Origin: Stereum hirsutum FP-91666 SS1
Taxonomy: Eukaryota > Basidiomycota > Agaricomycetes > Russulales > Stereaceae
Assembly: GCF_000264905.1 (NCBI RefSeq)
Contig: NW_006763139.1
Coordinates: 1,652,313 to 1,716,312, forward strand
Length of the DNA: 64,000 bases
Direction of reading: 5' to 3'
Positions 1 through 64,000 of this stretch are shown in pieces (the stretch's first letter is position 1; every line of letters begins with the position of its first letter). A program made the translations under genes and the position numbers. The notes below the pieces were generated by a model. The model saw only the letters and a program-made list of their open reading frames with translations. It did not search any database and was not told the DNA's origin.

Positions 1-1387
1 CGGAGACGAATGTGATCTGTGGCTTCACCTCACTGCCATCGAGGATTTGTACCTCATGAGGAAGGGAGATGCAATGTCTCATTTTGCTGATGTCTTATTT
101 GCTAAGGCATGTTCTGAGCTACTTTATGTTCCATTGAGGTGGCTTACCGTTTATGTCGGGTCATAGATGGACGGTCAACAAACATGGACGGACTTCCACT
201 TCCTCAATAGCGCCTTTCGCGACATCACCGACACACGTACAAATAGGTGGATAGATTCATCGCTCGTGCGGCTCTCTTATCGTGGATCACGAGAAAGATC
301 GGCCACCGGGACCGTAAAAGCGCTAGACGGATTATCTGTCGAGTATGCAGCCCCGTTCCCTTTGACGTATATTTTTGGCCCCAAAACGATCCAAGTATAT
401 GGATCGATACTCGTCTTCATGCTCCAGATCAGGCGAGCCCAGAGTGTCCTTGATCGCATATTAGTGAAGGGAGTTGTTTCGGTGGACCATAATGCAGGAG
501 ACCTGAAGCTCTTCTATGCAATGAGAAGCAAGTTGTCCTGGTTTGTGAAGTGAGCAACACTTTTCCTCCGCATTTGAATCCGGGCAGTCCTAATGATATG
601 GTTCAGCACCCTGTTCGATTTCATCGCGACACATGTGAGTGATTGATACATTCTAGCCATCTGAGCGTTACCCTACTTATACTGGAATTATCAGGTTCTG
701 CATGCACAGCTGCTCAAGTTTCACGCGTCGTTGCGCAAAGCCAAGTCTCTTGATGAGATGATCAAACTGCATGACGATCAGTGCGTTGATCCGAGCTTCC
801 CTACCTTTTAAACCGCTAATCAAATCGCCAGTCTCAACAAGCTTGAGGGCCGATGTCTGCTGCAAGCCAAGGTTGGTCAGCTGATGCCGTCTCAACATAC
901 GCCTTACTCATTGACGAAACAGACGTCAGCTTTGCTACGGTCAATTCTGTCAATTCTCGACATGAGCCTCTACTTCAATGACTGCTTTGTCGCATTCGCC
1001 GGCGACGTCACGCACGATATTTCCCGCCCATCACTTACCACTAATCGGACCCGTCATCGCAGCCGTCGGCAACGTAGACAACGTAGGAACGTCGTTAGTT
1101 TCTTCGATTCCAGACACGATCTACATGAGAGCTCAAGCTCTGAAGACGAGGACGAAGATGAAGACCTCTTACAAGGGGCTGGCCCTGAGTCTTCGTTCAC
1201 CATGGCCTCAGCGTCAGGATCATTTGCGGAGGAAGGATTCGGGACTCGGATTGATAAGATGTCTTCGGAGTTGGAAGGGCTCGTCAGGTTCGTCAGGAGA
1301 GGGGTTGAAAGTCTGGCAGGTGGGGCGTCGGAGGCTGCTTCGGCGTTTGGTGTATTCGCGTTTGCATTAGAAGACTGGAATTCTTAG
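1..1387 (+). CDS. Gamma-tubulin complex component (Spc97/Spc98 family), C-terminal part
   Basis: Partial at the 5' window edge. Exons 2-106, 167-549, 607-634, 695-780, 832-871 and 923-1387 stay in phase and give about 368 residues. The stretch FPLTYIFGPKTIQVYG followed by an AMRSKL-type helix and VLHAQLLKFH is the C-terminal GRIP2 region of gamma-tubulin complex proteins, which binds gamma-tubulin in the ring complex that nucleates microtubules at spindle pole bodies. The short DxxLHFADVLFAK-like lead-in suggests the GCP5/GCP6 branch, but the N-terminus that would decide this is missing. A Ser/Asp/Glu-rich insert (about 1130-1170) interrupts the C-terminal helices. Intron 107-166 begins with GC, not GT; only this choice keeps the frame. 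Family call is firm, subunit identity is inference. Confidence 0.85.
107..166 (+). other. GC-AG intron in the gamma-tubulin complex gene
   Basis: The exon ends AAG and the intron opens GCATGT and closes TCATAG, 60 nt, phase 0. No GT donor nearby keeps the conserved frame on both sides. AAG/GC plus T at intron position 6 fits the known strict consensus of GC-AG introns. Confidence 0.75.
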
Positions 1388-1640
1388 GAACAACAAAGAA
1401 ATACGTGCAGGCGACTATATTACACATAAGCGTTTGATCACGACTCTTCTCCATTGGAGTACTCTTGCGATAAAGCAGCGACTCGACATCTGCTCATCAT
1501 GGGAGAGATAAATGAACAACAAGAGAAAGCGTTCAACGTCCATAGACCACTACAGCGCTGATATTTCAAGAAGACTGAGAAGGGTACCCTACGCTCGAAC
1601 TTGTCAACTTAGTTGTGGATGGCTGTAACGACCACAGGCC

Positions 1641-3013
1641 TTAGGTGACAGCCCTTGCACCATCCACGTCCACTCGTCGATGAATTCCACCGAGCATGAT
1701 CTTCGTGAGCATTGAGGCATTGAGTTGTCCGACGAAGGGTGTGGTGTCGACTATGTCCTGAACGAAGTTGGTTTAGCTGCCGAGGGTTTTCAGGAAATAG
1801 AACTGTGACGACTAACTCGACTCAGTCTGAGATTTGGATCCTGTTGATCATTGTCCAGTTTTGTTAAGTACTCTGTGGCAGCTTTGTCTCTGCCAATCTG
1901 CACAAATTGAATGCCAACCTTGGATACCAGGTGAGTCGCATCTCCATGCGAATAATACAAAAGCAAGTACCTGCGTCATTGGATAGTGATGGTCTTCCAG
2001 TTCTTGGGCATAACGCCTGATCACCGCCAAAGGATCATCCGCTGCAAAAAGAGCAAACAAGGTGACGGTCAGTAAGGGGATGGTCGACACCGGACGATCA
2101 ACCCACAAGGCTCCCCATCCGTAAGGACGAGGTAGTTGACAGGTTTTATGGTCCTCTGGACATTCTCCATTCCGCCAACTTCAAGTGCAACCCTCAATTT
2201 CTGGAAGTATTCACGCAGTACTTGCTGCAATCTTGACTCCATGGGTGTCGCACCCTGCGGCGTTACTTCACTGAAAGCCTCCATTATTTGCTGCGAGCTC
2301 TGCGAATGCCATATCGTTGGGAGCGCGTAATCACGCATAGGAAGGGAGACATACTGTAACATCATCCTTGCGCACTCTGCTGTTCAGGAAACAGATCGTT
2401 ATTCCATCGGTGTCGTACTGCGAAGCTACGTCCGCCAGTGTACCGAGGGCACTTTCGGTCTGTCAAGACAAGCCTGATCAGTTTTCCATTGAAACGCCCA
2501 AGAACTATTAAAAGGAGGCCTGCCTCCTGCCAGCGATTCTCCCACGACATGGACTCCGAATCGTCAACGATAATCACAGTGTCGAAGTCACGCAAGATAT
2601 CCAATGCCCTACGTATGCTGTCCTGGCGCATGGGCCTCCTGCTTCGTGAAAATGGAAGCTTGTCATCAATATTCGTAGAGTATAAATCGATCATGACAAC
2701 TTCACTTGAGAGTATCATAGTTTTTCTTGCGAGAATTGTAGATCTCGGTATAAGATGGTGGTGGCTCGGACCATTCTGTTTCCTGTGGCACGTTGGAGGA
2801 GCATCCTTGAGACGGACTATGAAGATGTGATCCCTTCGAACCGCCCACGCCCTGGACATTGGTATCTTCCTTAGACATGAGATCTTCAATCCCAGACTTC
2901 GAATCGGCGACGAAGGCCTGATGCTCCTTGTGTGCCTCGTGGTCCCCACTGCTGCCCTTGCCAACACGCTGGCGACTTGAACGGCGCAATAAGCGGGAAG
3001 ATGAGCTGCCCAT
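1641..3013 (-). CDS. von Willebrand factor A domain protein, paralog 1
   Basis: Seven exons: 3013-2706, 2638-2524, 2459-2355, 2290-2107, 2041-1971, 1918-1817, 1757-1641; 333 residues. The start MGSSSS fits an N-myristoylation signal (Gly2, Ser6). A low-complexity N-terminus with a PPSY (PPxY) motif leads into a vWA domain: hydrophobic strand, then DDSESM (MIDAS DxSxS), QYDTDGI and a TDGEPSDDP segment near the third metal site. The domain normally binds divalent metal and protein partners. The PPxY motif could recruit a WW-domain ubiquitin ligase such as Rsp5; that is inference. Exon sizes 3 and 5 (105 and 71 nt) equal those of the downstream paralog at 4150-5678, so the two arose by tandem duplication. 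The intron between exons 2 and 3 is GC-AG. Likely membrane-tethered adaptor; biological role unknown. Confidence 0.85.
2460..2523 (-). other. GC-AG intron at a position that is GT-AG in the paralog
   Basis: The exon ends CAG GAG and the intron opens GCAGGC and ends TTGACAG, 64 nt, phase 0. In the paralog the same codon boundary (RW-E/Q-E) is followed by GTAAGC at 5129. Reading without this intron, or with the only nearby GT, breaks the vWA domain. Confidence 0.75.
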
Positions 3014-3171
3014 AGTAATGTGAATCGAATGTGGTTTGCAGAGAAGAGCGTCGTTGGAAAGTCCTGGGGCGCTGAAGGTTGCCAAAGCCTCTCAGATGGA
3101 TACCGACGCGTAGTAGGGAATCGTAACTCGCTACTGGCAGAACCTATATATGCAAGAATACGATCAGTTAT

Positions 3172-3179
3172 TATTTATA
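3172..3179 (-). promoter_or_regulatory. Possible TATA box of vWA paralog 1
   Basis: TATAAATA on the minus strand, 159-166 bp before the ATG at 3013. A second TATATA lies at 3145-3150. Fungal TATA boxes sit at variable distance, so this is only a candidate. Confidence 0.35.
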
Positions 3180-3340
3180 TAGCAATCAAGCCCTCCAGAA
3201 CAAGTAAATAGAACAACCTATATCAGATTGTATCGCCTTCCATCTTCTAGGAAGCATCGCCCGCGGTATGTCTGCAGTGGGGGACAGCTTCAACCTAGAA
3301 CTAACAAGCCCTCTCACTGTGCCCAATCCTAGCTGTTGTG

Positions 3341-3811
3341 CTACAGTACTTGACCGTTCTGTTGTGGTAGACGCGCTGTCACGGTGATAGTCATTTGTAC
3401 TGACTTTGCAGAAGCGATAAGTTGGAATGGGCCTTTCTCTCGAACAACGACAACAAGGGGTCTCTCTTCCTCTTCCGAGGCGCCACGTTGACAGAGCGCC
3501 ACCACAATATGCAGCTCGGAACAGCCTTTCTGAATTGTTATTTCAGTCACCCAAAGGTTGTAGACGGGGCTTCTCTTCAAGGAACCCGCTCCAGACAACT
3601 GGCGCGACCTCGGCCTCCAGCGAAAGTCATTCGACCAACGCGGACGCGAATAACTTACAAGAGTTGCATCGCCCCAGAGAGGAGCGTAGAAAACGCGAGA
3701 ATTCTCTGAACTGCTCCGTCTGATATCCCTGTGCTCGAGTCTTATCTTTCTCTCGAAGCAGCTCTTTGGGATAATAAGTAGATGCTGTAGACAAGAGGCT
3801 GCCGAGCGCAA
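3341..3811 (-). CDS. Possible small hypothetical gene between the vWA paralogs
   Basis: An open frame with one well-formed intron (donor GTAAGT at 3658, acceptor GCCAG at 3599) gives about 136 residues: exons 3811-3659 and 3598-3341. The C-terminal half has alternating hydrophobic residues typical of beta strands (for example SELHIVVALC and MTITVTARL). No family is recognised. Frames on the plus strand are also open here, so this may be chance. The remaining 3014-4149 sequence shows no other convincing gene. Confidence 0.25.
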   Translation of the reverse strand: MRSAASCLQHLLIIPKSCFERKIRLEHRDIRRSSSENSRVFYAPLWGDATLVSYSRPRWSNDFRWRPRSRQLSGAGSLKRSPVYNLWVTEITIQKGCSELHIVVALCQRGASEEEERPLVVVVREKGPFQLIASAKSVQMTITVTARLPQQNGQVL

Positions 3812-4149
3812 CTCGGCCAGCTACCCGCACTGAAAACCTGACAGCATCTGAATCAGACTGGGCATAACAAATAGTTTACTCCGTGACTCATCGACCAGTT
3901 CTCTTGTTGAGCGAGCCATAAACTCGACGCTGTGAGACGATTAGACTTTATTGATCGAAGAAGGAAATTTATACGAAGGTTCTACTTGATACAGCTATCT
4001 AACATGAAGCTCTGAGTACAAGGTGACATTACCAGCGGTAAGCGATGCTACCCATACTGTACCAAGACTTAATTGAATACACCCAGAGTCCTCGCCGCCG
4101 AGATGCACCACCGCAGAAGTAGAGAGTTTGAACCTGGCAAGACCCACTC

Positions 4150-5678
4150 TTACCATGCCGCGAAACCTTCGAGGTCTCGAGCGCCCATCCTTCTTCCCTT
4201 TGTCCCCCCCACTTCTATCTGATGCTGGCGATCGATTCGTCGAAGAATCCCCCCGAGCATGATCTTCCTTAGCCTTTCCTCAGAGAGCTTTCCCTTCTTG
4301 GGCTTGTAGGGCGTAGTGTCAACCATGTCCTATACAGGAGACCCGTTCAAAAAGCTGCTCAGTTGAGAATAAAAGATGATTATCACGTACTCGATGTTCT
4401 TTCAACTTCTGCAGATCGCCGTCAAGTTTCTCCAAGTATTCCGTAGCGCCCTTGTCGTTTCCGATCTGAACGAATTGTATCCCAACCTTAACAGAAACGA
4501 CGGTGTCAGCCCATTCGAATACCCCTACTTGTTCTGCTAAGAGACGCACCTGAGTAAGCGGGTATTTCTTTCTGTCAAATTCTCTCGCAAAAAAGTCAAT
4601 ACATTCCTGTGGTTCGTCAGCTAAAGAAAGTGAGGTGCAGATAGGTCAGTCATGAGAGTATTAGACATATGCCACAAGGTTTATGAACTCACAAGGTATT
4701 CCATCGGTGATAATGATGATGTTGATCGGCTTTATCCTCTGAAGGCGAGCCTGCTCCATGTTACCCAGCCGATTTCCCAAGATGTTGTCAAGGCTGTCGC
4801 TATATTGACGCAATATTTCCTCCAATCTCTCTCCGATGAAGGTCAATCCATTCGGTCTCATCGACCCAAGAAGCGATTCGACGTCTTTTGCGAGCTGCAG
4901 GTGAACAGAGTAAAAATCTAAGGATGGTGAATTGCTTCGCCGAAGACGTACTTTGATATGCTTCCCGTGCTTCATACTGTTGATGAAACATATTTCGATG
5001 CCATCAGTATCGTATTTCCCGGCTACAGCTGCAAGATCGGAGAGTGCCTTCTTCGCCTTCAAAAAGAAAAAAAAGGAAGATGAGTCAGTCGTTGACGAAG
5101 ACCATCTCTGCATTACTGTGAGTGCTTACCTCTTCCCACCGGCCATAATCTGCCATGGAGCCGGAGTCGTCAAGTAATATCACGGTATCGTACTGTCGCA
5201 GTATACTCAACTGGTCCTTTTCACTCATACAGGACACCCTAAATGGACAAAGCAATCATCAATAACGTTCGCGCAGTGTCTCGACAAGATTACGGCAGCG
5301 TCACCTTTGTTCCTCCTGAATCTGGCTTTTCCTTGCGGAGTCGTCATAAGGCGGGGGATGTTCGGATCCGTGAGGATTAAAAGAAGAAGAGGACCGGGAA
5401 AATGTAGAGCGCGACTCCCAGGCCTTGGTATCTGGGACTTTGGGATCGTCCTCAGTGATGAAGTCGTTGAGGGGATGCTTCGAGTCTGAGCTGCTGGTGA
5501 AGGTTGTCTGGTGGGATCGGTACGTCGGGGCGCGTTTTAAGGCGCCGTGGTCGTTGCTATTGACTAGAGTAGTGGCGGACGCCGTCGAAAACTGGCTCAG
5601 TCCGCTGAAACTGTCCTTTCTATCGAGGCGACGACTACTACTGGAGGGCGAAGATGGACGAGACGTCGAGTTTCCCAT
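4150..5678 (-). CDS. von Willebrand factor A domain protein, paralog 2
   Basis: Seven exons: 5678-5305, 5238-5130, 5056-4952, 4894-4693, 4620-4550, 4486-4391, 4329-4150; 378 residues. The start was chosen at MGNSTS, a myristoylation-type N-terminus (Gly2, Ser6), matching paralog 1. A Ser-rich N-terminal segment carries PPPY (PPxY). The vWA domain has DDSGSM (MIDAS), KYDTDGI and TDGIPSDE. Intron positions and phases match paralog 1 throughout. The tail is longer and basic (GGTKGRR region). All expected MIDAS Ser/Asp residues are present, so metal binding should be intact. Function unknown; membrane tethering and WW-domain recruitment are inferred from the motifs only. Confidence 0.87.
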
Positions 5679-5780
5679 TGCGATAGATGTTGAGTGCAGA
5701 GTTGGAAGAGAGTAGAGTTTCGGTGGAGGAGTCGAGGCTGTCGTGGGGCTGTGGAACAAGAAGAGAGGGAATGCCGATGC

Positions 5781-5788
5781 CTTTTATA
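5781..5788 (-). promoter_or_regulatory. TATA box of vWA paralog 2
   Basis: TATAAAAG on the minus strand, 103-110 bp before the ATG at 5678. It is a good consensus match in the expected window. The rest of 5679-6224 holds no supported gene and is probably this promoter plus the CSN12 3' region. Confidence 0.55.
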
Positions 5789-6224
5789 GGGTTCTGAGAA
5801 AGAACAAAGAGCGGACTCGACTGGTCCAAGCGTGCGGCTACATTTTTGACACGCGGGGCAACAAAGGGCAAAACATTCTCCCGCCATGTTGCCAAATGCA
5901 ATGGAAATTTTTGTATAGCAACGGGGCCCGTTGGGCATTTGCAAACTGCCACAGCTGTTGACCATCGCAACCCTCGTGCGGCGTGTCGAGGTAAGCATTA
6001 CACCGTACGGCAGTAATGCAGGCCCCGCTAGAGTCGTCTTGCCTTCACGATACGGTCGGAGGTCAGCATCCTGGAACAATCCTCAAGGGGCCTCATGCGC
6101 TTTTGGAAATGATTTCGATGGGGCACAGCAAACAAATATTCCTTTTCGAACTTCGGCACAGCTGTGCCCACACAAATCTCGATATGAAAGAGGATCATTT
6201 GTACATACATTTCACATTGGGCAC

Positions 6225-8046
6225 TCAGTAGAGAGCGAAAGGTGTCGGACGATCCGCCAAGCGAGGAAACGCTGCGGCTTTGGCCAACACCACCATCTGT
6301 CGTTCATGAGAAATATAGCCCTTCAGATAGCCCTTGTAGATCATGTTTGCGACAAGGCACTCCGCTTCTTCGATCGGCACGTCCATGCCGGACATCTGGA
6401 GCGCTGAATGAAAGAGTGACACTGGTATACGGGTGCTCTGTGACGATGCGACCCACCTGGGTAGACGAATGAGTCAGTCAGAAGAACAGCAACGGAGGCG
6501 GTTTATGCTAGGAAAAGAAAGCTGCCTAAGAATAGGAATACGACACCTACACGCGTCGGAACAGCCCTCGTATGCAGAGCTCTCTGCCTCTTTCGAGAGT
6601 CAGCCAGAGGTTTAGATCGACGAGTCGCCTTTCCCATTTGTCGAGCGCGGTGTCGAATGCCTTGATGTCGCCGCGTCGGATCGGGTCGATGAATGGAGTG
6701 TACAGCTCGTCCAGCACGGGGAATTTGTCCAACAGCTCTCGGGAGGGCAAGTGACCACGAAGTATCCGCAAAGGGATCAGATAAGTCAGAATACGTCTGT
6801 ATAGTCGTGACAGAGATTGAGTCAGTAGAGGTACAGCTGTCAGGAGTAGGACAGCCAACAGCGGGGAGACAAGGGCGCACTCTCGGTTGTTACGAGCCTC
6901 GATGTGGCAGTTGTAAAAAGCAAGGGTCAGTTCCTGTTCAGACTGTATGGAGATATGATCAGCTGTGGTGGGTGAAGTCGTATTGGTAGGTAGTAAACAT
7001 ACTTTGGCGTAGTCTTCGTTCAAGAAACTTAGCATGCCCAGGTAGTATCTGTACGTGACCTTATGCCTGTGGTGAGTCAAGACTCCTCAGGCAGCGAGAG
7101 GGCTTACTTGGTGCGCTTTTGGATATTCGGACAAAGGCGGTATATCTGGATTGGCTTGTAGTGCGCGTAAAATGTTCTTCGAAAGCGATATGCGTCGGAT
7201 CTAGGAAAAGTAGAACAGCTAAGTGGGCCGGGAATCCAAGGGTGAGACATCACTTACACGAAAGTAACTCTTCATGATCAAGCCAACGACGTAGTAGATA
7301 CCCCATTTACGAGACATCCCGATGGGTGAGGTTCTGAGAGAAAGCATAGACTCAACCCCTGATCGAAGGGATATAAATGGGGCTCAGCAACCTATCTGTA
7401 ACGCAGTTACTGAAAGCTTTGGAAATAATTCTGGCCGCGTCTTCCATGCACTCGCTCTTTTGTGATGCGTCTCTTGCTTGCACGTCTGCCTGCATACGTA
7501 GCGAATCAAATCAAGGAAATAACATGCGACGATTCCTAGACCACCCACATCGAATGCTAGATCCCTCAAGTCACGAAGAATGGCGAAGAGAGCAGGTAGT
7601 GTCCATCCACTGTTATTTGCGAAGAAGCGCAGGAACAAGCTAGTGATAGAATAGAAGTTGGAGAGATGGTAGTAGATGATATACTTACTATAGCGGACTC
7701 ACTTCACAAGACTCGTGTGTTCCTTGTACGCGTCCGCGTAACGTTGCCTCGCGACATGCGAGGTCACTAACACGTACTGAATGCTAATTTCATCCCACGG
7801 ACTGTCAATCGTTCCCTCATATCGAGAGAGGTTTTGTCGCTGGTCAAGGTGGCCGGAGAAGAAGTATGTTAGTTTAGAGGTACATCAGGCGGGCAGGATA
7901 CGGCGCACTGTTGGATTCCGGAACTCTTTAACGAGATCCTTCCCGTGTGGACTTGTAGGCCGAATGAGAAACGCTAATGTGAGACCGTCCTCTTCATGCA
8001 GAGCAGTCGCAACTTGGGTCAAGAACTGTGTGTACGACATGGGCAT
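6225..8046 (-). CDS. CSN12: CSN12/PCID2/Thp1-type PCI-domain protein
   Basis: Ten exons: 8046-7909, 7839-7703, 7639-7549, 7489-7392, 7333-7258, 7200-7108, 7059-7003, 6942-6881, 6796-6551, 6456-6225; 409 residues, all phases consistent. The N-terminus resembles CSN12 (MPMSYTQFLTQVATALHEED). The middle has the TPR-like repeats, with RKWGIYYVVGLIMKSYFR and TYRYYLGMLSFLNEDYA. The PCI winged helix spans ILTYLIPLRILRGHLPS through KGYLKGYISHERQMVVL. Family members bind mRNA-export or signalosome complexes (TREX-2 with Sac3 and Sem1; COP9 with Csn5). CSN12 and Thp1 are sister families and I cannot exclude the Thp1/PCID2 role. Length is normal for the family. It shares a 238-bp intergenic promoter with the DsbA-like gene at 8285. 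Confidence 0.92.
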
Positions 8047-8216
8047 GGTGGTAGAGAATAAGATACGAGAACGACGGGTGGCGCGGAAGACAATAAACTA
8101 TGTTGGAATCGTGGCCCGCGTCGGTCGGCGTTCGGCTGTTCTGCCGCAAGTGTGGCACTCAGGATGACGTTAATCATGGTTTAGATGAGGATATCAAATG
8201 CGTCAGTCTGTGGGCA

Positions 8217-8223
8217 TATAAAG
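8217..8223 (+). promoter_or_regulatory. TATA-like box of the DsbA-like gene
   Basis: TATAAAG 62-68 bp before the ATG at 8285, inside the 238-bp space shared with the divergent CSN12 gene. Confidence 0.5.
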
Positions 8224-8284
8224 CACAGATCCTCGCTCATCTCTCTCATAAATCCCAATCGTAACCCAAGCATACTGTTACAGT

Positions 8285-9212
8285 ATGGCACTCCAACCCT
8301 CTCTTCGCAGCTTGAACGTCGCGGGCACCGTCCGCGCCCCTCACACGCTTGACATCTTCCGTGAGTATCATCGTCCAACTTGTTACAACTCCGTTATTAT
8401 GGATGATCTAAGGGTTATTTATCCGCCCAGTTGACTATGTCTGTCCGTTTAGGTAAGCGTAGATGTAGCCTCCGGGAGGGTTGATTTACCATCATGGTCT
8501 ACGCAGCGCAAAGTTGGCGCGGTCCATTGATAATGTCCTGAAGCCACTGTTGGGTCCTGGTGGAAAATATGACGGACATGTCAAAGTCATTATCAGGCCG
8601 CAAGTCCAGCCGTGGCATGCTACATCCACCTACACTCACGAAGCTGGTCTGGCGGTATGCTGCAGCTCACCTACTTATCCGTCATATCCTTGACAATCGT
8701 TTCCAGGTGGCTCGTGTCGCGCCGGAATTTTATTGGCCTTTCTCCGTGCGCGTATGTTTTCTGCGTGAACTCTCCCCCAAATCAACACATTCTCACTGCT
8801 GGTATGTGCTTGAACAGCTCTTCGAAAGGCAGGAGGAATTCTTCGACATCCCGGCCTCGACTTTGACTCCTCTCCAAATCCGAGAGAAGCTCGCCGCACT
8901 CGCCGCTGAAGTAATCCCCGCCGATAAGGTTGATGCATTCAAAGAGGCGCTCAAGCTGAAGAGCTCCCCTAACGGCGGGGTTGCTGTCACTGACGACTTG
9001 AAATACACTAGTGAGTTATTCAAGCTAGAATCGATTATCCAGTGCGTGCTACTAAACTGACTGGTGTCATCATAAAAGTCAAATTCTCGAGGCAAAACGG
9101 GATTCATGTCTCTCCTACCGTGCTCTGGGATGGGCTTGTTGCGAACGAAATTTCAAGCTCATGGGGTGAGAAGGAGTGGACTGAGTTCCTGGCTGCGAAG
9201 ATTCTGGTCTGA
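8285..9212 (+). CDS. DsbA/thioredoxin-like fold protein with a CPFS active site
   Basis: Six exons: 8285-8360, 8431-8452, 8507-8654, 8707-8751, 8818-9010, 9079-9212; 205 residues. A thioredoxin strand (HTLDIFLDYV) ends in CPFS, a CxxS version of the usual CxxC redox centre, followed by a helical insertion and a terminal strand with VSPTVLWDG, which carries the cis-proline typical of the fold. A CxxS site usually acts on glutathione or mixed disulfides and does not make disulfides; that is an inference from the family. No signal peptide is visible, so it is probably cytosolic. The catalytic Cys is encoded by a 22-nt micro-exon (8431-8452). The exact substrate is unknown. Confidence 0.85.
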
Positions 9213-9358
9213 AGAGTGTCTATGTATGCCAATATTGTACGATATATACAGGATACAGTTTGGGAATCAAAGTAGACTTGCGTCGATGAAGTGCCCGTAA
9301 TTATTCGTCAGAAGATCCCAGCTGAGGATGTTAATGTGGCGACTCCGTCGTGATCATG

Positions 9359-9378
9359 GGGCCACAGGGGAAACGTGT
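9359..9378 (+). promoter_or_regulatory. Promoter word shared by the tandem membrane-protein genes (copy 1)
   Basis: A 20-bp block (core GGCCACAGGGGAAACG) ends 155 bp before the ATG at 9534. The same 20 bp recur exactly at 11381-11400 before the second paralog, followed in both by a related GTGGCGC-containing stretch. It is either a conserved regulatory site or residue of recent duplication. Confidence 0.5.
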
Positions 9379-9533
9379 TTGCTCGTGTGTGGCGCCAGAT
9401 GTGTCGCGTGCCGCGCCTCGGCCGTCGTTGGTCTTTGACGTTCACCTTCATCTCCACCATCTACCGTATCTGCCATTCTTCCCCGCTGCCTGCACGTCCA
9501 CACTCAACCTAACACCACCTTTAAACTAGGGTC

Positions 9534-11074
9534 ATGACACAAGCACTTCGCGGCAAACGTCGTATAATACAGCCCAGATCGAACATCGGCGATGACGGAT
9601 GGGAGGACGTTGGGAGCTCGAACAATACGGTGCACGTCGCCCAATCTTTGAGCCCCGCAGGATCATCACGGTCTAACGTCGCAGCATCCAGAAAACGACG
9701 CGTACAGGGAGAACGTACTATCTTCGCTGCCACACAAAAACGACCACAACAAAGGGTGAACATCCCAACGATCGCTAATTCAGTTGAAATCCCGTCACAG
9801 CTGACGCGTGCGCCTCGAGAACCACTTTTCGACTGGGAAGAGGTCCAGCATACACTGTCAAGGACAATGGTATCTAGCCTTAAGTTTATATGGGATATTG
9901 GGAGGATGTGCATTATTTTGCTCAAGTGGCCTATCGTCATTGCCATCGTATTTTTTCTCCTTGCCATGATCGTGGTGCAGATCTCCCAAGCCATTCGCAC
10001 CACCCTTTCACCCTTCTGCATCGTTCCGGGTCTCGGCTTTATCTGCTCCCCTGATGCCTCGCAACTCCCATCGCCGGCGCCACTCACCCAAGGTGGCACC
10101 CCTGTCCAGAGCCGTCCCCAGCGAGCTGACTATCCGGGGCTGATGAACGTGCAGGGCAAGGCATTCGAAACCTTGTTGGAGGAGTCTGTAGATGGACCCG
10201 GGCTCGCGCTGGAGATCAAGAATGCGGAGATGGCGACGTCAGACCTGATTATGCTGGTGCGGGTTAGCGATTTAAAGAGCAAGGATCGCTTGGCTGCGAC
10301 TTTGGTACAATTTGTCGAGGATGCTCGAAAGGCCGGGAGGAGTTTGACGAGGTTTAATGCGAGAGTTGGCGGAGCGGTTGATAAGTGAGTCGGTTTCCCT
10401 TTGTCTTCTTTTCTTTCGGTTCCCCAGGCGAATCGCTCTGACACATTCATCGTAACCCAAGTGTCCTTGCAGTCAATGATTACGCGCTCCATGCCATCGA
10501 GGCTGCTAGATCCAAACCTACAGGGCTTTCCGTATGGCCGTTCAATAAAGCTTCCACCGACGTCGTCACGAGCAGTTTCAACGACGCGATGCATTCCTTC
10601 TCCATCAACATGGAGCGTATCGTAAGGGAGGCCGAAAGTTCCCGTCAAACGCTAGAAGTCCTCGAAGAGACGCTCGAAACGCTGCACGACATCGTCGCGC
10701 GCGAGAACTCTGACCTCTCCGGCGAAAAGGCTAACATCCTTGCCGATCTGTGGACCATGGTTGGAGGTAACAAGAAGGAGCTAAGGACCGTGGACAAGCA
10801 TTTGAATCTATTGAAGAATATGGGGGCATATAGGACTAGGGCGCTGGCGCATATTGTAGCGGCATCGCAGGCGCTGCAGGCAATGGATGAGGACATGCGG
10901 GACTTGAGGGACAGGGTGGCAGCTCCGGAGTGGATAGGGGACAATATACCGGTGGAGGTGCATATCAAGGCTATTCAAAATGGACTAAAGAGATTAGAGG
11001 GCAATAGGTTGAAGGCAAAGAGGACACAAGAGGAAATCGCGGATCGAATTGTGGTGGGGGTTGAGAGGGCTTGA
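9534..11074 (+). CDS. Single-pass membrane coiled-coil protein, tandem copy 1
   Basis: Two exons, 9534-10384 and 10462-11074; 487 residues. The N-terminal ~120 residues are polar and basic with a conserved DDGWEDV acidic patch. One strong transmembrane segment follows (about residues 128-155, including IVIAIVFFLLAMIVVQI). Beyond it come a short Cys-containing segment (SPFCIVPGLGFICSP) and a long, mostly helical region with coiled-coil spacing (ESSRQTLEVLEETLETLHDI and later). I recognise no named family; this looks like a fungal conserved protein. The neighbour at 11593-13127 is a clear duplicate with the same intron at the same codon (VD/N/VLAVNDYALHAIEAA). Topology and location are not determined. 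Confidence 0.85.
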
Positions 11075-11380
11075 GTCGAGAATGGTCCTTGGTTAGTTGT
11101 TATCTAACTTTGTTTTGTTCTACCACTGGAATGCTCTCCTTGAGCTGGCAGGAATTGCTTGTCTTACCCTTTGCTGGTTGTGTATATACTGTACTTAGTG
11201 GTACTGTTCTAACTCCCTGCTATCTCACGTTGTGATTTCTCTCCTTCTACAAGACATAATTACGAGGATTGAAGCGTGGTTTAATATTGATCCATGTCGA
11301 CATGTATGCATCGGTATACCATAAAATCGGTAATAAAACCTCGTATGAAGATTTCGACACTGAGAACGCGGGTAAAGCGT

Positions 11381-11400
11381 GGGCCACAGGGGAAACGTGT
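11381..11400 (+). promoter_or_regulatory. Promoter word shared by the tandem membrane-protein genes (copy 2)
   Basis: The same 20 bp as at 9359-9378, here ending 192 bp before the ATG at 11593. The rest of 11075-11592 holds the 3' end of copy 1 and this promoter. I see no other gene in it. Confidence 0.5.
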
Positions 11401-11592
11401 ATTTGTCATGCGTGGCGCAAGTCGCGTCGCGTCGGTGCGGTGTTGGTGTGGTGACACAACAGCCGAATGCAGCATGTTCTTTTGCTGGGGTTGATCGGCT
11501 CGTATCTCTCTGCTCTTCCCATCTACCACTCCACTCCTCCCCCACTCGCTGCACATTATTCGTTGGTATCACCCTGGCTCTTGAATACGTCC

Positions 11593-13127
11593 ATGACACA
11601 GCTTGATAGACGTCGCACCTCAATGCCCTTCATGTCGGACGATGGTGATGAAACTTGGGAGGATGTCACGAGCTCGAGCAATGTGGAACATTTCGCCCGT
11701 TCCTCGAGCCCAGCAGGACAACCACGGTCCAATGCGACCTCACCTAGAAAACGGCGCGCACCCGGAGTCACTGTCGCCGCCCAAAAACGACCACAACAAA
11801 GGTTGAAGAGTTCAACAATCCCCAGTTCTGGAGAATCTACACCGCGATCATCGCGTGCTCCCCGCGAACCATTGGTCGACTGGGAGGAAGTTCGACATAA
11901 TTCTGCGAGGACGGCGATATCTGGGCTCAAGTTTCTTCTATGGGATGTAGGGAGGATATGCATTGTCTTGCTGAAATGGCCGGCCGCCATCGCGATCGTC
12001 CTCTTCATCCTCAGCTTGATCGTATCACAGATCTCCCAGACAATTCGCACCACCCTTTCACCACTCTGCGTTGTACCAGGCTTTGGCTTTATCTGCGCCC
12101 CTCCACCATCAATATTCCCATCACCCGCCACACTTTCTCAAGACGGACAACCTGTCCAGGCCCTTCCCAAATGGGCTGATTACCCGAGGTTGATGAATGT
12201 TCAAAGCAAGAGCTTCGAGACTTTGTTAGAGGAGGCGGTCGATGGCCCCGGGCTCGCTCTGGAGATCAAGAAGGCGGAGATGGCTACATCGGACTTGGCT
12301 ACGCTGGTGCGAGTCAGTGAGCTGAAAAGTAGGGACATGTTGGCGGCGTCCTTGGGAGACTTCGTAGAAGATGCGAGGAAAGCTGGGAGAGGCTTGACGA
12401 GGTTCAGCTCGAAGGTTGGCGGAGCAGTCGACAAGTCAGTTATTTGTTTTTTCTTGTTCTCGCCGAGAGGATAAAGTCATTCTGACAGATCCATGACTAT
12501 CGTCATTTCAGTGTCCTCGCGGTCAATGATTATGCACTTCACGCTATAGAAGCTGCCAACTCCAAGTCAACAGGACTCTCGTTATGGCCCTTCTCCAGTG
12601 CCCCCTCTACAGCAGTTGTCATGGGTACTTTCACCGAAGCCATGAACACCCTATCCGTCAACATGAACCGCCTCATCCTCGAAGGCGAAGTTTCTCTCCA
12701 GGCGCTCGAAAAACTTGAACAGCGCCTCGCCACACTCTACGAACTAGTGACGCGTGAAGACTCCTCCCTCACCTCCGAAAGGGCCGAGATCCTCGCCAGC
12801 CTGTGGACCATGCTGGGAGGTAACAAGAACGAATTGAGGCATGTGGACACGCATTTGGATTTGTTGAAGAATTTGGGAGCGTATAGGCAGAGGGCGTTGG
12901 CACACGTGGTGGCCGCACTACAGACATTGCAATCGATGAGCGACGATATGGAGGATTTGAGGGAGAGGGTGGCAGCACCTGAATTGGTCGGCGAGAGGAT
13001 ACCCGTGGAAGTACATATCAAGAGTATTCAGGGTGGTCTTGAGAGGTTGAAGGAAAGGAGGTTGAAGGCGAAAGAGCAGGAAGAAGATATTGTCAACCGC
13101 ATCGTGGTGGGGATTGAGAGGGATTGA
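11593..13127 (+). CDS. Single-pass membrane coiled-coil protein, tandem copy 2
   Basis: Two exons, 11593-12434 and 12512-13127; 485 residues. Domain order matches copy 1: acidic DDGDETWEDV patch, basic stretch with a KRPQQRLK run, one transmembrane helix (AAIAIVLFILSLIVSQI), CVVPGFGFICAP, then a coiled-coil-rich C-terminal half ending in IVVGIERD. The most similar parts are the region just after the membrane helix and the C-terminus; the N-terminal tail has diverged most. The start follows copy 1 (MTQ); the upstream in-frame ATG at 11467 lies within the promoter-like block. Function unknown. Confidence 0.85.
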
Positions 13128-13379
13128 TGATACTTTTCTCGAACACTTCATCTAATTTTACCCCTGGAATGCTGGTCTGGATAGGTTACCCCTTGCCCCT
13201 TGCTCTTCGTGTACATACTGTATTTAAAGAATCACTATTGCTCTGACCCTTGCGCTATCTTATGTTGCTGTGGCTGTACCTTGTTTGATATACCGGCCAG
13301 ATCCCCGCTTCGTGGTACCACGAACGACTTGGACGGTGAACTCTGAGATGGCATATCCTGAGTAATGATCAAAATCTGC

Positions 13380-15918
13380 TCATTCCACACCTAACATCTC
13401 AATCATTCTCTCCCTCACATGCTTCGCATCGGCTCTCCCTCTACTCGACCGCATCACCCGCCCCACCAGCGTATTAACCACCTTCATGTGCCCATCCCTC
13501 ACCTTCGCAGCCTCCTCCGGCAACGCTTCGATAGCCTCCTTACACAGCCCTGCCAAAAAGGCTTCTGCCTCGTCTGCGGCACCGAACGCTACGAGGGAGA
13601 GCTGTTGTGCGAGCTGGGACGGTGTCTCGGTAGAGCGGTGTTCGAGCATGTGGCGGAGCAGAGTTTTGCCCGATGTGCCTAGCACAGTCAAGCAATAGGA
13701 GCAGGTCATATCAGGGGTAAGGGCAGAGAAATATAGGGACAGGTGAGACGAGATGTGAATAAGAGTGAGCGGTGATGATTAATAGGGGACATCCTAGGAT
13801 CCCAGGAAAAGTAGAAGGAGAGGGCGACTGACCAGTCATCTTGCCGATCTGGATCATGTCTACTAGGTCTCCCATCTGCTCGACCGTGACGCAGTTGTCT
13901 TTGAAAGTCTCCTTCCTGGCCGCTAGCTGGCCCAATAGTTCATGTGTCATCCTACATCAAATGGTCCGAGTGAGACGCGTACAAGCGTCGGGATGAGGGA
14001 TGAAAGGGTATGGGGATGCAGCGGAGCCGCGACAAAGATAGATGCCGAATCAGCTCGTCGCACAAGGTACGATGACTCGAGGGGTGTTGCTCACCAGTTC
14101 ACAACAACTTTAGGATCTCGACCAGTCGATAACGCATCGAAATACGCGACAGCGCCCTCCCCATGCTCGCCGTCATATCCTACCTCACGCCCAGAGTCCA
14201 CGGCCATAAGGACGTCGGTATCGCGCTGGCTCAAACCCTGGGCTTGTAACCTCGCTCGAGTCTGCTCTGGAAGCTCGGGCATAGACGCGCGAAGGTTTGA
14301 GACATATTCCTAGCCACCGTATTACTTAAATCGTGAAGCTGAAGCGATGTTGAGATGAGACATACTGAGGGAATGATGAGAGGGGGTAAGTTGGGGTCGG
14401 GCATGTAGCGGTAGTCGGGGGCATCTTCTTTGTTTCGGAGGGTGAAGGTGAGACCTGATTCTTCATTGAAGCCGCGGGTCTCTTGCAGGACGTGTTGACC
14501 GTTCTCTAGCAGTGAGATGTGACGATCGGCCTCGGTCGCTGGATGCGTTCAGCGCAGAGAACATGAGGGAACGTATAGACATATTAGGAGAGATTGACGA
14601 ACTGATAGCGACCATCGTAAATTTCACGCTATTCAGGTTCTTAATTTCGCAGCGGGTGCCAGGAGGAGCGCCCGGACGATTTACGGAGACGTTCACATCG
14701 CACCGGAGAGAACCCTGATGACGTAGAATCCAGAACTCAGCGTCAAACAGTTGTAGAAGCAGCGCATCGCACCTACGTTCTCCATGTTACCGTCGCTCGA
14801 GCCCACGGACCTAAGCAATGCCTGTAGTGTCCGCACGTACTCACCAGCTTCTTCCGGAGACCTATACAATGTGCCGTGCCACAAAAAATGGTCAGTGACA
14901 AAACACCATCGACCGCAGTCGACTTAATTAGACTTCAAGCTCAACGAATGGCGGGAAGAGAGGCGGGGATAGTAGATGACAGAGCATGTGCAGAAGACGA
15001 ACCGCATGTCGGGCTTGGACACGATTTCCATTAGACCTGTTCCAGCTCTGTTAAGGTCAATATTAGATATTCGATGTCGTGGATCGAACGTCGATTTTCC
15101 TGTGTCCTGGCCATAAGCAGTTCGAAAAAATCGAAGTTGAACAAAAACACCTAAGATGCCAGAACCTCGGGAGAACTTACCTGTTCTAGTTGAAGCTGCT
15201 CGATACCGACCAGGATATTCCGCTCGGGTAGCTTGAGGTATCCGCCGGTCGCAATCGGTGCTGTGTTGTACCCAAGCGCAACCAACGTAAATCAATGGAC
15301 GTCGTCGAGAGTGAACGAAGCCAGTGACGCACAATAACGTTGGGTGATTTGGTATCCCGCAGGTAAATCCGCATAAAAATAGTGTTTACGGTCGAATGTT
15401 GACCGGCTATGCACATCAGCGTTGAGAGCAATCGAAGTCCGCAGCGCTAGCTCAACGCATTTTGGATTGAGAAGCTATGAGGTTGAGGCATAGAGAAGAA
15501 GAAGGAAGAACATGGTGCGTCAGGTGCGATGCTCTTCATGAATGGAAGCAATCTGGTGGCGGAAGCGAGCAGATTTACTGGCAGTGTTCCGGGAAATGCG
15601 GCATCGTACAATGACACTCGGGTATTGGGTGCAAGTCCCGGGGCCGATGTCCATGTGTCTGAAATTTTCAGTAGTTGTGGGCGTCAACGATGCGTACAGC
15701 CAGTAAAGGAATATTGTGATAGGAGAGGGCATGTAGAGCGTACGGGAAAAGAGTTTTAATCGCGACTTTATTTGTGCGTGTACTTCGATTCCTACCACGA
15801 GCTGCCAACCAGGCCAGCGTGGATCATCCTTGTAGGTCGAGTAATATCGACCATGAGAAACACCAAGTGCTCTGTGTAGGCCGAGCCGTCGACAGAGAGG
15901 CCGGGTAACGGCGAGCAT
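13380..15918 (-). CDS. PET112: Glutamyl-tRNA(Gln) amidotransferase subunit B, mitochondrial
   Basis: Eleven exons: 15918-15744, 15658-15579, 15474-15339, 15260-15181, 15106-15003, 14861-14777, 14714-14603, 14538-14366, 14309-14095, 13951-13833, 13678-13380; 525 residues, phases consistent. An Arg-rich, Ser-containing N-terminus ([14 protein letters not shown]) fits a mitochondrial presequence. GatB signatures follow in order: [78 protein letters not shown], then the helical C-terminal YqeY-like tail. With GatA and GatF or GatC it converts Glu-tRNA(Gln) to Gln-tRNA(Gln) for mitochondrial translation. Length is normal. It is transcribed divergently from the gene at 16199. Confidence 0.95.
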
Positions 15919-16198
15919 GAAGAACGAACGGACGTGGTTTGGGTCCGCGCAGGTCCGCGCCAAACTCAGACGCGATACGCGTCGGGACGTAGAGCGAGAT
16001 AAGATTAGATCCCGGCGTGGTCGAGCGCGTGAGACGAGGGCCTGGGAAGAGGATGGCAGTGCCGGAAACATACAGGCGTCGGGTGTCATTGCAAGCGGGT
16101 TTTCTGTTCTCTTGCGGTCAACTCATACGTACATAAACCCAGCGGATTAGACCTTTCCAAACCACGTCGAACCCGTTGGCATCACAGATTGTCTTCTC
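15919..16198. promoter_or_regulatory. Bidirectional promoter, PET112 / 16199 gene
   Basis: 280 bp between two divergent start codons. It is GC-rich with several CGCG words, including ACGCGT at 15977-15982, and no clear TATA box. Confidence 0.5.
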
Positions 16199-17887
16199 AT
16201 GTACGCTGGTCAGTTTGATGATCCATCGCCTGCCTACACACCGACCGGTGCTCGTGCCGCCACACCTCCGGGAACAAGCTTGTGGCCTCTAGGATTGTAT
16301 GTTCAGGCTCTTGGTTTGTTGTTTCTATGTTCTCAAAGCGCGTTTAACAGGAACAGCAAGAGTAATGGAAAACGGAGAGCACCTGCTGCCGCGAGACATT
16401 TCTCAACACAATCTATAGACAGGTGCGTATTATGACCCGCGGATTCTTGAATCGTAGTTGATGGAATCATGACTCTGGTCTGTAGTCTCGCCACTGCCGG
16501 TGGGGATGTTGAGAAGACGGTCTTCACCTACACACTCACCGCTGGCTCTGCTGAAATCCACTTCATCATATCGTGCGTCATACCTTGCGTGCGCTCTCTG
16601 GCGAAGCTGACTATTCAACTGTGCAGCGTTGAACCTGCACCGGACCATGCGCCACAACAGTACATCATCTTCCTCTCCTTGAAAACAGGGTCAGTCAGCA
16701 CTCAAACTCACATCGCAGTATGCTCATGCCCTTCACCACTGTTAGATGCGTTGAGAGACCACTATGTCAGCCAGTGCCCATGAAGCTCGCCATCAGCCCC
16801 CGAGACCTCCGATTCGCTGTTTTGTGAGCTATCCCTTGATGGATCCAATTTCTCGCTTATACTCACTGTGATGCAGCATGTTTCCCCCGCGGCCATGTCT
16901 TCCCCAGGGATGCCTATGGTCTTTGCGGGTATGGCTTCGAGGGAATGAAGTTGACCATCGAATATTTTCCGAGGACCGACTATGGGTGGGACGGGATCCA
17001 GACTTCTTCTCTATCGAGCATGGTCAGTTTCACATGAGTTGCTACCGCGAGCGGGATACAGCTGATCAATTCCCTAAAATGGATGAATAGCTATGTTTGC
17101 TAGACTAAGAAGTACGACCCAGGTGCGCCTGTCTATCCAGTCGTGTAGTCTAAGACAGGAACTCATCATTCCGGCATGGGTGATTGTTGACTTACTAGGA
17201 AGCACAAGTATATCGCACAGTCATCGGGCGAGCACTTGTAGAGATGATAGTCCGGTATGCCTCTTCCTGCATCGTACTTATGTTTAATCCTGCTAAGCAG
17301 TTGTATACCTAGGTGGAAGCCAGTAACAAATTCAGTATGGAGTTTGAGCCTTGAATACGATGCCGAGGGCGTTGGCCGCGTGCTGTTCTCAGACTTCCTG
17401 GTCCGACTGGAATCATGCAGCCCTCAGAACGTCCAATTCGTCATATAGTTGCGTTATCTGTCCCTCTTTCATTTTAGATGCGTTACTGACCCGCCTTACA
17501 TGTCATTCTATTGATAGTACCATCCCTATCCACTCAACACCACGCGGAGCATCCCATCGACTGCGAATATGGCTACGCGCCCCTCTACCTTCACCTTATC
17601 CCTCTGCACCATACACACCAGCTAATGGGATGGCCCAAAACTCAATCTGTCACCGTATTTGGAGCACAGACAACTTCAAGATCGGGCACGTATTGGACTT
17701 CTCAGCATTGGGCTCGAGGATGGTGATGGGTGTACCGAGCGCCCAGGGACCGAAGGTACAGACTAGTCTCAGCGAGCAGTCAATGCATATCAGGAAGCGC
17801 AGTGATATGGGAGGAAGTACTTGGGACGGCACGGATTCGGTTGGGTCGCCACCAGATTCGATGAACGAGCGGAGGGAGGTTTGGTAA
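16199..17887 (+). CDS. Uncharacterised protein with two similar internal repeats
   Basis: Ten exons keep phase: 16199-16296, 16339-16422, 16486-16572, 16627-16689, 16746-16823, 16877-17022, 17091-17144, 17209-17254, 17313-17447, 17518-17887; 386 residues. Two segments resemble each other: LWSLRVWLR..DHRIFSEDRLWVGRDPDF and HRLRIWLR..CHRIWSTDNFKIGHVLDF, separated by about 100 residues, so the protein is probably two copies of one beta-rich fold. The last ~60 residues are polar and Ser-rich. No known family, signal peptide or membrane segment is recognised. The splice sites of the 17091-17144 exon are the least certain part. Confidence 0.7.
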
Positions 17888-19006
17888 GCTGGGCAGGTGA
17901 GGATGTTGCTAGATGCACCTCTATTTCTGGATATCTTTATCTTCATTGGATGTACGACACACTTCGTCATCGGACTACATGTATCACTGTGACCATCGGC
18001 TTTGCTGTCATGATTTTTGTTTTCACTTCCTGTATACAGCTCATGCCGTCTTTGAAGACGATCTTTACACGGTTGCTTTTGTTGTTTTGTGGACCTAATT
18101 TATTGTCGATTCATACTGTACTGTACACTCTATACGCTATTCTAGTGCTGTGTAAACTATATCCTATCTTACATCGCAAATGTAACGGACCTTCGCCACC
18201 TTGAGTCGCTTAGAGTTGCACGGGTGGCACAGACATGCTTTGAAGTGGCGTAACAAGCATGCCAAGATCGATCAGGATTGGAAATATATTGCGGTAAGGA
18301 CAGACCGACCAGGAACCTGTTCCTTTCCTCTTTCCTCTATGTAGTCAAAGCACGGTAGAGTTGAGAGCTTTCGAGTGTTTTGAGTGGGCCTATCGTCGCC
18401 TTCGTAGGATTTACCGCGAACATAGATTGCCCGCAAGGAGTTCAGATATGTCTGGCGTGAGAGTGGTTCCGGCTTGATGTGTGCACGGCGCACCGTCCTT
18501 TGATTATATTTGACAGCTCGGAGGGAAAGGCAGTGTTTGTGAACCTTGGCGGGGCTTGGGTGTGGCGTCCTATTCTTATCCATTTCATGCCGTCATGCTG
18601 GCAGTCCTATAAGTCGAGGATAAGCAAGGCCATAGATGGCCGCTGGACATTGGACGCTCTGCCGAACAGTGTACTCGACAGCAAAGAAAGGTAGACTGGT
18701 GAGTTCGAGTTCATTCGTCGTCGTCGTCGTCAACGTTGTCGTCGCAAAGGGAGACGTAACAAAGATATTTTGATCCCGATTTGTGTTATCTGGACGTCGG
18801 CAGCGTCCTTCATCCCGTTAGCACGGTGGCGGCTGGTCCCCGCACCTCTTCCCCGTCTTTCAAATATCCCACTGGGCAGAGTCCAGACGACACACACCAC
18901 GCTCAGCCTCGTCCTTTTTCCTTTGGCAGGCCTTGTAGCTCGGCGTTGCCGTTCTGGTTCATCTCTGCTCTGTAAAGCACGCGGGCTTCGCATTCACAGC
19001 TTAAAT
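17888..19006. other. Intergenic; no supported gene
   Basis: Short open frames only, none with coding character. It contains a (TCG)n run at 18715-18731. It probably holds the 3' end of the 16199 gene and the promoter of the beta-helix gene; an open frame in phase with that gene runs from 18770, so its 5' end could lie further upstream. Confidence 0.6.
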
Positions 19007-21109
19007 ATGTTCATCAATCTACGCTCTCTTTCAAGTTCGCCTTTGGACCTGTTCTTCCCTTTTTTATTCGCTTCATACCTTTTCTTACCTGTGCATTCAT
19101 CTTCTTCGCACTTGATAAATCGTTCTTCTCTCTCGGACAACCACAGTCGCTTCTCTGGTCTGGATAGAAAGGATAAAATGAGGTGCGTCCCGTCATTCAA
19201 ATTCCCCTCTTGATTTTACTCAGGATTTGCGCGCTAGTCCAAGCCTTAGTCGTCGTGATGATTGCATAGACCCAAATCCTGCTAGTGATATCACGGATCG
19301 TCTGGTGCGTTGGTACTTGTCATCCTTTCCGTTGTCAAGTACTAATCCAGCTTGCCTCACAACCAGAACATTGCGCTCAATTCATCCAGCGAAGGCTACG
19401 TCTTGTCACTCTGCCCCAGCGAGCAATACATTCTCCAGGCGCCCATCCTATTTGCCTTTCCCAACCAAGAAATCAGCACTCTCGGATACCCTACGGATGA
19501 TACCAGGGCCACACTTGTCGTGGATGGACCAGTCTCGGACGGAACAGGGCACACCACTGCTGTCGATGGCACCTGTTCCACTTGCAGTGGAGTGAAGTTG
19601 CGCAACATCCAGGTGTGTGCTGTCGCGCCTATGTCACTCGCTTGTTCGCGCTTGCTCACTCAGCCCACGATCCCCACCCCCTAGATCAATGGCACGCGTC
19701 TTGGCGCCGCACCCACAAACGGCGGTATGTAGACGCCCTATTTCGTCATTTCTCTTCCCCCTTGTCATGTTAGCATACTCACATAAAACGTGTAGGTGCA
19801 AACATCGAGTTTGGTGGTGTAAACTCCGACCAGCTTATCGAGTATGTCCACTCGTTCGATCCTAGGAGTTGGTCCTGCCTCCACATTGCCGAAGGTGGCC
19901 TTTTGTGCAATAACGCCACGGTACAGAACAATGATATCGGCCCTTGTGGATCGGACAACTTTCAGCAATGGGCAGACGGGATCAGTGTGGCGTGCCAGAA
20001 CTCCCTCGTACAGAACAACATGATCAACAATCCTACGGACGGCGGTATCGTGTTGTTCGGGTCACCAGGCACATTGGTACAGAATAACACAATCTGGGTA
20101 GTCAATGTAAGTGTCATGATGAACACGTATCTTTGTTTATGTTGCGCTCATACTTATGCTATCTTGCTATCTTGACGCGCGATCTTAGAATACGCTCTTG
20201 GGCGGAATTAACATGGTCGATATCGACCCATGGGGTGGAAACTATACTGGTGTTGTGGTCCGCAACAACACCGTCTTGGGCGGCTTTGCTACCGATTCGG
20301 ACTCAGCCACCCAGAAGGACGGAGAGAATATTGACGATGTCATTGTCAAGTGAGTCGTCTTCCTGCCTTTTTCCCGAGCGCTTCTGGCTGACATATTTTC
20401 AGGCTCGGTATCGCTATTGGTGAGCAGTCATCTGGGCATAGTGCGCCATTGTAGCTAATTCCTGCATACAGGCCCACGAACGTGGTTCGGTGAGACCTAT
20501 GGGTCGAACTTCAGTTTCAGCGCTTATGTGCACGATAACCTGGTCCGTCTGCACCTTCTTCACTTGGAAGCCCTGCTAATCCAAGTTTCTCCGTAGTTCT
20601 CAGGTGCCTTTGGCTACGGCATGGCCATAACATCTGCCGCCAACTTCACCATCGAGAACAACAGCCTCCTCGGCAACACCTCCTTCATCGGCTCCCGCGG
20701 TCCTAACTGCAGCACCGACGAGACCACGCCAACACCGGCCGCCTTCGTCATCTGGTCCTCCAATGTCTCGGACTCGACCATTCAATCTGACTTCACCGGC
20801 ATCGACAACGGGGACGGTCTCACCTGTATTGTACCGCCTGAAGGTGGCGACTACTGGCCGTATGGAGGAAACCCTGCTACCTCTACGTCCGCGGGATCAC
20901 CATCGAGCACATCGAGCCCCCAGTCCGATAATGGTGGCGGCGGCCTTTCTGGTGGCGCGAAGGCCGGGATCGCTATCGGCGTTATTCTCGGTGTCGCTGG
21001 AATTGCTGCCCTCACGTTCTACATTCGGAGGTGGGCTCTTAGAAGGCAAGCGGCGACGCAGGCTACTTGGAATAGGTCGAGCTATACTCAAAATACGGGG
21101 ACGTATTAA
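19007..21109 (+). CDS. Secreted, membrane-anchored parallel beta-helix (pectin lyase-fold) protein
   Basis: Nine exons: 19007-19182, 19250-19304, 19367-19612, 19685-19724, 19796-20106, 20189-20349, 20403-20419, 20472-20542, 20597-21109; 529 residues. A hydrophobic leader (LFFPFLFASYLFLPV) is followed by many short strands with N-N-T/NNxI spacing (LVQNNMINNPTDGGIV, VVVRNNTVLGG, FTIENNSLLGN), the rungs of a right-handed beta-helix. There are at least nine N-glycosylation sequons, then a Ser/Thr/Gly-rich stalk and one transmembrane helix (AGIAIGVILGVAGIAALTFYI) with a basic cytoplasmic tail. Likely a plasma-membrane or wall protein acting on or binding polysaccharide; no catalytic triad was identified. 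One exon is only 17 nt (20403-20419). The first exon and start are the least certain part. Confidence 0.82.
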
Positions 21110-21706
21110 CCTACTTCCTTTATGGAAGCATTTTCGTTTTGAACATTCATCTTCTCTCTTTGGATCTCTCTAGAATCCTGCTTGCTCTCCATCCTCTCCT
21201 GGTACTTACTTCCTTTACTTATTGACTCGCTTACGTCCAACTCGAAGGTCAGAGTTCGCTCTCCAGTTTCCCATGAACTTTACAGTATACAAGTATCATA
21301 TACCGCTTCACGCTCTCTACGTACATACGTCTTTCGGTGGCCTTCGCTGCAAGGCGCACACCCTGACTTTCTGATATACAGTGACTATATAGGCGGATTT
21401 CTCCATCAACTTAGTTCCATTTTCTTGGTCTCTCGGTTTCTTATGTCTGTTGCTCCGTTGTATAGATTATGTATAGAATGTTGCGTGCATTTTTGTCGTC
21501 GTGCCGGGGCTCAGCGGGTTTTGAGCGAAACACCCAAATCCTAAGTTACAGGATGCCGCGCCACCGCCACACGGCGTATGGAACAAGAGCTTAGATGACA
21601 AAGCTCACGTGGAACGCCAGCGTCGCGGAACATTCTCCCTTCCTTCCCCCCACTCACTCCAGTCGTCGTATTTGCTTCTCCCCTAGCTTTCATCTTTACC
21701 ACTACC
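21110..21706. other. Intergenic between beta-helix gene and poly(A) polymerase
   Basis: 3' region of the beta-helix gene followed by the poly(A) polymerase promoter. GC-rich words near 21560-21620; no gene seen. Confidence 0.6.
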
Positions 21707-24599
<2,893 letters not shown>

Positions 24600-26308
24600 C
24601 AAGATGTCGACAATCTCATCTTTCTATCCTTCTTTTTGCCTGTTTCTCGCGCGGCGTCTTGATCACGGAGTCTGCAAGTATAATAGCCCGTTTGAGGTCT
24701 AATATGCCTGCTGCTTCCCTGTATCTTTGCGTCTTGGTGACCCTTGGAGCTCTCTGGGTTATTCATCGTCATCTTACCTCACAGGAAACCATAGTTGCCT
24801 AGGACGCATAGGCCAGCGGTGGCGAAGGGTTCTGCTATCTTCCTTAATTGAGTTCAAGTTCGCGCTGTACAATGTTGGGCAATCGTCGGGAGGGTGGTAG
24901 CTTCCTTTCGTCTTGTCCGTTCGGGTTCGCTCTGGCTTCCTCCTTCGCTTTCTGCAACTTCTATGGTACAATCTTCGCCCCCTTCTCTTGACATATTAAA
25001 AAAATTCTATGCTATGAGTAATAGACCGGTTACCCTGACTTTCGGTGTTCACTTCGTATATCTTTGTCCGCCCTGTGTTTCTCCTTTCTGTACGGTGTTA
25101 GTTACTGCAGACATCCTGTATTGTTATTTACAAATACACAATCGCTATAAATCGTCTGTTGACGCTTGCATTTCTCTTTTGTTGGGATGTATGTGACCGT
25201 GAACGCGAAGACTCGGCAGCAAGGAAACTTCCTCCCCTCGGGCCACCTCAGCTTCTACAAGGTGGTAGGTAGGATAAACCATTGCGATCCATGGATTATA
25301 TCCGAAGTGTGATGACACCTCGTCTCACAAAGCTAGTGGATATCTGCTCCATGGGTTTCTGAGCCCGAACGGTTCGGTCGCACAACGACAACCCTTCTTC
25401 AGACAGCTAATCAGTCAGCTACTTGGCAATCGTGGCCAGAACCGTAAAACTTGTAGTGGATGAAAGGGCCGGACGCAGTCTCAACAAGTGAGAGAACTCC
25501 GCCCGAAACTTTGCAAGTAAGTTACTACCGACCAGAGGCCGGGGATGCTCTCTGGCAGTCTAGTCCCAGATCATACTAACGACATGGTTTGAACCTCGGC
25601 GCCTGAGTGAAACGCCACCATGATCTGCATGAACGCCACGTATCTTCACCTATTACCACTAGTAGCTTAGCAGCCTAGAGTGCTTATGTCTCAAAGGCGA
25701 CCGAGGGGCTGTACACGCTTGATGAACCACAAATGGAGCTCCAGACGAAGAGCACTTGCTCATGCACCTTCGAGTAGGTACAGGTACAGCCTTAAAATTC
25801 CCCTGTTTCAATGTTCCAACGAGGGACGGGAAGGACTGCGAGTTGTTCCGTCTAATTATGCTTGCTCCTATAGGTGTTATTGAAGTGTTAGACGACCTGA
25901 GGGCGGGATAGTTGCCGGCGGGAGCGGTCGAGGGTCTGTTTGTTTGTTGAACGCATCAGTGGCGGATAGTAAGATGATCATGAACCTTCGGAGCGATCGC
26001 GGTTCAACAACGTTACGCTGAAAAGATCGTTCCTTTTGTGGATTGGGCGTAGACATTCCTTTCGGGAGCGAAGATAGGAGGGTAGGGTGCCTCACAACGT
26101 CTCGAGCTGAAACACTCCAAAGCTATGTTTGTTTTCGATCCGACAGATGCGGACCACACTGGAAGTACGGTGGATTGGCCAGCGGAAGAACCTCGAGTGA
26201 ATGAGTCATTCAACATTGTGTTATGCATTGCTGAAAATATAGTATACGTGGAAAACAAGTAAATCCAGCAGCTAAGGCAAAACAACAACACACCAGTCTC
26301 CTTCAATC
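24600..26308. other. Intergenic; no supported gene
   Basis: 1.7 kb between the convergent ends of poly(A) polymerase and IST3. Short open frames lack coding character. A GGTTCAAACC-like B-box word is present on the minus strand near 25588, but no tRNA cloverleaf can be built. Confidence 0.6.
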
Positions 26309-27565
26309 CTAACGGCCCCGTGATTCGCGCGCACGGTCTCGCTCAGAGCCAGCTCCGTACGGGAGTCGTTGTCGGCCTTCAGAATCCCTTCGCGGAGACC
26401 GTGATCGAGAGCGACGGCGAGGGCGAGAGTTCGCATCGTGATCGCGACGAACAGGAGAGCGACTATCACTGCGTTGAGAGAGTGGTCGAGGAGAGCGACT
26501 TCGAGTGCGTGGATCAAGTCTGCGAGGAGGAGAAGGCGATCGGGAATCACGTCTTCGTCCGGAACGCGTATCGTCGTAGTCTCGACGAGCAGGTGAACGG
26601 CTATCTGAGCGTCGCGAAAGTCGTCGAGGCGAAGGACTCCGCGAGCGAGGAGAACCATCGCCATCCCGTCCGGCACCAAGGGATTTGAGCAAAGCCTCCA
26701 CGCCTTTTAGACCCTCAGACTTGCCCCCCGCCTTTTTCGCCTTTTTCGCACGTTTGCGCTCCTTCCTTGCTCGTCGTTCCTCGGGAGTTTCGTCCTTGTG
26801 TTTGCCTTTTGACTTGGTCTTCTTGGCCTTCTTCTTGGAAGCGTGTTCTTCCCTCCACTTCTCGAGGAGGTAGTCGCGCATAGGATCGTCTGGGTCAATA
26901 TCTGGAGCAGACTCCTCAGACGTGTCTGACGCTCCATCATCTACTGTATCATCGTAAGGAAGGAATCCTACAAGGACGAATAAACTATGGAAGGCGTACC
27001 TATAATCTCTGGTCTGGCATTAAGACTTTGTTCTTCAGACTCTACCCATTCACCATCCTCCCCTTTATTCTTCGGTTGCTTGTAGTTCTTGACATGGTCG
27101 ACTCGGAGTGTGCGCTCAAGGACTTGAGCACCGTTGAGGTTGTCAACAGCAAGAATCGTGGACCGTTGATCCTCATACATGAGGAACCCAAAACCTTTAG
27201 TCTTGCCTGTCTCTTTGCTCCGAGGTAGGTTCACATCCATTACTTCTCCATACCTGTGGGGTAAGCTGTTAGTAGGACACAACAAAGTCAGCAAGGAGAC
27301 GCACTGAGAGAAGATGGCTATGACATCTCCTTCCGTAAGTTCGTAGTTGAGGCCTCCAATGAAAATATAGGCCGAGTCTACAACAGCGTCAGAAGTGCGT
27401 CTAGTCAAAGCAAATGGAACATTCACCTTTGTACTCGTCATGCCATGATGCACCGCTGAGACCGAGGTCAAGCTCGCGTTCATTGATCTTGTTGATTTCT
27501 TGGACTACGCTAAACTGAAGTCAGAACAAAAGCGTCTGAAAGGAGACCGAAAGCACGCACTTCAT
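26309..27565 (-). CDS. IST3: U2 snRNP component IST3/Snu17 (RBMX2), RES complex
   Basis: Five exons: 27565-27561, 27509-27427, 27377-27305, 27253-27000, 26967-26309; 357 residues. The N-terminus is the family hallmark ([35 protein letters not shown]). A single RRM has RNP2 (YIFIGGL) and RNP1 (KGFGFLMY) and ends DHVKNYK. The C-terminal half is highly charged, Lys-rich and then SR/RS-rich with [12 protein letters not shown] repeats. In yeast Ist3, Bud13 and Pml1 form the RES complex, needed for efficient splicing and nuclear retention of unspliced pre-mRNA. The long RS tail resembles metazoan RBMX2 more than the short yeast protein. Only five coding nucleotides (ATGAA) lie in the first exon. 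Divergent from EIF3D. Confidence 0.95.
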
Positions 27566-27717
27566 GGCTGAATGGAACAGGGGAGATGACTTACGATGGA
27601 CTAGTCACCTTGGGCCACGTTGAGCTGAAACTCTCACGCCACAATCATCCTCCCAGGCTTTTTTCGTGGTCGACGTCCTCCAAACAAGCTTGTCGTTCTC
27701 TGCAGCTTGCTTGCACT
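27566..27717. promoter_or_regulatory. Bidirectional promoter, IST3 / EIF3D
   Basis: 152 bp between the two start codons. No TATA box. Pyrimidine-rich stretches precede the EIF3D start on the plus strand. Confidence 0.55.
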
Positions 27718-29820
27718 ATGTCTTTCACGCTTCCCCCAATCAATGACAACCCCGACGGAGGATGGGGTCCGTCTACATCTAACCTTCCCCAAAACTTCAA
27801 GTTCAAGGACATCCCTTACGCGCCTTACTCAAAATCTGACAAGCTTGGCCGTTTTGCTGACTGGAATGATCTCTCTGGCGATAACCGTCAAGGACAAGGT
27901 CATTCGTCCCAAAATGCTCGCGGAGGAGGCAGAGGCCGTCGCGACAATGCCCAGGCCTTTGGCAGCGGAGCTCCCAGCGCATTCGCTTTCCAAGTCGAGG
28001 ACGAGTCCACTTTCTCTTTGGTCGACAACAAGACGAGCGCTCCTCGTAGGGGTGGGGGTTTCGCCAGAGGCAGAGGGGCAGGCCGTGGAGGCGCTGGTTA
28101 TGGTGCTCGTGCTCCTGCCAGGGGTGGTCGTGGTGGCTTTACTGGTGGAAGAGGTGGAGGTGGCGGCCAGAGAGGTGGTCGCCGAGGGTGGAGAGATTGG
28201 GAGAAGGTCTGTCATATAATATCTCATACCACAAACGAACGCAGTATTAAATCTCAGGCCCGCACAGAATAATCGCACACGCGAGTCGTCCGTTGCTATC
28301 GATCCAAGCTGGCAGATGCTGGAAGAGATAGAATTCCATCGTCTGTCAAAGCTCAGGCTCGAAGTCGATGACCCCGAAGACCTGTATGTCCAACCTCATA
28401 TGTTCCATCTTAGCCAATGACTTTTGAATTGACAATGGATTGACAGCGAATCGTATGGGCGACTTTTCGCATACAACAAGACCTTCGATCGTATTACCAC
28501 GAAGACTGAACGGCCACTCCAACCAGTGGACCGCATCAAGTACAATACCACAACCTCTGATGACCCAGTCATCCAGCAGGTGCGTTTCTCAGATGCATCG
28601 CTTCCATCTTCGATCACTACTTACTCTCCGTCTAGTTGGCATCTAAAAACACTGCGACTGTGTACGCTACGGATGTTATTCTGAGTGTCCTGATGTGTGC
28701 ACCTCGATCAGTTATTCCTTGGGACATTGTCATTGTCCGTGAAGGAGATAAGGTCTTCCTCGATAAACGCGACGGAGGGCCTTTCGACACGGTTACCGTC
28801 AATGAAAATGCATCAGATCCTCCTCAGGATCCCACCCCTCCCAATCCCAACAATCCCACAGAGAAAGCTCCGGAGGCTCCGTCGATCAACTCTGCGACAT
28901 CGCTATCTCTCGAGGCCACTTACATCAATCAGAACTTCAGCTTCCAGTCGGTCACCGAGACCCCGCCTCCCCCACCCGTCGACTTCCAAAAGCCGAATCC
29001 TTTCTACGGTCCGGATGAAACTGAGCCTCTCGCATCTTGCGGTTACCGATACCGCCTGTACGATCTCGGAATCACCGAAGACGAGGATATTAAGTTGTGC
29101 GTTCGTACCGAAGTCGATGCGTACCTTCCGGGTACCGGCAACCCTCTTGAGGGACACGGCCTGACTACGATTCGTGCTTTGAACGAATTTGATCCTCGTG
29201 CTCCGGGTGCGGGTGGTGCTCCTGACTGGCGGTTGAAGCTCGATTCCCAACGTGGAGCTGTCGTTGCTACAGAGATGAAGAACAACAGCTGCAAGCTGGC
29301 CAAGTGGACGGTTCAGAGCGTTCTCGCAGGTGCTGAACAAATGAAGATTGGGTATGTCCACGGATCCACGCTAGGATCTTCTCACCACTCACCACTGACC
29401 CTACTTTTCATCAACGTCTAGGTACGTCTCACGCGCCAACCCGCGTGATAACACTCGGCACGTCATCCTGAGTACTGCATCAATGCGGCCAACGGATTTC
29501 GCGGCCCAGCTCAACGTCTCGCTCGCCAACGGATGGGGTATCGTTCGCACCGTTACCGATATGTGCATGAAGATGCCCGAGGGCAAGTACGTCTTGGTCA
29601 AGGACCCAAACAAGGTGAGAACTTCCAGCCTACCTATCACCGCTCTTTTGGAGCGCTATGGTTCTCGCTCATCACTTCTCTTTGTTGATGCGTTCCTTCT
29701 CACTGATGCCATTTGTTCTAGCCTGTTATCCGTCTATACGCTGTGCCCTTAACGGCGTTCACCGGAGAAGATGAGGAGGAGGAAGGTGTTGGTTCTGATG
29801 GTGAAGACCTTGAGGCGTAA
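27718..29820 (+). CDS. EIF3D: Translation initiation factor eIF3 subunit D
   Basis: Six exons: 27718-28206, 28268-28383, 28447-28579, 28636-29351, 29422-29614, 29722-29820; 581 residues. It starts MSFTLPPINDNPDGGWGP, with the conserved PYAPYSKSDKLGRFADW. An RGG-rich insert (roughly residues 95-160) precedes RTRESSVAIDPSW. The cap-binding core contains YGRLFAYNKTFDRI, IPWDIVIVREGDKVFLDKR, a Pro-rich loop, ASCGYRYRLYDLG and SRANPRDNTRHVIL. The C-terminus is acidic. In eukaryotes eIF3d contacts mRNA and can bind the 5' cap for selective translation. Length is normal. The 3' splice site at 28267 was chosen because the nearer AG gives an early stop. Confidence 0.96.
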
Positions 29821-29968
29821 GATGTCGCGCAAGGTGTATAGTACGTCAAAACGGCACCATAGGGTCGGCGTCCGTGTCGATGTGGAGTGTGATCTGTTGG
29901 AGGCTGTAACGCTTGTGAATGAGTTGTGCAACAACTGTTGTTTGTATTCAAGAATATGTGAGGACATG

Positions 29969-31302
29969 TCATTGGGAACTGAGCAAAGTCTCCACAGCAC
30001 TCTCCGTATTAGAACTGTCGGGGATCATCAGATATGACATGAAACAGATGATCGCAAGGGACAACCAACCTGCGTTGCAAGGCGGCCACAATGACTTCAC
30101 GTTGGTACCCCGGGAACATCGAGGTCAATTGCGAGATTTCGCCATCGCTGGGCACCCGCAAGCCCGTTGCGTTTCGTTCTGTCCTCCCGGTAAGCTCATT
30201 CATCCACTCTCTCATAACTGAGGTACCCGAAGATGCTCCTGCCGCCCCATCAACTTCTGGGGCGGCCTGTGGCGCCGATGGATTTCGTGCTGTGGTGATC
30301 ACTTCATTATCGAGCTCCGTAGATGTGGAGGCGGGAGCAGTACGTTCCTCAGGAAGAGCACGATTGGTTCGTCGAGGCGCGCGGGTGGAGCCAACAAGGG
30401 GCAGGAGGAAACGTGAGGAGATCTGCACGGCCCACGGTGGTAGCCTGTATGTCTTGAGACTGGCAATATCCGTTCGGTAGATTGCACCCGTGAGGATGCC
30501 AATCGCCGCGGTCACTGTGGACGCCCAGGGCTGGCTTATGGCAAGCTATGTCTTCAAAGTCAGTATAGCTCTGAGAAAGTAATGATATGGTCGCACCTGA
30601 AACGCGAGGATGTAAAGAAATATCTTGTTCGTTACGATGACCCCAAAGATGCGGAACTGGTACACTGAAGGCACACGCCTTGAGTACTGGTACAAAAGAT
30701 TGAAGATCAATGGCGTCGGTCCAGAAGGGATATGGTTGAGTCCAAAACGGTGGAATGTGAGCAAGAACAGAAACTCGAGAATGGTGGATACGAGGGTAGA
30801 AATCAAGGCACACGACTGTAAAGGGAGCGCATCAGACACCTTCATCATTATGCAGAGGTATGGAATGGAAGACTCACAGCAAATTTGACGCTGCCGAATT
30901 GTCGCTCAAGTACAATTCCGATGTTGAATAAGAGCACCTCCCAGACAAAGAGTTCGCTAGAGTTTGAATATGCCAGATCATGGACGAATAATCGCCAGTA
31001 CTGGAGATGCCTTAGGTTAAATTTGGAAGAAATTTGCTCGGCCAAAACCCACCTGATGGTGACGAGAAAGATGGGGAACCAGCTGTGAAAAAGCAATGTA
31101 CCTACTCAGATGCCAAGTTCAGCCTCTTGAACTACCTGCGAAACCATACCTGAAGAGGGAAATAATGTTTTACGTCGAATATAGCGACAGAGATGGATGT
31201 AACGGCACAAGCCATCATCAGACCTGGAGCGAAAGTGAGTAGGGAGGCGCGTATTGTAAGTTTGAGTTTACCCTTGGTCACAGGTGCATGCTGGAAGGAC
31301 AT
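29969..31302 (-). CDS. dsc2: Dsc2/UBAC2-like rhomboid-fold protein with C-terminal UBA domain
   Basis: Seven exons: 31302-31272, 31223-31150, 31082-31053, 31000-30878, 30839-30597, 30545-30070, 30014-29969; 340 residues. The N-terminus MSFQHAPVTKGLMM and the HHQYWRLFVHDLAYSNSSEL / LLFNIGIVLERQFGSVKFA blocks are those of UBAC2 and fungal Dsc2, rhomboid pseudoproteases with several membrane segments. No rhomboid Ser-His dyad is evident. A Ser/Thr/Pro-rich cytosolic linker leads to a UBA domain (SQLTSMFPGYQREVIVAAL through ESAVETLL). Dsc2 is part of the Golgi/ER Dsc ubiquitin ligase that activates the sterol regulator Sre1 in fungi. It ends about 150 bp from the convergent EIF3D gene. Confidence 0.85.
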
Positions 31303-32087
31303 TTCTCCGTTGTAGACTTCGCCACAAGTACGAGTCGAGCGAGAGAGAAAGCTTCTCAAAGTCTTGTCGAGTATTCTTCGCTGGGATGTTGCGTTCACCC
31401 CCGTAACTGAGCGAGGGTCTAGTAACTATCTAAGCCCCGAGGACCTGTGTGGCCCGAAAAGACGGTGAACTGACGTTCTTGGTGGCTCGGAGTATGGAAA
31501 TTGTTGGCAAGCGCCACGTTGACACCATGGCCCAACCGGAGTCATCCGCGCCACAATTTCTGTGGCGCTGGTTTGGAAGATTTACTTGGTGATTGCACCA
31601 ACATCATCAATATTTATATCCAACCGACGTAAGGCGAACCTGCAGCCAAATATGTCTCATCTTATATACCATATGTACACACAGCGCGGGACGGTCCACG
31701 GTGCGCCTTGATTGGTTTTTACGAAACTACTGTGCGCGCGCTTCTCCTGTCCATATTCTTAGACCGAGTCGTAAGTTGGTTGATTCAATGCCGTAGCAGG
31801 TAACAGTAATTATCTGAATCAAATACAAAAAGAGTCACTCGTGTGAGTTTTCCGGCATCGGTGTTCAAGTTGAAATAATCCTACAGCCCGAATTAGTGGA
31901 CTGGTCGCTCAGTAGAGCGTGTTCAGAGAGAAAGCCATCTAGTGACCGCCCCCCACGAAGGTCCATCTCTGATGGATCATGAAACTGGAACGGTGAAAGA
32001 GGTGGAGCACCATAGCCCAAGCGAGTCAGAGTTGAAGGATAATTTCTAGACTACACGGAACATACACAGGATGGGCTTCAACTGCGA
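31303..32087. other. Intergenic; Dsc2 promoter and reductase 3' end
   Basis: No gene seen. A short perfect hairpin (8-bp arms 31548-31555 and 31561-31568) with a GCGCCAC/GTGGCGC stem lies about 250 bp upstream of the Dsc2 start. Confidence 0.5.
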
Positions 32088-33701
32088 TCAGTCCGTTTGC
32101 TTTTCTGAGAAAAGAATGCGGTTCTGCAGGACCTTTAGTTGGGTATAGATGAGGTCCAATCTGGAAATTCAACATTCCATGTTAGCTAGTAAATTTTATG
32201 ACCGGTGATCCCGAAACAGAAAACGGAGTTCATACTACTATGCATTTACCTAGGTGTAGTGACCCCTACTTCTCTTGCTACTCCGAGAACACCACCAACG
32301 ATTGGCTCGATCTCCATAGGGCGACCCGCCAGTAGATCCACGAGCATCGAAGGCATGAACATGCTGGGCTCTGATGTCCTCTCGTTACTGTACAGGTCCA
32401 TGCAGTCTTCGATCACACCGTTGGCCACGTCGTCTGAGAGGTCTGTCTCGCTTATTCCAGAAGCGTGTGCGACCATCAAGAGCTGAGACGTGTGGCGAGT
32501 TGGTCAGCGGAAATGCGGGAAATGTGTGAACGAAGCCTCACACACCTCAGCCATCAGTGCCTTTAGGGCAGGTAACGTAACAGGCAGAGCTTTCGAGCTC
32601 AAGAGGTCTGCAACAGGCGCGCGAGTCACCGTGCACATAGTTGAGAATGTGGCGTTCCTACAGTGACCGGTGTTACGCAGTTCAGCGAGCGGACTGCCTG
32701 AAACGTGGAGAAGGACGGTTTCATACGAACAGCGAACTTACCACAGAATTTTCTTCCAGCGAGCACTGTTGATATCGGCAACTACTTGACATCCTGCACC
32801 TCCTGCTTGGAGAAGATCGCGAAAGAGTATGCACGCTTTCTGTGCTTGTTCCAGAGGGATCTTCCCATTGTCGTGAAAGCCGATAGGTAGGTCGTTCTGT
32901 ATAAATTCTGTGAATACCGTCCTACGATATGTGGCCAAAACGAATGCTATACTCACAGGGCCGGTTTGAACAATGCTTCTACCTTTCGTTGTCGAGTCTA
33001 CCCAAGCACACGCAGACACGATGACAGCATCCGGTCTGGCATGCTGCAGGTCAATATGTATCCCAATACCGTTTTGAATCAGAACAAAGGTGTCTGTCCG
33101 CGACAACAAGGGTCCAATGAGCGACGGTGTCGATACAACGTCGGGTAGGGCTCTAAGTCATTCAAAAAGAATTGTGGTGGTATTAATAAAGGTACAGAAA
33201 ACCAGCTTTTGCACTCACTTGAAAGCACATACCACAAAAAGGTACTGCCGGTCAGCTGCCTCCTCTGTGCTTGATACGACTGGACGAGTCGTCAGAACGA
33301 TTGGCACATATGTTTCCTCAGTACGGAGTGCACCTACCGCGATACGGTTTCCAAGCTGGAGTGTTCCCGAGACTGTCTGAGACGATATCTATGCCGTCTC
33401 CTGTGGAAATTTATATACGCCTCTGCGAGAGAACATGGTATGATATCGACGGGTTGCATACCCTGTAGTGTCGAATAGTTAGACCTGGAGGAACAGGAGT
33501 AGAGTAAGCCAGCTGGCACCTTTCGATGGATTTCAAGACATACCGACACACCGCCGTGATCTGCACCTTCCCAGATCGGTCCAACGCATGGGCGTAGAAA
33601 GCACCGATAGCTGCCAGTACGAAGGTTAACACGGTGGCGAGTTGCGAACTGATCGATAAGAAGTCCTCACCACCAAGGCCAATTACGCAGATGTCTATCA
33701 T
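32088..33701 (-). CDS. Ketopantoate reductase (ApbA/PanE) family protein
   Basis: Ten exons: 33701-33671, 33610-33544, 33484-33462, 33400-33338, 33279-33219, 33152-32957, 32896-32742, 32657-32546, 32482-32250, 32160-32088; 337 residues. An NADP-binding start (MIDICVIGLGAIGAFYAHAL, GxGxxG) is followed by WKPYRVVSSTEEAADRQYLFVVCAFK, TFVLIQNGIGI and the C-terminal helical domain with the catalytic-type Lys in SARWKKILWNATFS. The family reduces 2-dehydropantoate to pantoate for vitamin B5 and CoA, but fungi carry several paralogs of uncertain substrate, so the exact reaction is inference. The first four exons are 31, 67, 23 and 63 nt. An alternative start four codons upstream (33713) exists. Divergent from the NTF2-like gene at 33975. 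Confidence 0.9.
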
Positions 33702-33974
33702 TCCTGGGCACAAGATATGTTATGCAAGCGGCAAAGCGCAACCAGGTTCAACTACGTTGACAATGATGCTTTACTCGAAGGAGTTGAAGTGTTGATCGAG
33801 TCATTTACTTACTGCGCTTACGTCAGCGGGGTCACTCCACGCTGGAAACGGCTTCGCTTCTGTCGACTACGGCTTGCACACCATCCACTACGTCGACTTT
33901 GGTGGATTTCTGGTCCAGTTTCCTGTAAATATCAGACCTCCGGGCAATTGTTCCGACTTCTAGACTCTTCAGAA

Positions 33975-35353
33975 ATGACCTCGACAATCACTTTTCCAGC
34001 GATAGAATCGCAGCGCGCCAGTCAAGTGTCCTTGCTTTCCCGGCACGCCGCGAGCGCACTCGAGGTTTGCGAACTCGTGTACGGGACCGCAGACAGCACT
34101 TCATGGGACGTTCTCGAGCGATTCTACGAATCTGGTGCTGGTAAGCAAACCTCACCTACTTTACTCGGACCTTGACCCAGGCTGACCAGCCTGGGCAACA
34201 TATCCGGTTGTTTCGTGTCTTATGCCCGCACGTTACAGTGTAAGCTCCATTCATACTTATTGCGAGCATAGCCTTGCTCCAGGATTAGTCTTTCATTTCC
34301 TGACATAACGACAAAAAGCTACGAAAACCCGTTTGTCACGGCGACGTCTCGTAGAGTTACGCGCGACCTGTTTTCGCTATATCATCAAATATCACACCTG
34401 GATCTCCCGAAACCGTTACCTACGCTATGCCACATTCTCCGCACGGCAGCAGGACGCCCGTCCAACCTATCGGGGAACTCGTGTTTCCCGATCATACGCA
34501 CTTGGACCGAAATGGGAGATGTATGCGAGAGTGAAAGCTTTGGTCAGTCAAAACAACTTAAAACATAGGCTATACTTCCCCGAGTCATGGCCATCTCCGT
34601 CCATCTAAATTAGCCCTTCGCTTCGCTGACTGTTATGCTCTTTGCTAGATCACCACAAACGAGCCGTGGTAGAACATATCTTGCATGTCCTATTCCTACC
34701 GGACATACATGACAACACAGCCGACAATACACGCACGCACGACGGAAATGAGCCTCACAGCTCTCATCATCATGATCACTCTGGCGACTCCCTCCATCGA
34801 CCCCTCTCTCACCTCTCGGTCTCGTCAGATCTTAGTGGCGGATCGTCGTCGCGGCCTACGCTTCCGCATTCCCCTGCGTTGCCCGTCTTCGGCACCGATC
34901 TGACCGTCCCCAGTCCGCTCCACTTCAAGTTCCACATCCTCACGAAACTTGAATTTAATGAGCAAGGCAGAATTGTCCATCACCGCGACTTTTGGGATAT
35001 CAGCAATGTGATGCAGTTATTTCCCGGCGGGCCGCTTTCCCATTGGATAGGCACTAGGCTTGCCGCACAAGGCCTCTCGATGGCCTCTCGCCTTGGCCAT
35101 TGGGCCTTGGGAGGGGTAGGAGCACTATCGGGAGCCCGACTGGCGGAAGACACGAGCAATCTCACACGCGATCAAGAAAGCTGTGGTGGCCAAAGAAAAC
35201 CGTTTACTCGCTGACTTGGAACATGATGGCGTCACCACTTGTACGATACGCACGTTGGACTCTGTCTGTATTATCTTTGACTCGTGCCTGCGTAATGGTC
35301 CAGAGCCTCGACTACGAACACTTCCCAGTAAGCTCCAGCGACTATATGCGTAA
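33975..35353 (+). CDS. NTF2-like (SnoaL-type fold) conserved fungal protein
   Basis: The start MTSTITFPAIESQ and RFYESGA..YENPFVTATSR resemble the opening helix and Y-x-N-P strand of NTF2-like folds. WTEMGDVCESESF, HHKRAVVEHILHVLFLPDI and FKFHILTKLEFNEQGRIVHHRDFWDI are the later strands. Exons 33975-34140, 34319-34542, 34649-35115 and 35177-35353 are supported. Between 34140 and 34319 the phase does not close with a single intron; a 25-nt exon at 34190-34214 would fix it. The intron 35116-35176 is required to leave a frame that otherwise runs to a stop at about 35214. A His-rich linker (SSHHHDHSGD) is present. No enzyme activity is claimed. Possible frame damage is discussed in the findings. 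Confidence 0.65.
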
Positions 35354-36171
35354 CGTTTGACTTCGCGTGCTGACTTCGAGAAAAGGCCTCCGGACATTTA
35401 TGATTCTATTTATTTGTGTGATTCGTGGGCGGCTGCTACTGTTCGTCCTTCTACTTATGTCGTGTTTACGGAACTTCTATGCGCTTTGATCCTATTGTAA
35501 CAGTACTGCTTCCTGAGACGTACGTTCTCTTGGTTTCTCTCATGCCCTTTCCGTTATCTTAATGCAATATGCACCCGTTGATTTCCGCCGAGGCTTCCAC
35601 CCCGCCTTCTCTAAAGCTACTCGCGGATCTATCTCTAGATCCTCCTCAGACATCATACATTCCAAATCCCGCTCTCCGCCACCTCGTTTCGTATCTCGCC
35701 ACCACGCATACCGTCTGGTAGAACGGATGAATCACTTATCACGGCGCCATTTGCAGCCATGTCAGACAGAGCCCCACGGCCTCGCAGCGGGCGTCAAACC
35801 CTAAGAGCTCGCACCGCCTTCTTGATCTGTCAAGACCGCTCCATTCACAGCTTAGCGTCAAGCGCCAAAATGTGAACTCTAGAACTGTAACTCGCCCAGT
35901 TGGGAGCGCGTGTCCCCTGCCAGACGCAGGAGTAATGTGCTAAGAATGGACGGATTTGGACTCGGATATCCAATCCCTTCGTGTTTCATGTCCTCGTGGA
36001 GGTGATGGTTTTCCTCCACGCACCGCCGACCACAAACAGAAGCCACGATACAGTCAGTAGTAGCATATCGATCCAGATCTGCCACTGGTATGCCACACTT
36101 AGACTTCTGCAAATGGCCGGTGAACCAACCCACGGCGCAAGCGAATCCACAGACAGGTGATTTCGACACAG

Positions 36172-36186
36172 ACACACACACACACA
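36172..36186. repeat. (AC)n microsatellite
   Basis: About seven AC units. Confidence 0.9.
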
Positions 36187-36730
36187 GTAATACATCTGAA
36201 ACGCTCCCCTCGAGAAGATGCATATGCGAGCGTAGGGTGGTTGGGATGACTTCTCTCCCGGGCTTAATTATGGGATGGGGTTGAATGCTCCAAAGCCAAG
36301 CTCACCGTCTGAGGACCCAACAAGATCACGATGCACAGTCGGTGTCATAGATCGGATCCCATGCTACATACGTATAGTACTCTACTAGCTCCAGCCCCTA
36401 TCACGCGCTCGCGCTTTTCCAACCGTTCAGGCTTCAACGTTCGACGTCGGCTACTCGTTTTGATTTCTGAACTCCGACCTGGAACCTGAGGCCTGACCGT
36501 TGGACGAGAGCTCTTCGGACGACTTCGTGATGAGTCGATGACGACTCCTTCTGTCTTCTTTCAAAGCGTAAAGGCTTTAGGTTGGCAGATATCTGTCATG
36601 CCATTGACATTGCGCCACAATCCGCTATTGCAGTGCAGCGCTGAACATAGTCCAGTCCGCCGATGATCGTTTTGAACGTTGGGCCCCTTCCGGGGAAAGG
36701 GGATGCGCGCATAAACAATGGGCTCATACT

Positions 36731-36763
36731 GTATGTATGTATGTCTGTATGCATGTATGTATT
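36731..36763. repeat. (GTAT)n microsatellite, imperfect
   Basis: GTAT units with a CTGT and a GCAT variant inside. Confidence 0.85.
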
Positions 36764-37136
36764 CCGTCCGAGGGATGTGAATATTAATACGCCATGTACG
36801 CCACTTGTCTTGATCCAAGTTCTGGAGCACAGGCTTGCGTGTACGACTGTATTGTATTGCACAGTATACGAGGACACTGCCGGTTCACTACTATCCATTG
36901 TTCTCATTGTGTACACTGTAGTACACTTGCACCACAAAAAAAGCCGCCCGCAGTCTCGGTAGGACATGGAGACCCTGTTATGGATCTGATGCCTGCCCAG
37001 GTCGAAAAGGCCTCCGGTTGAGCAAAGCCCTCAGAATGGGATGCCAAGTGTGCTTTGAATCGTTAAGTGGCCGGCCGCCGAGATGAGATTCGTCTCGGAA
37101 GCGATTACAGTCTCGATGCGTTTCCGAAGACTCTGA

Positions 37137-37160
37137 TACCTTACCTTACCTTACCTCACC
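37137..37160. repeat. (CCTTA)n short tandem repeat
   Basis: Four pentamer units, the last one altered. Confidence 0.8.
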
Positions 37161-37477
37161 ATAGGCCTCCGACCGAAGTTAGAAGGAGAATGGCCGTAAG
37201 GACCACAAGTCCATACTGGTCTTTTGCTCGCCGAACAGTCTCAGATCTCATTGACAGGCCTCCTCCGGCGATAGTAGCTCGAGGTCCACAGTATACTCTA
37301 TGTAGTGTAATGTGGCATACAGGCTGAGTGATCGAACTCCTCCGACGTCAACCTTGTAGATCTAACTAACTAACTCTCTGACTCTCTAACTCGGGCTGAG
37401 CGACAATGGTCAAACGATGCAAATGGCACTGTACCTGTATGAACACCAGTCGAGTCGCCGAATCACTCTAGCTCGGC

Positions 37478-37577
37478 GTTTCGTTTCCGTTTCCGTTTCC
37501 GTTTCGGAGTCGAGACCAGAACCAGAAACAGAAACAGAAACACTCCTACCTTCCCTACCTTCCCTACCTTCCCTACC
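37478..37577. repeat. Compound hexamer repeat with mirror arms
   Basis: (GTTTCC)n at about 37478-37507, then (AGAAAC)n at 37522-37541 that can pair with it apart from one base per unit, then (TTCCCTACC)n to 37577. The first two runs could fold into an imperfect hairpin. Confidence 0.75.
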
Positions 37578-38761
37578 CGCTTCCAGGTTCATCTTAGACT
37601 AAATCCTTCTCCGGGACACAGCTCTGAGTTCCCCCGGAAAGGAAATGGGACTTCTCCTGGCAGCACCGTAATGGGATTTCCTAAACACCGTAAACAGCAC
37701 GTCCATATCCGCTTCTAAATCTGTGTATGAGTCGAACGCATCTCTAAGTATGTCGAACCGTAAGATTTGACAGTAAGATATGAAAGCTTGAGATGCCGAG
37801 GACGTCCTCGCGGCCAGGACAGGAAATCAAGTATCATGTCGAAATTGTCGTATCGTTGTGTCAAGCCGGAAACCATTTCGCTCCGAATCTCTCTCGATCT
37901 CTTCCTCTCCCTAGATCGGGAATAGAGTGCTCAAGCCTCAGATGCATCATACGTACGATTAAGTATGGCTATGCGAGCATACAGCAAATCCAGAAAAATA
38001 TAGACGTCGACCTTCTCCTCTCGTCCAATCTCGCGCGGTCGGGCTGTCCGAGTCCGACTGACATTGACAAGGACATCGGCGGCCGTCACATGTACAGAGC
38101 GCGATCCACAGCGGTAACCAGAACGAAACTTGAAATGGATCGGCCATCGACCGCGTGGAGCGAGCACGATTCAGCAGTTAGAAGACTCCGGCATTCAGTA
38201 TGCAATATTCATGACACTCATGGCAGACGAGATCGAAAGAGCTCAGCGATGGGCAATTGCGATTTCTACCTAGCGTTACATGAGGCTTTTATGTATGTAT
38301 CAGAGTGACAGCGATAAGTATTGACCGGTAAAACGTGAACGCGAGGGGGATATGAGGGATTCGTTGTCCAAGAAGCAAACCAACGGACCAGGGGAAGAAG
38401 GGCAAGAAATAAAATAAGTAAAAGACATAATGACCAAACAAACAAAATCGGGCTAAGCGACGCCCGAACGGGAGTGGAGAGATGGGAGACGGGGGAATAC
38501 GTAAATGCAAAGGGGATGATACAATGCCGTTGGAGGAGTACAGATGAGAAAATCGGAGCGTCGTGCTTGGCCCAGGCAAACCGACGGGGGAAAGAGCTGA
38601 GTGATGCAAAATAAAAGCGGGAGCGACGAGCACGATTTTCACGGACCAATAAATAAATAAAAAGAGGCAGCAGCAACAGACGGTATATCACGAGACAGGA
38701 GACAGTATAGATACGCAGAGACGTGAGAGGAAACCGACCAAAAGAATGACAGCGCCGTGCA

Positions 38762-40370
38762 CTAGACGACAAGTGACTGACCCTCGCTCGCGTTGCCTGG
38801 CGACGACGATGACGACAAGTCAATAGCGAGCGATTGCCAGCTCTCATGCTGGCCATCGTCGGGAAGTGAGGATCGTCGGAAAGGCTCGCCAGTCATCGAA
38901 GGGGAGCCGTAGTCGGGGGTAGTGGCAGACTTGTGGGGCATGAGGTGGCCGGACTGGAAGGACGCAATGTCTGACAGCCCCGCATTCGGCAGGCGAATCC
39001 CTCCGTCCCGAGGTGGCGATTGGGAAGAGCGAGCGTCGAGCGGGAGAGAGAAGCTGGTCAATGCCGGTGAATTGAACGACGACGGAGGACCGGACCCTGA
39101 CGACGAGTAGACAGACACTGAATTATGAAAGAAGGTCAGACAGATGAAGAAGACTGCCAGAAAAGGCGATAAGCTTACCTGAATCGTCCCAGTCGCTGCT
39201 CGAATGCACCGAGCCTGACGACGACGACACGGAAGCTCTCCGATCCCGGGGCATGATAGAGTCGCCGTCGGACTCTTTCTTGACGAGCGGGCTCGGCTTG
39301 GATGCCGGTGAGCCAGGCACGGCTGCCTTGGGCTGCTTCCGCGACTTGTTCCCGGTCCGCAACTCGTCGAAGCGGAGAGGCCGTGGCCGCAAGTGGGTGC
39401 GCTCGTAGAGACCACACTTGTTGCAGACGATTTTGCCCGGGTTGAGCGTCGACCTCCGCCAGCTGGGAGGCTCGGTCTGCGAGCAGTTGAAGCACCGGCG
39501 ACGCAGAGTCGGCGTCTCTTTTGACGAGGCGTCGTCCGTGTGGCGCACGGGGAGGCCGGTATGGGGAGAGAGGTAGGTGACGGGGTGCATCGGACTGGAG
39601 GAAGCGGGGCGGTAAAGACAAGTCTGGGACGGGACGATGACCGGTGCAGTTTCTTCTAGCTTGACATGCGGGTCTAGGGGATCAAACTCGCGGAGTGACG
39701 AGGCGGGAGAAGACGAGACAGAGGAGCCCATATCAAAGCGGTTGGGGATGAATTGGTCATGCGAGTTATAGGGGTGGATGTGGTGGGAGTGGTCCATCAT
39801 AGACAGAGGCTCGCCGTAAAGAGATTCGGGGCGCGAGAAGGGGCTCATGTACTGCTCGTTCTCACGGGGGAGGAAAGAGGGGAGCGAGTACGGGAGAGAG
39901 TCGTCCCTGTCCTGCCTGACGTACGGATAGGTTGCGCGGCGCATGGAGGTCATGTTCTCCTGCTGGAGGAGCTGCTGCTGGGTCTGATATGACTGGTCAA
40001 CACGGTGCATACCGGAATTCCAGTCGTTGCCGACGTGCATGGGCTCGGCGTACTCGGGCTGGTGGACGTGCTGGGAGGAGGCGAAGTCGTTGTCGTAAAG
40101 CTCCTGGAGCAGAGAGCCGCGGGAGTTGTTCATGGGGAGGGAGAGGGGCGAGCCGTTGTTGGACATGCCGTGCCAGATGGAGTGGCCCTCGGGAGCGACG
40201 GTGTGATCGTCAGCCATGTTGTCTGCGAAGATGTTGGGTACTGGGTCGAGCTCGACTTTGAAGTGAGCTGGCGAGGGGATGATATAATTGTCTGAGGTGC
40301 GAGGAGAGGGGGTACGAGGGGTCGACGCGTCTGAATAAGTGGTATAACCGTCGCAGGAGAAAGCGTCCAT
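38762..40370 (-). CDS. GATA-type zinc-finger transcription factor
   Basis: Two exons, 40370-39179 and 39117-38762; 515 residues. One zinc finger begins at residue 293: CFNC, then a 19-residue loop with the WRR core, then CNKC, followed by the basic GLYERTHLRPRPLRF tail. The usual fungal loops are 17 or 18 residues, so this belongs to the longer-loop group. The rest is low-complexity: Gln-rich (YQTQQQLLQQ), Pro/Ser-rich and an acidic C-terminal part, as in transcription activators. A 50-nt 5'UTR intron (40430-40381) ends 10 bp before the ATG, and this sets the start at 40370 because the longer upstream frame does not splice in phase. Mushrooms use GATA factors in nitrogen control, light response and fruiting; which applies is unknown. 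It is flanked by long gene-poor DNA. Confidence 0.9.
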
Positions 40371-41458
40371 CGAGGCAGGGCTGTGAGGGAGGATGAGCGT
40401 TGTGTGGCGTGGCGAGCAGAAGGGGCGTACCTTGAGAAGAATGTAGTCGGAGAGGAGGAAAAGAAGAGTTAGAAGGAGGGGGCGGGAGGATGCGTCCAGG
40501 GAACCATCGGAGGACGACGGCGTTCGTTTTTGAAGGCCTTGAGAAAGCAGAGGCACATCCACCGTCGCTCAGGGTCCAGTTTGCACAAGTTTGGCCAAAC
40601 CGGTGCGCGCCAAACAACCCCCAAAGCCTCCCTTAGCTTCCCTTTTCGGGCCTAGCCTTGCGCCGCGCCGTCTCCCTGGTGTCCGTGCACAACGACCTTC
40701 GCTTTTTCCGCCCCTCGTCCATGGGAAGCTCGAGCAGGCACAGCCCAGTTCATACGGCATCCTTCCCCCTCATCTCCTTTCTCCCTCTTCTCGCCCTCCC
40801 CTCCCCGCTCCCCTCCGTTTTCTCTTCTGTCTTCTCGACGCTTGTCCCCGTCCATTATTCCCCTTCTCCCGTACCCAGCCCAGTAGCACTTCGCATTAGG
40901 CGCCCACCACTATCGTTCTTATCACCCCCTCCGCCCAATTTCATATCCCCATTTACGTACCCTCTTTCTTCTTTCACTTTACCCACCCGAGTCCCCAGAG
41001 GCTGCCCTTTGTTCATTACCGCGTACGAACCGTAATTCATCCGTACCCCGTCCTCCACCGGCGGACACAGATCCACCCAAAACACAAGTGCTCTCACACC
41101 GCCCAGCCTACGCGAATGCCCGGACACATGCCCCCCACATGACACACGTTCAATGAGCCAGAGTGGCGATGTCCTCCGCTTCGAACACCCACGAAGACGT
41201 TTACAGCACCCTTCCTCGTTCCAGACAAAAAAGCTCGCACAGGGCCATGACCTCAGTCCCTCTTCAACGCCCTGCTTCTCCAGCGCCTCCCGTCCTCTCT
41301 GCTGCCTATTTTACATATCGCCTCCGACTATCCTGCGCTCCTCTCGCTCGCACCCAGCTGACTCTGCTGTGACACACTGAACTGACGTGCTGCGCTCTAT
41401 TTCCACCGTGACGATGCGAATCCCCAAGTATACAGGATTCATTCCAGCGGTGCGCTTG
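40371..41458. other. GATA-factor promoter and 5'UTR region
   Basis: Contains the 5'UTR intron of the GATA gene and a strongly pyrimidine-rich plus strand (about 40700-41000), common in basidiomycete promoters. The open frames here are composition artefacts. Confidence 0.6.
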
Positions 41459-42036
41459 TACGGTCGACGACACTGATCAGGTCACCTTTCGACCTCTCAC
41501 GATCAGTCCAGCCCAAAAACTCTGCCCCAAGCGCTATTTTCACGAGAGCTAAGTCGACATTTAGCGCCCAAATGACAGATTCTGTCGAAGTTTCTTCCAA
41601 TTCAGGAGATATTGGGTCGCGTCGCCCTACTTCCTGGGAACAGTTGTGAGCATAACGAGTATTCGCCGCTCAAAAATGAGATGGCAGATGTCGACGAGAC
41701 TCGGAGCTGTGCAGCCCAGCCTATGCCGGATTTAATCCGGTTCAGAACAACTCAGGATCTCTGAGCTTTCGTGGCTGAGTCCTTCCTGGCAGGTCACATA
41801 ATTCACATTCTTAGGTGTTGGATCACGTATGAATATGAAAAACTAACAAAAACAGGTGTAAAAACAAAGTAAAAGTAGGCCAAAGGGGCCACCGCTACCA
41901 GCCCTGGACGAGCGCTGACGATTGAAGCTTATTATGACAGACATCTGACAGGTGCCCGTCCGCCGGTGGGCATGGCTGGAGTGCTCGACGTGTCGACGCA
42001 GGTCGAAAGGTGACCTGATCAGTGTCGTCGACCGTA
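41459..42036. mobile_element. Non-autonomous DNA transposon (MITE-like)
   Basis: Perfect 37-bp terminal inverted repeats at 41459-41495 and 42000-42036 (outer end TACGGTCGACG) are bordered exactly by a 5-bp direct repeat, GCTTG, at 41454-41458 and 42037-42041. The whole unit is 578 bp with no transposase frame. Inverted termini plus a matching target duplication are the definition of a DNA transposon insertion; the perfect termini imply it is young. Superfamily is not assigned: few groups make 5-bp duplications, and the transposase that moved it is not in this window. Confidence 0.85.
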
Positions 42037-45000
42037 GCTTGGCGGTGAAGTTTAGAAGTGGGGCACAAGAGCAGACAGACGCCACCGCAGGCAACAGGTT
42101 GAGTGACCGACAGCCACGACCTTGAAAGCGCTGAACTAAACAAGGCATTTTATTCGCTCAGAGCGCAACTCGGGCGTCTACGATAGCAGAGCTCCTCTCC
42201 ACGTCTTGCGCCGCCCAAATACTATACTGATCGGGTTGAGTCACCCAGGACACCACTGGCAGTACAGCAACGTACGGCGTGAGTCTCCGCCCAACGCTTC
42301 CTTGGTTTCCTTTAGGGGCGAGGGCGGCATTAGCCAAACGATCCTTACTTCCGCGGAGTCCTGTAACGCAGAGACGCAACCACCCCTCCAACCAAAACAA
42401 CGAACTGTCGCTCCCATTGCCGAACTCGGCACACCTTTGATTTTGACTCCATCGTCGTCCTTCGCAGCTTGCCTCGCCTCTCGCAAACCGACTGCCTCTA
42501 TCGTCTCGGCGCGACTCCCACCGGGCGAAGAATGGACGCCGCTCGAGATGCCAGCGCTTGTCACTGTGCGTGGTAGAGAGGAGGGATTCTCAACCGAAAT
42601 AGTACATGTACACAGATGCCGAGTATGGACGCGGCCCATCGTCATCGATTCATGGCGCGGTCCGTTTCTTTCTCCGTTCTAATAGTTCGTCGGGCGCAGC
42701 CTAGCCTATGCCATTGTGTTATTATGTTGCCAGCCCAGCGTCCCGCTGTACGTATGTAGGCACCGATAGAGTTGTTCGCACAGTGCCGTCCAGGAATGAA
42801 CATTAGGATGCACACAGGCTCTCCGAGTCGTTCGAAGTTATGCACCGACACAGCGACAACTCTAATTTTTCTCTATTGAAGAAGCACACAACGCCACGGA
42901 GGTTCCCGCCCCCGACGCGGACGCGCGAAATGCCCGTCGTCCGACTCTTCGAGCTCGATCTGGGAACGTCGACAACGTAGAACGTAGGACGCAGAACGCA
43001 CTCATGGACATGGATGGAAGGGAAGGTCCGTGCGCGTCGTTCGATGCCATGTTCCATCTGTTGGATCGTGACAAGTTGACCGCGAATGTAATGCAATGTA
43101 AAAAAATTCAATTTATTTCTCCACGGCATTAAGTACTGCATAATAGCATATGGTTGCTTTCAGGATTCACGGATCCTCCCCGTGCCAGCCACAATGTCCG
43201 TGTGCTCCGCTCGACGCTCGTTAGAGCTCCTGGCCGTCAAGAGGATCCGAGTGGCACCTGCCTCTCGCCTGTCTACTGTACCTGCCATACAATACTCTCC
43301 GATCGCGACAGAGGTTCCATCGTCCACCGTCCCCGTTCATCGTACCACTCGCTCTCCATATCACTCCACGATCCCTCAGGCTCTGTCCCGTCATATCTTC
43401 CGAATCCAAACCGTTCCACTTTCGTTCCAGGGCACAACAATAAAACAGCTACAGCTAAAAGTAATCTCGTTCTCGTCCACATGAGCGTCCTGAACGTTTG
43501 AAACCGTGGAGTGGGAGATGATTGGACGATCGAGAATTCAAAACGAGCGCGAAGGACGAGAGCAGAAGGGCGAGAACGAGAGCAGAAGGACGAGAGAGGT
43601 GCTTCTTCCTGATGCGCCCCCAGCTCAGTTCGAGTTTTTTTGCGCTGTTTTGCGTTGTTGTGTGATCGGTCGGCCGGTGGGTCTTTTTCGTGCGTATTCT
43701 GCCAAGTATGATAGATGAGTGTGCGGCATCCTCCGCTTCTCGGCATATGGGACGTTACGCTGCACGCATGAGAACGTCGAAAGGTTAAAGTGGGCGAAGG
43801 GTGGTGGGGGACCGGGGGGTGCTTCTGAATTTTGCGGCACACTGTTACTGTATCGGTGCCTTGGTCCACTTGAGATGGTTTCATGTGTTGCGATGGGTCT
43901 TGCGCACGGAGAATCATGGGCTTGCTATGTTTGCTAAACATACAGTGAAGAAGTTTGGACACTACTCTGATACTATAGCTACGGAGTCAATGTCATCATT
44001 CTGAATCTGTGGATTTGGAAGTGTTGGATGAGTCGATGTGCGCAGAGATCCGTTCATGCAGATGTTCGTTGCACTGACGGGATCTAAAGCTTGAAGATGG
44101 GTAGGGCCGCAGGACGCCACAAAGCGACAACGGACACACGTGTTCCACCGTTCCCTTGTGGCTTGACTGACCTTGCGGGGAAGTGATAAAAATAACAAAA
44201 CCAAAATTTCAACTGGACGAACGTTACACTCCGTGTCAAGAGCCAAGCTCCGATCCGTCTCCTCCTTTCCTTGCTTTCCTTTCGTCTAAAGGGGCAACGA
44301 AGTGGTGCTACATTTTATATCCCCACTGACAATGCTCCTGACCGTACGAGTCCGTGCACGTCGGTACTGTATGTAGTATGCATGTGTACTGCAGATCCTG
44401 TATTACCTCGGAATCTCACTCTGCGCGACCCTGGCCGAGCATGATATTGCTCAAATATCGCTCAAAGTGGATGCCGACGTGTGGGTGTGGATGTGGATGC
44501 GGCCCACACTGCATCTTGTGGATAATTCCGGTTTGTATGGGTGGGTCCGTACTTACAACTTACAAAAATGCTCGGCCCGTCGGATTCTGACGGTGAGGTA
44601 CAGCAATATGAATGCGTTTAAATTTCAAAGCGGAAGCAAACAGATGGAGGTTTGTGACACTGACAGGACCTTTTGCACACTCGACGACGTTCGGCAAGTG
44701 GGTCGGCAGGCTTTGCGAGCACGTGTTGCCATAAATAAATATACGTCACCGGCGAAGAAATCGGGAATCGGGAAAGTCCGCCGGCCTGGCCATGGGCTCC
44801 GGAGGCGAAATGTGCTCAGCCTTGAACCGACAACCGACAACCGTCAACCGTCCGTCGGAGGCGAGAAATTAGAATCGACTCGGCTGCAGGTTGTCCTTGT
44901 GGGATCGTCTGGGTCACATATCGATATCGAGCTCAGACCTCAGGCGGTATCGGAGGGATGTCGATGAGAGATTGTTTGGGTTTTCTTGGCGATTGGACGG

Positions 45001-48000
45001 GTGTGAAGACCTTCACGATGTTTGTCTTTCTACGACGATGAGGACCTCTACGGTGTGCTTCACCGTGACCGCGGCCAACCACCGGGCTGTCATTCGTATT
45101 TCTTCGTGGATTACCTTCGGTATTGGGCTATTTGGCTACTATGTAGATCGCAAAACGTTTCAAGGGCGCCAATAACGCATCAAGGAGGTGCAATTATTGA
45201 CGGAAGTTGGCACGCACGCACGAAGCCTTTCCGAGTTCTGTTGCAAGATCTGCCGAGTGCGGTTGTGGCTGAACGGATTCAACGGAGATTCGGACACGCA
45301 TCTTCTGATCTACCCCGCACAGCCGCAGCCATGGCAATTGAACGGGGAACTTTGCGGAAGGGCACGTAGGTGCACGGAGAGGTACACAGACACGATCGGC
45401 GGGAAGACTGTTGGCACTTATGGCTAGGGGAGGACGAGAGCGTTAGAATCGTTCATGCAAATTGACCGGGTTTTTCTGGACAGTACTTGGCTGAGGGCGG
45501 GTGGCTTTAGACGGACAAGTTCGTGCCGACGGTCTGAGAATAAACCACTCGGTGTATGTAGCGTAGTGTAGAACATCAAGGACGATATCAGAATGGGCTG
45601 GACTCGACTCGTGGACGAAACGATCTCTTTGTAACGTTGGTTGATTTCTGTGGTGGACCGCATCGCTCCGATCTCAGTTCCAGAGAGTCCGATAAGGTGT
45701 GCAAAGGACCCTGGATATTAAAGTAAGTTCCATGCCATGCCATGATATGTACTGTACAGCCGTTGTCCGCAGGGGAAGTACACAGACGCGTTGACGTCGC
45801 AGGAGCACAAACTGGAGCTAGCATCCCCGCCGAGAGCCGATGTCGACAAAACAGAGACGGACATAGACATAAAGCAGACAATACAGAACACAGATCCCAA
45901 CCCTGCACCGACTCCATCGACATCGACACCGACATCTCCACCCCACATCGGCATCGGGGAATCGTAAAGTGACGATACGATTGCTCATTCAAAGCGCATC
46001 CGCCATAGCATCCATCTCGTTATATGACAGTGAGAGATCTTCGTCGATGCGGCAGTGAGTGCGTGGCGATAACTCCTCGGGGGTATCTTCAATGTGTTGA
46101 CATTCTGACGGACGCTGACGGTCCTCCGAGCGAGGAAAGGAAACCAACGCCGTCGTGAGAGCTCGTGGCTTTGCGATCCTCATTGTCGGGCCCATGTCTG
46201 TCCACGATAAGTACTGCACTGCATATTATGAGTTGATCAGTACACGGTCGCAATCGCGATTCGCCCGTCATCGACGATGGCTGTTTTAGCGATGTGAATT
46301 ACGGAGTGGTTTTTGGATGGGTATGTAATTAAGATAACCCAAAGAGCCAATCGCGAGACAAGTACCATCGCATCTGCCAATGGGATGGCGATGCTCTTGA
46401 TACCCGGATTCCCCGTGGTATGTAGAGGCGTACCGCGTACGAAAGGAGTAGCTTGGGAACTACAAAGGGTGCTCGGAGAGGCGATATCGTTGGGCGGATT
46501 CGACTTGGGGATGGGGTCCGTGTCCAAGAATACAAACGTGCGAGCTATCAAAGCATCCAAGAAGTGCGTTAGAAGAAGACGAATTCGAAGAACCTCCTGC
46601 TGAACAAAGAAGCCCGGAGAGCTTGTACTTATACCAATTATAACGCAAACGAGAACACGAGATATGAGAATATGAGATGATTCGATCCGGGAGTCCGAAT
46701 CGAGCCAGAGACTGCCACAAAGCCGTCCGAATCACCCACTGCCGAGTCGTACAGAAGCAGACTGAGTGAGAGAGCAGAAATGCCTCGAATTGTATATAGC
46801 ATATCGTCCTTCGTCCGTAGAGCTTCGAATATGAACAAGTTCTTATTATTCTTCCCGAAGTTGCCACTTCCCCGACTGGCCTAGTCAGAGCTCTATGCCG
46901 ACTTCTCCGGAATCTCCGTGAGGGACAAGGAGAACTCACAATGGAATTTCCATATGCAGATAGTTCTTGTAGGCACAAGATGCACGAGGAAATAGTATAT
47001 GCAACGGAAGGGCCGGAACAGTGGGACCAATCATCATCAGCGCGTTCATGCTAGAAGATAGCCACGAGCGAGCATGCAACGCTAGTGACGCATATGGATC
47101 CCGAACCGAAGATAAAGCCCGTTGAACGTTGAGTGTTGAACGTTGAACCCTGACATGGGCAAAGAAGAGCTCGAGGCAGGCGAAGCCGCAGAACACATGA
47201 CGTCTCCATACATGGTCCCAACGACGAGTTTTTCGACAAGGCACAGCCTACATGGATGGAATAGTGTCAAAAATGACGGATGGTAGCCTGTGATAGCGAG
47301 GCCAAACCTAGACGGAACCGAAACTTATAGACTGTGAGCCAAAAAAGTATAACTTGACAAGCACGGGGAGAAGTACGTATGGACCGTCCTTATTCCCATG
47401 CATCCCGAGGTTTCTCGCCATGGCCTGCTTATGTGCGAGTCATGGCTCATGAGAAGTCCTAATTTGGCCTGATTGAAGCTTGACCCTGAACAAGCAAAAC
47501 ACAATTGCATGCTTCTCCCGAAGACAGAGAAGTCGAGTGTGGGAGTAGGAAGAGAAGGACGAAGGCCAAGTAACAAGGAGAGCTCTAGCAATGAAACTAG
47601 TGGAGCACGGTAGAACAGTGGGTTGGCTTGATGCTGTTGAGCTCTCGACGCAGCCTAGGACCTCTGAGGACCTTGTGTCCAGGGCACGGCCGGTATGTCA
47701 TTGCAGCCCCGAAAGACTAGGGGAGAAAGGGCTGAGAAACGCTCAGCGCTGAGCTTTCCACCAGAGTCGGCCGATTCATCAGCGCTATGTGGCGGGGTAT
47801 CCATTGCCACAACATGAATGCACGTCGTTAACCATATTAGCGTGGCCCAAGGCAATGGGACATACAGAGTGAGAGGGTACGAGCGGGAGAGCGTACCACT
47901 CTAACTTCGACCGGAGGCCGAAATCTCAAGATTGCAAGGCAAGCATATATGCTACAGTCATGACACAAGTATGAAGGGCCTGATCTACGTTCTCCTCGGC

Positions 48001-48416
48001 CCAGTCGGATGCAGAGGTGAAAATAACATATCGAACGTCGATGTGGTAGCATATAGCAAGCAAAGTTAGCCTTCAGGCTTGCGGAGACAGTTCGCCGGCT
48101 GTGTTAATGCGAGGTAGAGAGAAACATGAGGCGAAGACTGACAAATACTAGTGACATAGGGCCTGAAATAGTAGATAGCAGGGTATGTTCATTTTTGAGC
48201 ACAGTGAGTAGACGCAGAGACGAGGCAGCCGCACGCTGAGGAGAATGGAGGAGGCAAGGGGCAAGGGGTGCCACCCGGGCACTCGAGACCAACAACAGCC
48301 TCGTGGCATCCGCGACGTTCTCACTTGCGCTTCACAGAGCTTCACACGACCGTCTTCACTGCTCCTGACGACGTCGGCCACCTTCCGCCCCCCATTCAAG
48401 AGCTGGCGCGCTCACC
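42037..48416. other. 6.4 kb gene-poor region upstream of the GATA gene
   Basis: No convincing multi-exon gene on either strand. Frames at 42206-42682, 43273-43962, 44467-44967 and 46237-46603 were inspected; they lack recognisable domains, and frames on the opposite strand overlap several of them. Apart from the weak peptide at 43273-43482 this is treated as non-coding regulatory or relic DNA. Confidence 0.55.
43273..43482 (-). CDS. Possible small secreted peptide
   Basis: A 69-residue frame starts MWTRTRLLLAVAVLLLCPGT, a strong signal-peptide pattern, and continues into a short Trp/Tyr/acidic tail with no further Cys. The frame is open well upstream of this Met too, so the start and even the gene are uncertain. 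Confidence 0.2.
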   Translation of the reverse strand: MWTRTRLLLAVAVLLLCPGTKVERFGFGRYDGTEPEGSWSDMESEWYDERGRWTMEPLSRSESIVWQVQ

Positions 48417-51400
48417 ATGGCACCCACCAACAGGCTTCCCTTCATTATGTCTCTCCCCTTCTCGCTCTTGCTGGCTCTTTACTTTGTCGTTTTTACGTCT
48501 GCAGAGCCTGTCTCAGTGACTTTCGATGACTGCTTCTCCGGCAATGACTCTCTCAAGCTCGATATTTCCACGGTTTATGCGCAGATTCTTACTACAGAAT
48601 CCTTGGGCAGACATCTCAACTTCACTGTCATCGGAGAGACAACACAGGAAATTGTCGGCACTATTCAAGGAAGTCTGGACTTGGGTGCGCCGCTCTTACG
48701 CCTCCTTTAGTCTTCTATTGCTGAACAAATGTGTAGCGACCCTCTTCACTTCCTCGGAAATGCTCACTTTCAGCATATGGAACAATAACACCTATCTTTG
48801 CGACTCCATCCGACCAGCCTCTCCACTTCCATCGCTTGACAACACAACAAACTATTGTCCCATTGCACCGGGCGCCTTCGCCTTGTCGTCTTACGTGCCA
48901 TTACATTCCAGCCACGAGTTAACGACACTCCAGACACGATTGCGCGCAGTCGACCCCAACACACAGGAGATTTTCTGTATTGATCTCGACACCACTCCTC
49001 TTGACCCAGGCACCGTTAATTCTGTGTACGGACATGCCCGAATCATTCTGTGGTCAACCGTCGCACTTGCCGTTGCTTACTGGATATTAGTTGGTGTGGC
49101 TCGCATAAGCTCGGCATGGGGTCGTAGAGCGGGTTGGTCAGGTCGTGGATTTCTTTCCAGCTTGGAAAATGCTGGGTTTGTCCTGGCCAGTGCAATTAGC
49201 GGCGAAGGGCTCGCAAAGTCACCGGCCCTCATTCGGTTCTGTACGTCCAATTCTCTCGTTCATCTGCCCATATTACTCATTGTATTATAGCAACACCTTC
49301 CATGAGAGATATATTCTTTCATTCTCAATGGTGCACGGCCTTGTCGATGGTGGCCGTTCAGTGGCCCAATTTTGCATGTAAGCCCCTATGCACAACCTCC
49401 TATAGTTGCAGCCTCTCACTCATTCATTCAATTCAGATCCTTTGCTCTCGCAAACAGCCTGGTCTACTCTTTCCTTCAGTGGGCCACACACCTTTTAATA
49501 CATGGTTCAGCGAAATTGATCGGCCTTTCCCAGACATCACTTTCACGCAAGGCAAAGACGGCGAGCAAGAGCATTGGAATCCTGTCTTTGCGCCTCCCTT
49601 CGAGCCGCCTTCAAATTTCTCCGACCAAATCAACGATGAGACATCCCCTCTTTACCTCAACGCCAGTGTTCCCAACACACTTTTCACGTTACCTTCGAAC
49701 GCCACCGATGGCCTTTCATCCTTTGCCTACACGATCGGTGTTCGTCCGCAAGATCTCTTTGGGATTTGCATGTCACTGTTCCTTTGCATTGCCGGAGGAA
49801 CCATAGCATTAGCATTCCTGATATGGGCCTTAGACTCGATTGCAACGGCGTTGGACAAGACCATTGGAGGTCGCCGTCAGGGCCCGAATCTTCCCGCCAG
49901 ACGGTATTCCACGGGCAGCAAGGATATGCTGGATGCGGTCTCCGCTCAACCTTTAGACGAAGAACGCTCCCACAACTCTCATTTCCTCCTCCGTTCCACC
50001 AATCGTTTCCCTGCGACCACACGGAAGCACTGGGGTAAATTGCGACCCGACTTCAGTTCTTTCCATTTCAGCGTGTTGAGCGGCAACCTTGTTCGGATTC
50101 TCATGCTCTTCCATCTTCCCATCACCATATTTTCCTGCTACCAGTTTTCATTAGGTCAAGCCCACGCCACGACGGTATCCGTAGCTCTGGCGGCCATATC
50201 CTTCGCAGTCTTTTCCGTCTTGATCCCACTTATCCTCATTATACGCCTGTTCATGACACCAACCAACAAACTCTATGACGAGACATGGACCCTGTTATCG
50301 TTAGGCCCTCTCTATAACCTTTATCGACATGGTTCGCAGCTTTTTGCGTGCCTGTTTTTCGCCACCAGCCTTGCGTTTGGCATCACAATTGGTTGTGGAC
50401 AAAAAAGCGGTACGGCGCAAGCCATCGTCATCCTGGTTATCGAGGTGGTCTCGTCGCTTGTGACGAGTATTTGGTTACCCTGGGGACATGGAGCAAGTAT
50501 GGGCTTGATCAGCTTCTTGTTCTGTGTGGCGAGGATAGTCATTGCGGTCCTACTGGTCATTCTCACCCCGACAGTAAGTTCATCTTGCTTCCAGCCCCAC
50601 ACGTGTCGCCTTACGTCTTTCCCCGTAGGTCTCGATTGGTAATGAAGCAGGCCAATGGGTGGCCTACGCCATTCTATTCATCTTGGCGTTAATCTACCTC
50701 GCATTCGTGCTCATGCTCATCCTCAAGGTCATCGAGGCGCTCGTACGTATCTTCGGAGGCGTTAGATTCGATCGAAGTAGACATGCCGTCGACGCAGGTC
50801 TCCTCGGGGCTTGTGGGCTTGTCGGGTGTTGCGGGGACAGGAAACGGCGACCTCGTAAACATCGCTACAAGAACTCCGACGCACCCCAATCAGGATCTTA
50901 CTCCCTCTCACGTCCAGCGACTGTGAAGGACATCACCCCGACCCCATCAGGACCTCCGTCTGTTCTCCGTCCGGAGCATGCCCTTCGTCCGTACAAAGAA
51001 GAGAGTGACGATGAGAACGGGTACATTATGGGCGCGTGGCAACCGTTCCCTCGACCAGGGTACAACACGGTCGAAAGTCCTGCAAGCACACCTCCTGCTA
51101 CGAAATCGGGCTTCTCCCGCGTCGGAGGTGGACGAGCACACTATGACTCTCCGTACGCAATCGCCTCGGGTTCTACGCTCGCTTTCCCTTCGGCGGACTC
51201 TAATCGAACCGCACCACACATCTCCAACGACTCCTTGGCCGCATCGTTGCCGAGATCAACTGCCGAACGTCCAAGCGTCTTTCCACCAGGCGCCATACCA
51301 CCCCACATACGCAAGAAGTCGCAATCTGCAATCATTGAGGATGTTGCTGCTCTGTCCATACGGAGCAGTCCTTTGAGCACGCAGCCTCCTCAACTTCCCG

Positions 51401-51747
51401 CACCGCGTCGCCAATCCCTCCATCCAGAAGTTGGTCTCCTCGACGTCGACGACGATTTCTCTGAGGCTCCGAAGAAGAAACATTGGTTCCAGCTTCGCAA
51501 ACCACGGCGCCATAGCGAGGGAGACGATAACCGTCCGTCAGACGTACCTGTCTTTGAGGATGATGAGCCGGAGGGGGGCCAAGGGCGATCGTTCACGGTG
51601 GTGAGGGCTCGTAGAGCATCACAGCCGTTGGGGAGAATGGCGGGTGCTAGTGGAAGTGGCGGCGATGCCGGTCCTTCGAGTGGTGCAACTCCGACACCTG
51701 GGAGATCATTCGTCGTCGTTCGTGGTAAAGACAATGCTCCTTCATGA
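48417..51747 (+). CDS. TRP-like / flavin carrier (FLC) family membrane protein
   Basis: Six exons: 48417-48684, 48737-49240, 49291-49377, 49437-49478, 49534-50573, 50629-51747; 1019 residues. A signal peptide (LPFSLLLALYFVVFTSA) precedes a Cys-containing ML-like lumenal domain with several sequons. One helix follows (RIILWSTVALAVAYWILVG), then FFHSQWCTALSMVAVQWPNFAYPLL, then the polytopic TRP-like block including VRILMLFHLPITIFSCYQF and GAGQ-type loops (NEAGQWVAYAILFILALIYLAFV). The ~300-residue C-terminal tail is Ser/Pro-rich and cytosolic. Fungal relatives (Flc1-3, Pkd2) act in ER or plasma-membrane calcium handling and wall integrity. The splice at 49478-49534 was picked to give the conserved LSFNITFTQG join. 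Confidence 0.93.
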
Positions 51748-52112
51748 GCCTCTCGTTACGGACCGTTGTCGCTGTTACTGTACATCTTTACTCAGTTGCA
51801 GTTTTGTGTGCTTATTCTTCTGCTATCCGTTCGACTGCTCTCTGCTTATTTTATGGATTCAGCAACGCGACATTGAGATACTTTTCTGCATATCACGTCG
51901 CTCGGACAATCGGACTCATCATCTTCCGTAGTATCTGAATCCTCACTTCCCCCATCCTATCCCGCGTCAGTGTCCGTGCGAGTCCAAATAGTAGGTTAAT
52001 CCTCACAGCGCTGCTCGCAAATCTGTATCAGTACTACACATAATGTTCAGTCTTCGTCGTCGTACAAATCTGAATATAAGTCCATAGCGAGTCAGATGAA
52101 TGTAAGAATAAA
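51748..52112. other. Intergenic between convergent genes
   Basis: 3' regions of the FLC-like gene and the CNH-domain gene. No gene seen. Confidence 0.6.
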
Positions 52113-54577
52113 TCAGTCCGAGCCTCCCGGCGTGTTCTCTGCTCCTGACCCTCCTACCCAGAACACCCTCCAATCCTCCAAGCCTTTCCGCTGCCAGCCG
52201 TAAATGCCTTGCTCGCCTTGGATCCTGGCCATGAGCTCCTCCGTGTCCATGCTGTCCCACGAGACCGTGGAGGTATAGCTACTCGTAGAGTAGGAACGAG
52301 TGAGCGGTGCGTCATACGGGCGGTGCCACAATCCCCCAGCACAGAGATATCCCATATCCCCTCCGAAATCTGTCTGCGAACGTAAAGGTTCCTCCGCACG
52401 GCCCTTCTCCTTTCGATCCGAAAGGAAAGATAGCGAGGTCTCCTGGACTTCCAGACCGTCCTCGCCGAACGCGATGAGCTGAAGGCATGGACTTCCCCCT
52501 CTTGTCTCTGGCTGCATAACGCGATGGCTGACGTACGTCGGAGGTGAATTCCAGGTGAGCACTTTGAGAGGAGGGACGGTTTGGAGGTTGGTGGGGAGGG
52601 GACAAGGAAGGATATGTGTTTTCTTTCCTCGAGTGAGGAAATAGACCGGCTGATTGACGTCGTATCGATTTGGTGCGAGCGGAAGGTCCGCACGCGAGGG
52701 TGGACTCCAAAGACCTTTGATCTCCTTCGTGAATCCGAACCCATCGAATGAGGACCTGTTTCGTCGATTTGATGAAGAACTTGTCGACGGTGCCAAGGAG
52801 AGGGCATCCCTCGACATCGCAGCGCCGGGGTCGCAGAGCTCGACTTCGCCTACGGCAGAGTCTGCGAGCCGTATCATGCCCGCTTTCTTCTCGAAGAGGA
52901 CGAACAGGGTGAGTTGGTTTCCGAATACGAAGGCGCGTTGGGAATTGGAGTTTCGTCGGTGGCGACCGAGGGTGGTGCTAGACGAGGATGTTCGAGCATG
53001 GCCGTGTTGGTTTGAGGAATATTTCGAGGTGCCGGTGACGTCTGAGGGGCTGCGGGAGATGGTATCTGGTGCATTTTGTAGTATGAATGTGATATTTCGC
53101 GGTGTCAGTGGCGTATAAAAGTCCTGTGAAGTAAACAGGTAGAATCTTAGTATTAGCCTGACTAGAAATTTGGCATTTTATACCTTGACAAATCGGAATG
53201 CTCGTTCTCCCTTCGGAGATTCGTACAGTAGGATACTAGACTTTGTCGCCACTGCCAAAAGGGCGCCACCTCGAGCAGTCCGGTCATCTCGCCACAGTGC
53301 ATACGATAGCACAGAAGTATTGATGAGTCGAGAACTAGCCGATGCCAGCGGTACATAATCGGTGGCCCAACGCAGTGGAAGGTCGTCGACGACATCCCAA
53401 CCCGAATCACTGGAGCTTGCCCGTTTCGGTAGAGAAGGACGTTTGGGTGAAGTAGGTGATAGCATCTTCTGGTACGACGATGAGGGCTCGAGTTGACTTT
53501 CGCGGTTATGTGCGGATCCTTCCACCATGAGGGACTTCAAACCCTTGGCTAAGCTACTCTGAGGTCTATGCTTCTTCGGAGGGGTTTGTTGGGGGTGCCA
53601 CGTCGCTGGGCGTCGCAGGTCTACAGGCCTTGCGCCCTTAACGCCGGTGAGTTCGGAATATCTCATATGGTCCCAAGTGTACTACGGACACACCTTCTGC
53701 GAGATTGTCCATTTCGCTAAACTGATGATACTAGCCAGGTTGTACATGCGCAGCGTGCGCACAGACTCCTGTTCATTCTCTGGCTCAGGGCCAACTAGCG
53801 CCAGAAGGACGCCTTGCGGTGTACTTTCTCCCGTATCCTCCACCTCGAGGATAGACATCTGGTAAACCCTACAATTTGCAAATATCGAAAATGCATGAGA
53901 GTCCACAGTCAAGCGAGGCAGTTCTAAAATGCCACGTACCCTTCACCGTCCCAGATGCGATGAGCTTCCGCTTCGCTCGGTCCTTTGGTCCGAAGACCTG
54001 TGTCTGACCACTCTTGGGGGAACATGTTGAGGACTGAGAGACCGTCATCATGACCTATCAATAAGAGTTTGTCGCCTAGTAAAGGAAGTAATGTTCGTAT
54101 AGGGGAGGTCGTATGAGGGAGAAACCGTGAGCCGATTTCGTTGAATGTCAGGTGGGTGGGTGCTAGAGGCTGTCCGACCAGTGGATGTGGCTCATCATCT
54201 TCGTCGGGATAGAGTGGGGGACTAGGTAATGGAACTGGGACGTTGAAGTCTGTCTGAAGTTGAAGAAAAGGGCCGGGCTGGGATGATGAGGGTGTGGGTG
54301 TGGGTGGTTGGTTGAGGATGATGGGTATGTTCAGCCCTTGGATGTCTTGCGCTGGTTGGGCTGTCTGAAGAGAGAAGGGTATGGTCCATGATGAAGGGTC
54401 CAAGAACATGGAATGAGACTGGACGCACGTTTTGGTTCCCCCAACCTCGCTGCCTCCTACGATGGAGGTCCTCTGGAGTGACATCTGCGTACCTCTCAGC
54501 CGCTCTGCAGACAATGAGTAACAACACAAAAGCGCAGGATCAACAGGACGCACCGTTTTTCTATCCAGCCTCTCCAT
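52113..54577 (-). CDS. CNH (citron homology) domain protein
   Basis: Four exons fit: 54577-53940, 53868-53694, 53636-53184, 53123-52113; about 758 residues. The body reads as a beta-propeller-like CNH domain: LLPLLGDKLLLIGHDDGLSVLNM, VYQMSILEVEDTG, GGALLAVATKSSILLYE, AFVFGNQLTLFVLFEKKAGMIRLADSAV, QPVYFLTRGKKTHILPCPL and CLQLIAFGEDGLEVQE. CNH domains bind Rho/Rab-type GTPases or signalling kinases; no kinase, RhoGEF or Vps39-type part is seen here, so the role is open. Long polar insertions break the repeats. The 5' end is uncertain: an intron-like segment near 54505-54553 and an alternative frame through it suggest the true start may lie upstream. Confidence 0.75.
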
Positions 54578-55233
54578 CGTCCAAACCTACGAGTTGACAA
54601 GTGAGTACGTGTGAGCGTCTGAGAAGATGAGACGGCATGAATGTCGGCTGCGGGTGTGATATTCACCTTGAATTGGGACCATTCTGCTCTGCGAGATCGT
54701 CATAGGTGGGTAAATCATCGCCACCCTCTCTGTCTTGTTCAGGGCGATCCATACGCTCAGTCAGTCAATGTCACCTGTAGTGTGGAAGGTGAGCTCAGTA
54801 GAGACGGTTTTACAAGGCCAGAGTGGAAATATAGTCTGCGGAAAGTAGTATGGCTGTACACTGTAGTTGTCCAGGCTGTAGGAGACCTCGATACCCGGAA
54901 TAACCCAGAATGACCCTCGAAAGCCAATTCGGCGCCGAGTCGCCATCATAAGTCACGCTCGAATTGTAGTCGTAACTCGAAGTTCGCCGTGGATCCGCCT
55001 CAAATCCCAGACAGTGCACACAATGAGTACGTAAGGAGAACAAAGACACCATCGCGCGGACACTGCTCACTCCACGATTCGAGCTAAGTATGACGATTTA
55101 TATATGTACATATGTGTATGTGCAAAAGATCTCAACAAAAAATGAGTATGGTACAAACAATGTCCAATCCCGAGAACGTGTACAGGATAAGCCGAAAACA
55201 ACAACCGGGATGCAGATCAACAAGACAATACAC
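54578..55233. other. Intergenic, possible 5' part of the CNH gene
   Basis: No independent gene seen. An acceptor-like CTCGTAG just before 54577 on the minus strand could belong to an upstream exon of the CNH gene. Confidence 0.5.
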
Positions 55234-56259
55234 TCAAGAAAAAGCCAAGGTGCCAAACGTCGCTACGGCACCCATCATGGCACCCCCAGCCAACTGGACC
55301 GCACTCACCCTACCCTTCTTCTTGACATCCTTCGCTAACTCGGTACGTAACCTCTCCACGGCTGCTTCGTCCCTCCCAATGATGAACAATGCTTCATCCT
55401 CCTTCGATCCCTCAATAGGCGGCACCGCACGCGTGCAGAAGCCGACCTTCCTAGCGCTAGCCTGCATTATCGGAATATCAACCAGAGGCACGATGTAAAC
55501 CGTGGCGGGTGGTGCTCTGGAAATCTCCGCCAGTCCATCGAGAAAGGCGGCACGCTCTTCGACGCTGAGCGAGCGAATGAGCCGTTGACTATTCTGTGGC
55601 GTCGGCATGCAATCCTCATCTTCCACATCCGTCTTCGCCCCATGATAAGGATCTTCCTGGGAGGATGAGGGTTCAGTGGCTAGGATGGTGGAATGCGGAG
55701 TGAGAAGAGTGCCGGGCATGATCTCCTCTCGCTTGCTCTTCAGCGGCGTAGAAACGCCTTGGCGCCATTTGCGCAAGGGAGAATGTTCGCCGCCATCGGA
55801 GTCACTCTCGGTGTCTCCGCCCGTCTGCTGTGTGGGCTGCTGCTGGAAGAGACCGTTTAGGATCTCCTTCGATTCGGCGTCAAGAGAGGCAAGACTTGCT
55901 TGACTGGCCTCAATGGGCTTAGATCGACGGCGAGAGGTAGAACTCTTGGCCTCTGCGAAATTATCGATCGACAGTGAGCTGAGGGCTGCCGTCAAATCGG
56001 GTGCTCGGCCTTCTGCCCTACGAGCAGAGGAGGGAGAGTCGCCGTAGGGGCAACCCGAGCGAGGATGACCTGTATTATTATGTTCAGCGCCGATAACGGG
56101 TTGGCAATAAGGGATCAACTGACCGACTCTGGGGCGGCCACAAGTGCGACATTGGTGGGATTTCCGAGAACTACTCCCAGGCGTAGGAAGCTGATTATTT
56201 ATTCTGCCAGTAGTGGGTGTCGTAGGAGCGGATGAGCGAGCTCGAGTAGAGGGCGACAT
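55234..56259 (-). CDS. Tail-anchored protein with an N-terminal Cys motif
   Basis: Exons 56259-56124 and 56069-55234 give 323 residues. The spliced N-terminus has CRTCGRPRVGHPRSGCP, a Cys-rich motif like those of fungal DNA- or RNA-binding knuckles. The middle is disordered and Ser/Asp/Glu-rich. The conserved C-terminal part carries LSVEERAAFLDGLAEISRAPPATVYIV and a final hydrophobic run (VQLAGGAMMGAVATFGTLAFS) that looks like a tail anchor. The 54-nt intron 56123-56070 has no stop and is a multiple of three, so retaining it would add 18 residues inside the Cys motif. No named family recognised. Confidence 0.7.
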   Translation of the reverse strand: MSPSTRARSSAPTTPTTGRINNQLPTPGSSSRKSHQCRTCGRPRVGQLIPYCQPVIGAEHNNTGHPRSGCPYGDSPSSARRAEGRAPDLTAALSSLSIDNFAEAKSSTSRRRSKPIEASQASLASLDAESKEILNGLFQQQPTQQTGGDTESDSDGGEHSPLRKWRQGVSTPLKSKREEIMPGTLLTPHSTILATEPSSSQEDPYHGAKTDVEDEDCMPTPQNSQRLIRSLSVEERAAFLDGLAEISRAPPATVYIVPLVDIPIMQASARKVGFCTRAVPPIEGSKEDEALFIIGRDEAAVERLRTELAKDVKKKGRVSAVQLAGGAMMGAVATFGTLAFS

Positions 56260-57050
56260 GGATTCAGTCCGGGAACAAGATGAGTGAAAAGAACTGAGCG
56301 AGCGATATCAGCGATATGAGATGGAGTCACGGTAGTCGTGCGGGGCGAGTCCTAATTAATCCTGTACGCCCGCCAAAGCTTCTTAAAGGCTTACAGAGCC
56401 TTGAATACGCTATGAACTAGGGAAACAAAGCGTAAGCTGTGCAGTTATGAGACAATTGAAGTCAATGGCGTGTCAAGGCAACAACAAGGGCCCTTACTCA
56501 CAAAAGAAACGGTAAACGAAACGATCACCGTCGTCCTCCAACCGGTAAACGTGGGGCAACGTCAGCGCCGGAACCGTAGGGTAGGCCGGAGCGGCATGGT
56601 TTGTTTTTCGACGCGCGACGCCAACTCGGACACGTCACGGCTACTTCCGGGCCACACTCCGCCATTATTCCCCGCTCTTTTCCTTCTTGTTGTCATCTTC
56701 TTCGCTACTGTCAGCGGCGATAGGTCTTATGTCTTGTTGTAAAGTTTCATCTAGGCTCTGACGCCACCTGTCCTAGAGGCTAGAGGGTATGTGACCTGCT
56801 TGGCTCCTCGTGCTCTACTGTGGCTGGTTACTCGGACTCAGCGTCAATACAGGTCACCCTTTTGAGAAGAGGTCGATGACTGAGATCACGCAGGCATCAG
56901 AGCAGACGTCTAAGCTCGTCTAAGCTGGCTGTAGGCTCTGACCAACCGTTATCACCTGACGTGAAGATGATCGTTCCGAGTCTCTGTTATAACAGCTGGC
57001 TGTCCCACTTTGGCGTCGTATTTCAAGCGTTCACGTTTCAGTGATCAACC
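56260..57050. other. Intergenic; start of relic region
   Basis: Promoter of the Cys-motif gene, then sequence without coding character. Low-complexity CTCTGAC/GTCTAAGCTCGTCTAAGC repeats occur around 56760-56930. Confidence 0.5.
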
Positions 57051-57228
57051 GTTCTAAATAACTATTGACGGTGGTACTGCCTTTCTCAAAGAGGCAATCT
57101 ATTCAGCCAATATGGATGTGAGTTCGATGCAGCACCGCGACCGCATCGAACTCACATCCATATTAATGTTTTCTTGGCCTACGAGTGCCCGTGTGACGTC
57201 GTGTCGATGTACGGTGCAGCGACATGAC
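57051..57228. repeat. 178-bp palindromic repeat, left inverted copy
   Basis: Contains a perfect hairpin: 22-bp arms 57109-57130 and 57143-57164 with a 12-nt loop. Similar in the opposite orientation to 58923-59100 along its whole length, from GTTCTAA at the outer end to GCGACATGAC at the inner end. Confidence 0.8.
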
Positions 57229-57620
57229 GTCCTCTCCTCCTTTGGTGGCTCCATCGTCGGCTCTATTGTCGGTGGCTTCCTCCTGGCTAATCTTGATTGG
57301 TACTGGAACTTGTCGGTGCCACTTGTCTTTGGCTCTGTCGTCCTGCCTATCTACCTACTTCTTGCTTGTTCTAGAGACGTTGCTAAGTGCGATCTTGGAT
57401 AAGGAAGCGAAGCGGAGGAGAAAGAGTGCGAGGAAGGGCCGTGTTAGTAGCGAGAAGGTGAACGAGATGGACATGGTGCTGTATGGACTCGGGGAATTGA
57501 AGGAGGAGAGGTTCTTGATGAAGGAGATTCCACGACTTGGGCCCGGGCACAGGCCGGTAAATCTATTACCACCCAGTGCATGGAATGTTACGAGTATTGA
57601 CCTGCGTTGTACTTGATTTG
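57229..57620 (+). pseudogene. Major facilitator superfamily transporter relic, copy 1
   Basis: GSIVGSIVGGFLLANLDWYWNL plus VFGSVVL and LDKEAKRRRKSARKGR are the transmembrane helix 4-6 and central loop signature of fungal polyamine/drug MFS exporters. The frame must shift near 57365 to join the two parts, and there is no start, N-terminus or further helices. A diverged copy lies inverted at 59930-60170, sharing even the downstream intron-like stretch. Confidence 0.7.
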
Positions 57621-57779
57621 TGATGTTCACACGCGAAGCGGCTGCTCATGAAGCAAGAGATACTGCAGCAGATTGCCAATGACATCGGTCACCTCGATCT
57701 CATGGAGAGCGATAGATACGACGCTTCCTGATGATCCTGCGTCGACTCCCGCCATTGGCCCTTCTGCTAATTATCCTCG

Positions 57780-58245
57780 GCCAGATCAGGCCATGTCTGA
57801 ACGTTCTTCGACATCGCCGCTGCCTGAGCTTTCTAGACACGATACACCTTCGTCCACGGACTCAGGCGAGACCAGCTCAGGTGTCTTGACGGAGGGAAAG
57901 TTATCATCTTCGCCTGCATACCCGGACATGTCATACCCAAGCATACAAGTCGAAGTTTCTGACGTTGCTCTCGACGATCCCAGTTGTATATTGAGCGACG
58001 CCCCACGCGAACATGTCGTACTCTTCCTATCTCTTCTCTCTGGTTTCTCTGACGGTCTTGTTTGCTTTTTCGACAATGCCCTCTCGCCCGTGTACAAGCA
58101 ATGGGGCTTCTGCAGCATCGAAGTCGATTTCTTGTTCATCCATACATCTCCGCTATTCTTTCCATCATCATTCCAGCCTTCATGCTGGCGCACATGTCGT
58201 GCTCATATAGAATCCCTGGGTACGGCCATGTTAGATTTAGATAAT
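57780..58245 (+). pseudogene. Major facilitator superfamily transporter relic, second half
   Basis: LSLLSGFSDGLVCFFDNALSPVYKQWGFCSIEV resembles the later membrane segments of the same MFS family. It continues only after a frame change into AILSIIIPAFMLAHM near 58145. The preceding Ser/Thr-rich stretch may be part of the same decayed gene. Confidence 0.55.
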
Positions 58246-58351
58246 TAGAGTATATAGATTATTCCAGACTTTCTGGCCACACTTTGACACTCGAGGGACA
58301 TTAAATGAGATACTATACTAGATCAACGATGAAAGGAGCAGTACTACACAT

Positions 58352-58830
58352 CTACTCGCTGTCTTCTGCCTCATTCTCCTTACGGGCTTCGTTAGGATCC
58401 TCCTCCTCCTCGTTATCATCGTCCTCTTCCTCGCCACCCTCTTCACCGTGGACAGATCGAGTAGAATGAGTGGCCGCTGATAGAGGGTTTGCAGGTCCAA
58501 GACCCAGACGAATGCAAAACTCATTGCACCGATGCTGGTCAACAAAGGCTTTGAGACCAGCTTCACCATGATCGCCAACTCCGCTGTCTCTAAAAGTCTA
58601 AAAGAGAAGAGTCTCGTCAGTGACTGTAAATATCGCAATCAATCGCAATGCAGCACGTACCCATCAGGAGAGTGTGTCATAAGGTCAAACAAGAGATCGA
58701 TACAAACAAAAATGAGCGAGAACGAATTTGGGTGCTTACCCGGTTTGATAGACCTTGCCGAGGTCGTTGCGATACTGGTATATGTCGAAATGGGCCTCGG
58801 TGAAGTACGTACAGGACAGACTTCGGCTCT
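58352..58830 (-). pseudogene. 5'-truncated gene fragment of unknown family
   Basis: Two exons join in phase: about 58830-58740 (TEAHFDIYQYRNDLGKVYQT) and 58589-58352 (AGLKAFVDQHRCNEFCIRLGLG, then an acidic tail EEEDDDNEEEED to a TAG stop). The intron is 150 nt with GTAAGC and TTTTAG ends. Codon character is good, but upstream the sequence runs into the repeat at 58923-59100 with no start, so the N-terminus seems lost. I do not recognise the family. It may still be a real gene with undetected upstream exons. Confidence 0.45.
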
Positions 58831-58922
58831 CTCAGGGCATGGCTTGAGTCTCACAGCTAATACTTCTCAAGGTGGGAATCCGACAAGAAAGTCGTGGCAG
58901 GCGCCTGTAATCACAAAACAAT

Positions 58923-59100
58923 GTCATGTCGCTGCACTGTACAGTGACACGACGTCACTTTATCTCACTCGGGCGCTCGTAGGCCAAAAAAAAACAATCT
59001 AGATGTGAGTTCGATGCAGCACCAGGTCTGCATCAAACTCACATCTTGATTGACTGAATGTATTGCCTTCTACGATAAGGCGTAGATCATTACTTAGAAC
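58923..59100. repeat. 178-bp palindromic repeat, right inverted copy
   Basis: Arms 58995-59019 and 59028-59052 (25 bp, two mismatches, 8-nt loop) form a hairpin sharing GATGTGAGTTCGATGCAG with the left copy. The similarity covers both flanks, so this is a whole-repeat match and not just the hairpin. Confidence 0.8.
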
Positions 59101-59450
59101 AGCTTAAGACCGTCGTGACCGAGATATCGCCGTTTGAGGAGAATCTGCAAGAGGAGGTCATCACTGGGGCAGTAGTCCATAAGGAGGGATATGTAGGCTC
59201 CATCGTAGTAAACAATGTGGTGGAGAGTTACGACGTTTGGGTGAGCGGATGCGAGTTGGTTCAGGGTTATCTCCTAGAGATGTAGATGGCGTTGGCGGGA
59301 AGAGTGGCGTATCTGTGAATGGAAGAGGCACGCGTAGGATCGTGGCTCCGCGGAAGTGGAGGTGGTCTCGACGGCGCGATAAACAATACCGTAACATCCG
59401 TAGCCAAGGACGGAGACGAGCTCGAGTGCACCGTCATCAATGAGCGATCC
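59093..59450 (-). pseudogene. Serine/threonine kinase N-lobe relic
   Basis: Minus-strand translation gives a Gly-rich loop (VLGYGCYGIVYRAVE), then ITLNQLASAHPNVVTLHHIVYYDGAYISLLMDYCPSDDL and KRRYLGHDGL, the beta1 to alphaE part of a kinase. An in-frame TAG (59276-59274) and the missing ATP-binding Lys region interrupt it. It stops where the right palindromic repeat begins. No catalytic loop follows. Confidence 0.65.
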
Positions 59451-59929
59451 GAGGGCTGGTGGGCGAGGGGGGCCATAGAATATAGAGAGGAAAAGAAGAA
59501 AGAAAACGGAGAGCCTGAGCCTCGTCGGAAGGAGCGAGAGGTGGACTTGGGCAGATCAAAGCAGTAGTAGATGCGAAAGCAGCGAGTTGACTTTACGTGT
59601 GGAGGACATGATGACGGGGAGGCTTGGGCGAGTCCACCATGAGCGTAACACGTTCCGGGCGAGAGCAGACGGCATGGGTGGAAGCTGGATGGGCCATACT
59701 TGTACTGCAACTTCTGCATGGCAGACTGTGACACCTGGGACCCGACGCCGCGATGCGTCAAATCCTACTGTGTCCTTTAGGCGTACCATAACCATCCTAT
59801 TGGTGCGAAGTCTGAACGAGCATATGTATAAGTGGACGTCACGTCGCGGTAGCAAAGGCCAAAATTCTGCCATCTTTGCAGTAACGCGACATCATATCCA
59901 GTGTCCTGTTGCATCAAAGCAAACTTCTA

Positions 59930-60170
59930 AGTACGATGCAAGTCAATATTCGTAATATTCCATGCACTGGGAGGTGATAGACTTACCGGCCTGGGCTCTG
60001 GCCCATGACAACGTCTCTGGAACGAGCGAGAAGTGAATAGACAGGACGACACCACCGAATACAAGTTGCACCAAGAAGTTCCAGCGCCAGTCGAGGTTGG
60101 CTTGGAGGAAGCCGCTGACAATGGGGCTGATGACGAAACCATCGACAAAGGCGAGACTCAGGACGAAGAC
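59930..60170 (-). pseudogene. Major facilitator superfamily transporter relic, inverted copy 2
   Basis: ISPIVSGFLQANLDWRWNFLVQLVFGGVVLSIHFSLVPETLSWA is the same MFS helix 4-6 region as at 57229-57620 but on the opposite strand and better preserved. The GGCCGGTAA-containing stretch after it matches copy 1 beyond the coding part. No upstream helices in frame. Confidence 0.7.
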
Positions 60171-60496
60171 GACAGTGTATTCTCACTCATCGGCATCCCA
60201 TAAGTCAGTGACTGGATGTATGGACCAAGAGCAGCAGAGGATGTCGGAGGTGTCGTCCTCGGTGAGCTCAAGCTTACCCTCTGCCGATAGAGGTGGCCAT
60301 GAGGGTTTGGGACTCTGTAGATGAGGGCCTTCGCTTGTTTGATGGAGACTCCAGTCTAGATATTATTGCTTCCGGACACGCCGGCCCCTACCGGGACACA
60401 CGGCACGTGGCGAGCCGTATTTCCAATGGCCAGTAGAAATTCTGGAGGCCGAGCGAGTGTGGCGAACCATTACCTGCGCCTCTCCTCGTAACTCTC

Positions 60497-63400
60497 ATGG
60501 CTAAAGGATCCCAACTATCGCAATTAAAAGCGGCCATCTCGCAATCTGGCATCGTAAAGCCGCCACAGAATGGTAAGAAACGGAAACGTGCGCAGAACGA
60601 GGAAAAGGACAAGGAACGACGTGCCGCAAAGTTACAGGAGATCCAGCAGAAGTTCAATCCTTTCGACGTCAAAGTCACGAAGCTCAAGCACGATGTCGGT
60701 GGCAGAAAGCTGAAAGGTGTCGTCGGAAAGCCGGCACAGAGCAAGCAGGCTGGGATCGAGCAGGTGCGTCGTTTCATTTCTTCTCGCTTTGATGCCAAGT
60801 TAATTGTGGCCTGTATGTTTGCAGCGCAAAAAAACTCTGTTGAAAGAGTTTGAGGAAAAGGATCGTGCGGGTGGAATTGTTGACCGACGATTCGGTGAAA
60901 ATGATCCCACCATGACGCCGGAAGAGCGTATGCTTGAGCGATTTACAAAGGAGAGGCAACGTTCTTCTAAAGGCGTTGCATTCAACCTCGACGACGAGGA
61001 CGAGCTCACCCATTACGGCCAAAGCTTGTCCAAGCTAGATGACTTTGACAATACAGGGTTGACTCTTGATGATGAGGAGGATGAAGGTGCGTACACTCGT
61101 GGTGAAATACAGCCCTCGCTGATTGCCAGAGCACAGGTCAAATTGACAGTCAGACCGTGAACCGAGCACATTTCGGTGGATTTGACGAAGAAGACGAAGA
61201 CGAAGATGGAGTACGTTCTTTGAACGCTGGAAATCACCACTCGTCGCTAATATTGATGCATCTCAATAGCCTGAAAGAAAGAAGTCAAAAGCCGAAGTTA
61301 TGTCTGAAGTCATTGCTAAGAGTAAGGAGCATAAGGTATGTGCACATTGCATTTTCTTATGCTACGCTCTAACACCTCTCTACAGGCTCAACGGCAAATG
61401 GACAAGGAGAAAGACGAGAACATTCGTCATGAACTCGACCAAGAGCTTGACTCCATTCGTTCCCTTCTCATGGCTCCAGATCCTCTATCAGCCGCTCTCG
61501 AACGACCCATACCCTTAAAAGAAGCCGCATCAGACGCGAAGCAAAATCATGACTTGGAATACGATCAGTATGTCCGCGAATTGGTGTTCGACAAGCGTGC
61601 CAAGCCTAAAGACCGCACGAAGACCGAGGAGGAGTTGGCAGTCCAAGAGAAGGAGGCTTTGGAGAAGGCTGAGCGGAAGAGGTTGCGGAGGATGCGTGGA
61701 GATGACGAGGAAGAGAGCGACGAGGAAGGGAGGGGTAAACGGAAGCGGGCGAGAGGTGGAGATGACTTGGAGGATGATTTCATGGACGAAGACGGAGACT
61801 TGGGGGGTCTAGGTGCGGGTCTAGGAGCGGGCGTCGGGGCAGACGACGATGAAGCGCAGGATGACGAGGAAGAAGAAGAAGAAGAAGAAGAAGAAGATGA
61901 TGATGAAGATGATGAGGATGAGGATGAGGAAAGTGGCAGCGAAGAGGATGAGGATGGTAGTGGCTCTGAGGGGTCTGACGATTTGGATGAGGCAGCTGGT
62001 TCGGAAGGCGAACAGGCAGACCTCATTTCGGTAAAATCATCAAAAGCAAAAAAGGTCGCATCGACTTCTAAACGAAAGGAATTACCCTTCACCTTCCCCT
62101 GGCCATCGTCACACGAAGAGTTTTTGGATATCATCGAGGACATTGAGGATAGCGATGTACCTACGGTCGTGCAGCGGATACGAGCCTTGTACCACCCAAG
62201 TTTAGGTGTCGACAACAAGTTCAAGTTACAGGTATGTCTGATTTCCACTGTCATCCGTGACATTCTGCTCATAGTACGCAGGGTTTCGCAGGCGTCCTAA
62301 TCGACCACATTCTCTATCTGGCGTCACCACCCACTCCTCGATTTTCCTCCATCTCCAGCATTACTCCTCATCTATTTGCCTTGACAAAAACATACCCTAT
62401 CCAGTCGGCCGAACATTTCAACGCCAAACTCTCGTTGATGCAGAAAAACCTTAGACATGGACTGTCTCAAGGCACCGACTCTACAACAGCAAAGACATGG
62501 CCTGGCTTGCCAGAGCTCGCGCTGCTTCGAATTGCAGGAGCTCTCTGGCCTACAAGCGATATGAACCACGCCGTTGTTACTCCTACTCGACTGCTTATGG
62601 GCTCGTACCTCGGTCTCTGTCGCGTGCGATCAATACAAGATATCGCATCCGGTCTTTTCCTCTGCACCCTATTCCTACAGTTCGAGGAGTTATCGAAACG
62701 TTTTGTCCCAGAGGCCGTCACCTTCGCAATCAACACCGTCTTACATCTAGCTCCTCACAATTACCACGACGCTGCATCATTACCTGGATCTTTCCCCACA
62801 CCAGATTTCAAGTCTGAGCGTTCGACTGCTCTCTCCTTGGACACGAAGAAGGCGAAACAGCTCACTGTCGGCTCGCCTGACCTTCCTCGAATTCTGGCGG
62901 GAGCATCCAGCGACGAACAGTCCAAGCTCAACCTGCTCTCGCTCGCACTCGACCTGCTCTGCCGATTCGCTGAGATGTACAAAGATCTGGACGCCTTCGT
63001 CGAGTTGTATGACCCGATTCTCCAGGTATTGGAAAACGTCAAGGCAAAGAAACTATGCGACGACCTACAGGTCAGTTTACCCCCATCTTCGGTGTCTCTA
63101 AGTCCGGTCTAACAGATATTTCACACCCACCCAGACCCAGCTCTCTCAGAAAACGGACATGCTTCGCCGTCTCCTCAAGTTCTCCCGTCAAGCCCGCCAG
63201 CCTCTCCTCCTCCAAGCTCACAAACGCATCCCCATCCCCTCCTTCATTCCCAAATTCGAATCCTCCTCTTCATCCTACCTCCGTGCTCGCGATCCGGACT
63301 TCGAGAAGAACGAGGCCTCGAAGCTTCGGAAGCAGTACAAGGAGGAGAGGAAGGGCGCGATCAGAGAGTTGCGGAAGGATTCGCGGTTCCTTGCGGGCGT

Positions 63401-63545
63401 GGAGCAGAAGAAGCAGCAGGAGAAGGATCAGGCATATAATATGCGCATGAAGAGGGTGTATGGGGGTATTGAAGGGGAGAGGGCGGAGGAGAAGGCTTTG
63501 GAGAGGGAGAAAGCGAGGGATAAGCGGAGAGCGGGTAGAAAGTGA
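60497..63545 (+). CDS. NOP14: Nucleolar protein 14 (SSU processome)
   Basis: Seven exons: 60497-60763, 60825-61086, 61137-61210, 61270-61335, 61386-62231, 62282-63070, 63135-63545; 904 residues. A basic N-terminus with NPFDVKVTKLKHDVGGRKLKG, DRRFGENDPTMTPEERMLERFTKER and NLDDEDELTHYGQSLS is diagnostic. A long Asp/Glu run (about 61850-61990) follows, then the HEAT-like core (LPFTFPWPSSHEEFLDI, WPGLPELALLRIAGALWPTSD). The basic C-terminus has DPDFEKNEASKLRKQYKEERKGAIRELRKDSRFLA. Nop14 works with Noc4, Emg1 and Utp14 in 18S rRNA maturation and 40S export in the nucleolus. Length is normal. Confidence 0.96.
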
Positions 63546-64000
63546 GATGCATTGTCGCGATGTATGCTTGACTACGGTCTTTGTCTTTCTTTACTCGATG
63601 GTGGCTCCACTATTACTCGACTATGCTCTACATGGAAGATTTTCCATCCATATCCTCGGAGTGATAAGTGTGAAATCAGCCGCTACACTGTGCACGTGAA
63701 AGGGGTTAATGTCACCTCAAGAGGGGTTGGAAACTACTTTTCACTCGTCGAACGGGTCGCTTAGGGTGAAAACCGCGCTGGAGTGAATGCGGGTGAGACA
63801 GAACTTATGCGAAAGAAACATGCACAGGAAGTCAAATTCCGTCTGCCCTAAAGTTCACCGCCACACTGATGCGTGGCAGCGCTTCCGCGGCGATTCTCCC
63901 CGCGTCTTGCTACTTCCGTTTCAACCACGACGTCGAGCGACGTGCTGGCATTTGGACACCTGCGAATGAGTGTGTCTATGTCGTTGTAATAGTCGGTACG
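63546..64000. other. Downstream of NOP14 to window end; no gene seen
   Basis: NOP14 3' region and short open frames without coding character. Confidence 0.6.

Follow-up and report, generated by a model that had tools for sequence, protein, structure and literature searches.

Shared ends of a 578-bp terminal-inverted-repeat element and a 39.5-kb stretch of the Stereum hirsutum genome, the latter a candidate giant Pack-type element

In this work, a 578-bp insert in a stretch of 64,000 nucleotides of Stereum hirsutum DNA (the window) was found to share its terminus, TACGGTCGACGACASTGATCAGGTCACC, with a stretch of 39,515 bp on C1 (1205644-1245158), which is bounded by inward-facing copies of that terminus at 1205644 and 1245158. 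Taken alone, the 578-bp insert is ordinary: it is a recently mobile non-autonomous element with terminal inverted repeats (TIRs), a low-copy MITE. The interesting part is its giant relative. It is probable that, beside the short non-autonomous element, the giant inserted as one unit and that its interior was stitched from unlinked host-type genes; from its sequence, we read it as a Pack-type element moved in trans. We hypothesize that the 578-bp insert would be a short member of a TIR family with a 5-bp target duplication, moved by a transposase that acts in trans and is not encoded in the insert, and that the giant would be a member of the same family that inserted whole. The giant interior would have been built by Pack-type capture, with pieces of host-type genes stitched in from unlinked loci, probably as transposition breaks were mended with unrelated DNA that was copied or joined. 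The interior also contains ordinary transposons, one of them with Plavaka-like ends and the other a MITE of 440 bp. For the wider statement, that a TIR family with 5-bp duplications moves units of 0.5 to 39.5 kb and that the giant strings together fragments originating in four or more unlinked places, in several cases end to end and in some from diverged (old, lost or foreign) copies, we see about even chances.

The preliminary description, made from the window alone, had claimed perfect 37-bp inverted termini and a 5-bp GCTTG duplication, and both are seen at 41459-42036 (Table 1). Over their 37 bp, the two termini are reverse complements of each other with 0 mismatches, and further inward the ends pair imperfectly out to 69 nt (78%). 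The first 22 bases of the terminus, with up to 3 mismatches allowed, occur twice in the window, both times at the ends of the insert, where 0 occurrences were expected from 100 shuffles. Furthermore, 22 of the 30 exact inverted 16-mer pairs found in the whole window at distances of up to 3 kb come from these ends. The longest stop-to-stop frame inside the insert has 70 codons, so no transposase is encoded, as had been proposed. Elsewhere in the window, imperfect inverted repeats (77-92%) form two sets at 57092-60005, their arms separated by about 1.7-1.8 and 2.3 kb; they may belong to another transposon or to a gene duplicated in inverted orientation. The location upstream of a GATA gene was also borne out: a minus-strand ORF with a GATA finger was found, and the insert lies 891 bp past the upstream edge of this stop-to-stop ORF. 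The lineage given, Agaricales, was wrong, as S. hirsutum belongs to the order Russulales. The closest named relatives of the GATA protein include Artomyces and Multifurca, which fit this order. As to the suggestion of a MITE family not yet described, no report of the TACGGTCGACGACASTGATCAGGTCACC terminus or of a Stereum MITE family with 5-bp duplications was found among the papers listed in the literature searches, although the lineage attached to the suggestion does not hold.

Table 1. Features in and beside the 578-bp insert (positions in the window) and blocks inside the giant (el, positions in the element, with locus coordinates in brackets)
Feature	Position	Strand	Match	Basis
Target-site duplication GCTTG, left copy	41454..41458	.		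sequence
Left 37-bp terminal inverted repeat, TACGGTCGACGACACTGATCAGGTCACCTTTCGACCT	41459..41495	+		sequence, genome copies
Interior without coding capacity	41496..41999	.		frames, genome copies
Right 37-bp terminal inverted repeat	42000..42036	-		sequence
Target-site duplication GCTTG, right copy	42037..42041	.		sequence
Stop-to-stop ORF of GATA-finger gene (PF00320), context only	39126..40568	-		GATA finger match; homologues in Agaricomycetes
Giant, block in two pieces	el 6111-7684 (L023 1854-3427)		C1:374140-375731	blast
Giant, 3' part of Vps5-type gene	el 7686-8412 (L023 3429-4155)		C7:1064164-1064825	blast
Giant, block in two pieces	el 8413-8643 (L023 4156-4386)		C9:1761403-1761711	blast
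Giant, repeated transposon, Plavaka-like ends CATCA..TGATG	el 9422-12173			blast, ends
Giant, multi-copy family	el 14406-16661 and 28792-31858		C11, C2, C13, C31, others (70-81%)	blast
Giant, block	el 16663-17086		C10	blast
Giant, block	el 17110-17371		C24	blast
Giant, 440-bp MITE, GTCACGAA both sides	el ~27878-28313		C20 (94%)	blast, flanks
Giant, block	el 35128-35653 (L026 1171-1696)		C1:1515679-1516227	blast
Giant, block in three pieces	el 35651-38425 (L026 1694-4468)		C1:1615149-1621133	blast

A blast comparison of the insert with the genome revealed a 100% identical 578-bp copy on C10 (355954-356531), with GCATC on both sides, and a second full-length 578-bp copy with 98.4% identity on C31 (50792-51369), flanked by CTGTA and CTGTG. 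Together with the intact 5-bp duplications that flank two of the three copies of 578 bp, these agree with the recent insertion claimed earlier; the identical copy also contradicts the possibility, raised there against a transposon, that no other copy exists anywhere. A diverged copy on C13 (102428-102996), first met by blast with the 578 bp and completed by the 22-base terminus search, has the same base as the window element at 80% of aligned positions, and a 529-bp element on C3, revealed by the terminus search, agrees with it at 47%. Among the six loci with both ends visible, the 5-bp flanks agree at all five positions at three (GCTTG in the window, GCATC on C10 and CTAGG on C1) and at four of five on C31, while no target duplication was recognisable in the 5-bp flanks of the C13 and C3 copies. 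The terminus search of the genome gave 21 hits, against one for a reversed-pattern control. Sixteen were assigned to the family, and five with 3 mismatches (C5, C9:680601, C10:505167, C10:785183 and C14) were left out as probable chance. Apart from the window, the terminus is present on C10, C31, C13, C3, C6 and C16 and at both ends of the giant; in viral contigs it has no exact match. The family occupies at least about ten loci in 46 Mb, including the three near-identical 578-bp copies. The 578-bp element therefore has the short length, the TIRs, the fixed-length duplication, the lack of a transposase and the several copies of a MITE, but not the high copy number. Copies with the same ends and 5-bp duplications, which had been expected in large numbers, do exist, identical, near-identical and diverged, but they are not many. 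On the basis of the identities (100% and 98.4% versus 80% and 47%), there seems to have been one recent burst of the 578-bp type beside older relatives with hardly anything in common except the ends.

Family ends without a clear mate were observed at C31:36650 and on C6, C15 and C16, the last as two partial hits. The 3 kb examined at the end on C15, which departs from the terminus at 3 of 28 bases, contain neither a mate nor a long ORF. On C6, an AcademH-like element sits 101 bp inside the family end, and the second end is absent from 15.4 kb inward. The right end of the member at C31:36650 is interrupted by a small inverted-repeat element at C31:37140-37313 (L027 7141-7314), with arms GAATAGTGAGGTCCAGGCC.

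The C1 stretch was missed in the preliminary description, whose account of the ends holds for the short element. The stretch contains no N, and CTAGG stands directly outside both of its ends. Its inverted arms are 415 bp each and identical at 412 of 415 positions; each carries only its outer end, and each is the sole full-length match of the other (735 bits) among the matches listed, the rest of which reach at most 70 bp. The giant itself is present in one copy among the matches listed. We infer from the one 5-bp duplication and the unique arm pair that the giant moved as one unit. As in Pack-type elements, TIRs and a target duplication here surround host-gene fragments that match loci elsewhere. 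Of 38,686 interior bases, 15,144 have a match elsewhere in the genome among the matches listed, with repeats and nested transposons counted, and about 61% have none. The gene-like blocks are 72-87% identical to their best match and the multi-copy family 70-81%. The single copy, the large unmatched share and the divergence of the matched blocks would also suit an interior of ordinary host DNA with old segmental duplicates, in which related ends inserted twice, each arm independently of the other. However, near-identical inverted arms that carry outer ends only and have no other full-length match among those listed, and CTAGG outside both ends, where 5 bp would agree by chance once in 1024, argue against this origin, which we regard as very improbable.

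The matched blocks of the giant lie close together. According to the blast coordinates, six block joints meet or overlap within 0-3 bases (L023 3427/3429 and 4155/4156; L024 2504/2506; L026 1696/1694, 3019/3018 and 3531/3534), of which L026 3019/3018 and 3531/3534 fall within one source region. The junction between the fragments matching the unlinked loci C1:375 kb and C7 was read on both donor sides and shows one unmatched base, with no shared microhomology seen. The C1:1619/C1:1616 junction, read in the same way, shows two unmatched bases and likewise no shared microhomology; since its pieces belong to one source region, 3 kb apart, a deletion, or an insertion that the source acquired later, may explain it instead of capture. 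The Vps5 piece includes only the 3' part of the gene and aligns across its introns, therefore the capture took place at the DNA level. The sole control for mosaic content, a small one of about 3.3 kb of outer flank, has no match elsewhere. A weaker relative of the captured C1:374-376 kb gene was also noticed at C1:365.8-366.7 kb, about 8 kb away and in the opposite orientation. In the giant, the 120 longest of the 245 ORFs of at least 70 aa were compared with Pfam as unspliced frames. Only Vps5 and alpha-kinase were obtained at E 0.001, seven weak families were added at E 0.1, and no transposase, recombinase or polymerase was found among these 120. The 373-aa ORF has a single protein match (100%). 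The 276-aa ORF also has a single one (99%, across 55% of the ORF), the gene model STEHIDRAFT_164422 of S. hirsutum FP-91666 SS1, which lies in this C1 locus.

The transposons inside the giant (CATCA..TGATG element and GTCACGAA-flanked MITE, Table 1), as well as the AcademH-like element inside the C6 family end, would be consistent with the 578-bp element being an ordinary low-copy MITE and the 39.5 kb a small fold-back of two 415-bp arms that was later filled by nesting and rearrangement, so that nothing giant ever moved. On the other hand, visual inspection of some 105 bases on the inner side of each arm revealed neither inverted ends nor a duplication of one large inserted unit. Moreover, transposons cover only part of the matched interior, and the abutting gene fragments are not transposon insertions. 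We consider such later filling unlikely.

With only 72-87% identity in the gene-like blocks, the present matched loci may not be the direct donors. For the Vps5 fragment and the resident gene, dS was 0.34 and dN 0.067 over 134 codons (ratio 0.20), and for the C1:375-kb gene fragment dS was 0.56 and dN 0.12 over 77 codons (ratio 0.22), with the second exon (31 codons) left out as its peptide mismatched the resident copy; these values come from short exons and one simple method. A duplicate of the resident gene that decays freely would be expected to have a ratio of about 0.5, so ratios near 0.2 suggest that most of the divergence arose while both copies were coding. The fragments matching C1:1615-1620 kb, whose true frame is uncertain, give a mixed picture: they have a ratio of at least 0.47 in 22 of 23 frame segments, many of them with stops, and one stop-free frame segment of 61 codons has a ratio of 0.19. 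The two fragments that keep their frames would also fit a giant assembled in another fungal lineage, which reached S. hirsutum through introgression or horizontal transfer; however, lost paralogues or an old capture give the same ratios, and those of the C1:1615-1620-kb fragments point in no clear direction. This origin appears quite unlikely. The Vps5 and C1:375-kb frames join out of phase at their junction, and a selected fusion of the two is therefore unlikely. In a Pack-type giant, some blocks may derive from gene copies that are lost or foreign, and other blocks from resident loci.

From the fixed 5-bp duplication, the long TIRs and the absence of coding capacity, a DDE transposase supplied in trans would be expected to drive cut-and-paste movement. 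The autonomous partner predicted earlier did not turn up: among the 120 ORFs scanned in the giant, the KDZ transposases, the MULE and the AcademH-like element of C6 and the surroundings of the C15 end, no element with family ends and a transposase gene was found. The 36 KDZ matches listed are all more than 50 kb away from any family end. The C6 MULE (C6:1381715-1386722; L065, L064), with MULE and SWIM domains, has in self-comparison its own 126-bp TIRs, which start with TGGGTAACGCGGCC and are unlike those of the family. The pair of DUF6589 and helicase genes on C6 belongs to a separate nested element with its own 111-bp TIR. This AcademH-like element (C6:1387591-1394292; L064, L034), with a DUF6589 protein and a split helicase, is inserted in the family end, and its direct repeat has 7 to 9 bases, ACCCGCC or possibly AAACCCGCC. 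The direct repeat beside the C6 MULE, GAAAG on both sides, is at 5 bp unusually short for a MULE and rests on one copy. Because of this repeat, our first guess for the family is an enzyme of the Mutator type that makes a 5-bp duplication, a tentative one to which we give slightly less than even chances. In the cited passages, MULE target duplications have 8-11 bp (PMC6446971), which does not match the 5 bp of the family, and those of the IS256/MuDR group 4-10 bp (PMC10045372). AcademH, with 9-10 bp (PMC10045372), and KDZ (Zisupton, Kyakuja, Dileera), with 8 or 7 bp (PMC12730594), do not match either, although KDZ transposases are present in the genome. CMCT elements (CACTA, Transib, Plavaka and kin) are described with mostly CA..TG termini and duplications of 2-5 bp, with TGT..ACA in PlavakaA and CATCA..TGATG in PlavakaB (PMC12730594); the duplication length alone would fit, but the TACGG..CCGTA termini of the family do not. 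The 5-bp duplication of hAT5 (PMC12730594) has the same length as that of the family.

Compared with MITE-type elements, the 578-bp element is alike in its lack of coding capacity, perfect TIRs, fixed duplication and near-identical copies, and differs in its low copy number and in having ends common to a giant. In Marasmius oreades, hAT families of 597-631 bp without an internal transposase section are reported, and the library of that fungus holds elements of up to about 42 kb, whose kind is unstated in the cited passages (PMC9674265); this speaks against the size of the giant being unique among mushrooms. Starships are giant fungal elements (PMC12134995), reported also in Tremella (PMC13066641). 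They and the C1 giant are both very large fungal mobile DNA with cargo, but Starships carry a tyrosine-recombinase captain gene, of which the 120 longest of 245 ORFs of the giant gave no Pfam match, whereas the giant is built on TIRs and a 5-bp duplication. Polinton/Maverick elements have a 6-bp duplication instead of 5 bp, and none of their genes (DNA polymerase B, integrase, packaging ATPase) was found by Pfam in the same 120 ORFs. Helitrons, which are not known to have TIRs or target duplications, resemble the giant in being large and carrying multiple gene fragments, but the giant has both TIRs and a target duplication. Gene-capturing Helitrons of maize, with multiple gene fragments, reach 39 kb (PMC6431247), and such Helitrons are also described in Pleurotus (PMC4289320).

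The closest likeness is to the plant Pack-MULE and Pack-TYPE elements (PMC6431247, PMC8903248, PMC13317346, as far as the cited passages describe them), which are non-autonomous and have TIRs, target duplications and host-gene fragments captured at the DNA level. No report of a giant Pack-type element in Basidiomycota was found among the papers listed in the literature searches. The first reported Pack-MULEs are given as not above 7 kb (PMC6431247), which is why the giant is of interest. Its host is a fungus, it has 39.5 kb versus at most 7 kb, and its duplication is 5 bp instead of the 8-11 bp of MULEs. Plant Pack-CACTA elements have a 5-nt duplication as well, but other termini (PMC8903248). 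If the giant is confirmed, it would suggest that natural TIR elements are able to move some 40 kb, well above the Pack-MULE sizes (PMC6431247). Giants could have been overlooked, since one Pack-TYPE tool, packFinder, takes only end pairs 300-15,000 bp apart (PMC8903248), and a giant Pack-type class in Basidiomycota, if true, would be liable to be missed by such size-limited searches. A plant review of 2026 considers that an undiscovered route for the capture of unlinked gene fragments by DNA transposons might exist (PMC13317346, section 7). The C1 giant bears on this question, as several captured blocks of unlinked origin adjoin one another in it, enclosed by element ends that are almost identical, and its host is a fungus that rots wood.
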